A stretch of 64,000 nt of DNA from Halobacteriovorax sp. HLS (GTDB lineage Bacteria > Bdellovibrionota > Bacteriovoracia > Bacteriovoracales > Bacteriovoracaceae): contig NZ_QOCL01000009.1 of assembly GCF_004006665.1 (NCBI RefSeq), forward strand, positions 1 through 64,000, in the 5' to 3' direction. Made by a program: the position numbers and the translations under genes. The notes under the pieces are model-generated. The model did no database searches. It had not been told where the DNA came from and saw only the letters and a list, made by a program, of their open reading frames with translations. Positions 1 to 64,000 of this stretch are shown piece by piece (position 1 is the stretch's first letter; each line of letters opens with the position of its first letter).

Positions 1-208
1 AAACAGTTTTGTCTCGAATGGGAATATCTTTAATATGAACATAGACCTGATCGTGAACTTTTGTCGATTTGGTTGCACACTTTGGACAAACCTCAAATTT
101 AGAAAACTTATATGCATCTAATTGAATAATATGGTTTGTGAGATTGCGTTTGTTAGTAAATTTTAGTTCTGGAAGTGATAGAAATTTGTTAATCTGTGAT
201 TCAAGCAT
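1..208 (-). CDS. ISL3-family transposase, N-terminal part (cut by window edge)
   Basis: The minus strand reads an open frame from an ATG at 208 to the window edge. An AGGAG ribosome site lies at 217-221, correctly spaced. The protein has a CPKC zinc knuckle followed by a V-H-D stretch and an I-P-I-R-D stretch, the typical N-terminal zinc-finger layout of ISL3 transposases. The catalytic DDE part would lie outside the window, so intactness cannot be judged. Its placement beside a recombinase stump and a defence operon marks the edge of a mobile region. The family call is from motif reading only. Confidence 0.7.
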   Translation of the reverse strand, partial: MLESQINKFLSLPELKFTNKRNLTNHIIQLDAYKFSKFEVCPKCATKSTKVHDQVYVHIKDIPIRDKTV

Positions 209-307
209 TGAGTATTCTCCTGTAAAATTGTTTTGTGGTAAAAAGAATTTTATCAGATTTGAATACTCGTGCTTATCTTGATCGTTTTGGTCTTGATTAT
301 GTGCGTT

Positions 308-451
308 CCACTGTTAACCGAGAAGACCGGTGTCGCACCTATTAAAGTTATGGCAATGGGTGGATGGGCCGACTTAAAAACAATGCAGCGTTACATTAGA
401 AAAGCCGGTACGGAAATCAAAGGTATTACTGATAGCCTTAACCTAGGCTAA
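308..451 (+). pseudogene. Tyrosine recombinase (phage integrase), C-terminal stump
   Basis: The frame ends with a segment reading LLTEKTGVAPIKVMAMGGW and then DLKTMQRYIRKAG. This is the last block of tyrosine recombinases: the Gly-Trp/His position followed by the catalytic tyrosine in M-Q-R-Y. The upstream Arg...HxxR box and the rest of the roughly 300-residue enzyme are absent, and the sequence before position 300 does not continue the family. I read it as the 3' end of an integrase whose front was removed, probably by the ISL3-type insertion on its left. It supports a mobile origin for the neighbouring defence operon. Confidence 0.65.
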
Positions 452-460
452 ATACCGAGT

Positions 461-487
461 AAAAGGGTCCAGGAAATGGACCTTTTT
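461..487 (+). terminator. Rho-independent terminator after the integrase stump
   Basis: A 10-bp stem (AAAAGGGTCC pairing with GGACCTTTTT, with one G-T wobble) encloses a 7-base loop and ends in a T run. It lies 10 bases after the stop codon of the recombinase remnant. It probably insulates the downstream operon from read-through. Confidence 0.8.
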
Positions 488-580
488 ATTTAGTCATAGC
501 TAGTCTTTACTTGTAAAGACAATTCATAAGTGTTTAAATTTACAGAAATAATTTTACTTTAATCTATTGAGGAAATCTTC

Positions 581-766
581 ATGACAGATGTAGATCGATG
601 GCTCTCAGTTGAAGAGATTGCAAAGTATCTTGGTGTGAGCAAAGAAAGTATTTATCGGTGATTGGAATCTAAAAAGATGCCTGCTCATAAAGTAGGTAGG
701 CAGTGGAAATTTAAGATTCAGGAAGTTGATGAATGGGTTATGAATGATGGAGCGACAAATGACTAA
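581..766 (+). pseudogene. Excisionase/AlpA-type HTH gene interrupted by an in-frame TGA
   Basis: From the ATG at 581 (GAGG at 569-572) the frame encodes a small winged HTH of the excisionase/MerR-like type: a W-L-S-V-E-E-I-A-K-Y-L-G-V-S start, then an I-Y-R turn, then K-M-P-A-H-K-V-G-R-Q-W-K-F. At 659-661 the codon is TGA exactly where this family has a conserved Trp (I-Y-R-W-L), so a single TGG-to-TGA change explains it. The frame is otherwise open to TAA at 764-766. It overlaps the start of the next ORF. Such HTH genes often lead defence operons, so this could be the lost operon regulator. Read-through or recoding cannot be excluded from sequence alone. Confidence 0.7.
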
Positions 767-1121
767 AAATAAAATTGAAAAGTTTAAAGATATATTACCA
801 AAGGAGTTCTTTACTTTCTTTAGTAATGAACTTGAGAAAGCGCTTAAAGCATCAGATTGCTCTAGGTTAGAAGAGGAACTAGTCTCGTTAGAAAACACAA
901 TACCGAGAAGAAAAAATGAGAGTGAGTTTTTTGATGAGGATAAATTAAACCTCTTAATAGAACAATCTAGAACTTTTTTAAGGAATATTAATAACTATGA
1001 TGACGAAACTAAGTCTTATATTCTCGCAGCAATCTCTTATTTGATTAATGAGGATGACGCCATAGAAGACTCCGATAAATATTCAGGGTTTGATGATGAT
1101 TATGAAGTTATGAAGTTATGA
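744..1121 (+). CDS. Small acidic protein of unknown function, C-terminus truncated by frameshift
   Basis: This 125-residue, Lys/Glu/Asp-rich, apparently helical protein matches nothing I recognise. Possible starts are ATG at 744, 747 and 759; the last overlaps the stop of the preceding HTH gene and suggests translational coupling. The frame stops at 1119-1121 inside a tandem copy of ATGAAGTT. Removing one 8-bp copy would join it in frame to a further 20 residues ending at TAA 1178-1180, one base before the next gene's ATG. The present product therefore probably lacks about 20 C-terminal residues. Function is unknown; it likely belongs to the helicase/methylase operon downstream. Confidence 0.6.
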   Translation: MMERQMTKNKIEKFKDILPKEFFTFFSNELEKALKASDCSRLEEELVSLENTIPRRKNESEFFDEDKLNLLIEQSRTFLRNINNYDDETKSYILAAISYLINEDDAIEDSDKYSGFDDDYEVMKL

Positions 1122-1123
1122 AG
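1102..1123 (+). repeat. 8-bp tandem duplication (ATGAAGTT) at the 3' end of the small acidic gene
   Basis: ATGAAGTT occurs at 1102-1109 and 1110-1117, followed by a partial third unit ATGAAG at 1118-1123. Eight is not a multiple of three, so gain or loss of a unit switches the reading frame between a 125-residue product and a longer one ending at 1180. This could be a slippage-type phase switch or simply a recent inactivating duplication. Confidence 0.75.
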
Positions 1124-1181
1124 GCCGTTATGGAGGCATTCAAGTTATCAGGTCCCCTGCTAGATAAGGAACTCGAGTAAG

Positions 1182-4052
1182 ATGAAATTGCAAAGAGAGA
1201 GCATCGCTCCTGGAGCGAGAGTAGAAATTAGGGATGCTGAATGGATTATTAGAACTGTTCAACAAACATCAACAGGTGGTTATGCGTTACATTGCGTAGG
1301 GGTGTCAGAGATTGTAAATGGAAAAGAAAGCATCTTTTTATCTGACATAGAAAAACAAATCAATGTTCTAGACCCTGAAAATACTAAACTTGTCGTAGAT
1401 GACTCAAGATATTTTAGGGATACGAAACTATATATTGAAAGCTTAATGAGGAATACACCTCCTGGTGATGAAAAAATCCATATTGCCCATAAGGCAGCGA
1501 TAGATGTAGTTCCTTATCAGTTTGACCCAGCACAGATGGCACTTGAGCAGCCAAGGCAAAGAATCTTAATGGCCGATACTACTGGTTTGGGTAAGACCAT
1601 TGAAGTAGGAATATTGTTATCAGAACTGATAAAAAGAGGAAAAGCAAAAAGAGTATTGGTTCTTGCCGTGAAAAGCATGTTGACACAATTTCAAAAGGAA
1701 TTATGGTCAAGGTTTAATATCCCGCTTGTGAGGCTCGACTCTAAAGGCATTCAAAAAATTAGAAGTGATATTCCTTCGAATAGTAACCCTTTCTTTTATT
1801 ACGATAAATCGATCATCCCAATAGATACTCTTAAAAGAGATCGCGAGTACAGAACTTACTTAGAACAATGTTATTGGGATGTAATTGTTATCGATGAAGC
1901 CCAACATGTTGCAACTAGGAAGAAGAAGTCTGATAGAGCAAAGCTTGCTGAGTTATTAGCAACAAGATCTGATACATTAATTTTAGCTTCTGCAACTCCA
2001 CATGATGGTAGTGCAGAGTCATTTGCTAGTCTTATGAATATGTTAAACCCAACGGCTATTGCAAATCCATCAACATATGGGCCTGAGGACATTAAAGGGC
2101 TCTTCCTCAGAGCATTTAAAAAAGATATTAAGGACCAGGTGTCAGGGGATTTTCCTGAGAGACAAATCTTTAAACAAGTAATTACAGCTTCAAGTGAAGA
2201 AGAGGCACTATATGAGCAATTCACAAACTTAAAATTTAAAACAATAGATAATAAGCGTACGGGAAATCATTTATTTAAAACAGTGCTTGAGAAGTCACTT
2301 TTCTCTAGTCCTCAAGCTTGTAGTGCAACTATTAATAATAGAATTAACCGAATCAAAGAAGATTCACGATACGAGGATGATGTAAAGTTATTATCTGAGT
2401 TAGATAAGAGTGTTAGCTCAATTAAGAATAAAAGCTTCTCGAAGTACCAGGCTCTTTTAAGCACTATTAAGGAAAAATGTAAATTCGATGCAAAGGAACC
2501 TCTTTCTAGAATTGTAATATTCTCCGAAAGGGTGGATACAGTAAAGTTCTTGGTGGAAAACCTAAGAAAAGATTTAAAGCTCTCTAAAGATCAGCTTCAA
2601 AAATTAACAAGAGAAGGCATGTCTGACATTGAAATACAGAGTGTTGTCGATGAATTCGGACGTGAATCAAGTAAACTTCGTATTTTGGTTGCTAATGACT
2701 TTGCTTCAGAGGGTATAAACTTACATTTTACATGTTGTCAGCTTATTCACTTCGATATTCCCTGGTCTTTAATGACCTTCCAACAGCGTAATGGTCGTAT
2801 TGATAGATATGGACAAAAAAGAGTCCCACAGATCCATTATTTATTAACTGTAAGTGAGAATGAAAAGATAAATGGTGATTTAAGGTTTCTGGAAATCCTT
2901 ATCGAAAAGGATAATGAGGCTCATGAGAATATTGGTGATCCATTAAGTTTTTTAGATAAGGAATATAAAGAGGAACCAGAGGAGATTGTTTTTAACGCTA
3001 TAGAAAGTAATCAGTCTGTAAGTGACTTTGAAGATATGTTTAACTCAATATCTTTGGAAGCAAATGACGTAAGAAGTAATACAGGTATAGAAGATGCACT
3101 TGCGACAGTAAACGCTTCTTATGGAAAAAGGGGGTGGTCTGTTGACTCAATGACAAGTTCTTACAGTCTTTTTGAAGATGAAATGAAATATTTTTTAACA
3201 GCCGTTGAGTATATTAACTCGGATGAAAGTTCGAAGAAGGTTAATGTGCGACTAGAGAACAATGATAAAATTGCCTACATCTCAACAAATGAAGAACTTA
3301 AGTTTCGTTATAAGTACTACCCAAAAGATATTTGGCCTGACGATAATGAATTTTGTGTTACTACAGATGAAGAACTTGTAAAGAATGAAATTGAGCATTC
3401 ACGTAGTGAGGATGATACTTGGCCTAAAGTTCAATTACTCTGGGAGCAGAACCCATTAATGGAATGGCTCGGAGATAAGCTTCAATGCTCTTTTGGACGT
3501 CATGAAGCACCAATCGTTTCGCTCCCAGATTATCTAGATAAAGATGAATGTATTTTCTTAGTTAATGGAAGCTACCCTAATAAAAGAGGAGATATTGTAA
3601 TATCTAAGTGGTTTGGAATTTTGCTAAATAAAGGTAAATTTCAAGACCACTTAACTATAAAAGAGGTCTTCGAGAGAATTAAAAAGATAGATCATCCAAA
3701 CTCGGGGAATAGCTCTAATATTTCAAAATATCAAAACTTTCTTGATGTTGTTGTTTCTAATGCAAAAGAAATTATGAGTGAGTATAGAAAGGGGCGAGGA
3801 AAGAAGCTTGGCCCAAAATTAAAGTCGGAGCTCTTAAAATTAAAAGAATTAAAGAAGAAGCAATTGGAAGTTGTTCAAATGGAGTTTGATTTTGAAAATG
3901 GATTTGCTGAAAAGAGAAAAGCAAAAAAAGAGCAAAGAGAGAGAAAAATTCAGATTACATTTGAAGCTTATGAAAAATGGATCGAAGAAACCCTGGAAAC
4001 TGAAGATAAGCCTTATATCCAGCTTGTAGCTTTGTTCAAGGGAGGAGAGTAA
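1182..4052 (+). CDS. SNF2-like superfamily 2 helicase, DrmD-like
   Basis: This 956-residue ATPase has Walker A GLGKT at residues 135-139, a DEAQH box at 238-242, S-A-T motif III near 270 and motif VI (QQRNGRIDRYGQ) at 534-545, the layout of SNF2/RapA-type DNA translocases. The C-terminal third is unrelated to the motor and ends in a Lys/Glu-rich coiled-coil-like stretch. Family knowledge: class 1 DISARM starts with such a helicase (DrmD) followed by a large adenine methylase, as here. It shares one base with the next gene (TAATG), so the two are translationally coupled. It is probably part of a phage-restriction complex that moves on DNA. The DrmD assignment rests on gene order and motor type, not on a search. 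Confidence 0.75.
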   Translation: MKLQRESIAPGARVEIRDAEWIIRTVQQTSTGGYALHCVGVSEIVNGKESIFLSDIEKQINVLDPENTKLVVDDSRYFRDTKLYIESLMRNTPPGDEKIHIAHKAAIDVVPYQFDPAQMALEQPRQRILMADTTGLGKTIEVGILLSELIKRGKAKRVLVLAVKSMLTQFQKELWSRFNIPLVRLDSKGIQKIRSDIPSNSNPFFYYDKSIIPIDTLKRDREYRTYLEQCYWDVIVIDEAQHVATRKKKSDRAKLAELLATRSDTLILASATPHDGSAESFASLMNMLNPTAIANPSTYGPEDIKGLFLRAFKKDIKDQVSGDFPERQIFKQVITASSEEEALYEQFTNLKFKTIDNKRTGNHLFKTVLEKSLFSSPQACSATINNRINRIKEDSRYEDDVKLLSELDKSVSSIKNKSFSKYQALLSTIKEKCKFDAKEPLSRIVIFSERVDTVKFLVENLRKDLKLSKDQLQKLTREGMSDIEIQSVVDEFGRESSKLRILVANDFASEGINLHFTCCQLIHFDIPWSLMTFQQRNGRIDRYGQKRVPQIHYLLTVSENEKINGDLRFLEILIEKDNEAHENIGDPLSFLDKEYKEEPEEIVFNAIESNQSVSDFEDMFNSISLEANDVRSNTGIEDALATVNASYGKRGWSVDSMTSSYSLFEDEMKYFLTAVEYINSDESSKKVNVRLENNDKIAYISTNEELKFRYKYYPKDIWPDDNEFCVTTDEELVKNEIEHSRSEDDTWPKVQLLWEQNPLMEWLGDKLQCSFGRHEAPIVSLPDYLDKDECIFLVNGSYPNKRGDIVISKWFGILLNKGKFQDHLTIKEVFERIKKIDHPNSGNSSNISKYQNFLDVVVSNAKEIMSEYRKGRGKKLGPKLKSELLKLKELKKKQLEVVQMEFDFENGFAEKRKAKKEQRERKIQITFEAYEKWIEETLETEDKPYIQLVALFKGGE

Positions 4053-7000
4053 TGGATTTAACAGGTGTTATAAATTCTAATGAGTTTTATCAAAATCACT
4101 ATCTTAACTCTATAATTGAGACGGACTTAAAAGAGGTTTATAAAAAATGGACAAAGAAAGAAGAAGAAAATGTTGAATATCAATCTCCCGTTAAACTCAT
4201 TGGCAGTATTGGAAAAAAATACTTTAGTAAGATTGAAGAATTTAATAATTTAAAAAGTTATGAGCAGAAAATAAAAATTCAACGTGAATTTTTCGAAGAG
4301 TTAATCAATATATTAGGGTATTCCTTTAAAGTAGATCATGTTGAAATTGGTGATCAAAAGCACGCTCCTCTTTTGTCTCAAGCTACGGACTCAAAAGGTG
4401 CGCCACTATTATGGATTATAGAATCATTAACGGACTTAAACGAAGATCCACTAGTTGTTAATGTCCAGTCTGATTTGTTTAAACCTTCAGATGTAGAATG
4501 TCTTGATACTACATATGAAAATTTGATCAATATTACTTTTTATTCAGTACCTGAACCTCCTCGGTGGATAATTCTTATGAGTTTGGGAGGAGTTACTTTA
4601 TTCAACAGGGAGAAGTGGACTGAAAGAAGATATTTGAAGTTTGACTTCCAAGACATTTTTGATAGAAAAAATGTTGAAATTTATAAAATGATAGGTGCTC
4701 TTTTATCATCTGATAACCTAATTCCAAATGATGGCCAATCATTATTAGACGTACTTGACGAAAAATCCCACAAACATGCTTTCAGTGTATCTAATGATCT
4801 GAAATATAGTCTTAGAGAGGCTGTTGAGCTTTTAGGAAATGAAGTGATTTTTTATTTAAGGGAAGTTCGTAGAGAGAAAGTCTATGGTGTTGAATTAGCA
4901 CAAAACTTAACGAGCGAGTGTTTAAGATATTTGTATAGACTACTATTTTGTTTCTATGTTGAATCCCGACCACAACTAGGGATATCACAAATGAAAAGTG
5001 ATGCATATCGAAAAGGGTATAGTCTTGATTCATTAAGAGATTTAGAAATGATACCTTTGGTATCTCAGGACAGTGTAAATGGGTATTATTTGCACGAATC
5101 TTTAAATACTTTATTTAATATATATTATCAGGGGATCGGAAATCGGAGCTTAGAAGGTGATTATGAAAAGCTATCATTGCACCTTGAATTTACTGAAAAG
5201 AAAATGTTTAATACTTTTGAAATCCCATCTCTGAAAAGTCACCTTTTTAATGATTCAAAAATCCCTTTGATCTCAAAGGTAAAGTTAAGAAATGGAGTGT
5301 TGCAAAAAGTAATCCAATTGCTTTCTTTGTCTAGGCCAGGATCTACTAAAAAAAAGAGAGGAAGGATTAGTTACTCAGACTTAGGCATAAATCAATTAGG
5401 TGCTGTTTATGAAGGCCTACTCTCTTATAACGGTTTTTTTGCAGAAGAAGATCTTTATGAGGTGAAGATTGCGGGGAGTGATTACAACATATTAGATGAG
5501 GCTTTTTTTGTTAATAAAGATCAATTGGAGAAATATTCTGAGGATGAAAGGGTATTTGAAGCTAATAAGCTCAAAAAATTCGATAAAGGAACTTTTATAT
5601 ATAGACTTTCTGGTAGTGCTCGACAAAACTCTGCAAGCTATTACACACCTGAAGTTTTAACTAATACATTAGTGAAATATACTTTGAGGGATTATCTAAA
5701 AAATAAGACTTCTGAGGAGATACTCTCAACTACTGTTTGTGAACCAGCTATGGGGAGTGGAGCATTTCTGAATGAAGCAATTAGTCAGCTTGCCACAGGA
5801 TATTTAAAGAAGAAGCAAGAAGAGACTGCTAAGGTTATTTCCCTAGATATTTATGAAGAAGAACTACAGAAAGTAAAAAGTTATATTTCATCTAATAATA
5901 TTTACGGTGTAGATTTAAACCCTGTAGCTGTAGAACTTGCTGAGGTCTCTCTTTGGCTAAACTCTATTTACAAAGATTCTTCAGTACCATGGTTTGGATC
6001 TAGATTGAGGTGTGGAAATAGTTTATTTGGAGTAACTCTGAGTAAATATGATAAATCCGTATTAATTGAAAAAAGTAAGAAGAAGCAGTGGTATAACTTA
6101 AAACCAAATCAGGTAGAAAAGAACTTTGAGCTTCTAAACGAAGGAATACTTCATTTCTTAGTACCTAGTTCTTTTATGATAAATTATTCGGATAAAGTTA
6201 TTAAATCTTTAGCTAAAGAAGATCTAGCACTCTTGGCCAAGACTAGAAAAGAATGGTTAACACCATTTTCAAATGAAGAAATTGAAGATTTGGAGCTTAT
6301 TACATCTAAAGTGAAAGAGCTGTTTATTGATGTGGCTACCAATATGAAAGCAATTTCTGAAGAAAATAAATTACGGCTTAATGTTTGGGAAAGTGGTATC
6401 GAAAGCTTAATGAATTCCGATCCTATGACCAAAGAGGATGGAGTCGTTCGAAAGTTGTACACAACTTTATCAGGTAAATTATCATCCTATCATAAACTTA
6501 AAGTCATTTGCGATTTATGGTGTAGCTTTTTTTGCTGGCCTATAAAACATGCAAACCGACTACCTAGTCGCAAAGAACATATCGATTTATTAAAGTATGT
6601 AGTTTTTGAGGACAGTGTTAAACAAAAGCATACATTAATTAGCCTTAAAGAAACTTGTACTCCAAATATCATTGATTTCAGTTCTGTGAAAGACGACTTT
6701 GTTGAATTAATAAAAATTTCACAAGAAGTGGCATCCAATAACAAGTTCTTCCATTGGCCACTTGAATTTGCTGACCAGATCATTTTAAATGGTGGTTTTA
6801 ACCTAATTCTTGGGAATCCCCCTTGGGTCAAAGCAGATTGGAAAGAGTCGAGCGTTTTGGCTGACTATGACCCAGGTATTGTTGTAAAAAAGATGTCTTC
6901 AAGTGAACTAAAAAAAATAAGAGAAAAGTTTTTTGAGAATAATGAGCTTAAAAAGGAGTACTTTTTTAGGTTTGAAATGAAATCAGGTTTAAAAAACTTC

Positions 7001-8692
7001 TTAAATAGTGAGATATATTTTGATCTAAAAGGGCAGAAGGCTAATTTGTATAAATGTTTTCTTCCGTTGTCTTGGAGAATGTTGACAGAAGATGGTTACT
7101 CCTCTTTTGTACACCCTGACGGAGTTTATGATGATCCAAAAGGAGGACCTCTTAGGGAACGTTTGTATAAAAAACTTAAGTTTCATTTCCAGTTTAGAAA
7201 TGAGTTGAATTTGTTTGAAGGAACTAATGACCATGGTCGACTGATATTTAGTTTAAATGTTTACTCAGAGAGTCGAGAAGAAGATTATTTTGTTCATATT
7301 TCAAATTTGTTTCACCCAAATACTATTGATGAGAGCTTTAATCATAACGGCGATGGTGATGCTCCTGGAATAAAAGAAGGGGGTAAGTGGAGCACTAGAG
7401 GTCATAGTAATCGAATTATCAGGGTCACGGAAAATGAATTAAAGTTGTTTTCGCAAATGTTAGATGGTGCTCCGTCAGTATGCGGTAGATTGCCGGTTCT
7501 TCATTCCTCCTCCCTTAGTCAGGTACTGTTAAAGTTTAATCAATCAAATAGAAAGCTTATGGACATTTCAGAAGAATGTTTTGCTACTCAAATGTGGAAT
7601 GAAGTTACAAGTCAGGATGACGGAAGCATAGAGAAAATTACGGATTTCCAAAGTATTGATTCATTTGTAATGTCTGGACCTCATTTCTATGTTGGAAATC
7701 CATTAAATAAAACCCCTCGAAGAGTTTGTACTGCAAATATGCATTATGATGTACTTGATTTGATGGATCTTGAGGATAATTACTTGCCTCGGTCTAATTT
7801 TAAAATGACTGATTCCCCAGAGGTGATTTCCCGTATCCCTAGATTATCTTGGGCAAATAAGCCTGTTCATTCAGAGTATCGTCATGTTAACCGTGAAATG
7901 ATTGGTCCAGCAGCAGAAAGAACATTGATTTCGGCTATTATTCCTCCCGGGCTAACTTTTATAAACACATGTATATCATTGAACTTTAGAAATAAAGAAG
8001 AACTTCTAGATTTCCATTCTTTGACTCTCTCTCTGCCATTTGATTTTAGGGTTAAAAGTACTGGTATGGGGCACGCAAATATTAGTCTTCTTGAGCAATT
8101 GCCTTTGTTGGGTTCTAAAACGTTTCAAAAGCAGTTGCATTTGCGTAGTCTGCTTTTGAATTGTGTGAACTCATATTATGATGATTTGTGGACCTCGTCT
8201 TTTTGCAAAGAGTTCCTTTCAGATAGCTTTACGAAAGAGCATGAGTTGCTGTGTTTGGATTTTGGGGGGTTATCACCAAAAAAGAGAACGTTTTTGAAAA
8301 GTCCTTTTTCTAGAAGACAGGCATTAGTAGAGATTGATGTGTTAGCTGCAATGTCTTTGGGGATGAGCCTTTCAGAGTTAAAAGAAATATATAGAATACA
8401 ATTTCCAACTTTAGTCCAAAATGAGAATGAAACCTGGTATGACTTTGAAGGGAAAATAGTGTTTACGGTTAATAAGGGGCTTATTGGAGTAGGGGTTAGC
8501 CGTAAGGAATGGAACGATATTGTTTCTAACAAGCTTGAAGAGTACTCTATTGAAAAAGAAATAGATGTTACTCCAGGTGAGCCATCTTTGAAAAAGATTA
8601 CGTACAAAGCTCCCTTTGTAAAGTGTGATAGAGAAGAGGATTATGAGATTGCTTGGAATGCTTTTTCTAATATTTCTGGGGATTTATTATGA
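4052..8692 (+). CDS. Large N6-adenine DNA methyltransferase, PglX/DrmMI-like
   Basis: This 1546-residue protein has the gamma-class amino-methylase motifs: SAM-binding motif I CEPAMGSGAF at 563-572, a G-V-D-L-N-P acidic-loop motif about 55 residues later, and catalytic NPPW at 922-925. More than 500 residues precede motif I, and a long C-terminal region that could hold target recognition follows. Size and layout resemble BREX PglX, DISARM DrmMI and type IIG enzymes. I see no clear nuclease motif in the N-terminal region, which argues against type IIG. It overlaps the next gene by ATGA. In this operon it most likely marks host DNA while the helicases act on unmarked DNA. Confidence 0.82.
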   Translation: MDLTGVINSNEFYQNHYLNSIIETDLKEVYKKWTKKEEENVEYQSPVKLIGSIGKKYFSKIEEFNNLKSYEQKIKIQREFFEELINILGYSFKVDHVEIGDQKHAPLLSQATDSKGAPLLWIIESLTDLNEDPLVVNVQSDLFKPSDVECLDTTYENLINITFYSVPEPPRWIILMSLGGVTLFNREKWTERRYLKFDFQDIFDRKNVEIYKMIGALLSSDNLIPNDGQSLLDVLDEKSHKHAFSVSNDLKYSLREAVELLGNEVIFYLREVRREKVYGVELAQNLTSECLRYLYRLLFCFYVESRPQLGISQMKSDAYRKGYSLDSLRDLEMIPLVSQDSVNGYYLHESLNTLFNIYYQGIGNRSLEGDYEKLSLHLEFTEKKMFNTFEIPSLKSHLFNDSKIPLISKVKLRNGVLQKVIQLLSLSRPGSTKKKRGRISYSDLGINQLGAVYEGLLSYNGFFAEEDLYEVKIAGSDYNILDEAFFVNKDQLEKYSEDERVFEANKLKKFDKGTFIYRLSGSARQNSASYYTPEVLTNTLVKYTLRDYLKNKTSEEILSTTVCEPAMGSGAFLNEAISQLATGYLKKKQEETAKVISLDIYEEELQKVKSYISSNNIYGVDLNPVAVELAEVSLWLNSIYKDSSVPWFGSRLRCGNSLFGVTLSKYDKSVLIEKSKKKQWYNLKPNQVEKNFELLNEGILHFLVPSSFMINYSDKVIKSLAKEDLALLAKTRKEWLTPFSNEEIEDLELITSKVKELFIDVATNMKAISEENKLRLNVWESGIESLMNSDPMTKEDGVVRKLYTTLSGKLSSYHKLKVICDLWCSFFCWPIKHANRLPSRKEHIDLLKYVVFEDSVKQKHTLISLKETCTPNIIDFSSVKDDFVELIKISQEVASNNKFFHWPLEFADQIILNGGFNLILGNPPWVKADWKESSVLADYDPGIVVKKMSSSELKKIREKFFENNELKKEYFFRFEMKSGLKNFLNSEIYFDLKGQKANLYKCFLPLSWRMLTEDGYSSFVHPDGVYDDPKGGPLRERLYKKLKFHFQFRNELNLFEGTNDHGRLIFSLNVYSESREEDYFVHISNLFHPNTIDESFNHNGDGDAPGIKEGGKWSTRGHSNRIIRVTENELKLFSQMLDGAPSVCGRLPVLHSSSLSQVLLKFNQSNRKLMDISEECFATQMWNEVTSQDDGSIEKITDFQSIDSFVMSGPHFYVGNPLNKTPRRVCTANMHYDVLDLMDLEDNYLPRSNFKMTDSPEVISRIPRLSWANKPVHSEYRHVNREMIGPAAERTLISAIIPPGLTFINTCISLNFRNKEELLDFHSLTLSLPFDFRVKSTGMGHANISLLEQLPLLGSKTFQKQLHLRSLLLNCVNSYYDDLWTSSFCKEFLSDSFTKEHELLCLDFGGLSPKKRTFLKSPFSRRQALVEIDVLAAMSLGMSLSELKEIYRIQFPTLVQNENETWYDFEGKIVFTVNKGLIGVGVSRKEWNDIVSNKLEEYSIEKEIDVTPGEPSLKKITYKAPFVKCDREEDYEIAWNAFSNISGDLL

Positions 8693-11600
8693 TTCCAACA
8701 CTGTTATCTTCCCAGGTTGAGCGTGGAGTAAAAGAATTTCTTGAGTCTTCATTTCAGATAACCAATGAAGCGTTTCATCCTTTAGTCAGAAATTTTGTAG
8801 CACAAGATGAAAATGTATTTAAGGGCCCATATGTTTCTTTAAAACTTCCATTTAAAAAAGGTATAAATAAGGAGTTATATTTCCAAAATATTCTTAGCAC
8901 TCCATTTTATCCGTATTTACACCAAGAAAAAGCATTTAATCGCCTAGTCGGTGACAAACCTAAGTCAACAGTCGTAGCAACTGGTACTGGCTCAGGTAAA
9001 ACTAAATGTTTTATGCTTCCTGTTTTAGACTATTGTTTTCGAAATCGAGATAAACAGGGCATAAAGGCCATTTTAGTTTATCCGATGAATGCTTTGGCAA
9101 CAGATCAAGCCAAAGAATTAGCAAAACTTATATCTAGTAATGAATCATTGAAAAATAGAGTAACTGCAGGTGTTTTTGTGGGTGGGAAAAATGAGACGCC
9201 TAACAAGTTTATGAAAGATGATGAGCTTATTACTGATAAGGAAACTTTACGTAAAAGCCCCCCAGATATACTTATAACCAATTACAAAATGCTTGATATG
9301 CTTATGTTAAGGTCAAAAGATTATCCTATCTGGAGGCATAATGAGTCGGATACTCTAAGATATTTAGTTGTAGATGAGTTGCATACTTTTGATGGTGCTC
9401 AAGGATCGGATTTGGCATGTCTCATAAGACGCTTGAAATCAAGACTTAATATTTCGAGAGGCGATCTTTGCTGTGTTGGGACCTCAGCGACACTCGGAAG
9501 CGGGGAAGAGTCAAAAAATGAGTTGATTAGGTTCTCTAAGGAAATATTTGGAGAAGATTTTGATTCTGACTCGATTATCGGTGAATCTGTTCAATCAAGA
9601 ATTGAATTTTTTAACGAAGTAGATTTAAACAATGATTTAAAGATACCAGCTATTAACGAACATGATCTATTGGTAGCTGAGGATGAAATAGGTTTTGCTA
9701 AATTACACTATAGAAAGTGGTTTAAAGATGAATTAGATACAGAAAATAAAGATTGGCCGCTTTTACTTTCTAAGTCTATTAAGAGTCACCCTTTGCTTAA
9801 TGATATTTTAGCTGCTTTAAATGGGAAGACATTAGGTTATAAAGAACTAATTAGGCTCCTAGAGGAAAGCTTTAGTTATACAAAATTGGAAAGTCCTCAA
9901 AATATCTTAAGTAGTTTTTTAGGCCTAGTATCGCTAGCTAAAGTTGACATTGGGGAGTGCAGAGCACCATTTTTACATACTAGAGTACAGTCATGGATGA
10001 GAGAGCTTAGAAGAATGGTAGCAAGCGTAGACACTAAGCCTCAATTAAAGTTTTCAGATGATCTAACTGGAAATGACCTGAAAAGACATTTGCCGGTAGT
10101 GTGTTGTAATGACTGTGGATATACAGGGTGGGGGGCAACAAAAGAAAAGAATTCAAGTGTGTTAGAGCCAGGATTAAGTAACTTTTATCAGAAGTATTTT
10201 GCAAATAGTACTCAGGCGATTTTCATTTTCCCGTGGGAGGAGAGGTTCTCTAACAATGAAGAGTTACTACCTTGTTATCTACATAAAGAAAGTCTTTCTT
10301 TATACGACGGTATTCCTGAGGATGTTGAAAATTACGTGAGAGTTTATCCTTATCAAAAATTAGGAAAAAGAAAAGGTGGCGCAAATTTTTTAAGAAAAGA
10401 TTGTCCTGTTTGCAACTCAAAAGAGTCATTAATTATTCTTGGAGCGAGAGCCGCAACATTAACAAGTTCACTTATTAGCCAAGTTTTTTCTTCCTCATAT
10501 AATACAGATAAAAAGCTATTAACATTTTCTGATTCAGTACAGGATGCTTCTCATAGAGCATCTTACTTTGAGGCTAAAACATACAGACAGAGTTTGTTAA
10601 TGGCTATCCAGCAATATGTAGATAATCATGGTGCAGATCTATGCTTAGATGAGCTCGATGCTAATTTTTCTCAAAAATGGATTGAGAAAAACGGAATTGA
10701 TAACTATATCGCTACTTTTTTACCTGCGGACCTTTTTTGGTTAAAAGAATATTCTAATTTTAAAAAGTTAGTTCATAAGAAAGATGATATTGATACATTA
10801 TTAAGAATTGTAAAAAAAAGAGTCTCTTTTGAAATAAATTGTGAATATGGTTTGAAGGCCAGGATTGGAGACTCTCTTGAGAAAGCAGGGGCATCTGTAG
10901 CTTACATTGATAGAAGTAAACTAGATGACTTTGTTAGTAAGTATTTAATAAAATATAATAATGAACTTGGTGGATTTAGAGATATTTCAAAAGACAAGTT
11001 TTATGCATTTCTCTTAATTTTTCTTAAAAAGATGCTTGTAAGTGGTGCGGTTGAACACGAGGATTGGTTTCCTTATATAGAAAATAAGGGCAATCCATAT
11101 TTACTTGGTCGAAAAGAGCATACGAAATCATTCGGGCCATCGTCGAAGCTTCCTTCATTTTTAACGAATACAAAAATTGATAAGTTTAACTTGGTACTTC
11201 CAACATCGAAAAATGGACGAACTTGGTGTACTGAGAGATTTTTTCAACATCTTTCTACTACAACTTCAGCAGTAGATTTCTACAATTTATTTATAAATGA
11301 TCTCGTAGCTGAAGAAATTTTGTTCCAAGTAGAAATAAATCAAATAAAGGTCTGGGGAATAAAGTCTTCAGTTGTGAAAGTAACAGCTGAGGTTAGTTCG
11401 CATAAGTGTGAAGAGTGTGGGCATAAAATATCACTTCCAAGTTTAGACGATTCTATTGAATTAACATGTCTTCAATTGGATTGTAGTGGAACTTACGGAA
11501 AATTTAACGAACAAACGTCTTTTTATAAGAAACTTTATAAAAATGGACAGGTTCAAAGAGTCTTTGCCGCTGAACATACAGGATTATTAGAAAGAGATGC

Positions 11601-14600
11601 TAGGGAGTCACTTGAAAAACGATTCATGAATCGTAAGTCTTTAACTGATGAAAACTTGTTGTCTTGTACTCCAACATTAGAGATGGGGATAAATATTGGA
11701 GACCTCTCCAATGTAGTGCTTTGTTCAATTCCACCAAGGCAGGCTAATTTTATCCAGAGGGTAGGACGTGCAGGGAGGACAACTGGGAGTGCATACGTTG
11801 CAACTATTGCGAATGCTAAGCCGCATGATTTATTTTTTTATGATGAGCCAGAACTCATGAGTAATGGAGCTGTAAGGTCTCCAGGTATATTTCTAGATGC
11901 TCCAGAGGTTTTAAAGAGACAGTATATAGCTTTTGTTGTTGATTCATGGGTAAATGATAATAACGGTGAAACCGGGATTCCGCTTAAGTTGAACAGTGTT
12001 TTATCTAGCTTTGAAGCGAGAAGTGAAAATAAGTTTCCGTATAATTTCATCGCATATCACAAAGAACATCGTGATCAATTATTGGAGAAGTTCTTCAATG
12101 TATTTGATAGAGAAGTACGAGATTCTTCTAAGCAATACATAAAAGAGTTTGTTGTCGGTGGAGATGAGAGCTCTGATAGTATTGGTAGTCTTATTATTGA
12201 TGGCGTAGAGGGCATAAAAAAGGAATTAGACGGTTACCTTAAAAAAGTTCGTTCAATTACCCAAAAGATTAAATCAATTAAAGAGGCAAAGGATAAAGAT
12301 AAAAACTATCTAGATCAAATAAAAGATTTAGAGAGTGAAAAGAAGATTTATAATGAGTTGGCAAATACGATAAAAAAGAAGTTGATGTTAAATCATTTAA
12401 CAGATGAGGGACTTCTTCCAAACTATGCATTTCCCGAGCAAGGAGTCGTTCTAAAATCTATTATTTTTAGAGTCGTGTCAAAGGGAGACGGTGAGAGAAG
12501 TTTAGAGACAGATGTCTTTGAGTATGAACGTGCTGCAGCAACTGGTATTTATGAGCTTGCTCCACACTCCAAATTCTATGCAAACTCCAGAGTTGTTACA
12601 GTTAACCAAGTTAATATGTCGACAGCAACTAAAGAAGAATGGCTATTTTGTGATACGTGTGACCATATGGAGATTTATAATCCCTCAGATCCTGTGTCAT
12701 CTTGTCCTGTTTGTGGAAGCACTGGTATTAGAGACAAAGCTCAAGTTAAAACTTTAATAAAAATGAGACAAATGATTGCGACTGCTAGCGATAAAGATGC
12801 GCGAGCTCTTGATAAATCTGAGGATAGATCATCAGCGTTCTATAGTACAAATCTATTTGTTGATATTGATAGTAAAGATGTTCAAAAAAGTTACAAAGTT
12901 TCCGACGAAAAGATTCCATTTGGCTATGAATTTGTAAGCAAGGTAGCTCTTAGGGAAGTTAATTTCGGTTCTCAGGGTTCTGGTGATGAACTAATTAAAA
13001 TTGGCAATAAAGATTACCCAGTTAAAGGTTTCATACTATGTTCATCATGTGGAAGAGTCGCGGATGATTCTGGTGAAATCAATCATACAAAATCTTGCAC
13101 TGCTAGAAATAAAGAAAAATCAGCAGTAGAAGGAGTCTATCTTTACAGAGATTTTGTTTCAGAAGGGATCAAAATATTACTACCAGTAGCTTCCTTTGAT
13201 ATTACTAAGTCTGAACAGCAAACATCTGTTGTGCAATCATTCAGTGCAGGACTCTTTCTAGGGTTGCGTGAAAAGTTCAAGGGAGATCCTGGGCATCTAA
13301 AAATCACATTATTTGATGAGCCCGATAAATTAAACCCTAATACGAGAAGATGGTACCTTCTTCTTTACGATGGAATTCCAGGCGGTACTGGTTATTTAAA
13401 AGACTTGATGAAAAGTCCTCAGGAACTCATGGATGTTTTAGAGTTATCTTTAGAGAGATTAAAATCATGTTCTTGTAATAAAGAGGAGAGTAAAGATGGC
13501 TGCTATAGATGTTTGTATGCCTATAGAGAAAGATTTAATAAGTTAAATACATCTAGAAATTTAGCAATAGAAATATTGAGTCAAATACTGACTCATAGAA
13601 CAGGAATTGAAGAAATAGAAACGATTGACACGATTTCGTTAAACACTCTTATTGAATCAGAACTTGAAAGAAGTTTTGTTGAGGTAATGGCAGATTCTAT
13701 TAGAAGAAATAATGGAAGTTTCGAAAAGGGAATTGTTAATGGTAAAAATGGGTGGATTGCTAAGATAAATGATTTCTCTTACGAAGTAGAACCTCAAGTA
13801 GAAATTGGATGGAACGAGGGAATAGATAGTCATATGAGGGCTGATTTTGTCATGTGGCCAAAACCTTTAAACAAAGAAAATCAAAGGAAAGTGGGGGCTC
13901 AAAAATTACAGCCAATTGTTATCTTTGTTGATGGGTTTGATTTTCATCCTGGAGGTCCTGGAAAACACTCAAGGGTAGGAAAAGACTTTGAGCAACGTAT
14001 GGCCTTAATTGACACTGATTCAAGCATTAGTTTAAGTAAAGACTCTTCTTATATTGTATGGTCCCTAAGTTATGACGATGTGACTGATTTCAAAAATGGA
14101 ATAACTCAGGCTGTCGGATTAAGTAATACAAATGATTATAATAAAATTTTGAAGGTTTATGCTTCAAAGATTCCTTCTCTTAAAAAGTTTCAGCCATACC
14201 ATAATGAAAATTCCTTTTCTATATTAATGGAGTTTCTTGCAAATCCAAATTTGAACTTATGGAGAGCATTTTGCCATATAACAGCTTTGTCATTTTTCCC
14301 GAATGACATATTTACGAATGAAAAAGAAGTTGAAGATTTTAAGGATACACTTAAAAGAAATGAAATTGGTGAAGATGATATATCACCATCACCTGTAGAC
14401 GATGGAAGTTATAAAGTATCATATAATGATTTTCATGGAGAGTTAGATCAACCAATACTAAGAATCTTTTTAAATGCGAATAAAAGTGAGATCACTTCTT
14501 TGGGGAAAATTGAAACTATTGTTAGGCTCTATGATGATCTTGAATTTAAGAATGAACCTTCATTTAAAAAATATTGGGAAGCATTTTTAAAGCTACATAA

Positions 14601-14979
14601 TATATTTCAATTTGGAAGAAACCTTCAATTCTTTTCAAGTACGTCTGAATTAAGAAAAGCAACATCAATCCAAATTGCAGAGCCTTTTGTTGATGACTCG
14701 ATTAATGATTTTCTAGACCTAGTTAAGATTACACTTAGACCAGTGGTTCAAGATGTTTATACAAGAATAGGAAAACTGCCAGAATGTCCTTTAGAGTTAC
14801 TGGGCCAGTCAGGAGAAGTTATTGGACAGGGCGAAATCGGTTGGAAGGAAAGTAAAATAGTCGTTCTAACTGATGAAGACATGGTTGATTTAGAAAAGTT
14901 TAAAGATGCCGAATGGACAGTCTTTACAGAGTTTGAAGCAAACTCTGAGCAAATAATTAAAAAACTAAGTGAGAAATAA
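8689..14979 (+). CDS. Giant DEAD-box helicase with DUF1998-type C-terminal region (DrmA/DrmB- or DruE-like)
   Basis: This 2096-residue protein begins with an SF2 motor: ATGTGSGKT at 97-105, DELH at 229-232, S-A-T-L-G, and a distant motif VI VGRAGRT at 1025-1031. Several Cys pairs occur between and after the motor lobes (C-N-D-C near 463, C-P-V-C, C-E-E-C, C-D-T-C, C-S-S-C). The DUF1998-type zinc cluster C-S-C...C-Y-R-C lies at 1594-1608, just after G-I-P-G-G-T-G-Y. The last 450 residues include an F-V-D-G-F-D-F-H strand reminiscent of a degenerate restriction-endonuclease fold. DISARM normally splits these parts between DrmA (helicase) and DrmB (DUF1998), while Druantia DruE keeps them together. 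The context favours DISARM. Confidence 0.78.
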   Translation: MIPTLLSSQVERGVKEFLESSFQITNEAFHPLVRNFVAQDENVFKGPYVSLKLPFKKGINKELYFQNILSTPFYPYLHQEKAFNRLVGDKPKSTVVATGTGSGKTKCFMLPVLDYCFRNRDKQGIKAILVYPMNALATDQAKELAKLISSNESLKNRVTAGVFVGGKNETPNKFMKDDELITDKETLRKSPPDILITNYKMLDMLMLRSKDYPIWRHNESDTLRYLVVDELHTFDGAQGSDLACLIRRLKSRLNISRGDLCCVGTSATLGSGEESKNELIRFSKEIFGEDFDSDSIIGESVQSRIEFFNEVDLNNDLKIPAINEHDLLVAEDEIGFAKLHYRKWFKDELDTENKDWPLLLSKSIKSHPLLNDILAALNGKTLGYKELIRLLEESFSYTKLESPQNILSSFLGLVSLAKVDIGECRAPFLHTRVQSWMRELRRMVASVDTKPQLKFSDDLTGNDLKRHLPVVCCNDCGYTGWGATKEKNSSVLEPGLSNFYQKYFANSTQAIFIFPWEERFSNNEELLPCYLHKESLSLYDGIPEDVENYVRVYPYQKLGKRKGGANFLRKDCPVCNSKESLIILGARAATLTSSLISQVFSSSYNTDKKLLTFSDSVQDASHRASYFEAKTYRQSLLMAIQQYVDNHGADLCLDELDANFSQKWIEKNGIDNYIATFLPADLFWLKEYSNFKKLVHKKDDIDTLLRIVKKRVSFEINCEYGLKARIGDSLEKAGASVAYIDRSKLDDFVSKYLIKYNNELGGFRDISKDKFYAFLLIFLKKMLVSGAVEHEDWFPYIENKGNPYLLGRKEHTKSFGPSSKLPSFLTNTKIDKFNLVLPTSKNGRTWCTERFFQHLSTTTSAVDFYNLFINDLVAEEILFQVEINQIKVWGIKSSVVKVTAEVSSHKCEECGHKISLPSLDDSIELTCLQLDCSGTYGKFNEQTSFYKKLYKNGQVQRVFAAEHTGLLERDARESLEKRFMNRKSLTDENLLSCTPTLEMGINIGDLSNVVLCSIPPRQANFIQRVGRAGRTTGSAYVATIANAKPHDLFFYDEPELMSNGAVRSPGIFLDAPEVLKRQYIAFVVDSWVNDNNGETGIPLKLNSVLSSFEARSENKFPYNFIAYHKEHRDQLLEKFFNVFDREVRDSSKQYIKEFVVGGDESSDSIGSLIIDGVEGIKKELDGYLKKVRSITQKIKSIKEAKDKDKNYLDQIKDLESEKKIYNELANTIKKKLMLNHLTDEGLLPNYAFPEQGVVLKSIIFRVVSKGDGERSLETDVFEYERAAATGIYELAPHSKFYANSRVVTVNQVNMSTATKEEWLFCDTCDHMEIYNPSDPVSSCPVCGSTGIRDKAQVKTLIKMRQMIATASDKDARALDKSEDRSSAFYSTNLFVDIDSKDVQKSYKVSDEKIPFGYEFVSKVALREVNFGSQGSGDELIKIGNKDYPVKGFILCSSCGRVADDSGEINHTKSCTARNKEKSAVEGVYLYRDFVSEGIKILLPVASFDITKSEQQTSVVQSFSAGLFLGLREKFKGDPGHLKITLFDEPDKLNPNTRRWYLLLYDGIPGGTGYLKDLMKSPQELMDVLELSLERLKSCSCNKEESKDGCYRCLYAYRERFNKLNTSRNLAIEILSQILTHRTGIEEIETIDTISLNTLIESELERSFVEVMADSIRRNNGSFEKGIVNGKNGWIAKINDFSYEVEPQVEIGWNEGIDSHMRADFVMWPKPLNKENQRKVGAQKLQPIVIFVDGFDFHPGGPGKHSRVGKDFEQRMALIDTDSSISLSKDSSYIVWSLSYDDVTDFKNGITQAVGLSNTNDYNKILKVYASKIPSLKKFQPYHNENSFSILMEFLANPNLNLWRAFCHITALSFFPNDIFTNEKEVEDFKDTLKRNEIGEDDISPSPVDDGSYKVSYNDFHGELDQPILRIFLNANKSEITSLGKIETIVRLYDDLEFKNEPSFKKYWEAFLKLHNIFQFGRNLQFFSSTSELRKATSIQIAEPFVDDSINDFLDLVKITLRPVVQDVYTRIGKLPECPLELLGQSGEVIGQGEIGWKESKIVVLTDEDMVDLEKFKDAEWTVFTEFEANSEQIIKKLSEK

Positions 14980-17100
14980 ATGGAAAACATTAAGATAGCG
15001 ATATCAGATGACTTTTTTACAGCATACTCCAAACTACCACAGGGGATACAGAAAAGAACTCGAGAGTTTATGGATAAGTTTCGATTTAACCCTAAGTCTC
15101 CAGGATTGAATTATGAAGTTATCAGAAATACAGCTTGTAAAGATTTGAGGTCTGTTAGGATTAATCAAGAGTATAGAGCTATCGTACTTGAACCGAGTGA
15201 AGGAAGTGTTTATTTATTACTTTGGGTTGATAAGCATGATGATGCTTATTCTTGGGCAATGAAAAAGAATATCCTTGTTAATTCATACACTGGAACTATT
15301 CAAATTTTAGATACAGAAGAGATAGAAAGGCTTACGCCCAAAAAGGAAGAGAAAGAGAAAAGGGATGACTTGTTCTCAGGGCTGAAAGACAAGCAATTAT
15401 TACGCCTTGGTGTTCCGGAACCCCTTGTACCCGCAATACGAGCAATAAAGACAGAGTCTGAGCTCGATACATTAATACCTCATTTACCCTCAGACGTTTC
15501 AGAAGTTTTATATTTACTAGCATCTGGTTACTCTGAAGAAGAAGTCCACTTAGAGTTGTTATCACAAAATGACGATGTTGATACTGAAGATTACTCGGCA
15601 GCACTGGATGTTGGTGCGACGCGAAAGAAATTTTATGTTGTGGAGGATGAATCAGAGTTGTTAAGCATGTTGAATGCTCCAATGGATAAGTGGAGAGTGT
15701 TTCTCCATCCATACCAAAGAAAGCTAGTTGAAATGAATGCTTCAGGCCCTGTTAGAGTTCTTGGCGGAGCTGGAACAGGTAAAACTGTTGTTGCAATACA
15801 TAGAGCTAAGCATTTGGCCGAAAATATCTTTAAGGATGAAAAACAAAAAATTCTCTTTACGACATTTACTAGGAATTTAGCAGCAGATATTGAAAATAAC
15901 CTTAGAAAAATTGCAAGTGCAGATGTGTGTAAAAAAATTGAAGTTGTTAGTGTTGATCAATGGGTTATGAACTTTTTAAAGAGAGAAGGATATAAGTTTA
16001 AACTTGTTTTTGATAACTCAAAGGAATGGAATGAAGCCTGGCAATGTGCTTTAAACGTTAAGGACCCTGAGTTAAACCTTTCCGATCAATTTTTTAAGGA
16101 TGAGTGGAAGCATATCATTCAAGCTAAAGATATAAAATCTTTTAATGAATACAGTAGAGTTCGAAGAATCGGCCGAGGGCAGAAAGTAGACAGAGCTACA
16201 AGAAAATTGGTTTGGGAAGTTTTTGAAGAGTACCGTGCAATCCTGGATGATAAGGGTTTGAAAGAAGTAAATGATTGTATCAACGACTCCTGTAACTTAC
16301 TGTCTTCCAAGGGAGATGTTTTACCGTATGCAGCTGTAATAGTTGATGAAGCCCAAGATATGAATGAACCAATGTTTAAGCTCGTTCGAGCAATATCTGG
16401 AGCTGAAGATAGAAGAAACAATATATTTATCGTAGGAGATGGACATCAAAAAATTTATAGCAATAAAGTTGTTTTAAGTCATTGTGGTATAAACATTAAG
16501 GGCCGTTCTAAGAAATTGAAGATTAACTATAGAACTACAGATGAAATTCGAAAATGGTCTGTATCACTCTTAGAGGATCGTAAAATTGATGATCTCGATG
16601 GGGGAGAGGACAATAATAGAGGCTATAAATCACTTATGTTTGGCTCTAACCCCACTATCGAAAAATTTCCGACATATGATGATGAAATTTATTATATAGC
16701 TAAATATATCAACGAGCTGCTAACTAGTGGTGTAACTCCTGATAAGATATGCCTAGTAGCACGTACAAATAGTATTGTGGAAGACTATAAGTTGTTTTTG
16801 GCTGACCAAGGACTTGAGATACATCAAATCCAAAGAAGAAGTTCTGAGGACTCCAAAGAAAGAGGAGTTAGGGTTGCTACTATTCACAGAGTTAAAGGTC
16901 TAGAGTTTGAGCATGTCATTATTTCTTCTGTTAATGACGGAGTAATACCTTTAGAGTTCTCTGAAGACGAAGCCGATACTCCGTTTGACTTAGTCGAAAA
17001 TGAAACTACTGAGCGTTCCTTGTTATACGTTGCTGCAACTCGAGCAAAGAAGAGTGTACTGATTACTAGTTACGGGAATCCAAGTAAGTTTTTGAGCTAG
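14980..17100 (+). CDS. RelE/ParE-like domain fused to a UvrD-type SF1 helicase
   Basis: The ATG follows the previous stop directly (TAA 14977-14979). Residues 1-95 look like a RelE/ParE toxin fold: an F-F-T-A-Y-S-K-L-P start, then helices, then L-R-S-V-R-I-N-Q-E-Y-R-A-I-V and L-L-W-V-D-K-H-D-D-A-Y-S-W. After a linker with a helix-hairpin-like patch, the UvrD motor carries GGAGTGKT at 262-269, DEAQD at 456-460, an A-T-I-H-R-V-K-G-L-E motif V and Y-V-A-A-T-R-A-K motif VI. At 706 residues it is of typical UvrD size. Such fusions are annotated simply as helicases, and the toxin-like domain may serve as an RNA/ribosome or protein contact. It occupies the place where DISARM has the PLD protein DrmC, so the operon is not a standard one. 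Confidence 0.75.
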   Translation: MENIKIAISDDFFTAYSKLPQGIQKRTREFMDKFRFNPKSPGLNYEVIRNTACKDLRSVRINQEYRAIVLEPSEGSVYLLLWVDKHDDAYSWAMKKNILVNSYTGTIQILDTEEIERLTPKKEEKEKRDDLFSGLKDKQLLRLGVPEPLVPAIRAIKTESELDTLIPHLPSDVSEVLYLLASGYSEEEVHLELLSQNDDVDTEDYSAALDVGATRKKFYVVEDESELLSMLNAPMDKWRVFLHPYQRKLVEMNASGPVRVLGGAGTGKTVVAIHRAKHLAENIFKDEKQKILFTTFTRNLAADIENNLRKIASADVCKKIEVVSVDQWVMNFLKREGYKFKLVFDNSKEWNEAWQCALNVKDPELNLSDQFFKDEWKHIIQAKDIKSFNEYSRVRRIGRGQKVDRATRKLVWEVFEEYRAILDDKGLKEVNDCINDSCNLLSSKGDVLPYAAVIVDEAQDMNEPMFKLVRAISGAEDRRNNIFIVGDGHQKIYSNKVVLSHCGINIKGRSKKLKINYRTTDEIRKWSVSLLEDRKIDDLDGGEDNNRGYKSLMFGSNPTIEKFPTYDDEIYYIAKYINELLTSGVTPDKICLVARTNSIVEDYKLFLADQGLEIHQIQRRSSEDSKERGVRVATIHRVKGLEFEHVIISSVNDGVIPLEFSEDEADTPFDLVENETTERSLLYVAATRAKKSVLITSYGNPSKFLS

Positions 17101-17143
17101 CAATGACGTTCAAATTAAGGAATTAGAGGGAATTGATTTAATA

Positions 17144-17554
17144 ATGAGTGATGTTAAAGAGTATCAAATCTTTCTAAAAGGCGAAGATAAAACTAATTGT
17201 GTTAGTCGATTCGAAAAAATAGGCAGTAAGTACAAAATAGTTTTTAACAGTGGCAAGGCATTTACTTACAATGCGAGAAACGTTCAGATAGTCGAGTCTG
17301 TTTTAAAACAAGAAAAACCCAGAGATGTTTTTGACTACTTAAGTAAAGTAGCGAACAAGGTCGGTTTAAAAGCTAAAGTAGGTGATGGGAAAGAAATAAA
17401 CATACTTTCTCATAATCTTTCTAAGTTAGGATTTATTGATAAAGACAGCTTACTGGGACACTTTTTATCCAAGAGTGGCCCGAATATTAAATCTCAATTG
17501 CTGAACCCGAAAGAACCCCAAAAAACCAAAAAAACACTAAAACATATCAATTAA
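17144..17554 (+). pseudogene. Last gene of the helicase/methylase operon, 3' part lost at repeat R1
   Basis: The ORF begins at ATG 17144, 43 bases after the UvrD gene, with a GAGGGA ribosome site. The first 118 residues look like genuine protein (F-L-K-G-E-D-K-T near the start, then an alternating strand pattern and a helical region), resembling the N-terminal module seen before larger ATPases. I do not recognise a complete family. From 17505 the frame runs into the 50-bp R1 repeat, whose translation supplies a low-complexity Lys/Pro/Thr tail ending in K-H-I-N-stop. The same tail ends an unrelated truncated ORF at 50479. I infer that the gene was cut by a rearrangement and only its head remains. 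Confidence 0.6.
17505..17554 (+). repeat. Repeat R1, left copy (50 bp)
   Basis: ACCCGAAAGAACCCC followed by an A-rich stretch and ACATATCAATTAAT. A nearly identical copy, with a few substitutions and a one-base shift in the A-rich part, lies at 50431-50480 in the same orientation. Each copy forms the end of a truncated, unrelated ORF, so R1 looks like the outer end of a mobile or rearranged segment. Confidence 0.85.
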
Positions 17555-17639
17555 TCGTGGAAAAACCGAGAATTCGGAAGCCGAGTGACGAATTTTCGTC
17601 AGTATAAGACCATTAAAATTAACAAAGAAGGAGGACCCT

Positions 17640-18041
17640 ATGGCGTATAGGAAGTACGATCCTATGGTTAAAAAGATGATCATTGAAAGTGGAAATCGAA
17701 ATTTGTTTCCTGACTTGAATATACCGAGAACGACAATTAATTATTGGCTCAAAGAAAGTAAGGAGAGAGTGACGGTAGAAAGCGATTCTGCATATGAGCG
17801 TAGAGTTCAAAAGTTAAAAGAAGAGAACTTTGAACTAAAGGCAAAGAATTTACTACTAAAAAAAATATTTCATAAGTTTTTGGAAGAACTTGAAGTTCAT
17901 AATTTAAAAGGTAAAGAGAAGAGGAGACAGGCCATTGAGCTGATAGAGTCCTTTCGCGATTTTCTAATTTTAAAACGCTATTTGCTAGGCGAAAAGCTGA
18001 ACATCGCGGCAGCATTAACTGTAAGAGGAGCTTTTTGTTAA
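17640..18041 (+). pseudogene. Transposase N-terminal fragment (HTH plus coiled coil)
   Basis: A strong GGAGGA ribosome site precedes ATG 17640. The 133 residues give an HTH (P-R-T-T-I-N-Y-W-L-K-E-S), a Lys/Glu coiled coil (Y-E-R-R-V-Q-K-L-K-E-E-N), then L-I-E-S-F-R-D-F-L-I-L-K-R-Y. This is the usual head of a DDE transposase whose integrase core should follow. Here the frame ends within a few codons (R-G-A-F-C-stop) and the hipBA operators begin at once, so the catalytic part is missing. A standalone HTH protein is the alternative. It sits between R1 and hipBA and so belongs to the duplicated module. Confidence 0.5.
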
Positions 18042-18065
18042 ATGAGAGGGTTTATAATTAATCTC

Positions 18066-18183
18066 ATTCTCAGTGTGGAGAGAATTAGATATTCTTAACT
18101 TAATATGTACGAAAATTCTCTCTTTAGTGAGAATTTAATGCTTTAAAGCTAAGTTTGTGTTATAATTCTCTTTGTAGTGAGAA
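18066..18183 (+). promoter_or_regulatory. Three HipB-type operators spaced exactly 49 bp, with promoter
   Basis: The pattern TTCTC-N8-GAGAA occurs three times: 18066-18085 (ATTCTC/GAGAAT), 18114-18135 (AATTCTC/GAGAATT) and 18164-18183 (AATTCTC/GAGAA). Their centres are 49 bp apart each time. A TATAAT box at 18161-18166 overlaps the third operator, and ATG-less hipB starts 15 bp further on. The N8 spacer matches the geometry of E. coli HipB sites (TATCC-N8-GGATA). Cooperative autorepression by HipB/HipA is the natural reading. Confidence 0.8.
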
Positions 18184-18197
18184 CATAGGAGAGTCGT

Positions 18198-18416
18198 TTG
18201 AAAGTCGAAATTCGAGATGAGATTAGCTTAGCAAAGGCCTTAAAAGAGAGAAGAAAAGAGTTAGGGGTTACTCAAAAAGATGTGGCCAAGCTTTGTAACT
18301 TATCTCATAACGGCATTAGTCGTATTGAGGTTGCCGATTCTGATATTAAATTATCAACACTTCTTAAAATGAGTAAACTTCTTGGTTTCAAAGTAATTTT
18401 AGAGATGGAAGACTAA
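18198..18416 (+). CDS. hipB: HipB-like antitoxin / Xre repressor
   Basis: This 72-residue protein has a single Cro/CI-type HTH: A-L-K-E-R-R-K-E-L-G-V-T-Q-K-D-V-A, then L-C-N-L-S-H-N-G-I-S-R-I-E. The start is TTG at 18198, with AGGAGAG 8-14 bases upstream. Its stop overlaps the hipA start (TAATG), which ties the synthesis of antitoxin to toxin. It probably represses its own promoter through the three operators just upstream and blocks HipA by complex formation. Confidence 0.85.
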   Translation: MKVEIRDEISLAKALKERRKELGVTQKDVAKLCNLSHNGISRIEVADSDIKLSTLLKMSKLLGFKVILEMED

Positions 18417-19678
18417 TGAAGAATTTAAATGTCTTTTTCGAAGGCCAGCTCGTTGGTGTATTTTCCCAAGATGAAGAACTTCTTCATTCGTTTAAATATG
18501 ATGAAAAGTGGAGAGAGTCTGAAGCTTCTTTTCCAATTTCAATTTCAATGCCCTTAAGTGAAGAGACTTTTGGAAATAAGATAACACTTTCATTCTTTGA
18601 AAACCTCCTACCGGAAGGTGAGGTGAGAAAGCACCTTGAAAAGTGGCATAAATCCAAGGGAGTATTCAATACTCTTTTGAAGCATGGAGAGGACTGCGCT
18701 GGAGCACTTGTTATTACGGGTGAAGAAAATCCTCCCATTTTAGAAACGAATGTTTCTAACGTCGAAGTAAGATATGAAGATTTATATAAAGCAATCGATG
18801 AAAGTAAGAGTGCTGTGGACCTCATTGCAGAAATGAAGCCAGGCTACCTTTCTGTTGCCGGTGCTCAGGATAAGTTTCCTTGTATTCTTGAAAATGGAAA
18901 AATCTACTTACCAAAAAGTGGGATGCCGACGACTCATATTGTGAAAACACCAATCATGGTAAAGGGTGTAAAAGAGTCTGTTTATAATGAATACTTCTGT
19001 ATGAAACTAGCTGCCAAAATTGGCATGAATGTTCCTGAGGTTCAAATTATCGAAGGGGAGTATCCTCTCTTTGTGATTAAAAGATATGATCGCTACCTTG
19101 ATAGTGATCAGGTGAAGCGACTTCATCAACAGGACTTCTGCCAAGCCATTGGTATAACGAGTGATGAAAAGTATGAAGCTGAAGGTGGGCCGGACTTAGT
19201 AACAGTTTATAAGCTGATGCTTGAGAACGTAACAGCGAGAAAAAGAATTGAAAGTTCATTTCGATTTATTGATTGGATTTGCTTTAATTTATTAATTGGA
19301 AATAATGATAGTCATGCAAAAAATCTTTCATTTCTTATGACCGATAAGAAGCATGATCTTTCTCCATTTTATGATTTAATTTCAACTGCAATTTATCCTA
19401 ATATTTCAAAGTCATTTTCATTTAAAGTGGGCGGTGCATTTGCATTTGAAAAAATGGGAAAGAAGAGACTTGCATTAGAGGAGAGCTTACTCGGTATCAA
19501 AGAGGGTACGATTGCAGAGAGAATGAGTCTTGTTTATAAGAATATTTTAGCTGTTCAAGATGAGCTGATTGAAGAAATTAGTTTGAACTTTCCCGAAGTG
19601 AAGATTCACAAAAGAATAAGGGAACTTATTTTAAAGCGTGCGAAGTTCTTTATTAAGGCGGGGATCATTGTTAAGTGA
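18416..19678 (+). CDS. hipA: HipA-like serine/threonine kinase toxin
   Basis: At 420 residues this is normal HipA length. Family marks are the N-terminal subdomain-1 region, the S-V-A-G-A-Q-D-K-F ATP-loop segment around residue 145, the catalytic GNNDSHAKN loop at 295-303 (Asp298) and the metal-binding Y-D-L at 319-321. All key residues are present, so the toxin looks active. HipA kinases phosphorylate tRNA synthetases such as GltX and cause growth arrest. The gene is coupled to hipB. Its last codons and 175 bp downstream recur at 50.5 kb, where the rest of the module is missing. Confidence 0.88.
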   Translation: MKNLNVFFEGQLVGVFSQDEELLHSFKYDEKWRESEASFPISISMPLSEETFGNKITLSFFENLLPEGEVRKHLEKWHKSKGVFNTLLKHGEDCAGALVITGEENPPILETNVSNVEVRYEDLYKAIDESKSAVDLIAEMKPGYLSVAGAQDKFPCILENGKIYLPKSGMPTTHIVKTPIMVKGVKESVYNEYFCMKLAAKIGMNVPEVQIIEGEYPLFVIKRYDRYLDSDQVKRLHQQDFCQAIGITSDEKYEAEGGPDLVTVYKLMLENVTARKRIESSFRFIDWICFNLLIGNNDSHAKNLSFLMTDKKHDLSPFYDLISTAIYPNISKSFSFKVGGAFAFEKMGKKRLALEESLLGIKEGTIAERMSLVYKNILAVQDELIEEISLNFPEVKIHKRIRELILKRAKFFIKAGIIVK

Positions 19679-19850
19679 GGAAGAAGTTAAGAATGTTTCA
19701 ATGGTTTATTAAACTACGGTAATAATTCTAAGAATGAACCCATATCTTAAGAGTAATTGAAGTTAATAGACTTAAAGAAGAAATTTATTTTTATTGCCTA
19801 CACAATTTAGTAATTATAAAAGAAATCAGACCAAGCAATACAACTTGTAA
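19668..19850 (+). repeat. Repeat R2, left copy (183 bp)
   Basis: This begins inside the last codons of hipA (TTGTTAAGTGAGG) and ends with CTTGTAA. Position-by-position comparison with 50543-50725 gives equal length and six mismatches, about 97% identity, in the same orientation. R1 and R2 together show that a hipBA-carrying module was once present twice. Confidence 0.9.
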
Positions 19851-20299
19851 GGGGAGTACTCGGTAAACAGTGGAGAAGCAATCAAACTATCGATCTAGAA
19901 ATAATATAAAGCATTCTAAAAATCTAATTTTTTTTCATTAGTAATCTAACTATCGGTTTTCTTATTCAATATTTTAGCAATTAAATATAGCTCACTAGGC
20001 AACATTAAAAAATGAGGTCCAAAAACTATATTTAAAGATTTGATCTATCTACAATCGTAGATCAATCTAAGCCTATAGTTTCAAAATTTCTATAACCGAG
20101 AAGTACCCATGAAAGTTGTTAAAGTTAGTATAATGTTATTACAATGGATTTTAAGTTTAAGAAATGATATTCTCTAAAAGAAGAAGCCTCAGAGCAAGTC
20201 GTAGATAGAATTAGCATTGATAGCTTCATGTGACTTGACCTCCCTTTCTCGACTCTTAAAGAAAAAAATATTTTTTAAATTGTTATATTTATACTACTC
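19851..20299. other. Intergenic stretch with no supported gene
   Basis: Directly after R2 comes GGGGAGTACTCGGTA, a 15-mer repeated at 36152. A perfect short hairpin (ATCTAC-AATC-GTAGAT) lies at 20047-20062. Around 20109-20230 two frames carry short protein-like pieces (M-K-V-V-K-V-S-I-M-L-L-Q-W and E-A-S-E-Q-V-V-D-R-I) that would join only after a frameshift, perhaps a decayed gene. I see nothing else. Confidence 0.4.
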
Positions 20300-20962
20300 C
20301 TAGCAGGATTGTTTTATATCCTTTTTGGCAAGTAACTTATCTTCAATGTGAGAGAATGTCTCTTTAAGTTTCTGTCGTTCATTTTCGTTATTACGTCCAT
20401 AAACAGAGTTGTAAGATGAACCCGTTGCATTGTAGGGCGGAAGTACTCCATATTTCAACAAGTGTCCTGATAGAATACTTTTTTCTAATGAAGAAATTTC
20501 TCTCTTATAGTCAGGAATCTTATTCTTTAGGTAGTCTAGAGGTATCATTATTAAAAAGGCTTTGTTACCTGTAAACGTTGGAGCATTCAGCTTGTTTATG
20601 CAGTCATGAATAAGAATGTCTCTAAAATACTGATCACTTTCTTCGCTCTTGTCTTTAATTTTACGTGCAAACTCGCATTCCTGATCTTTAGAAATATCAA
20701 AATCTAAAACCCAATACAATGAACTATGGTCAAATCCATATTGAGTTTTCTTATGGTATGATTTTTTTTGAAATTTCTTAAGATTATGCCTATTTGCAAA
20801 GCTATTAATTGTTTTTCCTACATATAAGATTCCTAGCTCATCTTCTCCATATAACTTTGATATTGTAGTAAAAGAGCATAGAATATAGATGCCAATTTGA
20901 TTCTCTATTCGTCTATTTGGCCAAAAATATAGCTCAACTTCGCTTAGGTAGTTATTTTTCAT
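20300..20962 (-). CDS. GIY-YIG nuclease-domain protein
   Basis: A well-placed GGAG precedes the ATG at 20962. Residues 24-27 (G-I-Y-I) and L-Y-V-G near residue 48 form the GIY/YVG pair, followed by K-T-I-N-S-F-A-N-R-H, where the catalytic Arg is expected, and later L-N-A-P-T-F-T-G-N-K. The 220-residue length gives a single nuclease module plus a C-terminal extension with no zinc finger or HTH. It is transcribed away from the AAA+/helicase operon, with 418 bp between them. It may be a standalone effector, or it may act with that operon. Confidence 0.7.
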   Translation of the reverse strand: MKNNYLSEVELYFWPNRRIENQIGIYILCSFTTISKLYGEDELGILYVGKTINSFANRHNLKKFQKKSYHKKTQYGFDHSSLYWVLDFDISKDQECEFARKIKDKSEESDQYFRDILIHDCINKLNAPTFTGNKAFLIMIPLDYLKNKIPDYKREISSLEKSILSGHLLKYGVLPPYNATGSSYNSVYGRNNENERQKLKETFSHIEDKLLAKKDIKQSC

Positions 20963-21380
20963 TTTTACTCCGATACAAATGAAGAACTATTGCTAGCAAT
21001 ATTATTGACTTCGATGATTAGACTTATCGTCGAATAATAGAAATCACTTTAATTTATTAGTCATTGAGAAATTTTCATAAAAATCCGCATTTTAACAGGA
21101 CATAGTGACAATCTTTGTCAATTTATTCTGTTAATCTAATTTGTATAGACTTGCAAAATATGATTAAGAATTAGACTAGAGAAGTAGTTTACTTAGTTAT
21201 AGTACAACTCTTAACAAGCTAGAATGAAGATCAGCTATCATTTTATGTGGTTATTTTCTTATAAACAATTTTCCAAAGTTTTCATGTTTTTTTTATTTTT
21301 TTTCCTTATTTATTTTCTTGTGACTAAAAATGTCACGTACTATTTATATGTTTGGTTTACTAATAAATTAGGAGTAAGTA
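20963..21380. promoter_or_regulatory. Divergent intergenic region with operator-like palindrome
   Basis: This 418-bp, T-rich spacer separates the GIY-YIG gene from the AAA+ gene. A perfect inverted repeat GTGAC-N7-GTCAC lies at 21320-21336, 45 bp before the AAA+ start, in the position of an operator. GGAG at 21370-21373 serves as the ribosome site. I see no ORF or RNA gene. Confidence 0.5.
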
Positions 21381-22184
21381 ATGGAGTATATTAGTACAAA
21401 TCTCAATAAAGCTGCATATGAAATTATCAAAAGTTTTCTTAATAATTCTGCTAACAAGTATTCTCATACCCTTACAGTTTATGGTGAATCGGGGAGTGGA
21501 AAGTCCTATCTATTAAATGATTTAGTGGAGAAACTCTCGAGAAAAATAAATATCAAGAATATCACGGCAATGAAATTGGTCCGTGAGTACATCAAGGCCT
21601 ACAAAGCAAATATTGTCGAAGATTTGAAAGATACATTTGTTAATGAGTATGATTGTATCGTAATTGATGATACCGAGTATTTAAAAAGAAAGCCAGGAGC
21701 TCAAGAGTTTTTAGTTGATCTAGTAGGAAGTGCATCACTTCTTGGTATCCGAATTATTTTTATCACATCTACTTTAGATGAGGGATGGTCTGATCCGAAG
21801 TTTTTCAATATCATTAGAGCTTCAACAAAAGTAAAGGTAAGTTCTCCAGATAAAAAGGAAAGAAAAGAGCTTCTGTTGGCTCATCTTGGAGACAATGCAA
21901 GTGAGCTGAAAGTTAAGGCTCTAAGTACAATGAGTGAGAGGAAGGTTGCTCTAAGCTCACTTATAGGTACTATTAAGTCGATGAAGAATAAAAGCGATGA
22001 GGAATTTTATAAATTATTTATCGATGAATATTGTATCGACGGAAAGTATGATGATAATTTGGGTCATTATACTAGTGAAGATATTCGTAGGCTTTTAACT
22101 AGAGTTAAATCTATAACGTATAAGGAAAAAAAATCAACTGACGAAGATTTTCTAGATAGGGTGTCTTCAATTGAGTTCTTTTAA
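21381..22184 (+). CDS. DnaA/Cdc6-like AAA+ ATPase
   Basis: This 267-residue protein has Walker A GESGSGKS at 35-42, Walker B IVIDD with Asp96-Asp97, then a sensor I-like F-I-T-S-T segment, the compact core of initiator/helicase-loader AAA+ proteins. The C-terminal 70 residues are Lys/Asp-rich with no clear DnaA domain IV HTH, so it is not a replication initiator in the usual sense. Two genes, a membrane protein and the helicase-amidoligase, follow in the same direction with short gaps. A role as a loader or regulator for that helicase is inferred from this context only. Confidence 0.65.
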   Translation: MEYISTNLNKAAYEIIKSFLNNSANKYSHTLTVYGESGSGKSYLLNDLVEKLSRKINIKNITAMKLVREYIKAYKANIVEDLKDTFVNEYDCIVIDDTEYLKRKPGAQEFLVDLVGSASLLGIRIIFITSTLDEGWSDPKFFNIIRASTKVKVSSPDKKERKELLLAHLGDNASELKVKALSTMSERKVALSSLIGTIKSMKNKSDEEFYKLFIDEYCIDGKYDDNLGHYTSEDIRRLLTRVKSITYKEKKSTDEDFLDRVSSIEFF

Positions 22185-22215
22185 CTATGAACTACTTAAT
22201 GAATGAAAGAAAGAA

Positions 22216-22602
22216 ATGAATGAAGCCAATAGTTCTATTCAAAATAAGGCCAATAATTTAAGTTTCACAAAGAAAATGTTTATTTCTCTTATGTCAATAA
22301 TTGGCGGCTATGCACTAATCATGGTCGTAGGATTACCTTTTGTCTGGCTCTTCAGTCCACTTCCTGATTCGTATAAATTTATACCTCATGAAAACTTAAT
22401 ATATTCGAAGCTTGGAAATATATTCTTTATTCAGGCTGTTCTGATGACGATATTTTTAACTTCGGTTTTTCTTATTGGAGATCAATTAGAGATTAGCTAC
22501 GAGGAAATCTTAAAAGAGGTTCCTGTCTTTGAATTAACTTCTTTTTCTATAATAGTATTTATCATGGATATCATTAGCTTGATAGAAGTATTCAATCGTT
22601 GA
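22216..22602 (+). CDS. Small membrane protein, three predicted transmembrane segments
   Basis: The 128 residues contain three hydrophobic stretches: about residues 19-47 (M-F-I-S-L-M-S-I-I-G-G-Y through V-W-L-F), 67-92 (I-F-F-I-Q-A-V-L-M-T) and 104-127. A charged N-terminus precedes the first. I recognise no family. It lies between the AAA+ gene (31-bp gap) and the helicase-amidoligase (56-bp gap), which suggests a membrane partner or effector in the same system. Confidence 0.55.
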   Translation: MNEANSSIQNKANNLSFTKKMFISLMSIIGGYALIMVVGLPFVWLFSPLPDSYKFIPHENLIYSKLGNIFFIQAVLMTIFLTSVFLIGDQLEISYEEILKEVPVFELTSFSIIVFIMDIISLIEVFNR

Positions 22603-22658
22603 TTTTTTTAAAAAAATCAAACTACAATATAATGTAAAAAAGGTAAAAAAGGTAAAAA

Positions 22659-25520
22659 ATGAAACTAAAACAATTTCAAGAGGAAATATATAAATCCCTT
22701 AAAAAATCTTATAAAGAAAATGATAACTTAAGAACCTATTTGCACATGCCAACAGGTTCAGGAAAGACAGTTGTTGCTTCAATGTTCATATTAAATGAAT
22801 ATATTAGTAAGGGGGGGCATGTATTGTGGATTACTGACTCTTGGGCCTTGATTAATCAAGCGTATAAAACTATTAAATCAATTTCTGGAGAAACATTATG
22901 TGATGATCTTGATTTTGGTTTATGGATAAAGTATTTGAGTAAAAAAAATCATGAGATAGCAAATAACCTTGATAGCTTTAAACGAGATTATATTGTTGAT
23001 AATATGGACTGGATTCCTAAATTTTTGTTTTCGACGAATAGTACTCTCTCAAGAAGTTGTGAAAATAAAAGCTCTAAAGAATATGAAAAAATTATACATT
23101 TTAAACCAAGCATTATCGTCGTAGATGAAGCCCATAGAGGGAAGGGCGGAAAGCAAGAGGTTGAAATTTATGAGCTTTTAAATGGACCATGGAAGAATGT
23201 ACCAGTATTAGGGTTATCGGCAACACCAAAATTAAGGGAAATTAATGGCTGGGATTCAAGAATGAAAGTCGGTAATTATTCGTTTCGAGATCTCGTAGAA
23301 ATGGGGGAACTCGCGGAACCTATTCTTTTGAAAAGAAAAATTCAAGAGTCTGTTGAGTATAAACAGGATCGTAATGGTTTTCTGAATGAAGAAGAGTTGG
23401 CTGATGATAAAGTTAGAAATGATTCGATAATCGAAGATTATTTAAGGAACAAAAAGAACTATCGAAAAACAATGATTTTCGTTACAAATCAGATTCAGGC
23501 GAGTTACTTTGCTAAAGAACTATCGCATCATGGTGTCGAATGTTATTTGATTCACGGTAAGGTTAAAAACCCCTACAGAGTTTTGAAGAAATTTAAGGAA
23601 TCAAAGGGTCATGACTGCATAGCCATTGTTATTCGTATGGCAATTTGTGGAGTTGATATTCCTGACATTAACACTATTATTCTTGCTAAACCTGTGACTA
23701 GTGATATCGAGTTTTCACAAATGATTGGACGTGGAAGTCGTATGCATACTGATACAGGTAAGAAAACATTTAATGTTGTAGATTTTTATGGAAGCTTAGA
23801 GAGGGAAAGTCATTCTTTAAGCTTAACTCATTTTGTCGATTTTTATAATGGTTCGGGTAGAAATAGTGAGCTAGTAAGTAAAGGTGCTCTCAGAAAAAAG
23901 AAAGTACAGTACACAAAGCATGAATATATTGATGGGTATGGTCTAACAACTCTTAATTATGAGGAAAGTTCTAAGTACTTTGAGGCCCTTGATGGTTTAA
24001 GAATCTATAATGGGCAAACATTTGGTATCGAAATCGAGCTTAGCACAGGAGAAGTTGATGTTCATGATATATCTCATGATGAATGGACTGCAATAGCTAA
24101 TCAAATAATAAAAAAAATAATGGATGGTACGAACTATATCAATTTTGATCCAATTTCAGAGTATTCAGAACTTGGAAATATTAATCATGACGTATGGAAT
24201 ATAGTTTATGACGGATCTTGTGGGTTTGAAATTGTTTCTCGTATATTAAAAGGCCAAGAAGGGTTTGAAGAACTAGTGAATGTCGTAGGGCTCTTAAATA
24301 GTGAGTTCTTAGGGGAGTTGGGACTTAAAATCGATTATTCCACTGGGCTACATCTCAATCTAGGATGGAGAGATTTTTCTAAATCGAGTGTTCTTAATAT
24401 GATTAATTATATGAGAAATATAGAACCTGCACTAAACTCTCTTGTTTCTCCTAGTAGAGTCATTGTAAATGATAAAGCTTCTTTTTATTGCAAGTCTCTA
24501 AGAAGTATTTTTGACTCGAAAGATTTAAAAGAAACGAGCTACAATAAACTTTTAACAAAAATTGACAGTGATGATGGAAGATATATGTCATTTAACTTAC
24601 AAAATAGAGACGGGGATGGACAGAGGGTTGAGGTACGACTCCATAACGGGACAATTAGTACAAAAAAAATCTCTTTGTGGACCTCTTTGTTTATGAATAT
24701 CTTTGTAACTATTAACTCTAGACATACTATTCCCTTGAAAGAAGATTTGGACTTTCCTTCAGAAATTGGACTACCTCAGATAGGTACTCATGGTGATATT
24801 CTATATATCGCAGAAGAATACCTTGGCCTTTCTAGTAATCAGAAATTGTTAAATAAGCTAAATCAAAGAAGAAGAGAGTTACTAAATAGCAGTGCATGGA
24901 GAGAAATATTAGGTGACGAGGTAATAGATGAACTCCTACGTTATTGGGATAGCTCTAAGTCTATTGTTAATCTTAATGAAGTAAGGGAGTACAGTAACAT
25001 TTCTCTTTACGATAAAAATAGAATATTAACAAAACTTATTAAGACTAACGAGTTAAAAATACATCCTTCAAAACTTGATGAAAGAATATTTAGATCTAAA
25101 CTTTTTTGTATAATTGAGGATGAGGATATCTTATGTGCAGGAGTAAAGGAAGATAGCCCTAAGCTTTTAAGTGCAATTCTAAATTATTTTGAAAAAAAAA
25201 TAAGTCAATGCAATGACTCTTTTATTACTACCTTTATTGATGATATTAAAAATAATAACGCTTTCGAAAGAGGATGGTCAATGAATGCTTCTCGATCAAA
25301 TGACATAAATAAAGAGCGATGGAGAAAAATCAATTTAAGGGTTGATCAACTGTTACGCGAGGAAAAATATGCAACAGCTTCAATTTTTTCGTCAGTAAGT
25401 ATTGATAATAAAAAGGGGATGCAATATTTAAAAGAACAAGGTTTCCTAGAAATTATGACTATTCCAAGTCCCTGGAATAAAAATAAGAAGCTTAAAATAT
25501 TATTGAAAAAAAATCAATAA
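22659..25520 (+). CDS. SF2 helicase fused to a putative amidoligase domain
   Basis: Residues 1-430 form an SF2 motor of the type III restriction/UvsW kind: PTGSGKT at 31-37, DEAH at 156-159, G-L-S-A-T-P-K, and QMIGRGSR at 354-361. From about residue 450 the sequence changes to features of the Amidoligase_2 family: F-G-I-E-I-E at 455-460, G-F-E-I-V-S near 526, the S-T-G-L-H-L-N motif at 561-567, a Y-C-K segment, then R-V-E-V-R-L-H-N-G-T at 656-665 followed by W-T-S-L-F. Known members have a glutamine-synthetase/ATP-grasp-like fold and are predicted to form amide bonds. The last 220 residues are helical with no recognised domain. I know of no characterised protein with this pairing. The motor call is firm; the amidoligase call is strong by motif order but needs a profile search. 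Confidence 0.78.
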   Translation: MKLKQFQEEIYKSLKKSYKENDNLRTYLHMPTGSGKTVVASMFILNEYISKGGHVLWITDSWALINQAYKTIKSISGETLCDDLDFGLWIKYLSKKNHEIANNLDSFKRDYIVDNMDWIPKFLFSTNSTLSRSCENKSSKEYEKIIHFKPSIIVVDEAHRGKGGKQEVEIYELLNGPWKNVPVLGLSATPKLREINGWDSRMKVGNYSFRDLVEMGELAEPILLKRKIQESVEYKQDRNGFLNEEELADDKVRNDSIIEDYLRNKKNYRKTMIFVTNQIQASYFAKELSHHGVECYLIHGKVKNPYRVLKKFKESKGHDCIAIVIRMAICGVDIPDINTIILAKPVTSDIEFSQMIGRGSRMHTDTGKKTFNVVDFYGSLERESHSLSLTHFVDFYNGSGRNSELVSKGALRKKKVQYTKHEYIDGYGLTTLNYEESSKYFEALDGLRIYNGQTFGIEIELSTGEVDVHDISHDEWTAIANQIIKKIMDGTNYINFDPISEYSELGNINHDVWNIVYDGSCGFEIVSRILKGQEGFEELVNVVGLLNSEFLGELGLKIDYSTGLHLNLGWRDFSKSSVLNMINYMRNIEPALNSLVSPSRVIVNDKASFYCKSLRSIFDSKDLKETSYNKLLTKIDSDDGRYMSFNLQNRDGDGQRVEVRLHNGTISTKKISLWTSLFMNIFVTINSRHTIPLKEDLDFPSEIGLPQIGTHGDILYIAEEYLGLSSNQKLLNKLNQRRRELLNSSAWREILGDEVIDELLRYWDSSKSIVNLNEVREYSNISLYDKNRILTKLIKTNELKIHPSKLDERIFRSKLFCIIEDEDILCAGVKEDSPKLLSAILNYFEKKISQCNDSFITTFIDDIKNNNAFERGWSMNASRSNDINKERWRKINLRVDQLLREEKYATASIFSSVSIDNKKGMQYLKEQGFLEIMTIPSPWNKNKKLKILLKKNQ

Positions 25521-25531
25521 ATATTAAATAG

Positions 25532-25562
25532 TCCTGCTTAATTACGAGTTAATTAAGCAGGA
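25532..25562 (+). terminator. Terminator-like hairpin after the helicase-amidoligase gene
   Basis: A perfect 13-bp stem (TCCTGCTTAATTA / TAATTAAGCAGGA) with a 5-base loop begins 12 bp after the stop codon. There is no long T run on the plus side; on the minus side T-rich sequence follows. It may end transcription from both directions. Confidence 0.6.
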
Positions 25563-25574
25563 GAAAGTTAAGCG

Positions 25575-25742
25575 CTATAGAAAACTAAGCATTATGTAGT
25601 TTTTTTTCAAGAATGATTCTCTAATAGTAAAATTTTCATCGTTATCATTATCAGTTTTCACATCAACTGTGCCTCTAAAGAACTTGCCTTTATTTACTTC
25701 TATAAGAGTTGCTGTCTTCATACACATCCATACTTCTGTCAC
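25575..25742 (-). CDS. Possible small protein (55 aa), unknown
   Basis: On the minus strand AAAGGAGAG precedes a GTG at 25742 with good spacing, and the frame runs 55 codons to a TAG at 25575. The product is mixed polar with a D-N-D-N-D-E stretch and no family signal. It sits between two convergent units in otherwise empty DNA. It could be a real small gene or the tail of a decayed one. Confidence 0.35.
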   Translation of the reverse strand: MTEVWMCMKTATLIEVNKGKFFRGTVDVKTDNDNDENFTIRESFLKKNYIMLSFL

Positions 25743-25849
25743 GAGTCTCTCCTTTGAGGTTGTTATGGATATATTGTATATTTCTAATAGGACAAATTAT
25801 GTCACATAAAGATTAATTCTATAACATAGTGAAGGAACGTAAAGAGAGA

Positions 25850-26857
25850 TTAAGAAATATTCCTAATTCCAGACTCCCATATAGCTTTAACCTCATCATA
25901 AACTATTTTAGGAGTAATATTAAGAACATGGCCTCCAAATGAAGATATAAAACGAATTATCTCGGAACTGTCAGCGCATTTGAAGTTCAGAATATAATTT
26001 CCATTTCTAAGTTCATGTAATGTTTGACTTTGGTGTATCTTTTTTTCTTTAAAATATCCTGCCATTATCTCGTCGCATGTAATTTTTATTGAGATAGGTT
26101 TCTTTGTAATTCCAAAGCCTCCAACGTGAGACTTTAAATTTAGTTCTTCATTACGATTGAGTTCAGTAGCTTTCTTCTCTGTTAGATTCACATTTCTTAA
26201 TCTCGAAACTCTCAGGGTCTTTATTTTTTTATCCTCCTCATCTTTAACTACAAGGTAAGCAGTTCCAGAAGCTAGATTAAAAAGTATGGGGGAGAATTGC
26301 CTTAGTCTCTCATTGTAAGCCTTATCTTTATAGGGAGACTCATTAAAGCAGGTAAAGATTCTTTTTTCCCTAATTGCTACCATAATCATTTCGAAGTCAT
26401 ATAAATTTGTGTCTTCTGGTTTTCCTGATGAATTGAATCCAAAAAAGTACTTTGTTTTAGCATGTCTGAGTTCATCAGAGAGACTTTGATCTATATTAGA
26501 TAGAATAGCAGTTTCAGCTTCTGTTGCAAATTCATTGAAGTATTCATGAGATGTATGCTTTAGATTGTTTAGCGCAATCATTAGGACTTGGAGTGTATTT
26601 TCATTTAATTCGAGTTTATGTTTAAAATCTAAACTCTGCGAAATATAATATCTCTCAGGCCTATCCTCAGTAGAGAGCATCGCATGTACAAGAGAGAGTT
26701 CGTCAACATCTCTTCTAACTGTTCTTTCATTCACATAAATATCTTCGGACCTTAAGCGCGAGCATAGTTCACTAATAGATATAGCTGAGTCTTCATCTTT
26801 ATTCTTTAAATACTCAAAAAGAATATCTTGTCGTCTACCTTTTGAAATCTTCGCCAT
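25850..26857 (-). CDS. WYL-domain transcriptional regulator (WYL-1)
   Basis: This 335-residue protein has an N-terminal winged HTH (I-S-I-S-E-L-C-S-R-L, then E-R-T-V-R-R-D-V), a central region and a WYL-type domain around L-A-S-G-T-A-Y-L-V-V-K-D, with a C-terminal E-I-I-R-F-I-S-S-F-G-G-H module. WYL proteins are common repressors or sensors in defence islands and are thought to bind nucleic-acid ligands. It is a clear paralogue of the protein at 36328-37338, about half identical by eye. It is divergent from the AbiE operon and convergent with the helicase-amidoligase operon, so either could be its target. Confidence 0.82.
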   Translation of the reverse strand: MAKISKGRRQDILFEYLKNKDEDSAISISELCSRLRSEDIYVNERTVRRDVDELSLVHAMLSTEDRPERYYISQSLDFKHKLELNENTLQVLMIALNNLKHTSHEYFNEFATEAETAILSNIDQSLSDELRHAKTKYFFGFNSSGKPEDTNLYDFEMIMVAIREKRIFTCFNESPYKDKAYNERLRQFSPILFNLASGTAYLVVKDEEDKKIKTLRVSRLRNVNLTEKKATELNRNEELNLKSHVGGFGITKKPISIKITCDEIMAGYFKEKKIHQSQTLHELRNGNYILNFKCADSSEIIRFISSFGGHVLNITPKIVYDEVKAIWESGIRNIS

Positions 26858-27280
26858 AGAAACTCTTTCTATTTATAGTGATATTTATTGCTAACCTAAT
26901 CGGTTATATTGATAAATACTTGAGGGATATACTCCGCCATAAGATGGCCAGCTCAGATAGAGTTTGTAAGATACTAATATTTCAAGAGTACTGCTTCATC
27001 AGATGATGATTTATATTTTTTTTAAATTATTAGCTTTCATGGCCAATATAATTTTTGTCCTAATTGAGGGAATCTACTGTTTAACTTCGAAAACCATAAA
27101 AGATCATATTTATCTTATTTTTTACAATCTTGATAAGTATCCATAATTATTAGTGATGAAAAGTATCTGGTTTATTGTGATAGATCTAAGCACCACTAAA
27201 TATAGTGATTTCTATGTGTACTTTAAACCAGATGTGGTTTAATATATACCCATAAATCAATATATGGAGTAGTGAAATAA
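26858..27280. promoter_or_regulatory. Divergent control region of WYL-1 and abiE, with AbiEi-like operators
   Basis: A perfect palindrome TTAAACCA-GATG-TGGTTTAA lies at 27223-27242, just upstream of abiEi. The half ATCTGGTTTA occurs again at 27166-27175 as the exact reverse complement of TAAACCAGAT at 27224-27233. A smaller inverted repeat CACTA-N4-TAGTG lies at 27194-27207. AbiEi antitoxins are known to bind paired inverted repeats in their own promoter, so this is the likely autoregulatory site. The rest (26858-27150) shows no gene. Confidence 0.6.
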
Positions 27281-28048
27281 GTGTCTAAAATAAACCAAAT
27301 GCTAATAGAGTGGGTAAAGGGTGATCTTCATTCACTTAAGTGGATGAAGAAGCGAGGTGTTCCTCAGAACTTGGCCTACCTTTATTATAAAAAAGGGTCT
27401 TTGGATAAAATAGGCCCTGGTATCTACAAAAGAAAAGGGGAGAGCGCTAGTTGGATGGGAGCAGTTCGACTTTTACAAGAAGAGCTGGGCAAAGCTTTAC
27501 ATGTTTCAGGTAGGACGGCTTTAGAGTTGAAGGGAGCTTCTCATTATACTCCAATGGGAAAAACTGCGAAAATATATTTGGCATCCTATGAGAAAGCGAA
27601 GCTACCAAAATGGCTATTAGAGAATGATTTTGGTTGTGAGTTTTCCTACCGAAGCTCGAAATTATTCACTAGAGAACTTGAGCTTTCTGAGTTCACTTCC
27701 CCATTAGGTTATAACCTAAAAATCTCAAGTAGAGAGTTGGCAGTTTTGGAGTTGATAGATCTATTGGATTTAAAGGACTCTTTTGAAACAGCAGAAAACT
27801 ATTTAAATGGCTTATCAGGATTAAGGGCTGATAAGTTGCAAATACTTCTAGAAAATTGTACTTCGATAAAGGTGAAGAGGGTCTTTTTATATTTATCCGA
27901 AAAAATAGGACATAATTATTTTCATAAATTAGACACTTCAAAAATAGAATTAGGAAAAGGTAAAAGGCAAATTGTAAAAACAAACTCTCAATTAGATAAA
28001 AAATATAAAATTACTGTACCAAGAGATTATGGGGAGAATCCATTTTGA
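27281..28048 (+). CDS. abiEi: AbiEi-family antitoxin
   Basis: The gene starts at GTG 27281 after GGAGTAG. The 255 residues begin with the winged-HTH N-terminus of type IV antitoxins (W-M-K-K-R-G-V-P-Q-N-L-A-Y-L-Y-Y-K-K-G-S-L-D-K-I-G-P-G-I-Y read in parts), followed by the AbiEi C-terminal domain that neutralises the toxin. The stop overlaps the toxin start by four bases (TTGA). In AbiE systems the antitoxin represses the operon, consistent with the palindromes upstream. Confidence 0.85.
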   Translation: MSKINQMLIEWVKGDLHSLKWMKKRGVPQNLAYLYYKKGSLDKIGPGIYKRKGESASWMGAVRLLQEELGKALHVSGRTALELKGASHYTPMGKTAKIYLASYEKAKLPKWLLENDFGCEFSYRSSKLFTRELELSEFTSPLGYNLKISSRELAVLELIDLLDLKDSFETAENYLNGLSGLRADKLQILLENCTSIKVKRVFLYLSEKIGHNYFHKLDTSKIELGKGKRQIVKTNSQLDKKYKITVPRDYGENPF

Positions 28049-28971
28049 AAGAAACTTATAAAAAACAAGTTCAACTTCTTCTGATGGTTTTAGAAACTAC
28101 TTTAAGCGATGAAAGATTTGCTCTTAAAGGAGGAACAGCAATTAATCTCTTTCATCGAAACTTTCCACGTTATTCAGTCGATATTGATTTAACTTATCTT
28201 CCTTTGGAGGATAGAGGTACAACTTTTGCTAATATGCACGAGATACTTAGAGATATTGAGAAGAAATTCAAGGAGGAATTTGGGCTTGATGTTACTAGCT
28301 CAAAGCCTCTTGATGGAAAATCAGAGACAAAATTATTTGTTTCAAATGCAGATGTTCAAATAAAAATAGAACCTAATTTTATTTTAAGAGGGAGCTTGTT
28401 TCCTGCAAAACAAACAAAATTATGTGAAAAAGCGAGTAACGAATTTGAAATGGAGATAAGTGTTAATTGTCTTAGCACTGAGGATGTTTACGGTGGGAAA
28501 ATCTGCGCTGCCCTTGATCGTCAACATCCAAGAGATTTGTTTGACGTCAAGTACTTGTTTGAAAATGAAGGAATAACTGAAGAGGTAAAGGACTCATTTA
28601 TTTTTTATCTTATTTCACATAATCGGCCGATCAATGAACTACTTAATCCAAATTTAAAAGATATTAGTGCAAGTTATGAGTCAGAGTTTAAAAGTATGGC
28701 CGAAGTAGAGGTTGAGTTAGCAGAGTTGATCAAAGTGAGAAAATTACTTATTTCAAAGGTTAGAGAGTCTCTTAATGAAAATGATATTGCGTTTATAAAA
28801 AGTTTTGTCTCGAATAAGCCGGACTGGAGTCTAGTAAATGATAGTAACGTTCAGAACTATCCGTCTGTGAAGTGGAAGCTATTAAATCAAGGGAAAATGG
28901 ATAAAAAGAAACAAGAGAAATATATCGAAGACATAGCAAGCCTGTTTGATACAAACTCAGAGGTAAAATAG
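28045..28971 (+). CDS. abiEii: AbiEii nucleotidyltransferase toxin
   Basis: The start is TTG at 28045, overlapping the antitoxin stop. The DNA polymerase beta-type active site is intact: K-G-G-T with Gly29-Gly30, then R-Y-S-V-D-I-D-L with Asp46 and Asp48, followed by the R-D-L-F-D-V-K motif typical of AbiEii. At 308 residues it is normal in length. Homologues transfer nucleotides, for example to the tRNA acceptor stem, and stop growth on phage infection. It forms a type IV toxin-antitoxin abortive-infection unit with the preceding gene. Confidence 0.88.
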   Translation: MKETYKKQVQLLLMVLETTLSDERFALKGGTAINLFHRNFPRYSVDIDLTYLPLEDRGTTFANMHEILRDIEKKFKEEFGLDVTSSKPLDGKSETKLFVSNADVQIKIEPNFILRGSLFPAKQTKLCEKASNEFEMEISVNCLSTEDVYGGKICAALDRQHPRDLFDVKYLFENEGITEEVKDSFIFYLISHNRPINELLNPNLKDISASYESEFKSMAEVEVELAELIKVRKLLISKVRESLNENDIAFIKSFVSNKPDWSLVNDSNVQNYPSVKWKLLNQGKMDKKKQEKYIEDIASLFDTNSEVK

Positions 28972-28972
28972 C

Positions 28973-29074
28973 TTGACCTATAAAGATAAAGCTTCAAAAG
29001 AAGCGGCTAAAAGATATAGCTCAATTAAAAGTAGGGCAGAGTTAGATTGGAAGAAGGAAGACTTCACTTTTTAA
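28973..29074 (+). CDS. Short ORF (33 aa) between AbiEii and an Xre gene
   Basis: A TTG at 28973, directly behind the AbiEii stop, opens a 33-codon frame rich in Lys, Ala, Ser and Glu (Y-K-D-K-A-S-K-E-A-A-K-R-Y) ending at TAA 29072-29074, four bases before the Xre gene. No family is recognisable. It might be a small coupled protein or the stub of a HigB-like toxin partner of the Xre gene. Confidence 0.3.
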   Translation: MTYKDKASKEAAKRYSSIKSRAELDWKKEDFTF

Positions 29075-29078
29075 TCAA

Positions 29079-29393
29079 ATGACTGAAAACGAAAACTTCA
29101 AAAAGAAGTTTGAGGAACGTAAGCGTATTTTTGAGATTGAATATCAACTAGCTCACATTATGGAGCAATATGGGATCTCCCAAAAAGAACTAGCTGAAAG
29201 GTTAGAAATCGATAAGAGTGTTGTCAGTAAAGATATGGCCGGAGCACTCAAAAAAGCCGGAATGAAAAAACTTCAAGCTATAGCTGAGGCCCTAGATTGT
29301 GATTTTGTTCCATTGTTTATTCCTAAAGAGGATAAGAAGATGCATAAGCAATTAGAGGGTATACTCGCCGGGCAAGTTGAGAAGAGAGCATAA
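29079..29393 (+). CDS. Xre-family HTH protein, HigA-like antitoxin
   Basis: The 104 residues carry a helical N-terminus (K-K-F-E-E-R-K-R-I-F-E-I-E-Y-Q-L-A), then a Cro-type HTH (G-I-S-Q-K-E-L-A-E-R-L, then V-V-S-K-D-M) and A-I-A-E-A-L-D-C-D-F-V-P. This resembles HigA/RelB-associated antitoxins. No complete toxin gene flanks it, so it may be an orphan antitoxin or may control the AbiE operon or the triad that starts 127 bp downstream. Confidence 0.65.
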   Translation: MTENENFKKKFEERKRIFEIEYQLAHIMEQYGISQKELAERLEIDKSVVSKDMAGALKKAGMKKLQAIAEALDCDFVPLFIPKEDKKMHKQLEGILAGQVEKRA

Positions 29394-29519
29394 GAGTATT
29401 GTTTATTTTATAGGGTAATTATCTGAGTTCTAGAAAGAAAGCCTAAGTGTTTAAAATTACATAAATTAAGTTAAGTTTCGCTTGACTCCGACGATAAGCT
29501 AATCAGAGGAGTTCTTTAT

Positions 29520-30806
29520 ATGAGTGTGATACCTAAATCGAGTGTTAGCTGGATAACATTAACCCCTGAAGATGTTCAGCAGGCCAGAGAGGTTATTAGA
29601 AATTTAGGAGGAGATTCTACTGTTGACTCTATCGGACTAGGCCTTCCTTTTGAGGTTATATCAGATATCTTTTTCCCCGGAACTTCAACACTGCACACAA
29701 GAATTAGATATCAAATTTTTGTTTCAGGTATCTTGTATAAGATGATTATAGATTCCACATCTAAATCCAAAAAGATAAAAGATCCGAAATATTTACTAGA
29801 TAAGTATGAACTTCAATTGCAGGATATTTTATTAAAAAATGATCCTGATGGTGGAGTTATTGGTAAAAAATCTCGAGAAAACTTAAAGTATTGGCCAAGT
29901 ATAATCTACTGGGGTGGTATAAATACACTAAAGTTTTTCAATGAGTCTGGTGTAAGTAAAGAAGATTTATATAAAGAAATCTTAGGCCAAGGTAATAATA
30001 CTGTTATTAATGATGATGGGGAAGTTGAAGGGGATGTTAAATCTGTTTTTAATTTTGATCATCAATTTGCAAATATTGTTCTTAATTTATTTGACGATGA
30101 TACATTTAAAGAAAATACCAACTTTGAATTAACTAAAGAAGAGGCTTTGTTTTACTTAAGCAAATTCAAAAATGTATCGGTTGGTGAGGACACACTAATG
30201 AATGAGTGGATTAACTCTTCATACAAAAAAATAAGAGTATATAGTGATTTTAATCAAATAGAACCTACCGGAAATAAAAAAGTAGACACCTTATTAGAAC
30301 AAGCAAAAAACTATTCAAAGTTCAGTATGGGGATTAACCATGCATATCGATGGGCTTTATGTAAGGAAGTGGCTAGAAGGTATCATGATCCAGAGCTTAA
30401 GGATGAGTGGACTCAACATCAATTAAATAATCAAAAATATTTTGAAAATTGGCTAGAAAGAAATGAAGAATTAAAACAATGGTCAATTACTCAATTGAAG
30501 TTTGCTGTCAAAGCTTATGATATCGATGACAAAGTTGATGGGAAGCTAATTGATATGTTTGATACATTCAAAGATTTATGGAACTCAGGCATTGATTCAC
30601 AGAAGTTTTTGGAAAGTTTTGAAAAAACAGTTAGAGAACAAGAAAAGCATAGAAGGGGAAATAGAAGTCATTTTATAGACCCTACTATGAGTATTCCTAA
30701 ACTGACACAGGGACAAGAGTCTGATTACCTATTTGACTTTCGTTTTTCCCAAGGCTTTAGGAATGCAAGAGATATTTTAAAAGCATTGGAGAAGAAAGGT
30801 GTTTAG
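29520..30806 (+). CDS. DUF6361-like protein, first gene of a PLD-helicase triad
   Basis: A GGAG site lies before ATG 29520. The 428-residue protein starts with S-W-I-T-L-T-P-E-D and has G-L-G-L-P-F-E-V-I-S-D-I-F-F-P-G-T-S-T in its first 65 residues, a pattern I associate with the DUF6361 family, often found next to phospholipase-D-like and helicase genes. No catalytic motif is visible; the rest is mainly helical. It overlaps the next gene by 8 bp, so the three genes are one translational unit. The role is probably sensor or adaptor in a defence complex, by context. Confidence 0.65.
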   Translation: MSVIPKSSVSWITLTPEDVQQAREVIRNLGGDSTVDSIGLGLPFEVISDIFFPGTSTLHTRIRYQIFVSGILYKMIIDSTSKSKKIKDPKYLLDKYELQLQDILLKNDPDGGVIGKKSRENLKYWPSIIYWGGINTLKFFNESGVSKEDLYKEILGQGNNTVINDDGEVEGDVKSVFNFDHQFANIVLNLFDDDTFKENTNFELTKEEALFYLSKFKNVSVGEDTLMNEWINSSYKKIRVYSDFNQIEPTGNKKVDTLLEQAKNYSKFSMGINHAYRWALCKEVARRYHDPELKDEWTQHQLNNQKYFENWLERNEELKQWSITQLKFAVKAYDIDDKVDGKLIDMFDTFKDLWNSGIDSQKFLESFEKTVREQEKHRRGNRSHFIDPTMSIPKLTQGQESDYLFDFRFSQGFRNARDILKALEKKGV

Positions 30807-32592
30807 TGAACTTAATAGAAAATCTTTCTTTGAAGAGATAAAAGCTCCTCATGGATATGAAATTGAATACTGTATTGGAACGACTTTCTCTATGGATTTA
30901 GAATGCTTAACACAAATGTGTATTGAAAGCTACAAAAGGCGTTTTATTGAAAAGGAAATAAGTGTATATGAAGCCATTGAGGCCATAGAGAATTTTTCTT
31001 CTAAATCATGTATTATTGTACAAAATTGTAGAATTAATGAATTACCAATTGAAGAAATTAGGAAGGACTCATCGAAAAAAGCAAAACTATATGTATTATT
31101 GGATTCTTGTGTTGAACAAGTTCCTCTTAAGGTCGCACAGAGTGCATTCCATCCAAAAGTATGGTTTGTTAAGTATACTGCACATGAAAAAGAAGAATCT
31201 TTTTGGAAATTGATCGTAATGAGTAAAAATCTAACGAAGTCTGTACATTGGGATATCTCATCTACGATGGTTGGCCAATTTTCAGAAAATAAAACTAAAA
31301 ATACTAAAATAAAGAACTTTTTTACTTACTTGTTAGAGGAGAGTTCAGCTAAGAACTCGAAAAAGAATTCAGAGCATCTAAAGCAGGCAATTGAAGAGCT
31401 GGATCATATTCAATTTTCAGATCCCCAGGGGCTTTCTGATGGAGAGTTTTACTTTAAATGGGGAAGTCTAGAAAAAGGTAAAAGTTTTAAAATAGATGAT
31501 TCCTATCAAAAAATAGTTGTTGTCAGTCCTTTTTTGTCAGAGTCAAGACTTTCTCAGTTGAATGAGCACCCCAATGCCTATTTAATTACAGGGAGAGCTG
31601 ACTTATCTAAAATTAAACCTTATGAAAAGCTTCATAAAAGAACGTATGTTGTTAATTCGTTAGATTTGGAATTACATGCGAAAATATATTTAGGGTTAAA
31701 TGATGAGTACACTGACTTATTCATAGGATCACAGAATTTTACAAATGCGGCTTGGTTTAATGAAAATGTTGAAGCAACAATTAATTACCATGCTCCAAAA
31801 AGTCACTATGATGCTTTTAAAAAAGCATTTATATTTCAAGATGAAAAAGCTAAAAAAGTACAAAATTGGTTAATTCCCTATGATAGTTATGTTTTTGATT
31901 CAGAATTAGAGTCGGAAAGTGAACTTACACAAATTAATGAAAGGAAACTTAGTTATGCCCAGCAGCTATTATCTACTTGTGAAGTAAAAATAAATGTTTC
32001 AAAAAAATCATGCTCAATTTCACTTGAGGGGAGTCTTGATGACTTTCCTGAAGAAGTAACTGGGAGCCTTAAGGTTATTGGTATCGATGATAAATTAGAA
32101 TTAAAATCCCTCTTTGCAAATAAGTTTGAGACATCTAACTATCAAAAGTCTGAAATAAGTTCTTTTGTTATTTTGAGACTAGAGCTTGATGGTCAGGTTA
32201 AGTCTTTTTGTACTGTTGCAATTACAAATATTCAAAGGGTTTCTAGAAATAAAAAAATCTTTAAGGAATTGATTAAAGATTGGGCATCTTTTTGGGAATA
32301 CCTTGGAGTTATTCTAGACATAGACACTGGTGGACCAAAGACCAAACTAAACAAGAATTCATCAAATAAAAGGACTGAAAATGTAATACCACTAAATCAT
32401 AATAGAGGAGTTCTTCCCAAATATATAGAACCTATTATGTTAGGGGGAGCAAATGATCCAGAATTGATAGAAAAGGTAGACCGAGCATTAGATGTGTTAC
32501 CAAAAGACAAAATTACTTCTGAGGTAGAAGAATTCTTAAAGTTCTGGACCCAATATAAGCTAGCATATGCGGAGTTTAAGAATCATGGTTAA
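30799..32592 (+). CDS. Phospholipase-D-like (HKD) nuclease-type protein
   Basis: The start is GTG 30799 inside the previous gene's end (8-bp overlap). The 597-residue protein has one clear HKD motif: H293-A-K295 followed by F-I-G-S-Q-N-F-T-N about 16 residues later. A possible earlier half-site lies around F-H-P-K-V-W-F and M-S-K-N-L-T (residues 115-140). PLD-like proteins of this kind act as DNA or RNA nucleases in defence (DISARM DrmC, Mokosh MkoB). It lies between DUF6361 and a helicase and is probably the effector nuclease of the triad. Confidence 0.75.
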   Translation: MFSELNRKSFFEEIKAPHGYEIEYCIGTTFSMDLECLTQMCIESYKRRFIEKEISVYEAIEAIENFSSKSCIIVQNCRINELPIEEIRKDSSKKAKLYVLLDSCVEQVPLKVAQSAFHPKVWFVKYTAHEKEESFWKLIVMSKNLTKSVHWDISSTMVGQFSENKTKNTKIKNFFTYLLEESSAKNSKKNSEHLKQAIEELDHIQFSDPQGLSDGEFYFKWGSLEKGKSFKIDDSYQKIVVVSPFLSESRLSQLNEHPNAYLITGRADLSKIKPYEKLHKRTYVVNSLDLELHAKIYLGLNDEYTDLFIGSQNFTNAAWFNENVEATINYHAPKSHYDAFKKAFIFQDEKAKKVQNWLIPYDSYVFDSELESESELTQINERKLSYAQQLLSTCEVKINVSKKSCSISLEGSLDDFPEEVTGSLKVIGIDDKLELKSLFANKFETSNYQKSEISSFVILRLELDGQVKSFCTVAITNIQRVSRNKKIFKELIKDWASFWEYLGVILDIDTGGPKTKLNKNSSNKRTENVIPLNHNRGVLPKYIEPIMLGGANDPELIEKVDRALDVLPKDKITSEVEEFLKFWTQYKLAYAEFKNHG

Positions 32593-35500
32593 GAAAACAT
32601 TTGCACCGACTAAATTTCAACAATGTACTGTTAATCAAGTTGTAGAAGAACTTTACAATAAGAATAAACAAGGACCTAAAAGGTTTCTTGTCGCAGATGA
32701 AGTGGGACTTGGAAAGACAATAATCGCTAAAAATGTTATTGATCATTTAAGAAGTGATAACAAGTCACATACAATAATTTATGTAAGTTCAAGTTTAGAT
32801 ATTACAAAGCAAAATAAATTCAAGTTAGCACAAAATCCAGATCTTGAAATCGTACAAGCTGACAGGATTAATCTTGTATATGAAGAGGGTTTAAAAAAAT
32901 CAAAAATCAAGATTATATCAATGACTCCTGGAACTTCACTGAACTTTGGAACAAGTTTAGGTCATCAGTACGAAAGAATTTATATGGCAGCGTTAATTCG
33001 ATTAATACTTGGGTTTAAGAATGAAAAACTTGCTCGTGTCTTTTGTGGAATGGCCAACGAAGATAATTTTTATAACCGTTTGGCCGATTATGAAATTACA
33101 AATCGATTATGTTCTAAACTTGAAGATAAAATAGTTAAGCGATGGCAAAATATACAATTAGAATCAGGTGAGTCGTTTAGGGATACTCTTAAGCGAAGTA
33201 ACCTAGACAAATCAGAGTGCAGAGAGCTTGTTAGAGCTATAAGAAAAGAAATGGCGATTGCTATTCTTGAAGATATAAATCCTGACTTAGTCATTTTTGA
33301 TGAGTTCCAAAAATTTAAGGACATCACAGAAATTGATTCTAATGGCCGTTTAAGTCATGAGTTAGGAAAAATACTTCTGGCACCTAAAATACCAGTATTA
33401 CTACTTTCAGCAACACCATATAAGTTGTATTCTGATGGACCTTTGAAAACATGGAATTCTATTAAAAATACAGATAACTACAATGATCTGGTAAGAACAT
33501 TTTGCTTTTTGACTGGAGATAATCAATTAGCAGCTGATATCGTTGGTGAAATAAAAGAATATGGTGAGAAGGTTAAAGATTTATCTAGTGATAATATACT
33601 GCAAATGCTAATGCAAAAGGAACAAATCCAAAAACATGTAATGGAATATATGTCTAGAGCAGAAAGGATTAACTTTGAAAATGACCAGAAGCCAATGATA
33701 AAAGACCATTTCTTATCCGAAAAGTTATCAGGCTATGATTTAACTAAAGAAAATATTTTAGAATTTATGAAAATCGCACAGAATGCAAGTTCACGTAAAA
33801 CTCTACTTACATACTGGAAGTCAGGTGTAAGTTCAATGAGTTATATGCATAACTATAAACTACTAGAAAATGCAATGCTAGAGAGTCAGAAAAAAACTAA
33901 GTGTATAAGTAAAGACAATTCATTGTACAGCTTGCTTAAAAAATCACCATCACAACACATTAAAATTAAATATTTATATAAAGAAGTATTTAAAGAAGGA
34001 CAAAACCTGGCCTACCTATGGCTCCCTCCTACTAATCCATATTATGAGGGAACAAGTATTTACTCTCAAGAAAAGATTGCTGAAAATAATCCACAAAAAG
34101 CATTAGTCTTTTCTAGTTGGGTTTTTGTACCCAAAATGGTCGCTTCTGAGCTTGGAGCTATGAAAGAGAATATTCTTAAAAAGGTAGCTAAAAATGTAAA
34201 TATTGAAGTCACTGGGCCTTCTTTTAGAAGATTATTATTTCCATCGACACTGTTGGCAAATTCGTTGTCTCACAAAGACTTTGTAGAGAGTAAATCATAT
34301 AAAGAACTAGTTAATATTGCTGCAAAACGAATAAGAAAAGTACTTGAGGAAAAATATTGCTTTGAACTATCTGAAAGTTATACGGGGAACTCTTCCTGGG
34401 AAATTATGCAATATACAGAATTTACAAATAATCCAGAGAAAATGAAGTTGTTCCATAATTACTGTAACGGAACGGATAGACATAGAAAAAGATGGCATTT
34501 AAATGCAGGAAAAAAGTCTGAAAGAGAAGCATTTAGTATAAAAACAAGCCTTTCAGATAATAATATTCCACTGAAATTTAATAAACGTACACTAGAGAGT
34601 TTAGCGAAAGCAGCAATTTCAAGTCCTGCGGTATGCTTTCTTAGGTCTATAGAGCATATGCGTGGAAAGAGACTGCCATTTAAACAATGGATGCAATTAG
34701 CAGCATTTGGAATGCATGACATTAGGACATTTATAAACAGGGAAGGGCATAGTGCTATTATTTCTAAGTATGGAAAAGGAAAAAATTCTGTCTCAAAAGC
34801 TGCGGATTATTTTAGAATTGGAAACTTTCAAGCTGTTGTAGATGAATATCTCTATCAAATATATTTGAATAAGTCAGAGGAAGGAACTGTCACCTTAATC
34901 AAAAAACTCGGGCAAATTTTTGGGCCAAATAGATCAAGATGTACTGTTAGAACATCAAGAAATAGAGAACATGATAGGGCCATTTCTAATGATCTTGTTT
35001 GCTGTTTTGGTGATGGAGCAGAAGAATCAAATTCTAGAGATTTAAATAGAGAAGCATTTAATTCACCTTTTTGGCCATTTGCACTTGCTACAACTTCAGT
35101 AGGGCAAGAAGGTTTAGACTTTCATTTATATTGTAATAGTATTTATCATTGGAACCTACCTACTAATCCGGTAGATTTTGAACAAAGAGAAGGAAGACTA
35201 AACCGTTTCAATTGCTTTATGGTCCGCAAAAATATTGTTGCAGATCAAAAGAACTTAGAGGTTTCATTAAAAGAAGGTGAAACAATTTGGGAGCATTACT
35301 TTGATAATGCAAGGAAGTTTTCTAATTTAAGTGATAGATATAATTTAGAAATGTCTCCAAATTGGATTTACACACCTGACTCAAACGAATATTTCAGGTT
35401 TAATAGACATATACTAGATCTTCCTTGTTCAAATGATAAAAATAAATATTTTCAACTTAAGAAAGATATTGAGCTTTATCGTTTAGCTATTGGCCAACCT

Positions 35501-35902
35501 AATCAAAGAGATTTCTTAGAAGAAATTAAAAGTAACGAGTATTTTAGTCGAATTGATCCAAGAGGGGTTATTTTAAACTTCTTTCCATTCAAGTCTAGGG
35601 ACTGGAAGGCTGAATTAAATAAATTCTTTGCGTCTAAGGATGAAGTAAAGCTATTGATTGAAGATAGTATGAATTTCTTAGGTAAAATTGAGGCAAACCT
35701 ACTTTATCCCGAATTAAAAGTAGAAGTTATTCGTAATGTAAATAGAGTAGAGCGATTTATAAAGAATAATATTGGTACAGAAGAAGAGTTTAAACGAAGT
35801 ATTGAAGCTCTATACTACTTTTTAGATCCATTTGATGAATTGTGCGATAGAGACCCTGAAATTGGATTTAGTGATGATTTGGCGAAATTGAAGGCAGCTT
35901 AA
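32585..35902 (+). CDS. SNF2-like SF2 helicase, third gene of the triad
   Basis: I prefer ATG 32585 over the in-frame ATG at 32567, because GGAG at 32571-32574 is spaced for it and it repeats the 8-bp overlap of the previous junction. The protein (1105 residues) has D-E-V-G-L-G-K-T with Gly41 to Thr45, DEFQ at 239-242, L-S-A-T-P-Y, and E-Q-R-E-G-R-L-N-R at 866-874. A long insert separates the two RecA lobes. This is the layout of HepA/SNF2-type translocases. With the HKD protein it probably forms a DNA-translocating nuclease complex. Confidence 0.78.
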   Translation: MVKKTFAPTKFQQCTVNQVVEELYNKNKQGPKRFLVADEVGLGKTIIAKNVIDHLRSDNKSHTIIYVSSSLDITKQNKFKLAQNPDLEIVQADRINLVYEEGLKKSKIKIISMTPGTSLNFGTSLGHQYERIYMAALIRLILGFKNEKLARVFCGMANEDNFYNRLADYEITNRLCSKLEDKIVKRWQNIQLESGESFRDTLKRSNLDKSECRELVRAIRKEMAIAILEDINPDLVIFDEFQKFKDITEIDSNGRLSHELGKILLAPKIPVLLLSATPYKLYSDGPLKTWNSIKNTDNYNDLVRTFCFLTGDNQLAADIVGEIKEYGEKVKDLSSDNILQMLMQKEQIQKHVMEYMSRAERINFENDQKPMIKDHFLSEKLSGYDLTKENILEFMKIAQNASSRKTLLTYWKSGVSSMSYMHNYKLLENAMLESQKKTKCISKDNSLYSLLKKSPSQHIKIKYLYKEVFKEGQNLAYLWLPPTNPYYEGTSIYSQEKIAENNPQKALVFSSWVFVPKMVASELGAMKENILKKVAKNVNIEVTGPSFRRLLFPSTLLANSLSHKDFVESKSYKELVNIAAKRIRKVLEEKYCFELSESYTGNSSWEIMQYTEFTNNPEKMKLFHNYCNGTDRHRKRWHLNAGKKSEREAFSIKTSLSDNNIPLKFNKRTLESLAKAAISSPAVCFLRSIEHMRGKRLPFKQWMQLAAFGMHDIRTFINREGHSAIISKYGKGKNSVSKAADYFRIGNFQAVVDEYLYQIYLNKSEEGTVTLIKKLGQIFGPNRSRCTVRTSRNREHDRAISNDLVCCFGDGAEESNSRDLNREAFNSPFWPFALATTSVGQEGLDFHLYCNSIYHWNLPTNPVDFEQREGRLNRFNCFMVRKNIVADQKNLEVSLKEGETIWEHYFDNARKFSNLSDRYNLEMSPNWIYTPDSNEYFRFNRHILDLPCSNDKNKYFQLKKDIELYRLAIGQPNQRDFLEEIKSNEYFSRIDPRGVILNFFPFKSRDWKAELNKFFASKDEVKLLIEDSMNFLGKIEANLLYPELKVEVIRNVNRVERFIKNNIGTEEEFKRSIEALYYFLDPFDELCDRDPEIGFSDDLAKLKAA

Positions 35903-35973
35903 ATGTACCAATTGCAGGAGGCTCTTACCGCCGAAAGCAATATTAGATTATTTAAATTAACATTTTATATTAA

Positions 35974-36150
35974 CTAATTAATTTTCTTTATACCTTGTTC
36001 CCATGTGCGAATAACTTGTTCTTTTATTGATTTGGGACTTATTTTTGAAATGTGCCCACCATACGAAGCAATCAATCTTACAATTTCGTAACTAGGGGAG
36101 CATTTTAGGTGAAGCTTGTATTTATCCTTATTAATCTCAGTAATAGTCTG
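35974..36150 (-). pseudogene. WYL regulator stump (WYL-3), C-terminal fragment
   Basis: On the minus strand, about 60 codons upstream of a TAG at 35974 read as the C-terminus of a WYL regulator. Y-K-L-H-L-K-C-S-P-S-Y-E-I-V-R-L-I-A-S-Y-G-G-H and T-W-E-Q-G-I align with the ends of the two intact WYL proteins in this window. No HTH or WYL core precedes it, so it is a remnant, probably of a tandem copy of WYL-2, which lies next to it on the same strand. Confidence 0.75.
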
Positions 36151-36169
36151 TGGGGAGTACTCGGTAGAT

Positions 36170-36289
36170 ATGGAAAAGCATGCTCATCAAGCTGATCTAG
36201 AGAATGAATATGATGATCTCGAATTAGATAGTGAAGAAGTTGAGGATGAGAAGGAGATTAATTCAACATCTCATTCTTTACCATACTAA
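36170..36289 (+). other. Acidic ORF fragment downstream of the PLD-helicase triad
   Basis: A 39-codon frame very rich in Asp and Glu (E-Y-D-D-L-E-L-D-S-E-E-V-E-D-E) ends at TAA 36287-36289. It begins just right of the 15-mer GGGGAGTACTCGGTA at 36152-36166. No ribosome site is evident. It looks like the acidic tail of some gene moved here by rearrangement. The remaining bases between 35903 and 36327 show only the WYL stump. Confidence 0.3.
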
Positions 36290-36327
36290 TTGATACAGTA
36301 CTTATCAATTGACTTGAGCGTTAAGAG

Positions 36328-37338
36328 CTAAGCAGCCTTACTCATACCTGATGTCCATATTTCTTTGACATCATCATACAGATCATTAGGTGAGATGGAA
36401 TTAACATTGCCACCGAATGATGAGATTAATCTTGCTAGCTCTGAACTCTTTGCACAATTAAAGGTGATCTCAAAAGTATTTTCAGAGACTTTTCTAACTA
36501 CTTGAGTAGGATGGATAATCCTTTCTTGAAAGTATGTGGCCATTTGAGCATTACAGTTTATTTTAATTTCAGTAGATTTTTCAGATATACCGCCCCAACC
36601 GCCAATTAGTGTTTCAAGATGAACTTCATCTTTGATATTAATTCTTTCAAAAGACTTAGTTGAGAGGTGTACATTCTTTACTCTAGTGGCCCTAAGCTTT
36701 TTAAAGGTAAAGTCACTTTGATCTTGGACAATTAAATAAGGAATTCCTGAAGTTAGAATAAATATGTAAGGAGCAAATCTCCTTCTTTTCTTATTATACT
36801 CATCAGACTTATAAGGGGAGTCATTGTTGCAAGTAATTATTTTATTCTCACGAATAGCAATCATTATCTTTTCAAAGTCTTTTGTATTTGTACTGGCAGG
36901 CTTTCCGGCTGTACTATAGTCGAAGAAGTATTTTCCCTTCGACTGCCTCAGAGAATTAGCTAAACTTGAATCAAGTGAGTTGAATATCGTTGTTTCTGTT
37001 TCAGTCGCAAAGTTTTTAAAGTAATCATGAGAAGTAAACTTCAAGCTGTTTAAAGCAATTAGAAGAACCTGCAATGTATTTTCATTTAAATGAAGTTCAT
37101 ACTTAAGTTGATAATCAGAAGACGGATAGTACCTTTCTGGTCGAAGCTCATCAGAGCAGAGTCCATGACTTGATGTTAGGGCTGTTAAGTCTCTTCTTAC
37201 AGTCCGTAAATCAATGGCCAGGCCTTCGTTTTTAAGGCGTTTATGTACTTCATTAGCAGTAAGGCCATCATCAATAGCTCTGCCCTTTAAAATTTGAAAT
37301 ATAAGCTCTTGGCGTCTTTGTTTAGTGATTTTATCCAT
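36328..37338 (-). CDS. WYL-domain transcriptional regulator (WYL-2)
   Basis: This 336-residue paralogue of WYL-1 (25850-26857) has the same layout: N-terminal HTH (L-T-A-N-E-V-H-K-R-L, then L-R-T-V-R-R-D-L), the shared block L-H-L-N-E-N-T-L-Q-V-L-L-I-A-L-N, a WYL-like region around T-S-G-I-P-Y-L-I-V-Q-D, and the S-S-F-G-G-N C-terminal module. It is convergent with the PLD-helicase triad and divergent from the Cys-rich/PcfJ/DnaB-like cluster. The 132-bp divergent spacer contains a partial inverted repeat, GTTGT...ACAAC, that could be its site. Confidence 0.82.
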   Translation of the reverse strand: MDKITKQRRQELIFQILKGRAIDDGLTANEVHKRLKNEGLAIDLRTVRRDLTALTSSHGLCSDELRPERYYPSSDYQLKYELHLNENTLQVLLIALNSLKFTSHDYFKNFATETETTIFNSLDSSLANSLRQSKGKYFFDYSTAGKPASTNTKDFEKIMIAIRENKIITCNNDSPYKSDEYNKKRRRFAPYIFILTSGIPYLIVQDQSDFTFKKLRATRVKNVHLSTKSFERINIKDEVHLETLIGGWGGISEKSTEIKINCNAQMATYFQERIIHPTQVVRKVSENTFEITFNCAKSSELARLISSFGGNVNSISPNDLYDDVKEIWTSGMSKAA

Positions 37339-37470
37339 AATTTAAGTTAGTTATAAGCAGTTGTTCGCGACACTCCTTGTCACAACTATCGGTCATAATA
37401 GAGAAGAACTTGAGAAAAAATGTTTATATGTTTAAGGAATCGAAGCAATTGCGAAATATGGAGTAGTAAT

Positions 37471-38073
37471 ATGAATAAGTCATTTTTTTATAGAGATTTT
37501 AAATACTGGTTAAAAAGAAATCGATCAAAGTTCTTAGTTGAACCATACATTGCTCATGTAAGAAAAGATCAGTTCAGAGTTTACTTTAGAGGCTGTAAAG
37601 GCTTAATTTACTTGAAAGTCGATAGGTGGGGTGAATTTTCTATTTGGAGTTATTTCAAGTCAGAATTGGTTAAGATGCATTATGAAAAACATTATTCTGA
37701 TCGTTATCAATATGAAGGTGCTTTGATCGATTGGGTCGAGTCTTTTGATACTTCTGTATGGAGGGAGGATAATGGAAAATACTTTTGTGAGTTTTGCAGT
37801 ATTTTGCCTGATCGCCATCGTGAATATTATAAATCCCGATCTGATCTAATGATCGATCATTGTTATAGCCCTTTTTTAGAATGGTGTAATGAAGTATTAG
37901 CTAAATCTGATTGTATAGCATTTTATGAGTGCTATACAGAAGTTGGAGTGAGAAAAGAAATTTTAAATGCTCCTAGTAAAAGAGGTTTAAATTCTATTGA
38001 TCAGGTTATTTATGTCTTTGATATACCTAAAAGAACGAAATTTAAAATTATCGAAGGTGAGGAGCCAGTATAA
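37471..38073 (+). CDS. Cys-rich protein of a duplicated unknown family, copy 1
   Basis: The ATG at 37471 with GGAG at 37459-37462 is a better start than an upstream in-frame ATG. The 200-residue protein begins F-F-Y-R-D-F-K-Y-W-L-K-R-N-R-S and has a short beta-rich segment, an F-C-E-F-C pair and the block H-C-Y-S-P-F-L-E-W-C-N. The same order occurs in the 176-residue protein at 39490-40020, so they are paralogues. The C-x-x-C and H-C-x(8)-C groups could bind zinc. I know no function. It is coupled by TAATG to the next gene. Confidence 0.6.
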   Translation: MNKSFFYRDFKYWLKRNRSKFLVEPYIAHVRKDQFRVYFRGCKGLIYLKVDRWGEFSIWSYFKSELVKMHYEKHYSDRYQYEGALIDWVESFDTSVWREDNGKYFCEFCSILPDRHREYYKSRSDLMIDHCYSPFLEWCNEVLAKSDCIAFYECYTEVGVRKEILNAPSKRGLNSIDQVIYVFDIPKRTKFKIIEGEEPV

Positions 38074-39221
38074 TGAAAGTTTTAACTTATGATATGGTAC
38101 CTCAGTATGTTTTGCAGAATATGTTGTCACGTAAAACTAATTTCTTAGGTAGTGGCAATTGGGACTTGTTGCTGTGTGTAGTACAAAGCTACATTGAGCG
38201 AAATAAAATTGAAGAAGCTAGGAAGTGTTCGCTACTTTTAAGGTATTTTCAAGAGGTTGTTTTTCCAGATGAGGGAAACACAATCCATCATGAAGAAATG
38301 AAGCTACTAAAACAAGATTTCTCCTATATTGATCGTAAAGCTAGATGTGGTAGCAATAATTTATTTTATCATTTTTTTAATCATTGTACTTTAAAAGAAA
38401 GCTATCCTAAAAGTTATGCAAATGAAGAATTATTACACAAGATTTTAAAAGAAAATATTATTAAAGTTTTTCCTGATATTTCCTCTAAGAAAAATAAGGG
38501 TTGGGATCAAATAATTACGAATGCAACTAATGGAGAGTATCTTGAATCAATTGTTGAGGATGTTTTTCTTGATGCAATCTCCTATCGCTACAATGATGAT
38601 TGTAGATTTACTCTAATAGGAGAAGTTTGCGAGACTTTATTTTTGCAAGATCGTAATTCACAATATGCAAAACAAATTTTAGGAATATATTTGGATGTCT
38701 TAAACTTACCTTTACCCACTCGTTATAGTCATCAATATTACCTGTGGACAACAACTCCAACTGAGCTAGGCCTTAAGTTTGGCCATATTGATATTGCAAT
38801 TAAAGGAATAGAGAAGTGTATCTTATTGGGGCACTCAGAAGACCTTGATTGTCTTTCAACGCTCCTTGTTCCATATTTTGAAAACAATGATCTAAAATCA
38901 CGTATGATAATCAAAAAAACATTAAAAGCATTAGAGATGATTCCAAGAACGCAGGGCCAAATACTATGTGATGTTGCAGATGTTTTTTTTGAAAAGGGTA
39001 ATATAAAAGAAAGCTTTAGGTGTATAAGTTTGATTTTAGATGAAAATATTAGATTCGATGAATATCTGTTCTGGCTTCTGAATTTAAATGAAAAATCTAT
39101 ATTTAATGTACAGGAAGAGACCCGAGAAATATTGGAGCTTTCAAATGATATAATTGGATATGATACTGAAACGAGTATCGACGATCTATTAGAAGCAGGA
39201 AAGAAATATCTCAAGTTATAA
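38073..39221 (+). CDS. Helical-repeat protein of unknown function
   Basis: This 382-residue, largely alpha-helical protein has no enzymatic motif that I can see. Helix pairs such as Q-I-L-C-D-V-A-D-V-F-F-E-K-G-N-I-K-E-S-F-R (read in parts) resemble TPR or related helical hairpins, especially in the C-terminal half. It starts inside the stop of the Cys-rich copy 1. The matching position behind copy 2 is taken by a PcfJ-like protein, so the two Cys-rich proteins may partner different helical proteins. Confidence 0.5.
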   Translation: MKVLTYDMVPQYVLQNMLSRKTNFLGSGNWDLLLCVVQSYIERNKIEEARKCSLLLRYFQEVVFPDEGNTIHHEEMKLLKQDFSYIDRKARCGSNNLFYHFFNHCTLKESYPKSYANEELLHKILKENIIKVFPDISSKKNKGWDQIITNATNGEYLESIVEDVFLDAISYRYNDDCRFTLIGEVCETLFLQDRNSQYAKQILGIYLDVLNLPLPTRYSHQYYLWTTTPTELGLKFGHIDIAIKGIEKCILLGHSEDLDCLSTLLVPYFENNDLKSRMIIKKTLKALEMIPRTQGQILCDVADVFFEKGNIKESFRCISLILDENIRFDEYLFWLLNLNEKSIFNVQEETREILELSNDIIGYDTETSIDDLLEAGKKYLKL

Positions 39222-39312
39222 TTTATGAGAGCTGATGCTATAGCTCTATACATAAGTGCAAGCATATGGGGATAGGTGCCACGTTCATTAGAGTAGTCAA
39301 AGGGAGAAAAAA

Positions 39313-39480
39313 ATGGATTCGAAAAAGATAAAGGATAAAATACTTGTATTAGATGTAATCACAGAAAGAGAACGGGGCTCATTTTTTAAATGGCTTAAAG
39401 AGCAAGAAGCTGAAGTCATGGACAAAGGTAAAGATGTTGTAAAAACTTTAGAAAGAACTGTTGAAGAAGTACTTGGGTAG
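39313..39480 (+). CDS. Small protein (55 aa), unknown
   Basis: AGGGAG lies just before ATG 39313. The frame is 55 codons and ends 9 bp before the Cys-rich copy 2 gene. The product is highly charged and probably one long helix (F-F-K-W-L-K-E-Q-E-A-E-V and K-T-L-E-R-T-V-E-E-V-L-G). It is too short for a family call. Good ribosome site and operon spacing support a real gene. Confidence 0.55.
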   Translation: MDSKKIKDKILVLDVITERERGSFFKWLKEQEAEVMDKGKDVVKTLERTVEEVLG

Positions 39481-39489
39481 AGAATAAAC

Positions 39490-40020
39490 ATGAATCGTTG
39501 TTTCTTTTATAAAAATTTTAAATATTGGCTTAGGGGAAATCGTTCACGGTTTAACTTTGTTCCTTATATAACAGAGGTCAAAAAGAATTCTTTTAAAGTA
39601 AAGTTTCATGGTCTTGGAAATATTGTTTTTTTAAGGATTCAGAAAGGACATGAGTTTTCAATGTGGACAAATTTAGTTTCACAGAAGATTAATTATCCTT
39701 GGGATTGGGTAGCCGACTTTGATCTTCTTGAGCAGAAAAGTTCTCGTGGTTACTCCTGTGGCCTCTGTGAAGGAGATTATAAAAAGTATTATCTTAACAG
39801 AAAAGATATGTACATTGAGCACTGTTATGAGCCTTTTCTTGAATGGTGTAATAAGAAGTTAGTGGTTGGCGACTACATTATAAATATGGGGAAGATTGAT
39901 CGTGGAGGATGCTCAAGATTTTGTTCAAAGAGTGACCTGAAGACGATTAATAAAAACGAATTAATAGATGCATTTGAAATTAAACCTGTGAAGAAAGGAA
40001 GGAGGAAGAATGTCAATTAG
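39490..40020 (+). CDS. Cys-rich protein of a duplicated unknown family, copy 2
   Basis: This 176-residue paralogue of the protein at 37471-38073 shares the start F-F-Y-K-N-F-K-Y-W-L-R-G-N-R-S, a C-G-L-C pair and H-C-Y-E-P-F-L-E-W-C-N. It lacks the insert of about 20 residues found in copy 1 and has a Lys/Arg-rich tail. Its 3' end overlaps the PcfJ-like gene by 11 bp, with the GGAGG for that gene inside it. Duplicated genes with different neighbours suggest two versions of one module side by side. Confidence 0.6.
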   Translation: MNRCFFYKNFKYWLRGNRSRFNFVPYITEVKKNSFKVKFHGLGNIVFLRIQKGHEFSMWTNLVSQKINYPWDWVADFDLLEQKSSRGYSCGLCEGDYKKYYLNRKDMYIEHCYEPFLEWCNKKLVVGDYIINMGKIDRGGCSRFCSKSDLKTINKNELIDAFEIKPVKKGRRKNVN

Positions 40021-41104
40021 CCATGTCAGAGAAACATTATTACTAAATGTCTTTGACCTTTCCCTAACAGAAAAAGAGATTCTTGCTTATATTCATGCAA
40101 TAGGTTTTAAAGATGAATCTATTGTGAGAGCGTATTCATTTTCCGTAAAAAGAAAAATGCCAGTTTTAGCAAAAGCTTTATTTAAAGAAGAAGCTGTAAC
40201 GAAAAAATTTTATTTTATGAAAGAGTCAATCCCATTCTTTATCGAGAATGATAATGTTCTTTCTTTGACGGTTTTATATGCACCATTAATAGATAAGTCA
40301 TATGATGAAATTTTAGAAGTAATATTTGGAAGTGGACAGTTCGAACGATATCGAAAGAGAGTTGGTGCTGCCTTTGATAAGTTCGGAACAAATTTACTTA
40401 ACAATATTTATATTTTAAGTCTTCTTGTTGATATACATCAATTCATAGATAACGTATTGGTACTAAATCACAGGCAAGCAATTGATGAAAATATCATAAC
40501 TAAATTAAAACAGCCAGAGGTTAGTCTTGATTGGCTTGTTAGTAATTATAAATTAACTAGAGTGTTCAGAGTTCTTTTAACATGTGAAGATGAGAATTTT
40601 ACTGATTCACTTAGAATTATAAATATGATCAGAAATGTTGAAGGCGATGACTACAAGGAAATTGTGAAAGAGTGTATTGGAAGAAAACCAATATCTTTCT
40701 ATGATATTCATACAAAGTTATTACCAAAATCTTATGAAATAACAAACAATCAGCTACGGAGCATATCTTTAAATCAAGATATTGAGAATTTAGATGGAGA
40801 AAACCTGTATGAATATACTATTTCTGTTCCTAAGACGGGTGAAGACTTACTTATAACAGGTGCAACTTTAAAACATTGTGTAGGATCATTTATTGAGCCG
40901 GTCGTAAATAAGACATGCCAAATTATAAATCTAAAATATAAAAATAAATTAGCATATACAGTAGAACTCCTTCCTTCTTCATTGGGGTATAGGATTGGTC
41001 AATTTAAAGGGAATCGAAACTCTAGTGAGTACGAAGGTTATGAAGGAGAGAGGTATAGAAATGTATTAATTGAATTGTTAAATAAAAAAGTGGAGATAAA
41101 ATGA
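40010..41104 (+). CDS. PcfJ-like protein
   Basis: The 364-residue protein is helical for its first two thirds. It then shows the PcfJ-type C-terminal pattern: L-L-I-T-G-A-T-L-K-H-C-V-G-S-F with His289-Cys290-Val-Gly292, followed by I-I-N-L-K-Y-K-N and I-G-Q-F-K-G-N-R-N-S. PcfJ-like proteins come from conjugative plasmids and phages and have no settled function. It overlaps the DnaB-like gene by ATGA, so both are made together. The conserved His/Cys suggests a catalytic or metal site, which is an inference. Confidence 0.65.
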   Translation: MSISHVRETLLLNVFDLSLTEKEILAYIHAIGFKDESIVRAYSFSVKRKMPVLAKALFKEEAVTKKFYFMKESIPFFIENDNVLSLTVLYAPLIDKSYDEILEVIFGSGQFERYRKRVGAAFDKFGTNLLNNIYILSLLVDIHQFIDNVLVLNHRQAIDENIITKLKQPEVSLDWLVSNYKLTRVFRVLLTCEDENFTDSLRIINMIRNVEGDDYKEIVKECIGRKPISFYDIHTKLLPKSYEITNNQLRSISLNQDIENLDGENLYEYTISVPKTGEDLLITGATLKHCVGSFIEPVVNKTCQIINLKYKNKLAYTVELLPSSLGYRIGQFKGNRNSSEYEGYEGERYRNVLIELLNKKVEIK

Positions 41105-41928
41105 AAAGATTAGATTTTTACATAGATGATGACTATCTTCATAGAAATAAAATAAAATTTTCAACTGGATATAGAATTTTAGATGATTTTTTTGAGGGCA
41201 ATGGACTTGGCGAAGGAGAAGTGATTGTTATAGGTGGACGTCCAGCAATGGGAAAAACAAGTCTTGCTCTAAATTTATCATTAAATATATGTAAGAAGTA
41301 CAGCAAAAAGATTCTATATTTCTCTCTAAACGAACCGGCAGATGATCTGGTTTCAAAGCAATTAGCTGCAGAGGCAAATATACCACTGCATAAACTTGTT
41401 CGTGGTAACAAAATGGATAGGAAATCTCTAGATAGAGTTATTGTGTCAATGAATGAAATGAAGAAGTTGAATATAAACTTTGAGGATTCTGATGATCTAA
41501 CAATTGATATAATACAAGACATCTGCAATGAATATTTTGATTCAGATTTAGGAGCTATTTTTATTGATGATATACAAAGTATAAACATAAGGGCAGATCA
41601 TTCAATAGAAGAATCTTATAGAATCATTATGAAGACTCTAAAAAGAATCTCTGTAAAACTAGGTTGTCCTGTTTTTGTATTATCTCAATTAGATAGGAGG
41701 CTTGAGAGACAACAATATAAAAGGCCACAGTTAGTGAATTTAAAGGGATGTGGCGAGATTGAATATAAGGCAGATGTTGTAATGCTTTTATATCGTGATG
41801 ATTATTACCACCCTGATACAAGAGAGCCTGATGTTGCAGAGATAATTATTGCTAAAAATCGTAAAGGTGAGGTTGGTATGTGTAAACTTTCTTATTTCAG
41901 AAAAACTTTTAAAGTTAGGAGTTTATGA
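41101..41928 (+). CDS. DnaB-type RecA-fold ATPase without the N-terminal domain
   Basis: The 275 residues match only the motor half of DnaB: an entry helix (F-S-T-G-Y-R-I-L-D-D-F), Walker A GGRPAMGKT at 45-53, F-I-D-D-I-Q Walker B, S-Q-L-D-R-R-L-E-R with the S-Q motif H3-like segment, and a late A-K-N-R-K-G region. Replicative DnaB has about 450 residues with an N-terminal collar needed for primase contact, absent here. It could be a phage/plasmid-derived loader or a defence ATPase working with the PcfJ-like protein with which it is coupled. Confidence 0.78.
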   Translation: MKRLDFYIDDDYLHRNKIKFSTGYRILDDFFEGNGLGEGEVIVIGGRPAMGKTSLALNLSLNICKKYSKKILYFSLNEPADDLVSKQLAAEANIPLHKLVRGNKMDRKSLDRVIVSMNEMKKLNINFEDSDDLTIDIIQDICNEYFDSDLGAIFIDDIQSINIRADHSIEESYRIIMKTLKRISVKLGCPVFVLSQLDRRLERQQYKRPQLVNLKGCGEIEYKADVVMLLYRDDYYHPDTREPDVAEIIIAKNRKGEVGMCKLSYFRKTFKVRSL

Positions 41929-41991
41929 AAAAAATGACTATGTTTGCCCGTCAGGTCAACTGTTGACTGCGTTGTGGTTAATTCCTTAGCA

Positions 41992-42011
41992 CATTCTTGA
42001 TAATAAGAATG
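41992..42011 (+). terminator. Hairpin after the DnaB-like gene
   Basis: CATTCTT and AAGAATG form a perfect 7-bp stem around GATAAT, 64 bp after the stop. There is no adjacent T run, so it is only a candidate terminator. The near-palindrome GTCAACTGTTGAC lies before it at 41955-41967. Confidence 0.4.
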
Positions 42012-42120
42012 ACTACACAAAGTTTTATTCATTTATCAAAAGTAAGGAGCCCTATTTTCATTCTTCTCTTTATCGGAAGAATCAATCCCTCTTTTAATAT
42101 TAGTAGGTTAGTACTTCTCT

Positions 42121-42143
42121 TTTGTGACACTGATTATCACAAA
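42121..42143 (+). promoter_or_regulatory. Operator-like palindrome upstream of the AddAB-like operon
   Basis: TTTGTGA-N9-TCACAAA is a perfect 7-bp inverted repeat, 50 bp before the GTG of the next gene. The halves resemble CRP/FNR sites, but the 9-base spacer is too long for standard CRP, so another dimeric regulator is more likely. Confidence 0.5.
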
Positions 42144-42192
42144 TAGAACCTAATATTATTAAGTAACTAAGGTTTTCAGAAGGGGAAGAGAC

Positions 42193-42858
42193 GTGGAAAT
42201 TAAATCAAGTAATCGACACATATATTCAGAAGAAGAGGAAAGGGTAACTTTCATAAGTACATATTTTGATATTGAATTTGTGTCCAAGGAGCATAACTTT
42301 ACACTCTCTGATTTTGTTACATTATTTTTGTATTATAAAACTGACTATTATTCCGAAGGTGCATTATATAAAAAAGCAGCAGTATCTCTTGCTGAAGGGA
42401 TAGGGCTCAATTTTAAGTTCTTAGATGAGGTTGTCCAGAAGAGTAATGATAAGTTTCAGCTATTTAATCTTAAGATTGAGACTGCTGAAAAAACGAACTC
42501 TACTTTAATATTTAATAATTTAATTAGAGTTAGGCAGAACTATATCAATGCTCTTGGTAGTGAGCCTGTAGGGTTGATTGAAGGGCAAGTTTGGAAACTT
42601 CGTTGTTACGTTCAAGATCCTCAAGAATATCTAGAAGCAGAGGGCCATCCGTTTAACAAAGATGAAGCTTTGAAAATTCGAAGTATTTTCGATCTTGAAA
42701 GTGAGAGAATAGTTTCTACTGTTAAGGTCTTTGATAAGTCATTATTACGATTATTTGGGCTGGAAAGCAGTAGAGAGTGTATTGATTTGAGTGAATTGGT
42801 CGGTGATTTTGATTTTCCTTTAGATGAACTTGAAAAGAACTTTGATTATCTCTGTTGA
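42193..42858 (+). CDS. Unknown protein upstream of the AddAB-like operon
   Basis: The start is GTG 42193 after GGGGAAGAG. The 221 residues give no family signal. The N-terminal 90 residues look like a helical domain (S-D-F-V-T-L-F-L-Y-Y-K-T-D and A-L-Y-K-K-A-A-V-S-L-A-E-G-I-G), and the C-terminal part is acidic. It is separated from AddB by 130 bp, and the operator-like palindrome lies just upstream. It may be a regulator or an independent gene. Confidence 0.5.
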   Translation: MEIKSSNRHIYSEEEERVTFISTYFDIEFVSKEHNFTLSDFVTLFLYYKTDYYSEGALYKKAAVSLAEGIGLNFKFLDEVVQKSNDKFQLFNLKIETAEKTNSTLIFNNLIRVRQNYINALGSEPVGLIEGQVWKLRCYVQDPQEYLEAEGHPFNKDEALKIRSIFDLESERIVSTVKVFDKSLLRLFGLESSRECIDLSELVGDFDFPLDELEKNFDYLC

Positions 42859-42988
42859 AATGTGAGATTCCTATTAGAATTTTCTATATATTATGACGAG
42901 AGTTCCGAAAAGAAGATAAGTTTAGTTTTAATAAAAATAATAGTTTAGATGCGAATTTAATTCGTAGAGCATTCTATTTGAGGGTTTT

Positions 42989-45514
42989 ATGATTGTGAAG
43001 ACTTATATAGTTAGTTCGAGTGAATTAATGTCAAAAAGGTACTGTAGAGAAATATCTAATATTGGATATATACCATGCACGCTTCGTAGTTTAGTGGAGG
43101 AGCTTTATAACCATCCCTCATTTTTTTTAGAGAACACCGATGTCGAATACTTAAATCATCACGAATTAGATTTAAAATTATGTGAAATTCACCAGAAATT
43201 AAAAGCTGATAATTATTTTCATGAAGCTATGAAAATACGCGGAAACAGAGGACTTATTCTTAATGCTCTTGAAGAGTTAAGGTTGAGTTTAGATGGAACA
43301 AGTATTGATAATTTAAAGCTTGAAGATCCACACAAATCGTCATCTCTGATTGAGTTATACACTCTATATCGAAGCGAAGATTTAGCTGACTATTCGAAAG
43401 TGTTTTTTTCTGTATTAGAACGTTTGAAGATAGGGAAATATGATTCTTTACTACGAGATATAAGAATTACATTTTTAGATGATGTTGAAGTTGTTGGTTA
43501 TGAGAAAGTACTGATCGAATTGTTAGAAGAGAAAATTTCGATCACTCGCTTTTCTTCAAAAGAGATCGATGCCGATTTGTCAAAAGTTAGTTGTTCAAGC
43601 TCAATAACGGCCAATAGTAGTATAAGAAACACTTTTCGTTGGATGCATGAAAATAAATTTACGAGTGATAACACGAAGCTTGTTGCCTTAAATTATGATT
43701 TGTATGCAAATGAGCTATATAAGCTTAAAGAAGAAATGCCAGTGTACCTTGAGAGAGGGCTTAAGTGCTCAAACTTTTCGTTCTTTGAATCATTTATGAC
43801 AACATTAGCAACACAGAACAAGAATAATAAAGAACAAGATATATTTTTAAATATAGTTGAATCTCTTGTCAGAATGAGAAGCGAAGAAAAAGAACAGACT
43901 GAATTATTTAGAGTTTTCTATAAGCTAGTACTTAATATTGTCTCTGATCTTAAATTGGCCAGCAATATATATCTTGATCTCAAAATTCCAATTGATGCAT
44001 ATGAAATTTTATCTAAAGAAGTATCAGACCTGAATTTCACAAGCATTGATCTTGATTTAGATCAAACAGGGCTAACTCTTTGTTCTCTTGATGATTGCTA
44101 TGCCCTTAGCTGTGAAAATATAGCGGTATTAGGACTAGAACATGGAAATTATCCCAAACGACAAAAGATTGATCCTTTGCTAAAAAAGAATGAGCGAGAT
44201 TTAATAAACAAATCTACAGATGCAATACTCATTGTCGATGCTTATAGAGTTGAAGATATGCTTGGAACATTAATTAAAAACTCGTCCGGTCAACAACTTT
44301 TAACATATGAGAGTCATAACTTAGAAACGGGTAAATTAAAAGTTCCTTCAACCTTTTTTAATAAGGTTCTAAAAGCGCAAGGAAAAGAGATCAAAATTGA
44401 AAACATTTACGATCTTTGTAATGTTAAGGAACAATATGTAACAGACCTTAAAGAGCAGGGAGTCTTTTTAAATACTCTTTCTAATGAAGGTCTAATGACC
44501 AGTATTAATAATCAAGCTAGTAAATTGTATTCTAAAGAAGTTGAAGATATTGATTTTGGTGTGAGCGATAACTTTAAGAAAGATTTGTCTGCATCATCAT
44601 TAGAGAACTTTTATCACTGTCCTTATCGCTTTAATCTTAGGTCTAACCTGAAGGTCTATCCTCCAGAATTAGAGGAAGTAGATAAATCCTATTGGCTTGA
44701 TGCGATGTCTCGGGGGACTTTTCTTCACAAAGCGTACGAGAACTTACTTAAGCCTTTTTGTGTAGATGATGGCCTTTATTCTGAATATCTTGGAAATATC
44801 AAAGATGCTGATATAAAGAAGGCAATTGAAGGTGCTCTTGATTCAAAACTGAACAAAGAGGTGACTTTCAGGGAATATAATTTAGATGTTCCTGAGTATG
44901 TCAGACAAGAAGAGCTAACTGAGATGAGCGAAAATCTTGTAACATTCTTAGCTCAAGAAATTGAAAAGAATGATTCTTTTTATCCAATAGCGCACGAATA
45001 TGAATTTAATTTTAAATGGGTTCTTGATGGTGTAGAGCTTCTATTCGATGGTCTAATTGATAGAGTAGACACAGATGGAAAAGGAAACTATAGAGTTGTT
45101 GATTACAAAACTGGAAAAAACCCCTTTAAATCAGAGAAGCAATATCTTTTTGTAATTGAGGGGAAAAAGCTTAGAGATCCCTACAAAGTATACTTTCAGC
45201 ATGCTCTTTATACAAAAGCGTTGCTTGAGTCGGAGTTTTCAAAAGATATTAAGTCTATTGAGGCCGGGTATTACTTTACATCCGATCGAGGTGACTGGAC
45301 GAAAGTCTATCATGATGGCCAGACACCAGAAAAGAAATTTGAAAATATATTAAAAACATACATATCTGAAGCAAGTACAGGCAAATACTTTAAAAACTCT
45401 ACTCAATGTTATTATTGTGATTACAAACAAATATGTGCCGGAAAGCAAGAAAAAAGAGAGCGCATAGACTTTGAGCAATTAGTTAACCTTAAAAACGCAG
45501 TTATGGAGGACTAA
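42989..45514 (+). CDS. AddB-like nuclease subunit
   Basis: The 841-residue protein has a degenerate helicase-like N-terminal region and a C-terminal RecB-family nuclease: a S-A-S-S-L-E-N-F-Y-H-C-P-Y-R-F entry, G-T-F-L-H-K-A, G-L-I-D-R-V-D, then catalytic V-D705-Y-K707-T-G. One Cys in H-C-P-Y and three in C-Y-Y-C-D-Y-K-Q-I-C match the iron-sulfur staple of AddB nucleases. It is shorter than B. subtilis AddB (about 1160). It is coupled to the AddA-like gene by TAATG. The pair should process DNA ends; whether it serves host repair or defence is not decidable here, but the nuclease genes downstream favour an island-borne system. Confidence 0.8.
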   Translation: MIVKTYIVSSSELMSKRYCREISNIGYIPCTLRSLVEELYNHPSFFLENTDVEYLNHHELDLKLCEIHQKLKADNYFHEAMKIRGNRGLILNALEELRLSLDGTSIDNLKLEDPHKSSSLIELYTLYRSEDLADYSKVFFSVLERLKIGKYDSLLRDIRITFLDDVEVVGYEKVLIELLEEKISITRFSSKEIDADLSKVSCSSSITANSSIRNTFRWMHENKFTSDNTKLVALNYDLYANELYKLKEEMPVYLERGLKCSNFSFFESFMTTLATQNKNNKEQDIFLNIVESLVRMRSEEKEQTELFRVFYKLVLNIVSDLKLASNIYLDLKIPIDAYEILSKEVSDLNFTSIDLDLDQTGLTLCSLDDCYALSCENIAVLGLEHGNYPKRQKIDPLLKKNERDLINKSTDAILIVDAYRVEDMLGTLIKNSSGQQLLTYESHNLETGKLKVPSTFFNKVLKAQGKEIKIENIYDLCNVKEQYVTDLKEQGVFLNTLSNEGLMTSINNQASKLYSKEVEDIDFGVSDNFKKDLSASSLENFYHCPYRFNLRSNLKVYPPELEEVDKSYWLDAMSRGTFLHKAYENLLKPFCVDDGLYSEYLGNIKDADIKKAIEGALDSKLNKEVTFREYNLDVPEYVRQEELTEMSENLVTFLAQEIEKNDSFYPIAHEYEFNFKWVLDGVELLFDGLIDRVDTDGKGNYRVVDYKTGKNPFKSEKQYLFVIEGKKLRDPYKVYFQHALYTKALLESEFSKDIKSIEAGYYFTSDRGDWTKVYHDGQTPEKKFENILKTYISEASTGKYFKNSTQCYYCDYKQICAGKQEKRERIDFEQLVNLKNAVMED

Positions 45515-48500
45515 TGGCGACTATTAAACAACCAAAAGATCAAGAGACTAGAGATAAGATAACTGGAAACAACACAATTGATGACTTGAAATGTGCACAA
45601 TTTGTAAAGGCTGGTGCAGGAGCAGGAAAAACGAGCTCAATTAAAGACCGTGTATTAAATCTTGTTTCCAAAGCCGAATTATCGCCTGAGAGAATGGTCA
45701 TCATTACATATACAACAAAGGCAGCGAATGAATTGATGACTCGAATTCGGGAAATAATGGAGAGTAATTTACAGCTTCCAAATGTTGAAGATGCACTAGC
45801 GAAGCTAACAGATTCTAAAATATCAACTTTTCATGCTTTCTGTTACGATCTACTCAAAGAGTATCCTATAGAATTTTGTATAGATCCAGAGCTTGAGTTA
45901 GCAGATGAAAAGACAACTGAAATTATGCTTGAGAACTGCTTTGACCTTATGTTGCAAGATAGTAATAACCAAGAGAGTGAATCAAGAAAGTTATTTGCTT
46001 CACAAATGGATACTTTTTTAAATCTTTATGATTCAAATACTCCAGATAGTCTTAAGCAAGCATTTCTTTCCCTTTATCAGAATAGAGATTTAAGCCCAAT
46101 CAAGATAGATAATAGCTCTTTAAAAGATATAGATACTCTAGAGAAAGGTATCACACAAAGTATTGGAGAGTATTATAATTTAGTAAAAGATCTATATGCG
46201 AATATAAAATCAGGTAAAGAGACTGATAAAATGTATGTTTACATGCAAGAGTCTCTTATTAATATTATAAACTCAAAAACTGAAGAGCAATTTGTAGAGT
46301 ATATCTGTGATAACAGGATTGGGTTGATTAAGGGGGTCGGTGCACAAGGTGCTTATAAAGATCCTCAAATCCTAAAAGACTTAAAGGCATGTGCAAAACT
46401 AGTTAAAGCTGATAGTGCTTATATAGAGAGTGTCATTAAGATTCAATATTACAATGATGCACTTGAAGTGTATCCGTACTTTGAGAGTGTTGTAGAGGAT
46501 TATAAAGCGCTTTATGGCTTCATAGACTTCTTTGACTGTTTATACCTCGTAAAAAAGAAACTAGACTCAGATGATCATTTGAGAAAGTTGATTCAAGAAC
46601 GTTTTGATATCGTGATTATTGATGAGTTTCAAGATAGTGATCCAATGCAAGCGGATATTGCTTTTCATTTAGCTGGTAAAAATACAGATAAATTATTCTT
46701 TGTAGGAGATCCCAAACAGAGTATTTATGGTTTTAGCCGTGCTGATATTTCTGTATATCTCGAAGTCATGGATAGAATATCGGATATGGGAAATGGTGAA
46801 GTACTTGAGCTAACATCTAATTTTAGAAGTTCTGGTGGACTTTTAGACTTCATAAATGCAAATTTTGAAAAGATTCTTATAAGATCTGAAGAACGCAAGG
46901 ATGTGAGTGTTGACTATACTCCAATGGAAAAATGTGAAAAGAAAAAAGACCTACCATTTACAACAGAGCATTGGAAGTTAAATTATCTTCTTGATGAGGA
47001 GGCTGAACTACCTTTTAGGGAACGTCCCAACAAGGGAGTTCTTCGTCCAAGAGAAGCATATATGGTTGCAAGTCAAGTTAAGGTGATGATGGATGAGCAA
47101 GGTTTGACTCCTGGAGATTTTCTAATCTTATTTAGAAGTGGAACATCAATGGAAGCCTATGAAAAAGCACTTAAGGAATTAAATATTCCAGTTTTAAATA
47201 CAAAGAGTAAGAACTTCTTAAAAAGAAATGAAGTCATAGAACTATTAAACTTATTGGCCCTTAGTGCCTTTCCGAAGGGCCAAAATGGTAAATTCTACAG
47301 ATTCTGTGTTCTAGAGTCCGATTTACTCAATATAAGTGAGGAAAGTTTAAATATTGTACTAGAAAAGGATTGGAGTTTTGAAGACAAGTTTAGAGAGTTA
47401 TGTAATATAGCAGGATTTACTTCTCTTGCTATTGAGTCAGAAGATGATCTTTACTTACAGTTTATTGAGAACTTATGCAGTCTTGCTAAAACTGAACTTG
47501 TTGCGAATAACTATGATCTCAAGAGAACGTTTCATAATCTGTTTGAAAAGGCGGTTAATGATTCATATTTCTCTGCGGTAAAAGTTAGTGATGAAAGTGT
47601 TAATCTTCAAACCAAAAAAGCTAATGCAGTTACTCTTATGACTATTCACTCGTCAAAAGGCTTAGAATCTAAAGTTGTTATTATGTCAGCTTTTGAATCA
47701 AAGCCATTTGAAGATAGACAATATGTGGATAGGCACAAGGGAGAAATCCTTATTGATTCTCCTTTTTTAAGCTCTAAATTGGCAGATGGACTAGAGCTAA
47801 CACAATTGCAGGAATATTATAATAAAGAAGGAGTACGAAGAGAGGAAGAGGAAAAGAGAGTTCTTTATGTAGGCGTAACTCGTGCTGAAGAGCAATTTAT
47901 ATTGATATCAAAAGAAGATGGTGAAAATACTCAATTTATCTCTACATTATTAGATGTCGCTCCAGAGTTCAAAGAAACCATTGAACTTGATTTTAATAAG
48001 CATAGTAAAGAATATGAAACGAGAGAGATACATCACGAAATTGAATGTTCTAATAAGGCTCCTGTTTACAAAAAGGAAGTTCTTAAATCATTAATTAATA
48101 CTGAGAACTCTTCTAAGTCAGTATCTACTCTTATTGAGGATAGTGAACTCTTTATGGGAATTGAGGGAAGGAAAAATGGACAGGCCTTTGGTACTTTTAC
48201 TCATTTGGTAATGGAGTATCTTTGTAGCATAATTTATACCCAGAAAAATATTGAAATTGATACGAATCTTTTAATCAGCAAGTTGTATGATCAATTTGGT
48301 ATAAAACTTGAGAATGAATATATAGAAAACCTTAAAGCTGTTTCAAAAGACTTTTTAAAGTCGAGTCTCGCAACTGATATTATAAGTGCTGATGCGATCT
48401 ATACGGAATTGCCATTTTCATCAGAGGATAAATACCACGGTATAATTGATTTGATAGTTGAAAATGAAGAGAAAATTAGAGTTATTGATTTTAAATCTGA

Positions 48501-48633
48501 CTTATTAAAAACAAAGAAAGAAGAAATTAAAGCTCATTATAAGAAACAAGTTGATATGTATGTTAAGGCCCTAGAAAGTAAAGTTGATAAAAATGTTGTA
48601 GGTGAGTGCCTGTACCTGTTTGAGGAAGGATAA
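45514..48633 (+). CDS. AddA-like helicase-nuclease
   Basis: The 1039-residue protein has a UvrD/Rep motor: AGAGAGKT at 33-40, I-I-D-E-F-Q-D-S-D, G-D-P-K-Q-S-I-Y, V-T-L-M-T-I-H-S-S-K-G-L-E, and Y-V-G-V-T-R-A-E-E motif VI. It ends in a RecB-type nuclease with V-I-D992-F-K994-S-D. This is the composition of AddA (helicase plus nuclease), though about 190 residues shorter than the B. subtilis protein. Both active sites look intact. It overlaps the GIY-YIG gene by one base. Confidence 0.82.
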   Translation: MATIKQPKDQETRDKITGNNTIDDLKCAQFVKAGAGAGKTSSIKDRVLNLVSKAELSPERMVIITYTTKAANELMTRIREIMESNLQLPNVEDALAKLTDSKISTFHAFCYDLLKEYPIEFCIDPELELADEKTTEIMLENCFDLMLQDSNNQESESRKLFASQMDTFLNLYDSNTPDSLKQAFLSLYQNRDLSPIKIDNSSLKDIDTLEKGITQSIGEYYNLVKDLYANIKSGKETDKMYVYMQESLINIINSKTEEQFVEYICDNRIGLIKGVGAQGAYKDPQILKDLKACAKLVKADSAYIESVIKIQYYNDALEVYPYFESVVEDYKALYGFIDFFDCLYLVKKKLDSDDHLRKLIQERFDIVIIDEFQDSDPMQADIAFHLAGKNTDKLFFVGDPKQSIYGFSRADISVYLEVMDRISDMGNGEVLELTSNFRSSGGLLDFINANFEKILIRSEERKDVSVDYTPMEKCEKKKDLPFTTEHWKLNYLLDEEAELPFRERPNKGVLRPREAYMVASQVKVMMDEQGLTPGDFLILFRSGTSMEAYEKALKELNIPVLNTKSKNFLKRNEVIELLNLLALSAFPKGQNGKFYRFCVLESDLLNISEESLNIVLEKDWSFEDKFRELCNIAGFTSLAIESEDDLYLQFIENLCSLAKTELVANNYDLKRTFHNLFEKAVNDSYFSAVKVSDESVNLQTKKANAVTLMTIHSSKGLESKVVIMSAFESKPFEDRQYVDRHKGEILIDSPFLSSKLADGLELTQLQEYYNKEGVRREEEEKRVLYVGVTRAEEQFILISKEDGENTQFISTLLDVAPEFKETIELDFNKHSKEYETREIHHEIECSNKAPVYKKEVLKSLINTENSSKSVSTLIEDSELFMGIEGRKNGQAFGTFTHLVMEYLCSIIYTQKNIEIDTNLLISKLYDQFGIKLENEYIENLKAVSKDFLKSSLATDIISADAIYTELPFSSEDKYHGIIDLIVENEEKIRVIDFKSDLLKTKKEEIKAHYKKQVDMYVKALESKVDKNVVGECLYLFEEG

Positions 48634-49172
48634 TGAATATTGAAGATATAAAAAAGACTGTTTGTCTTGAACTCGACAATTTGAAAAATGATGTAATGAA
48701 GGTTAATGCTTCAATTTCTGAGTCCTATCGTTTTAAAATTACCAACCTTTCTAAGTTAGAAGGGCTGATTAAAGAAACAAAACTCAAGTTTCCTAAAAAT
48801 ATAACAGTCGTTTACATTTTCGGGTTTATAAAAATGAAGGACTCTGTTGATGTTTATAAAGTGTATAAAGAGGACAAATTAAAAAAGAAGTCTGGTTGTA
48901 GTACAAGTCTTGTGCCTAAAGAATATTTTAAAACAAAGTCTCTTTATGTTGGTTCGTCTCAAAACATTTCAGCACGGTTAAGAAATCATTTTGGATTAGG
49001 AAAAGGAAATAGTACTTATTCATTGCATTTAAGAAAAGTTTACAAAAAAGAATTGGAGTTGACGTTAGAAATAATATCTTTGGCCAATGCTTCTAACGAT
49101 TCTTCACAAATTATTGAAGATACAATATCTAAGCACTATAGGCCCTTGTTAGGAAAAAGGGGAGGGCTGTAG
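48633..49172 (+). CDS. GIY-YIG nuclease-domain protein in the AddAB-like operon
   Basis: The 179-residue protein carries V-V-Y-I-F-G-F, then L-Y-V-G-S-S-Q-N-I-S-A-R-L-R-N-H-F (the YVG element with the following Arg), and later I-I-E-D-T-I-S-K-H-Y-R-P, where the catalytic Glu and Asn/Pro region is expected. It starts within the AddA stop (ATAATG), so it is translated with AddAB. A GIY-YIG partner is not part of standard AddAB. Confidence 0.65.
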   Translation: MNIEDIKKTVCLELDNLKNDVMKVNASISESYRFKITNLSKLEGLIKETKLKFPKNITVVYIFGFIKMKDSVDVYKVYKEDKLKKKSGCSTSLVPKEYFKTKSLYVGSSQNISARLRNHFGLGKGNSTYSLHLRKVYKKELELTLEIISLANASNDSSQIIEDTISKHYRPLLGKRGGL

Positions 49173-49252
49173 TTACAGGAAGTGATTGTAAAAACAATTG
49201 GATTAATGACAAATATGTAGATTTAAAGATGTTACATGAGTTAAGGAGCAAA

Positions 49253-50161
49253 ATGAGTAATAAGAATTTAGAAAGATATAAATTATCCTTTTCAAAGGCA
49301 AAAATAACAGAATTTCAATTTAATGTTATGGAGGATCTTTGGTGGAAAAGAAAAAGGTGGAATGATAAAACAGTAAAGATTTACGATGAACATAAGAGTG
49401 AATATAGTTTTTCCTCAGATCTAAGACAAGATGTATGGGCATCAACAGAGGAGGGTGTTAATTTTTCATTTCACAATCTATGCATGGCTATCCCTCCAAA
49501 AGATAATGCTCAAATCTTCAATAAGCTACTAGGAGAAGAACTTTTCTCGACTTTATCTTTAACAAATTTATTATTTCCTTCAGATAGCAGCCTTAAGAGG
49601 ATTCTTGGTAATCCTGATTTCTCAATGTATGATGAGATAAATAATGTTTTTATTATTGGGGAACAGAAAGTATCACTAGGTTCGTCTGCTCACAAGTTTA
49701 GCTTTGAACAGTTTTTAAAATATCAAAATCTATCAATCTTTTTAAAGTCCATTGATCCTTGTATGAAATTGAGAATAATTTTGTTCCATCCTTCTGAAAA
49801 TATTGAGAATGATATATATACTTATGATAAGTGGGATTGGTCAACGAGAAAAACGGAGTTCGCTCATGTTAGTATAAGTGATGATTCATTTGTGAATAAA
49901 GGGAAAAAAGATGTCGTTGGGAATTACTCAACGATAGAGAATATTATCTCTCCATTGTTAGATAATGATATGTTTATGAATGAAAAAATAAATAATTTCA
50001 GTAAAGACGTACTTCAAAAAAGAAAATTTCCTTATTCTAAGATGAACACAGTTACTTGGAAAGATTATGTAGAAATATCTCTTAATTATATTAAAGAGAA
50101 AGAGCATTTAACTCATCTGCAAGATGAAATTAAAAACTTACTACCATTATTCATTAAATAA
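49253..50161 (+). CDS. Putative PD-(D/E)XK-type nuclease, unknown family
   Basis: I choose ATG 49253, eight codons inside the longest frame, because AAGGAG lies directly before it. The protein (302 residues) contains N-P-D-F-S-M-Y-D-E-I-N-N-V-F-I-I-G-E-Q-K-V, that is Pro-Asp, about 13 residues, then a beta strand ending in Glu-x-Lys. This is the signature of restriction-endonuclease folds. The rest is unassigned. It stands between the GIY-YIG and the truncated exonuclease genes, giving a run of nuclease-like proteins. The fold call rests on one motif. Confidence 0.5.
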   Translation: MSNKNLERYKLSFSKAKITEFQFNVMEDLWWKRKRWNDKTVKIYDEHKSEYSFSSDLRQDVWASTEEGVNFSFHNLCMAIPPKDNAQIFNKLLGEELFSTLSLTNLLFPSDSSLKRILGNPDFSMYDEINNVFIIGEQKVSLGSSAHKFSFEQFLKYQNLSIFLKSIDPCMKLRIILFHPSENIENDIYTYDKWDWSTRKTEFAHVSISDDSFVNKGKKDVVGNYSTIENIISPLLDNDMFMNEKINNFSKDVLQKRKFPYSKMNTVTWKDYVEISLNYIKEKEHLTHLQDEIKNLLPLFIK

Positions 50162-50188
50162 CTATTAAGTTGAACTAGGAGTTCTTCT

Positions 50189-50479
50189 ATGAATAACTTT
50201 TTTGTTGATAAAATATATAACGATGATCGAAGCATCACGATCTATGAATTCACTGAGTTATCTGCAAGCTTATTTGAAAAAGAAGTTGAAATGAATTCAG
50301 ATATGGGATTTTGTACTATATTAGACACTGAGACAACAGGCCTTGATCATCACAATAATGAGATTATCGAGATTGCTATAAGGAAGTGGATTTATCATAA
50401 AAGAGATCATTATTTAATAAAGCCTGCTGCACCCGAAAGAACCCCAAAATACCAAAAAATACAAAAACATATCAATTAA
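50189..50479 (+). pseudogene. DnaQ/DEDD exonuclease, N-terminal part truncated at repeat R1
   Basis: After about 44 residues the frame reads F-C-T-I-L-D-T-E-T-T-G-L-D and N-E-I-I-E-I-A-I-R-K-W, the Exo I motif of DEDD 3'-5' exonucleases. The Exo II and Exo III motifs are missing. From 50431 the frame enters R1 and ends with the low-complexity tail P-E-R-T-P-K-Y-Q-K-I-Q-K-H-I-N, like the truncated ORF at 17554. The catalytic core is incomplete, so it is not functional as a nuclease. Confidence 0.75.
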
Positions 50480-50480
50480 T
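50431..50480 (+). repeat. Repeat R1, right copy (50 bp)
   Basis: Direct copy of 17505-17554, starting ACCCGAAAGAACCCC and ending ACATATCAATTAAT. It truncates the exonuclease gene. Sixty-two bases later the R2 copy begins; in the left locus the same interval holds the transposase fragment and hipBA. Confidence 0.85.
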
Positions 50481-50542
50481 GGTGAAAAAAATTGAGAAGA
50501 CCTGTTGTGTCAATTAAAGAAGTAACAATTTAATTACTTACT

Positions 50543-50725
50543 TTGTTAAGTGAGGAAGAAGTGAAGAATGTTTCAATGGGTTATTAAGCTACGGTAATAA
50601 TTCTAAGAATGAACCCATATCTTAAGAGTAATTGAAGTGAATAGACTTAAAGAAGAAATTTATTTTTATTGCCTACACAATTTAGTAATTATAAAATAAA
50701 TCAGACCAAGCAATACAATTTGTAA
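50543..50725 (+). repeat. Repeat R2, right copy (183 bp) with hipA 3' relic
   Basis: Same length as 19668-19850 and six mismatches. It starts with the codons that end hipA in the left copy, so it is a relic of a second hipBA module whose body was deleted. After it, 48 bases separate R2 from GGGGAGTACTC (50774-50784); in the left copy that 11-mer abuts R2 directly. No gene is supported between 50480 and 50859. Confidence 0.88.
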
Positions 50726-50859
50726 GTTGTAAACGTTTTGGAAAGGGCCATAGATTTAGAGGCAATTTCAGACGGGGAGTACTCTGCATTCATACGAATA
50801 AATACTAAACTCTAAAGTTAATCAACATGATAAAGAGTTAACATAGAGGATAACTCAAT

Positions 50860-51132
50860 ATGAAATGCATCTGCCCAAATTGCAAAAGTAAGGTCTCGTT
50901 GAACAAGGTCTTCTTTTCAAATAAGTATAAGTGCAAAGACTGCTCAAAGAAAATCAGCATTTCAAGAATCTCACGTCTTAAGTGGATTGGACCTCTTCTA
51001 TGTTGTGTAATTATTAATGAATTAGGTCTTGCCCCAAATAGCTCCTGGAGTATTTTACTCTCAGCTATATGGCTTATTATTTATCCTTTTTTGATTGGAT
51101 TTGATCTTACTGTAGTTCGTTCTAGTAATTAG
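50860..51132 (+). CDS. Zinc-ribbon small membrane protein
   Basis: GAGGATAA precedes ATG 50860. The 90-residue protein has C-I-C-P-N-C and C-K-D-C pairs, a short zinc-ribbon fold at residues 3-28, followed by two hydrophobic segments (I-G-P-L-L-C-C-V-I-I and I-L-L-S-A-I-W-L-I-I-Y-P-F). Such proteins are common and mostly uncharacterised. It is the first gene right of the repeat-bounded island. Confidence 0.6.
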   Translation: MKCICPNCKSKVSLNKVFFSNKYKCKDCSKKISISRISRLKWIGPLLCCVIINELGLAPNSSWSILLSAIWLIIYPFLIGFDLTVVRSSN

Positions 51133-51509
51133 AAGTAACTATCATTGCTTCTGGTTCTTATTATGAAGGAAGTGTACTTGGAACCAAAGGGCCGTACTAT
51201 TCTTAAATTTTACTAAGTACGTAGTCTATCTAAGTTTCATTGTTATAACCAGTTGTGTTTAAGAATCAAGCTGTGGTTTTTTCATAAAGTCTCCTATTTT
51301 GTTGTTAAGACTATTAAGCAGTATATTCCTAAAATTCTTAATATCTTCTGGAGAGTAGGGCCCAACCTGTTTTAGACTAAATGTTGAGCTTTATGGCGAA
51401 AAAGTCAGAAACTTATGGTTATTGATTATTATCCATAGATAGTCGAAAAAAAAATACTTTAAGAGTCTTTGATCATAAAGAAAATCTATATAAGCTCCGA
51501 TAAATAAGG
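51133..51509. other. Intergenic stretch with a possible minus-strand gene stump
   Basis: On the minus strand 51259-51390 is open for 43 codons and reads like protein (Q-V-G-P-Y-S-P-E-D-I-K-N-F-R and L-N-N-K-I-G-D-F-M-K-K-P), ending in TAA at 51259. It has no start or ribosome site and could be the tail of a decayed gene. I see nothing else here besides the promoter region of the channel gene. Confidence 0.3.
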
Positions 51510-53111
51510 GTGAAAAAATCAGACAAAATACAGTCATTTCTAGAGAACAATGTCTATTATACAGCATTCTTATCTATTCTCGCTTTGGTTACAGGGCTTG
51601 AGAGTGTCTTTGATTTTTCTTTTGGTAAGAAATTTACTCATGAGTACTTTGATTACGGAGTCTTTGGAATTTTCGCATTTGATTTCTTGTTAAAAATTAT
51701 CGTTTACGCAAGAGAGAAATTTGAAAATTCCAAAATTGCCTTTGGTGGTCTCTTTAGCATTCCGTTTACCTTTGTTGATTTTATAGCGCTAGTACCTGAT
51801 GTAATTAGTCTTATTATAGGGACGCAACAAATTGATCTTAAGGCCTTGAGAGCATTACGTGCTTTAAAACTATTAAGGTTGACGCGAGTCTTTTCTAAGA
51901 ATAAGAGGATGTTTAACTATGTGCTGAATTTTTTTAGATACAAGCTCTATGGTCAAAGTTTGGTTTTTGGAGCAAACTTTGCGATTCTATTTATTTTTGG
52001 AAGTGTTTTTTCTTTTATTCATTATGAGTATTCAGTTTATTCCGACTTAATCCCTTCTGTAAGAGCTTCGATCAATTGGGGGCTAAATATTTTCATTGAT
52101 CCATATGGCTCTTCCTATAGTGAAAGTAATTCAATGCTACTGAAGGGAGTCTCTTTGGTTGGTTCGACATTTGGACTTTTTGTTTACGCTTCCATTATTG
52201 GTGTCTTTTCTAATTTATATAGTGGAATTTTTGAAATTATAGATAAAGGTGTTGGTATGACAACTATTAAAAAAGGTGATTTTGTAATTATTGGCTGGAA
52301 TCATTTAATCCCGAGTGTAGCCGAGCATATCGTTTCTGCAAACAAGCAAAGAGTTGTATTAGTTACAGCATCAGATAAGTCACAGGTAAGAAAACTTTTT
52401 GAAAATGTTCCAGGTGGAGCTGATATTTTTAACAATCCACTATTTGAATATGTAAACACTGACTACTCATCAAGAGATGAGTTAGAACGACTCAATATTT
52501 GGAATGCCGAAAAAATTGTCATTGTTTATGATGACAATATCTCTGGAGATCTTGGAGACAACTATAGTTCTGCTAACGCTAGAGATGCGAAGATTCTCTT
52601 TACTATGAAAACGATTAGGGGACTCGTTAGACAGCATAATTCGAAGTCTAGAATTGTCTGTGAAGTATTTTGTAAGTCGAATAAGCATCTCTTTGGAGAG
52701 TACTCTGATGTTGAGATCATTAGTAAAGAATCTCTCTTTTCCAATGTATTTAGCCAGTCTGTGGCCCAAGATGAAATTCTGAATGTTTATAAGAGATTGC
52801 TAAAAACAGAAGATAAGGAACTTTATATTGTTCCTTTTTCAGATACTTCGGGTTCGATAGGACACGATCCAAAGGACTATTATGATTATCAAGCTAGCTA
52901 CTCTAGACAGGGGATAGGTCTCGTCGGCTTATATTTTACGAGTATGAAAGGGGGAAAAGCCGGAGTAATCCTTTCTCCTTCTGAGGCTGAGCTAGAGGAA
53001 GCGGTAGCGAAGTACACCCTTGAACAATATGTCCCGAGCTTTATTTTATTAGCGGAAAGTCCTGAAGAATTAGAATTATTTAAAAAATCTTATAGAAAGA
53101 AGGCTGCTTAA
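51510..53111 (+). CDS. Voltage-sensor type ion channel with C-terminal RCK/TrkA-N-like region
   Basis: The gene starts at GTG 51510. Residues 1-240 hold several transmembrane helices, including an S4-like helix with Arg every third position (L-R-A-L-R-A-L-K-L-L-R-L-T-R). The pore loop region (N-I-F-I-D-P-Y-G-S-S-Y) lacks the usual T-V-G-Y-G-D filter. From about residue 250 a nucleotide-binding RCK-like domain starts with D-F-V-I-I-G-W-N, as in CASTOR/POLLUX-type channels. The 533-residue protein sits in the inner membrane. Ion selectivity cannot be assigned, and the odd filter is notable. It is coupled by TAATG to the next gene. Confidence 0.75.
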   Translation: MKKSDKIQSFLENNVYYTAFLSILALVTGLESVFDFSFGKKFTHEYFDYGVFGIFAFDFLLKIIVYAREKFENSKIAFGGLFSIPFTFVDFIALVPDVISLIIGTQQIDLKALRALRALKLLRLTRVFSKNKRMFNYVLNFFRYKLYGQSLVFGANFAILFIFGSVFSFIHYEYSVYSDLIPSVRASINWGLNIFIDPYGSSYSESNSMLLKGVSLVGSTFGLFVYASIIGVFSNLYSGIFEIIDKGVGMTTIKKGDFVIIGWNHLIPSVAEHIVSANKQRVVLVTASDKSQVRKLFENVPGGADIFNNPLFEYVNTDYSSRDELERLNIWNAEKIVIVYDDNISGDLGDNYSSANARDAKILFTMKTIRGLVRQHNSKSRIVCEVFCKSNKHLFGEYSDVEIISKESLFSNVFSQSVAQDEILNVYKRLLKTEDKELYIVPFSDTSGSIGHDPKDYYDYQASYSRQGIGLVGLYFTSMKGGKAGVILSPSEAELEEAVAKYTLEQYVPSFILLAESPEELELFKKSYRKKAA

Positions 53112-53401
53112 TGGCGAAGCTAAAATTTGACGGTACAAAATTAAAAGACGGCGGTCGTACAATTGCCAATGTTAGTGGTGATCGTATTCGAGAGGGAACA
53201 GGTTCGAGAACAGTGCTTAATATTAGTGGGGATAAAGTTCGAGAAGGTACGGGGTCTCGAACTCTTTTTAATGTCAGTGGTGATAAAATTCGTGAAGGTA
53301 CAGGTTCTCGTAAAATCGCAGATATGGATGATGTCGACAAAAGCATTGATGGACCTGGTAAGGTCGTCAAGGCCGCTCTTTGGTTTTATTTTGTAAGATA
53401 G
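53111..53401 (+). CDS. Short tandem-repeat protein coupled to the channel
   Basis: The 96-residue protein contains three 17-residue repeats of the form N-[VI]-S-G-D-[RK]-[IV]-R-E-G-T-G-S-R (residues about 19-69), a pattern expected to give short beta turns or a small solenoid. A linker and a short hydrophobic C-terminus (A-A-L-W-F-Y-F-V) follow. It starts inside the channel stop codon and is therefore made with it. I recognise no family; it may be an accessory or cytoplasmic partner of the channel. Confidence 0.65.
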   Translation: MAKLKFDGTKLKDGGRTIANVSGDRIREGTGSRTVLNISGDKVREGTGSRTLFNVSGDKIREGTGSRKIADMDDVDKSIDGPGKVVKAALWFYFVR

Positions 53402-53583
53402 CATATAGTTGGTTTAAATTATATTTTCGTGTTAGTTACAATTTGAGAAAAAATAGCCTCGAAAAGGTTCACCTTTAGAAAATATCTTTTGTAAAATATT
53501 CTATTTTTAATGCAGAGAAGACTATTATCTACTCTTTGTATTTTATTTACATCCTAAACCTCGCTAGTTAAAGTATAGACACT

Positions 53584-54084
53584 ATGAAAAATCTTAACCA
53601 AACCAAAGAATTCAAAATTTTCAAAGAACTAACAATAGGTGGACTGAATAAAGATGAGCTTCTACAGCGCTTATCTGCAGAAGGGATTCAGTTTAACGAT
53701 TACGCAAATACTTTATTTGAGCACCCTCATTTTACTCCTTCTGAAACGATTGAAGTTGTAAAACTTGTAATGACAACTCTTTCTGATCTAGGACTAAAAG
53801 AGACTTGTACTCCTGATGAGTTTTCAAATCGTATTTCTGAGTTAGGTCTTGAGTTTTGTCCTCTGTATCTTGCTGCTTTTTTAAGACTAGACTACCTAGA
53901 TCAAAATGAAAGAGCTTATTTGACGGTTGCCTCTGTAAAACCAGAGCTTGATGAGAATTATCCAAATGGATTCTATCTCAGAAATATTGAAGACACTCTC
54001 TGGCTAAGAGGTTATAGGGCCGATGGATTTGAGGGATGGCCTGAAGTTAATGAATTTATCTTTATCTCTTCAAGTAGACGATAA
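53584..54084 (+). CDS. Conserved-looking protein of unknown function (166 aa)
   Basis: This soluble, mostly helical protein (L-N-K-D-E-L-L-Q-R-L-S-A-E-G-I-Q-F, F-T-P-S-E-T-I-E-V-V-K-L) has a Trp/Tyr-rich end (L-W-L-R-G-Y-R-A-D-G-F-E-G-W-P). There is no signal peptide, no membrane segment and no motif I know. Coding appearance is good and it stands alone with 180 bp of spacer before it. Confidence 0.6.
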   Translation: MKNLNQTKEFKIFKELTIGGLNKDELLQRLSAEGIQFNDYANTLFEHPHFTPSETIEVVKLVMTTLSDLGLKETCTPDEFSNRISELGLEFCPLYLAAFLRLDYLDQNERAYLTVASVKPELDENYPNGFYLRNIEDTLWLRGYRADGFEGWPEVNEFIFISSSRR

Positions 54085-54126
54085 GCTTTCTAACTGTAGA
54101 AGGTATGATTTAATACTTTCACTAAT

Positions 54127-54267
54127 TTACTTATTCTTCAAAATATCCACTGCATACTCTTCTCCCCTCTTTCTTAAACTTTTTAAGATAGGAGATAGAG
54201 TTCTTCCTTTTTCAGTCAGACTATATTCGACTCTAGGTGGCACTTCTGGGTAAGCCTCGCGGTGAAC
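54127..54267 (-). pseudogene. HxlR-family regulator, C-terminal stump
   Basis: Minus-strand codons read V-H-R-E-A-Y-P-E-V-P-P-R-V-E-Y-S-L-T-E-K-G and L-R-K-R-G-E-E-Y before TAA at 54127. This is the wing and C-terminal helix of HxlR-type winged-helix regulators. The HTH part is absent and stops lie just upstream. HxlR genes are often divergent from SDR oxidoreductases, as would be the case here, so this was probably the reductase regulator. Confidence 0.75.
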
Positions 54268-54324
54268 TGCAAAACTTCCGAAATCTAGACTAGACTTAGA
54301 AGAAATTATAACAAGGCTTTAATT

Positions 54325-55092
54325 ATGGGAAAGAAAATTTTAATTACTGGAGCAACTGATGGCATTGGTCTAGAAACTGCTAAGAAACTAAAGAGCTTAG
54401 GACATGAGGTAATAGTTCATGGAAGAAGTTCAGAAAAGTTACAAAAGGTCGTTGATGAGTTAGGTGTCACTGCATTCAAGGCGGACTTTTCAAAATTAAC
54501 TGAAGTTCGCAATATGGCCGATTCAATTTTGGAGAAGTATGACTCTATTGATGTCCTAATCAATAATGCAGGTGTATTTAAAACTTCAAGTCCGAGAACT
54601 GAAGATGGGCATGATGTTAGATATGTAGTGAATACTTTTGCCCCATATCTGTTAACTAAGAAACTCCTTTCAATATTAAAAGGATCAAGGGTCATTAATC
54701 TCTCTTCTGCGGCCCAGTCATCAGTTGATTTTGATGCAATGATTGGGAAAGTTGAAATGAGTGATTTTGAGGCCTATGCTCAAAGTAAGCTTGCTATAAC
54801 AATGTGGTCAAGGTATTTGGCAAATGAACATAAGGATATAACTGTAATTGCCGTGAACCCAGGATCACTTCTTAGTACCAAGATGGTTAAAGAAGGATTT
54901 AATACATCTGGTAATGATATTACTATTGGTGTGAATATTTTAACAAGTCTAAGTCTAGAGGGGACCCATACTAGTCACTCAGGTGACTACTATGACAATG
55001 ATAATCAACGATATGCTCCACCTCAAGCGGATGGACTTGACGATACCAAGACGAAAAAAATAGTAGAGCTATTAGAGGATCTAATAAAATAA
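54325..55092 (+). CDS. Short-chain dehydrogenase/reductase (SDR)
   Basis: This 255-residue classical SDR has the NAD(P)-binding T-G-A-T-D-G-I-G motif at residues 8-15, the N-N-A-G motif, catalytic Ser in V-I-N-L-S-S-A-A and Y-A-Q-S-K with the catalytic Tyr/Lys. Arg after the second strand (V-H-G-R-S-S) favours NADP. The substrate is unknown. The gene is bounded by two direct copies of ATTATAACAAGGC (54306-54318 and 55107-55119), the second inside the terminator hairpin. Confidence 0.88.
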   Translation: MGKKILITGATDGIGLETAKKLKSLGHEVIVHGRSSEKLQKVVDELGVTAFKADFSKLTEVRNMADSILEKYDSIDVLINNAGVFKTSSPRTEDGHDVRYVVNTFAPYLLTKKLLSILKGSRVINLSSAAQSSVDFDAMIGKVEMSDFEAYAQSKLAITMWSRYLANEHKDITVIAVNPGSLLSTKMVKEGFNTSGNDITIGVNILTSLSLEGTHTSHSGDYYDNDNQRYAPPQADGLDDTKTKKIVELLEDLIK

Positions 55093-55103
55093 AATCAAAC
55101 CTT

Positions 55104-55144
55104 GATATTATAACAAGGCGATTACACTACCTTGTTATAATATC
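55104..55144. terminator. Long perfect hairpin between convergent genes
   Basis: A 15-bp perfect stem (GATATTATAACAAGG / CCTTGTTATAATATC) with an 11-base loop lies between the SDR gene and the convergent minus-strand gene. It probably serves as a bidirectional terminator. One arm repeats the 13-mer found just upstream of the SDR gene. Confidence 0.7.
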
Positions 55145-55156
55145 TAAGATTATCCT

Positions 55157-55600
55157 TTAATTTCTGCTATGGAATACTTTTGAAACAATTTTCCAACCAG
55201 TTCTAAATTTCAAAAGAAGTAAGTAATCAGTAAAGACAACTCTATTATTTTGAGAAAACTCAATTTTTACAGTACCAGCATTTCCATCAGCATCAATATT
55301 TAAGAAAGTATAATCATATTGATATTTAATTGGATCAAAGTCAGGTGATGTTTTTCTCTTTTCTACTGTAGCTATCCAATTATCAATTGAAAACCTGCCA
55401 ATTTCTTCTCCACTTACTGAATAGATTTCAAAATCTTTATGAAATCCTTTTCTCATGGCATTTGTATTTAAATCATTGAAGGCCCCGTTTACATATGAAT
55501 CTGTAACAACTTTTTGAATATGAAACCTTGGATCTGTGTCAGCGTTAATATTTAAACTCATAAATGTTAATAAAAGGGTTAGCATTGTCATTGTTTTCAT
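55157..55600 (-). CDS. Secreted NTF2/lumazine-binding-like protein
   Basis: A 20-residue signal peptide (M-K-T-M-T-M-L-T-L-L-L-T-F-M-S-L and cleavage after A-D or N-A) is followed by a SnoaL/NTF2-like domain ending in L-L-L-L-K-F-R-T-G-W-K-I-V-S-K-V-F-H. Such proteins have a cone-shaped fold with varied roles. It lies 5 bp downstream of the flavin oxidoreductase gene on the same strand and is probably co-transcribed with it. Expected location is the periplasm. Confidence 0.7.
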   Translation of the reverse strand: MKTMTMLTLLLTFMSLNINADTDPRFHIQKVVTDSYVNGAFNDLNTNAMRKGFHKDFEIYSVSGEEIGRFSIDNWIATVEKRKTSPDFDPIKYQYDYTFLNIDADGNAGTVKIEFSQNNRVVFTDYLLLLKFRTGWKIVSKVFHSRN

Positions 55601-55605
55601 TCTGT

Positions 55606-56598
55606 CTACCTTGTTAGTAATTGTTTTCCCATTATTGGGTTCTCTAGTATTGCTCTTCCAATTGCTGCAAAACTAAATGATTTATTCTGTAAATTTTCTT
55701 CTATATACTTCTTTGTTTTTATTCCACCAACACCTATGACCGGAGCATTGATATGCTTTTGAATTCGTCTAGCGTCTTCAACTAAATATCCTTCGCCCCT
55801 TCTATCCCTAGGCCTGCGCCATCCACCAATTCCTGAAGAAACATTGATAATATCCACACCAAGGTAAACAAGTTTCTTACTGATTAGTATTGAGTCTGTA
55901 GTAGTTGTCCCATTTTCAAAGTGGTCTTGACCTGGAATTCGAACAGAGATTATTAACTTAGGAAATAGCGCTCTAATTTCACTGACAATTTCAAAAAGAA
56001 TTCTTGCTCTGTTATAAAGTGTTCCTCCGTACTGATCAGTTCTTTGATTTGTAATAGGGGAGAGCCATTGATTAATACCGTATCCATGGGCAGCATGAAT
56101 TTCAATAACATCAAAGTTTGCATGAACAGCAATTTTAGCTGCCCTGATAAAGTCTTTTTTGAGCTTCTCTATATCTGCTAAAGTAGCTTGAAGTGGTATT
56201 TCAAGCTCTTGTCCTTTTACGGGAGTAGAGATTGGACTAGGAGCTATTAACTTTCCTCCAGTTAATTCACTTGTGCTCTTCGCTCCAGCATGTACTAATT
56301 GAATTCCGGCCAAAACTCTTGTTTGCTTAATCATATTTGATAGTTGTCTAAGACCCATGACTTTCTCATATGAATCTATTCCTAGCTGTTTGGGTTCACT
56401 TTTTCCGTCTAGTGAAACATAGGAATACTCTACAAGAACAAGAGAAGCATCTGAAGTTGCTAGCCTATGGTAGTGATTAAGAGTCTCATTGGTCACATAA
56501 CCTAGCTCGTCGGCCGTTTGGGAGGCCATAGGAGGGACAATAACTCTATTTTTAAAAACCGAGTTCTTTATTTGTAATTCGCTATTTATATTAATCAT
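55606..56598 (-). CDS. NADH:flavin oxidoreductase, Old Yellow Enzyme family
   Basis: The 330-residue TIM-barrel enzyme has the OYE signature H-A-A-H-G-Y-G-I-N-Q-W-L-S-P and N-Q-R-T-D-Q-Y-G-G-T-L-Y-N-R, plus I-S-V-R-I-P-G and G-V-G-G-I for FMN phosphate binding. It reduces activated C=C bonds with NAD(P)H. It is divergent from a LysR gene, which is the likely regulator, and is followed by the secreted NTF2-like gene. Confidence 0.87.
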   Translation of the reverse strand: MININSELQIKNSVFKNRVIVPPMASQTADELGYVTNETLNHYHRLATSDASLVLVEYSYVSLDGKSEPKQLGIDSYEKVMGLRQLSNMIKQTRVLAGIQLVHAGAKSTSELTGGKLIAPSPISTPVKGQELEIPLQATLADIEKLKKDFIRAAKIAVHANFDVIEIHAAHGYGINQWLSPITNQRTDQYGGTLYNRARILFEIVSEIRALFPKLIISVRIPGQDHFENGTTTTDSILISKKLVYLGVDIINVSSGIGGWRRPRDRRGEGYLVEDARRIQKHINAPVIGVGGIKTKKYIEENLQNKSFSFAAIGRAILENPIMGKQLLTR

Positions 56599-56674
56599 TT
56601 CTTGCTCCTTAAGTCTGTAAGAGATATATAGATTAAAAAAACATCTAGCAAAAGAAACAAATGTGAGTTATATG

Positions 56675-56689
56675 TTTCCAATATGGAAA
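56675..56689 (+). promoter_or_regulatory. Inverted repeat over the LysR start codon
   Basis: TTTCCA-ATA-TGGAAA covers the ATG at 56683 of the LysR gene in the 84-bp divergent spacer with the OYE gene. A site here would fit autoregulation together with control of the divergent gene. Confidence 0.45.
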
Positions 56690-57546
56690 TGAATGAATTA
56701 CGCTATTTTTTAGCAGTATCCCAAACTGAGAACGTCCAAAGAGCATCTGAGAATATAAATGTCTCAGCAGGATCTCTTAGTAAGGCGATAGCAAGGCTTG
56801 AATCAGAGCTCGGTGTAAAGCTCTTTAACAGAGTAGGCAGAGGTATTACTTTAACAGAGGAAGGGCACTTCCTTACAAAGAAGGCCAGTGCGATTCTAAA
56901 TCTTGAAACAGAGGTTAAATTAAGTATCTTAGGTCAGGAAGCTTCATTTAAAGCGATATTAGGCGCAAACGAGACTCTACTGTCACACTTTGGAGTTGAA
57001 TTAGCTCAAAAGATAAAAGATCTTTATCCAAACTCCTCAATTGAGCTCGTTGGGTTAAATCATAGTTCATTATTAACAAAATTAGCTGATGGTGAGGTTA
57101 ATCTTGGTCTAAGCACACAAGAGCCCAGAGATGACTTTGATTATAAGAAAATTGCAGAGGTGAAGTTTCATACTGTCGTATCAAAAGGGCATCCGTTATA
57201 CAAAAAAGTTAAGAGGAATATAGAAATTTCCATAGAAGAAATTCTTGAATATGACTTTGTTGTTTCTAAAAATAATATTCTCGGTAAAACTTCGGCCAAC
57301 CAATCTGCAGATGGATGGAGAGATGATAAGTTTAGACGAAAAATTCCATATATAACTCAAAGTCTAAAGACTTTAGAGTCACTAGTTAAAAGTGGAAAAG
57401 CTCTGGCCTATCTCCCAGACTATATGATTGTAAATTCAGATTATGAGATAGTTAATATTTTAGGATGTCCCTACCAGTGTAAACAGAAGGTTTACTTAAT
57501 CTCAAGAAATAAAAAAGAGTTAAGTTGGATTAATCAAATTTTCTAA
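56683..57546 (+). CDS. LysR-family transcriptional regulator, divergent from OYE
   Basis: The 287-residue protein opens with M-N-E-L-R-Y-F-L-A-V-S-Q-T-E-N-V-Q-R-A-S and the LysR HTH L-S-K-A-I-A-R-L-E-S-E-L-G-V-K-L-F. It is followed by the periplasmic-binding-protein-like effector domain. It probably controls the divergent flavin oxidoreductase operon. Confidence 0.88.
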   Translation: MEMNELRYFLAVSQTENVQRASENINVSAGSLSKAIARLESELGVKLFNRVGRGITLTEEGHFLTKKASAILNLETEVKLSILGQEASFKAILGANETLLSHFGVELAQKIKDLYPNSSIELVGLNHSSLLTKLADGEVNLGLSTQEPRDDFDYKKIAEVKFHTVVSKGHPLYKKVKRNIEISIEEILEYDFVVSKNNILGKTSANQSADGWRDDKFRRKIPYITQSLKTLESLVKSGKALAYLPDYMIVNSDYEIVNILGCPYQCKQKVYLISRNKKELSWINQIF

Positions 57547-57586
57547 TCTTGATAGAGATGAAGAAAAATCTTTAAATCTATAGCTT

Positions 57587-57640
57587 GAGAGAGCATTTAA
57601 AGATTGATGATATCAATGTATTCTTAATAAATGCCCTCTC
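57587..57640. terminator. Hairpin between LysR and the hibernation factor gene
   Basis: Arms at 57587-57599 and 57628-57640 pair in 12 of 13 positions (GAGAGAGCATTTA / TAAATGCCCTCTC), and a second small stem (ATTGAT/ATCAAT) sits in the loop. Position between two convergent genes fits a shared terminator. Confidence 0.6.
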
Positions 57641-57691
57641 TAATATTGATTAAAACTAAAAAAACTTAGAAGTATAAGTTCTTTATAATAC

Positions 57692-58084
57692 TCATACAGC
57701 AACATCCTTATGGTGAAAGTGATCACCACGGTACTTGGAGTCGTAACTATTAAAGTACTTCATTGAGAAACGATTCTTCTTCCAATGGGTTAGTTGTTTA
57801 TCTATATCTGCTTCAATTAAATCGAATACTTTAATAGGGTCGTTACCTTTTGCAGTTGATGAGAACTTCTGCCCAGCTGCGCTTATTTCCAAATGAGCTG
57901 TGATCGCGTTATTTCTCTTTCTAAAAGTAATCGTAGTGAATGAAGTTGAGGGAGTCTTAGGCATTAATTCCCTCAAGCGATTTTTGATTTGATTGTTAGA
58001 TTCTTTTGACAATTTAAATCCAATTTCTTCAATTCTGAAACCATCGTGGAAGTGATTGTCAAAGTGTCTAAAAAGTAACTTCAT
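57692..58084 (-). CDS. Ribosome hibernation / HPF-RaiA-like protein
   Basis: The 130-residue protein has the beta-alpha-beta-beta-beta-alpha pattern of RaiA/HPF (sigma-54 modulation family). The middle strands T-T-I-T-F-R-K-R-N-N-A-I-T-A-H-L-E-I read in parts, then S-S-T-A-K-G-N-D-P-I-K-V-F-D-L-I-E-A-D-I-D-K-Q-L as the second helix. The His-rich tail (H-F-H-H-K-D) is unusual. Such proteins bind the 30S decoding region in stationary phase. AGGAGG lies before the ATG, and the upstream leader is highly structured. Confidence 0.7.
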   Translation of the reverse strand: MKLLFRHFDNHFHDGFRIEEIGFKLSKESNNQIKNRLRELMPKTPSTSFTTITFRKRNNAITAHLEISAAGQKFSSTAKGNDPIKVFDLIEADIDKQLTHWKKNRFSMKYFNSYDSKYRGDHFHHKDVAV

Positions 58085-58108
58085 AAGACCTCCTTGATAA
58101 ATAGCTTC

Positions 58109-58230
58109 GCGATATCTGCTCTTTTACAGATCGCTCAAAATTAAATTATTAGGTAGTTAATAGCTTCGTTGGTAAGGAAGCCTATTACCATTGGCCCTTC
58201 CTTGCTGCCAACGTAAACCAAACTACCTAA
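58109..58230 (-). ncRNA. Structured 5' leader upstream of the hibernation factor gene
   Basis: Two stem systems lie 25-150 bases before the start codon. The outer one has P1 58149-58158/58221-58230 (TTAGGTAGTT / AACTACCTAA), P2 58167-58172/58208-58213 (CGTTGG / CCAACG), P3 58174-58180/58197-58203 (AAGGAAG / CTTCCTT) and a 3-bp tip. The nearer one pairs 58109-58118 with 58127-58134 with a small bulge. Nested stems with internal loops and no T run look more like a regulatory RNA than a terminator. The strand is inferred from the gene it precedes. Confidence 0.5.
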
Positions 58231-58243
58231 CTTATCGAAAGAA

Positions 58244-58261
58244 GATGGTATATATACCATC
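58244..58261. promoter_or_regulatory. 18-bp perfect palindrome upstream of the structured leader
   Basis: GATGGTATATATACCATC is perfectly self-complementary. It lies just upstream of the leader on the minus strand, in a position for an operator. The remaining sequence to 58345 is AT-rich with no gene. Confidence 0.5.
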
Positions 58262-58345
58262 ATTAAAAATAATAATATTCTCAGAAAAAATGTCAATATT
58301 TAGAAAGCAAAAAAATGTTAATTTTTTGTAAATTTTAATGACTTA

Positions 58346-58702
58346 CTAAACAGAAAAAACAATTTTATTCTTATCTAAGTCCCTTATGTAGGCCGAGTAC
58401 TTTGGCCCTCGTTGATTAGGTTCGCCTTCGCAGTTACCTCCTAATTTGATGGCCTTCTTATATAGGCGCTCAACTTCATTTTTAGAGCCGACATTAATAC
58501 CTATCATTGTTCCGTTCCCATTCGTTGCAGGTAACTCATTAAATGGTGTGGCCAAAGCGAACGCAAAGTCTTGGCATTGCCAGAAAGTCATTCTATCTGT
58601 TGATAAGACTTTCTGTAATTCAGTTTCTTCAAAAAGTAAGTCATAGAACTTTGTAGCTTCTTCCATATTGTTAGTGCCAAAAACAAAATAATCTAATTTC
58701 AT
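58346..58702 (-). CDS. VOC-family (glyoxalase/bleomycin resistance-like) protein
   Basis: I choose ATG 58702, which overlaps the methyltransferase stop (ATGA), over a frame that starts 15 codons upstream. The 118 residues follow the VOC beta-alpha-beta-beta-beta repeats (L-D-Y-F-V-F-G-T-N-N-M-E-E-A-T-K-F-Y and Y-S-A-Y-I-R-D-L-D-K-N-K-I-V-F). The substrate is unknown. It is translationally coupled to the methyltransferase gene. It resembles the VOC protein at the right window edge. Confidence 0.75.
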   Translation of the reverse strand: MKLDYFVFGTNNMEEATKFYDLLFEETELQKVLSTDRMTFWQCQDFAFALATPFNELPATNGNGTMIGINVGSKNEVERLYKKAIKLGGNCEGEPNQRGPKYSAYIRDLDKNKIVFSV

Positions 58703-59316
58703 GGTTTTACTCCTATTAAAAATATATCCACTTTGGTTGGGTCCCACCTTGCTTCTATCTTTAGACCACTGTTTGTAACATCTTTAACAAAGTCTTCTTT
58801 AGTGAAAAAGTTGATAAAAGGTAGTTTTCCTAATTTATATCCTATGTACCAAATAGGCTTAAATAATTTTAAAACTCCGCCAACACAACCGGTAGAACTT
58901 ATAAAGTATCCTCCAGGCTTTAAGTAATGATAAATCTTCGCAAGTACTTCCTCTTTATTTTCAACTAAATGAAGAATACTATGGGCCATAATCACATCAA
59001 ATTCGTTTTTCGAGTAGCTCATTTCTTGTACTGATTCTTCTTTGAATTCGATGTTGCTTATGTTTTGTGTAACTGCTTTATGTTTTGCAATTTGAATCAT
59101 TTTCTTTGAGAAGTCTGTTGCAATAATTTGAGAGACTAGGGGAGCGTGAATTAATGCAGTTGTTCCAGTGCCACAACCGATTTCTAATATCTTCATTTCC
59201 GAATTAAGTAACTCTTGAGTAAGCTTAAGCTTCTTTTCATAGACTTCTTGATTAGGTACAGGCTTTCTTGAGTACTTATCGGCCGTATTACTCCAAAAAT
59301 GTGATTGATCGCTCAT
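58699..59316 (-). CDS. Class I SAM-dependent methyltransferase
   Basis: The 205-residue protein has motif I I-L-E-I-G-C-G-T-G-T-T-A and post-I T-D-F-S-K-K-M-I, then V-I-M-A-H-S-I-L-H-L and L-K-P-G-G-Y-F. This is the small-molecule (UbiE/Methyltransf_11-like) type. The substrate is unknown. It is divergent from a LysR gene with an operator-like palindrome between them, and coupled to the VOC gene. Confidence 0.85.
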   Translation of the reverse strand: MSDQSHFWSNTADKYSRKPVPNQEVYEKKLKLTQELLNSEMKILEIGCGTGTTALIHAPLVSQIIATDFSKKMIQIAKHKAVTQNISNIEFKEESVQEMSYSKNEFDVIMAHSILHLVENKEEVLAKIYHYLKPGGYFISSTGCVGGVLKLFKPIWYIGYKLGKLPFINFFTKEDFVKDVTNSGLKIEARWDPTKVDIFLIGVKP

Positions 59317-59386
59317 AAACCCCCCTTACATATTGAATATTAAACTAACGTAAAGTAATATGAAATAGATAATATTGCTAATTATG

Positions 59387-59402
59387 TATGCAAAAATGCA
59401 TA
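59387..59402. promoter_or_regulatory. Palindrome in the methyltransferase/LysR divergent spacer
   Basis: TATGCA-AAAA-TGCATA is a perfect inverted repeat ending just before the LysR start. It is a candidate LysR or other operator for the divergent pair. Confidence 0.45.
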
Positions 59403-59409
59403 GGTGTAT

Positions 59410-60300
59410 ATGGACTGGAATTCTATAAATTTTGACTGGAATAGAGCAAGAGCATTTCTTGTAGCAGCAGAGGAGGGATCATTTTCTTCTGCAGCAAAAG
59501 CGTTAAAAGTCACTCAATCAACACTTGGGCGACAAGTTTCAGGTCTTGAACAAGAGCTAGGTATGACTCTCTTTGAAAGAGTTGGTAAAGGCATTGAGAT
59601 CACAGCTGGTGGTTTAAAGCTAATAGAATATGTAAAAGAGATGAGTGAAGCCGCAAATCGTCTCTCCATAGCTGCAAGTGGACAGTCTAGTTCGATTGAA
59701 GGGACTGTCGTAATATCAGCTAGTGAAGCCTTTTCTGTTTTTTTACTTCCGCCAATTTTGCAAAAACTTAGACAGAAAGAGCCTGGAATTAAGATTGAAA
59801 TTGTGGCCACGAATGAATCATCAGATTTAAGGCGACGTGAAGCTGATATCGCAATTCGGAACTTTATGCCAAAGCATCCGGATCTGATCGCGGTTAAAAG
59901 TTTAGATCTCAAGGCATATTTATATGCCTCTAAGGACTACTTAAAAAGGAATGGGAAAATACGACGTAAGTCAGATTTAAATACAGCCGACTTTATAGGC
60001 TTCTCTGATAATACAAAGTATATCGAAGGTTTAAAAGAATTAGGACTAAATCTATCAGATGATAATTTTCCGTTTCTTTCCGAGAATCATATTGCCCATT
60101 GGTCACTTGTAAGAAGTGGCGCAGGCATTGGTGTAATGATGGAAAGTGTAGGAGAGCAAGATCCTTTAGTTGAGAAAGTTATGAAAAGTATCCCCGCCTT
60201 TCCTGTAGAGACTTGGATAGTTTCGCATAGAGAGTTAAAAACGAATCGAAGAATTAGATATGTTTTTGATTTCTTAGTAGATGCTTTTAAAGAAAAATAA
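59410..60300 (+). CDS. LysR-family transcriptional regulator, divergent from methyltransferase
   Basis: I choose ATG 59410; a GTG two codons earlier is possible. The protein has W-N-R-A-R-A-F-L-V-A-A-E-E-G-S-F-S-S-A-A and the HTH T-Q-S-T-L-G-R-Q-V-S-G-L-E-Q-E-L-G, then a full-length effector-binding domain. It probably regulates the divergent methyltransferase-VOC pair. Confidence 0.87.
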   Translation: MDWNSINFDWNRARAFLVAAEEGSFSSAAKALKVTQSTLGRQVSGLEQELGMTLFERVGKGIEITAGGLKLIEYVKEMSEAANRLSIAASGQSSSIEGTVVISASEAFSVFLLPPILQKLRQKEPGIKIEIVATNESSDLRRREADIAIRNFMPKHPDLIAVKSLDLKAYLYASKDYLKRNGKIRRKSDLNTADFIGFSDNTKYIEGLKELGLNLSDDNFPFLSENHIAHWSLVRSGAGIGVMMESVGEQDPLVEKVMKSIPAFPVETWIVSHRELKTNRRIRYVFDFLVDAFKEK

Positions 60301-60315
60301 TGATCAGAGTAAAAT

Positions 60316-60666
60316 ATGAATAATACGAATCCAGAAAAAAAAGATATTTTTAATTTCTCCTTCAAAGGAAAACTTTGGAAAGATAAAGGAAAAGGGGCGT
60401 GGCATTTTATTACAGTCTCAAAGAAGCTCTCAAGGGAAATTCGAAACGTACATAAAGATTCTGAAGAAGGGTGGGGACGTTTAAAAACTAAAGCTACAAT
60501 CGGAAACACAACTTGGAAAACATCTATTTGGTTTGATACAAAAGCAGACGCCTACCTTTTTCCTGTAAATGCCTTGACCCGTAAAAAGGAAGCATTAGTT
60601 GAAGGAAGTACTGTAGAGGTGTGTTTAGAGTTTTCGTTAGACAAATGGCTGATGGATAAACTCTAA
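60316..60666 (+). CDS. DUF1905-family protein
   Basis: The 116-residue protein matches the DUF1905 pattern: F-S-F-K-G-K-L-W-K-D-K-G-K-G-A-W-H-F-I, then G-W-G-R-L-K-T-K-A-T-I-G and S-I-W-F-D-T-K-A-D-A-Y-L-F-P-V-N. This is a small beta-barrel family of unknown function often found with YdeI-like proteins. It follows the LysR gene by 15 bp and may be co-transcribed. Confidence 0.75.
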   Translation: MNNTNPEKKDIFNFSFKGKLWKDKGKGAWHFITVSKKLSREIRNVHKDSEEGWGRLKTKATIGNTTWKTSIWFDTKADAYLFPVNALTRKKEALVEGSTVEVCLEFSLDKWLMDKL

Positions 60667-60675
60667 ACCTTTGAT

Positions 60676-61251
60676 TTAGTCACAAAGCTTCTGCTCATTC
60701 AAATAAGCAGCAACATCCTTAATATCTTGTTCACTAAGTTTGTCAGTAAAGCTTCTCATATTAATTCTACTTGGACGTGGTTCGTACCAAGTTGTTTGAA
60801 AGCTTCTAATTGCATTTTCTAGATAACCAGTTTTCTGTCCGTGAATTACAGGAGCGATACCAGACCCGTCTTTTTTGTGACACTGAAAACAATTCTTGTT
60901 AAATATCTTTTTACCATTTTTAACATTCGCATCAGGGGGTAGGTCTATCTGTGCCTGTGCCTCACATAGTGAAAGACTTGAAACATACGCAGCGATTTCC
61001 TTCACTTCGGTGTCAGTGAAGTTTTCCATGACTTGGTTCATGATCTCGTGATCACGAAGATAGTCTCTAAAGTTAAAAAGCTCAAACTCTAGGAAGTCTC
61101 TTTTTTGACCTGAGATCATTGGAGCATCAAATATGGTTGGGTCCTTATGGCAGCTCATACACTCGTTATCAACCATTTGTGGTATTGATAACCTCTGTTG
61201 CGCGTATAGGTTGAAACTAAGTAGTCCTAAAAGTAAGATTATTGATTGCAT
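60676..61251 (-). CDS. Secreted di-haem cytochrome c
   Basis: A signal peptide (I-I-L-L-L-G-L-L-S-F-N-L-Y-A) leads into two class I cytochrome c domains: C-M-S-C-H near residue 36 and C-F-Q-C-H near residue 121. Each is followed by a Met ligand region (A-P-M-I-S-G and R-S-F-T-D-K-L-S). The 191-residue size and the duplicated layout fit a cytochrome c4-like periplasmic electron carrier. Confidence 0.85.
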   Translation of the reverse strand: MQSIILLLGLLSFNLYAQQRLSIPQMVDNECMSCHKDPTIFDAPMISGQKRDFLEFELFNFRDYLRDHEIMNQVMENFTDTEVKEIAAYVSSLSLCEAQAQIDLPPDANVKNGKKIFNKNCFQCHKKDGSGIAPVIHGQKTGYLENAIRSFQTTWYEPRPSRINMRSFTDKLSEQDIKDVAAYLNEQKLCD

Positions 61252-61444
61252 ACTCTCTCCATATTTTTGCAGAGACTATAATAAGATATGAGTATTGTGA
61301 AATACTAAGCAGTTTAAGTTTCCTGATCTTTATCAGGTTATGACAAATGATACAAAATTACATACACTTAGAGTTCATTGATTTTGTGATTTTATAGCTC
61401 CAAGCATAATTAGCAAATTCAAGGTTTAGTTCAAGGAGAAATAA

Positions 61445-61969
61445 GTGAAAAAGATTACCCTCAGACATCTAACACCTGAAGATAAAGAAAAGTTTATTAA
61501 GGCCAATAGTGCTGACTGGGGAGATTTCGCATTTGCTCATTATTGGGAATCTCTTGCTCAAGAAAACTTTGATACATTTATTCGTATCGTGCCGGAGTTT
61601 TCTAGAGGTATGCATATTCCAAAAGATCATGTTCCTTGTACTTTCCTATTTGTTTTTAATGAAGAAAATGAACTCGTCGGAAGAACTTCGATTAGGCATG
61701 AGTTAACAGAGTTTCTTTTAAAAGCTGGCGGACATGTGGGCTATGGTGTTGTTCCAGAATTTAGAAGAAGAGGGTACGCTTCAGCAATTCTCAATGAATC
61801 TCTTAATTATATTCGCAACAATATTTCTGAAATTGATAGAGTTCTAGTTACCTGTGATGAAGGAAATATTGGCTCTCAAAGAACCATAGAAAATAACAAG
61901 GGCATTCTAGAAGATATAATTGAAATGCCTAATGGACCTAGAAAGATGAGGTTTTGGATTCAGCTATAG
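61445..61969 (+). CDS. GNAT-family acetyltransferase
   Basis: The start is GTG 61445 after AAGGAGAA. The 174 residues show the acetyl-CoA loop G-Y-G-V-V-P-E-F-R-R-R-G-Y-A (Q/R-x-x-G-x-A type) and V-L-V-T-C-D-E-G-N-I-G-S-Q-R-T-I-E-N-N, typical of GNAT enzymes. The substrate is unknown. Confidence 0.82.
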   Translation: MKKITLRHLTPEDKEKFIKANSADWGDFAFAHYWESLAQENFDTFIRIVPEFSRGMHIPKDHVPCTFLFVFNEENELVGRTSIRHELTEFLLKAGGHVGYGVVPEFRRRGYASAILNESLNYIRNNISEIDRVLVTCDEGNIGSQRTIENNKGILEDIIEMPNGPRKMRFWIQL

Positions 61970-62042
61970 TTCCAACGCAATTGATGGATATAAATATAAT
62001 AATGAATTTTCAATACGTTAGGCTTTTTATAGCTCGTTTGGT

Positions 62043-62099
62043 TATACCCAATTGGATATAATTGTTAAAGTGTGATATGATTATATCCGATAGGGTATA
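62043..62099 (+). promoter_or_regulatory. Paired operators of the MNT/HEPN toxin-antitoxin operon
   Basis: Two similar 18-bp palindromes lie 39 bp apart centre to centre: TATACCCAATTGGATATA at 62043-62060 and TATATCCGATAGGGTATA at 62082-62099. The second ends 19 bp before the first gene. The N-terminal HTH of that gene product is the obvious binder, giving autoregulation. Confidence 0.7.
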
Positions 62100-62117
62100 A
62101 TGTAAGAGGGTGTTATT

Positions 62118-62633
62118 ATGAAGAACTATCTAGCTACTACTATTCAGAATGAAAGGTTAAAGACAGGGCTAAATCAGGAGCAAATGGCGAAGGCCACTGG
62201 CCTTGGGCTAAAAACAATTCGAAAGATTGAACAAGGCGATATGTCAGTTAAGATGAAAAATATCAATAAGTGTTTAAATTTTCTTGGTATGGAACTTGGC
62301 CCAGCTAAGCTTGTGGCCTCTCCGGAAATCAAGTTGAAGAAACAACTTTCTAAAGAGGAAGTTCTAAAGACACTATCAGGAGCTATGAGCATATTTAAGA
62401 AAAGGTATAATCTAAAAGAACTTGGATTATTTGGCTCATTCTCTAGAGATGAACAAGCAGAGGATTCAGATATAGACATTCTTTTTTGCGGAGATACCAC
62501 CTTTAAAGAAGAAGGTGAAATGACATTAATTTTAGAACATATCTTGGATGGCCATAAAGTTGACTTTACTAATAAGGCCCATCTTAATGAAAGTTTGAAG
62601 GAGTCTATTCTAGAGGACGTTATTTATGTCTAA
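62118..62633 (+). CDS. Xre HTH fused to MNT nucleotidyltransferase antitoxin (MntA-like)
   Basis: Residues 1-60 form a Cro-type HTH (L-N-Q-E-Q-M-A-K-A-T-G-L-G-L-K-T-I-R-K-I-E). From about 95 a minimal nucleotidyltransferase follows with the G-S-x10-D-x-D signature (Gly106-Ser107, Asp118, Asp120). In MntA/HepT systems this enzyme adds AMP to a tyrosine of the HEPN toxin and silences it. The fused HTH supplies DNA binding and explains the operators upstream. The stop overlaps the toxin gene by 8 bp. Confidence 0.85.
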   Translation: MKNYLATTIQNERLKTGLNQEQMAKATGLGLKTIRKIEQGDMSVKMKNINKCLNFLGMELGPAKLVASPEIKLKKQLSKEEVLKTLSGAMSIFKKRYNLKELGLFGSFSRDEQAEDSDIDILFCGDTTFKEEGEMTLILEHILDGHKVDFTNKAHLNESLKESILEDVIYV

Positions 62634-62988
62634 AAAATATAAGTCTGATAAGATTTATCTAGAGATGGTAATAGAGCATTGTGAGCGAATAAAAGAGTAT
62701 TCAATTGACCTCACTCTAGATGAGTTGCAAAAGAAGGGACTTGTTTTTGATGGTATTTTAATGCGAGCGCAAGCTATCGGTGAAAATATTAGTAAAATTG
62801 AAAATGGACAAGATAACCTGATTAGAAACTTTAGAGATACAATTGATTGGAGTGGATTGAAAAGATTTAGAGATGTAATTTCTCATAGGTATGAACAAAT
62901 CAGGCCAGATATTCTCTTTAATTTTATTCAAATAGAAATAGATAAAATAATTGAAGGGGCCCGACAGATTCTCAAGCAAAGATACTAA
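62626..62988 (+). CDS. HEPN-domain toxin (HepT-like)
   Basis: The 120-residue all-helical protein carries the HEPN ribonuclease motif R-x4-H-x-Y as R82-D-V-I-S-H87-R-Y89 and a G-L-V-F-D-G-I-L-M-R-A-Q-A-I-G-E helix typical of DUF86/HepT. Arg and His are intact, so the RNase should be active, and Tyr89 is the expected AMPylation site. It forms a toxin-antitoxin pair with the preceding gene. Confidence 0.87.
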   Translation: MSKKYKSDKIYLEMVIEHCERIKEYSIDLTLDELQKKGLVFDGILMRAQAIGENISKIENGQDNLIRNFRDTIDWSGLKRFRDVISHRYEQIRPDILFNFIQIEIDKIIEGARQILKQRY

Positions 62989-62991
62989 ATT

Positions 62992-63678
62992 TCAAAGACA
63001 GCAGTTATTAATCTCCAGATAGTGATCAACACACATAGTCTCACTTGTGACAAAATTTTCATCTAGCATTTTCATCTCTATAAATCGATCAAGACGAAAG
63101 TTTCTATAGTCATCTCTCAGCTCACAGTGGGCCAGTAGTGTCCAACTTGATCCCCAGTACATTAGACCTAATGGACAGAGTACTCTCTCACTTGTGTTGC
63201 CTTTTCCATCTTGGTAATGAACGGAGACTTTTGTTTTATTCATTGAGGCATCTCTAAGTTGAGTGTGCCATTTTGTTTCTTCACGATAATCTGAAAATTT
63301 TGGTACGTAGTATGGAAGTAGCTCTATGAGACTCTTAATTTTTTCAGGAACGACAGAGACAATTTTTTCAAGGGCCGTATTAGCTCCAATTGAAAGGACT
63401 TCGTCACTATGACCCTTTACCATTTTTAGGGCCAGTACCATCGCGGTCATTTCTTGTTCACTGAACATGATAGGAGGTATTTCAAAGTTATATCCCAGTC
63501 GATAGCCTACACCAGCTTCTCCTTCGATTGGAACTCCTGATAAAGATAGTGCCTGAATATCACGATAAATTGTGCGCACAGAGACACCGAGGTTTTCAGC
63601 AATAGACTCTGCTGTTAAAACCTTACGGCGCCCCCTTAGAAGAGATATAATTTGAAATAATCGCTCAGCTTTTCTCAT
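62992..63678 (-). CDS. YafY-like HTH/WYL regulator
   Basis: The 228 residues start with an HTH_11 domain (F-Q-I-I-S-L-L-R-G-R-R and V-S-V-R-T-I-Y-R-D-I-Q-A-L), then the WYL-type region (V-L-C-P-L-G-L-M-Y-W-G-S-S-W-T-L-L-A-H-C). This is the common chromosomal YafY type, only distantly related to WYL-1 and WYL-2 in the island. It lies 14 bp behind the VOC gene on the same strand and convergent with the HEPN toxin. Confidence 0.83.
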   Translation of the reverse strand: MRKAERLFQIISLLRGRRKVLTAESIAENLGVSVRTIYRDIQALSLSGVPIEGEAGVGYRLGYNFEIPPIMFSEQEMTAMVLALKMVKGHSDEVLSIGANTALEKIVSVVPEKIKSLIELLPYYVPKFSDYREETKWHTQLRDASMNKTKVSVHYQDGKGNTSERVLCPLGLMYWGSSWTLLAHCELRDDYRNFRLDRFIEMKMLDENFVTSETMCVDHYLEINNCCL

Positions 63679-63692
63679 GCACTAAGCTTATA

Positions 63693-64000
63693 CTAATTTT
63701 TCTCTGTTGGCTCATAGTGAAATACACAAAGCTTATTTCCATCTAGATCTCGAAAATATGATGCATAGAAGGCATCCATTTCTCTAGGTCCTGGCTTTCC
63801 TTCACATGCAGCCCCAAGCTCGATGGCGAGAGCATAAATTTCATTAACTTCCTTTTGAGATTTAAGTTGAAGTGAGATCATTGTGCCATTACCGACAGTC
63901 GCCATGGCGTTATTGTATGGCTTCATAATACAAATTTGCCCTGGAGAATCAGGCGTCCCCCAAGCGATGAACTTCTCATTATCCATATGTCTGCTAGCGT
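63693..64000 (-). CDS. VOC-family protein, C-terminal part (N-terminus beyond window edge)
   Basis: The minus-strand frame is open through the ATG at 63986 to the window edge. The 97 visible residues hold the second VOC half (M-I-S-L-Q-L-K-S-Q-K-E-V-N and Y-A-S-Y-F-R-D-L-D-G-N-K-L-C-V-F-H). VOC proteins of this kind have about 125 residues, so the true start probably lies outside. It pairs with the YafY-like regulator gene. Confidence 0.72.
   Translation of the reverse strand, partial: ASRHMDNEKFIAWGTPDSPGQICIMKPYNNAMATVGNGTMISLQLKSQKEVNEIYALAIELGAACEGKPGPREMDAFYASYFRDLDGNKLCVFHYEPTEKN

Follow-up and report, generated by a model that had tools for sequence, protein, structure and literature searches.

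Organization of the Locus

The analysed stretch of DNA, hereafter the window, comprises positions 1–64,000 of contig NZ_QOCL01000009.1 from Halobacteriovorax sp. HLS. It contains a gene for a 953-aa protein in which an SF2 helicase motor is followed by an amidoligase domain. The features of this gene and its immediate surroundings are listed below.

20300..20962, minus strand: divergent 220-aa ORF, GIY-YIG-like by eye only (GIY...YVGKT)
21319..21337, no strand assigned: palindrome TGTGAC-N7-GTCACG, possible operator, 44–62 bp before the AAA+ gene
21381..22184, plus strand: DnaA/DnaC-like AAA+ ATPase, 267 aa, possible operon partner (Pfam Bac_DnaA, 1.5e-11)
22216..22602, plus strand: small membrane protein, 128 aa, possible operon partner (three hydrophobic stretches by eye)
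22659..25520, plus strand: SF2 helicase–amidoligase fusion, 953 aa (ORF with Pfam, PHROG and NCBIfam matches)
22659..23858, plus strand: SF2 helicase motor, residues ~1–400 (ResIII 1–191, Helicase_C 257–362; motifs I, II, III, V and VI intact)
23988..24725, plus strand: Amidoligase_2/glutamine-synthetase-fold domain, residues ~444–689 (Pfam, structure model, invariant residues)
24726..25517, plus strand: C-terminal extension, residues ~690–953, mostly helical (modelled at low confidence with a mean pLDDT of 54)
25532..25562, called on the minus strand only: possible terminator, an inverted repeat of 13 pairs following the fusion gene
25850..26857, minus strand: WYL-domain transcriptional regulator, convergent neighbour of the fusion gene

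Both parts of the fusion protein are recognized above the curated Pfam cut-offs, the motor by ResIII (residues 1–191, 2.8e-20, 73 bits vs. 22.5) and Helicase_C (residues 257–362, 2.6e-11, 44 bits vs. 23.5), and the second domain by Amidoligase_2 (PF12224; residues 453–679, 1.1e-12, 48.8 bits vs. 22). The PHROG profiles give the same picture, with matches to the DNA helicase phrog_16 (1.4e-40) and the amidoligase phrog_2443 (6.2e-17). Motifs I, II, III, V, and VI stand in order (e.g., PTGSGKT at residues 31–37, DEAH at 156–159, LSATP at 186–190, QMIGRGSR at 354–361) and, together with the two helicase profile matches, place the motor in SF2; the amidoligase motifs are FGIEIE (455–460), DGSCGFEIVS (518–527), STGLH (561–565), and EVRLHNGT (658–665). 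Thus, the ORF, its coordinates, and the helicase and amidoligase motifs given in a preliminary description of this DNA, made from the sequence alone, are confirmed, and the profile search proposed there recovers PF12224. The matches of PADLOC models to the protein cover only the helicase part, being matches to other helicases, and leave the amidoligase part uncovered.

Fold and Active Site of the Amidoligase Domain

A model of the amidoligase domain, built with AF2 from an alignment of 56 sequences, has a mean pLDDT of ~87 over model residues 21–270, compared with only 32 for a structure model made without an alignment. According to Foldseek, the best PDB matches of the domain model are glutamine synthetases, a GshF-type protein, and YbdK, its PDB fold neighbours include glutamate–cysteine ligases (GCL), and its viral matches are amidoligases. 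VIA-align yields Z-scores up to 14.7 (rmsd 4.0 Å over 259 residues), middling values being common with this measure and the rows shown belonging nearly all to one superfamily. The reading of this region as an amidoligase hence stands up to structure prediction, which finds a GS/GCL/YbdK-like fold. A sequence search of the PDB with the family profile found no solved structure for the Amidoligase_2 family.

All residues invariant among the 56 aligned amidoligases, that is, G456, E458, E460, D518, E524, H565, R600, N646, E658, and W674, are kept in the window protein. We take E458/E460, H565, and E658-x-R660 to be equivalent to the metal and ATP ligands E129/E131, H269, and E357/R359 of Salmonella glutamine synthetase, respectively, an equivalence drawn from motif order rather than from residue-level structural mapping. 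One substitution, the second His of the H-x-H motif replaced by Asn (STGLHLN), could indicate a catalytically dead domain retained as a binding module for the helicase. We consider this highly improbable, as every invariant residue, including those of E-x-E, H, and E-x-R, is retained in the window protein, and the latter residues are kept in all four fusions described below. Judged from the sequence and the structure model, the protein is a genuine SF2-helicase/amidoligase fusion with an intact-looking glutamine-synthetase-like active site.

Homologous Fusions

We searched 369 genomes of the window's phylum with PF12224 and compared the resulting ORFs with the window protein. Among these, L024 (779 aa) and L020 (854 aa) can be aligned with it over both domains, and a third homologue, L034, was found by a genome-contig scan with the L024/L020 amidoligase alignment. 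The three homologues, two from Bdellovibrionota-type MAGs and one (L034) from a Geobacteraceae MAG, have the same helicase–amidoligase order, are 29–30% identical to the window protein, and score 49.6–56.1 bits with the Amidoligase_2 profile; residues of the window protein beyond ~775 have no counterpart in any of them. As the same domain order is seen in three homologues, the fusion is not a product of chance or misassembly; as far as the sequences tell, it is either old or has spread widely. In the MAG record the L034 reading frame is broken near Walker A (59–280 and 249–2324 in different frames), which may reflect a sequencing error or a broken gene.

The helicase domains of the four fusions lie on one side of a branch that separates them from seven phage helicases with support 99/98, the branches being long. 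The fusion recurs in four lineages with one helicase clade. It is rare, having been observed in at least three out of 369 genomes of the window's phylum and at least one out of 395 of L034's phylum, these counts being lower bounds because the genome-contig scan works with short patterns. No full-length match was found in phage or plasmid records, and the fusion was seen neither in viral contigs (three scans aimed at it) nor among 79 viral amidoligase ORFs of 161–460 aa. No relative was obtained in viral scans that used the entire C-terminal half or the queries A2 and A4, or when genome contigs were scanned directly with the window protein. The C-terminal half, searched against 290 relatives, matched only the window.

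Several candidates were rejected. Amidoligase ORFs of 600–1200 aa in the phylum, considered as possible fusions, are mostly secreted or lipoprotein-like (by eye) and carry no helicase; the second PF12224 match in the window's genome (C3) is such a large chain, again with no helicase, and L037 is a standalone amidoligase. Large secreted or lipoprotein-like Amidoligase_2 chains of 650–1200 aa (L023, L025, L026, and similar ones) are present in Bdellovibrionota-type genomes, several of them with an ATP-grasp-looking region.

Immediate Neighbours of the Fusion Gene

The AAA+, membrane protein, and fusion genes lie on the same strand, separated by gaps of 31 and 56 bp. An operon, as assumed in the preliminary description, is therefore plausible, but a promoter-like site is present in the second gap, between the membrane protein gene and the fusion gene (in the scan, the number of such sites did not exceed that in shuffled sequences). 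The Bac_DnaA match upholds the DnaA-like assignment of the ATPase; the 128-aa membrane protein has no confident family match in Pfam, PHROG, or NCBIfam. As to the suggested divergent nuclease, the GIY...YVGKT pattern is seen by eye, but the ORF has no Pfam match at E ≤ 1 and none in PADLOC, PHROG, or NCBIfam, and it is probably a separate unit. The palindrome GTGAC-N4..10-GTCAC occurs only once in the window and is present in five out of 100 shuffles. A second WYL-type regulator, assigned by resemblance only, is encoded at 36328–37338 on the minus strand; both WYL genes are situated just after a plus-strand gene cluster.

It had also been proposed that the GIY-YIG-like protein, the AAA+ ATPase, the membrane protein, and the fusion work as one unit. 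The short gaps between the three same-strand genes, the palindrome upstream of the AAA+ gene, and the possible terminator after the fusion gene would agree with such a four-gene system. The neighbourhood survey speaks against it: in readable DNA, the other three fusions lack the AAA+, membrane, and divergent GIY-YIG-like neighbours, the four-gene neighbourhood is not conserved, and because the window's AAA+ and membrane protein genes are missing there, the four-gene system is not supported. Moreover, AAA+ matches in 13 relatives fall mostly in DnaA-sized frames of 450–570 aa, the AAA+ relatives in the phylum being DnaA-like, and the divergent ORF lacks a GIY-YIG profile match. We thus regard a common function of the four genes as very doubtful. 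An unrelated GIY-YIG/RAMA gene lies ~1.2 kb upstream of L024.

Descent of the Helicase Motor

The motor of the fusion is probably of phage replication-helicase descent. Phage DNA helicases of phrog_16 resemble it in the helicase domain and occupy a neighbouring branch of the tree. Two of these, encoded by Pseudomonas phages YA3 and PS-1, are the closest phage helicases that stand alone. They are 31% and 29% identical to L034, respectively, over ~300 residues, and the gene of each adjoins a primase gene; unlike the fusion, these proteins of 495–497 aa are too short to hold both a helicase and an amidoligase. RadD and EcoAI-type HsdR motors are among the best curated NCBIfam matches, with scores far below the equivalog cut-offs (RadD, NF053632, 38.1 bits vs. 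720; HsdR, NF046051, 83.1 bits, motor only, vs. 550), so that the fusion is not assigned to either family. In broader terms, we place the motor with the replication/recombination helicases of phages and with RadD/HsdR-like translocases. The helicase encoded near the amidoligase of phage Kovu, considered as a pre-fusion pair, is of phrog_62 and unrelated to the motor of the fusion.

These data bear on an alternative in which the fusion is a phage-derived replication or recombination helicase–amidoligase module that serves a mobile element, for instance by modifying host or phage proteins, and was captured in islands via mobile-element traffic while being no defence effector. It would explain the phrog_16 match of the helicase domain, the primase genes next to the two phage helicases, the DUF5906/phage-primase-like gene directly following the L034 fusion, and the fact that standalone amidoligases are common in phages. 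On the other hand, phage and plasmid records and the three viral-contig scans aimed at the fusion yielded none, and two out of four fusions lie among defence genes; we find this alternative rather unlikely.

Defence Islands and Other Contexts

The contexts available for comparison come from four sequences, two of them at contig edges. Defence islands surround two out of four fusions, namely, those of the window and L024. The island of the window contains genes for a DrmD-like helicase, a type IIG-like methylase, a DruE-like helicase, a GajB-like UvrD protein, AbiEi, AbiEii, ZacA, and ZacB; the contig carrying L024 (L150) has matches to type IIG (3.8e-271), GajA (7e-219), and GajB (1e-133). No defence island is visible at the L020 and L034 fusions. 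The L020 fusion, encoded by the second ORF of its contig, overlaps a gene for a poly-gamma-glutamate hydrolase (Gamma_PGA_hydro, 5.4e-43), and is followed by housekeeping-like genes (assigned from sequence, Rsm22 alone being profile-tested).

Several gene clusters of the window can be outlined. A same-strand run at 744–17554 encodes the DrmD-like SNF2 helicase, the type IIG-like methylase (1546 aa), the DruE-like helicase (2096 aa), and the GajB-like UvrD protein, whose N-terminus is RelE-like by eye; the cluster resembles a DISARM/Druantia-type hybrid. The AbiEi (2.2e-70) and AbiEii (2.1e-109) pair is located at 27281–28971. At 29520–35902, matches to ZacA (3.8e-52) and ZacB (2.8e-91) precede a large helicase of the ResIII type that is probably ZacC, and the region is likely a full Zac system. 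Finally, an AddB/AddA-like pair (841 and 1039 aa, by eye) at 42989–50161 precedes a GIY-YIG gene (Pfam, 2.9e-4) and a 310-aa ORF with no Pfam match.

Standalone Amidoligases

Standalone Amidoligase_2 proteins of phages and bacteria have been described (Iyer et al., 2009, as cited in passages of PMC7824862, PMC11318856, and PMC10945688), the function of the phage proteins being presented as prediction or speculation (PMC11318856, PMC10945688). They resemble the fusion in the profile match, the glutamine-synthetase-like fold, and all invariant residues. The difference is that the phage amidoligases (the 79 viral ORFs) are free-standing, some of them near genes for gamma-glutamyl cyclotransferase (GGCT) or glutamine amidotransferase (GATase), whereas the fusion has an SF2 motor and no such partners.

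Since phage amidoligases adjoin GGCT and GATase genes, and the L020 fusion overlaps the Gamma_PGA_hydro gene, the bond made by the fusion would, by analogy, probably be of the gamma-glutamyl type. About a quarter of the 79 viral amidoligase loci have a GATase-like neighbour, a share obtained with weak probes and with no control set counted. A standalone amidoligase adjoins a ParA-like gene in records of a Phocaeicola plasmid and a gut phage (L067, L069), with conjugation-like genes also nearby in L069.

Proposed Function

We found no description of a helicase–amidoligase fusion in the open-access literature, where absence is no proof; this agrees with the earlier statement that no described system couples an amidoligase to a DNA or RNA motor. 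The explanation we favour, with a probability of roughly 45%, is that a single gene encodes an amide ligase coupled to a motor, and that this protein most likely acts as an effector against phages. We infer the following course of events: nucleic acid, foreign or from stalled replication, would be engaged by the SF2 motor and serve as the trigger; the fused glutamine-synthetase-fold domain would act as a ligase that links an amine with a carboxylate in a reaction dependent on ATP and metal; the bond, probably of gamma-glutamyl type, would be formed on a target that is either a protein or modified base encountered along the DNA or a free metabolite; and this ligation would block phage replication or the cell, giving the anti-phage outcome. 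Against the defence role stand the housekeeping-like genes after the L020 fusion, the phage-type primase gene after L034, and the fact that no PADLOC model describes the fusion; further, as an island holds many systems, its context is weak guilt by association for any single gene.

The type IIG methylase genes near two fusions, and the presence of motor and ligase in one chain, may also be read as DNA-base modification, with the motor opening the duplex and the amidoligase attaching an amine or amino acid to a base of the DNA, be it foreign or self. However, the type IIG genes of both the window and L150 belong to other apparent units, and genes that would prepare a base, such as base-oxidising or deazaguanine genes, were not noticed next to the fusions. 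The evidence is weak in both directions, and we consider this option distinctly unlikely.

Returning to the motor-coupled ligase, the fusion to a nucleic-acid motor ties amidoligase chemistry to DNA or RNA, and the two defence islands link it to phage conflict, both questions being approachable with one gene. The fusion hints at a possible use of amide ligation as a weapon or as a mark on invading DNA; if this is true, amide ligation would join the repertoire of immune effectors. Tentatively, and as a possibility that we would not yet call probable, the fusion could represent an undescribed class of defence effectors whose glutamine-synthetase-fold ligase, triggered or aimed by a motor translocating on DNA, would stop phages through amide (possibly gamma-glutamyl) conjugation instead of cutting.

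Hachiman, Gabija, Druantia, and DISARM are anti-phage systems that combine a helicase with an effector. Like systems of these types, the fusion lies in a defence island and has a helicase motor linked to an enzyme; their effectors, however, are mostly nucleases or methylases, whereas the fusion carries a glutamine-synthetase-fold ligase.
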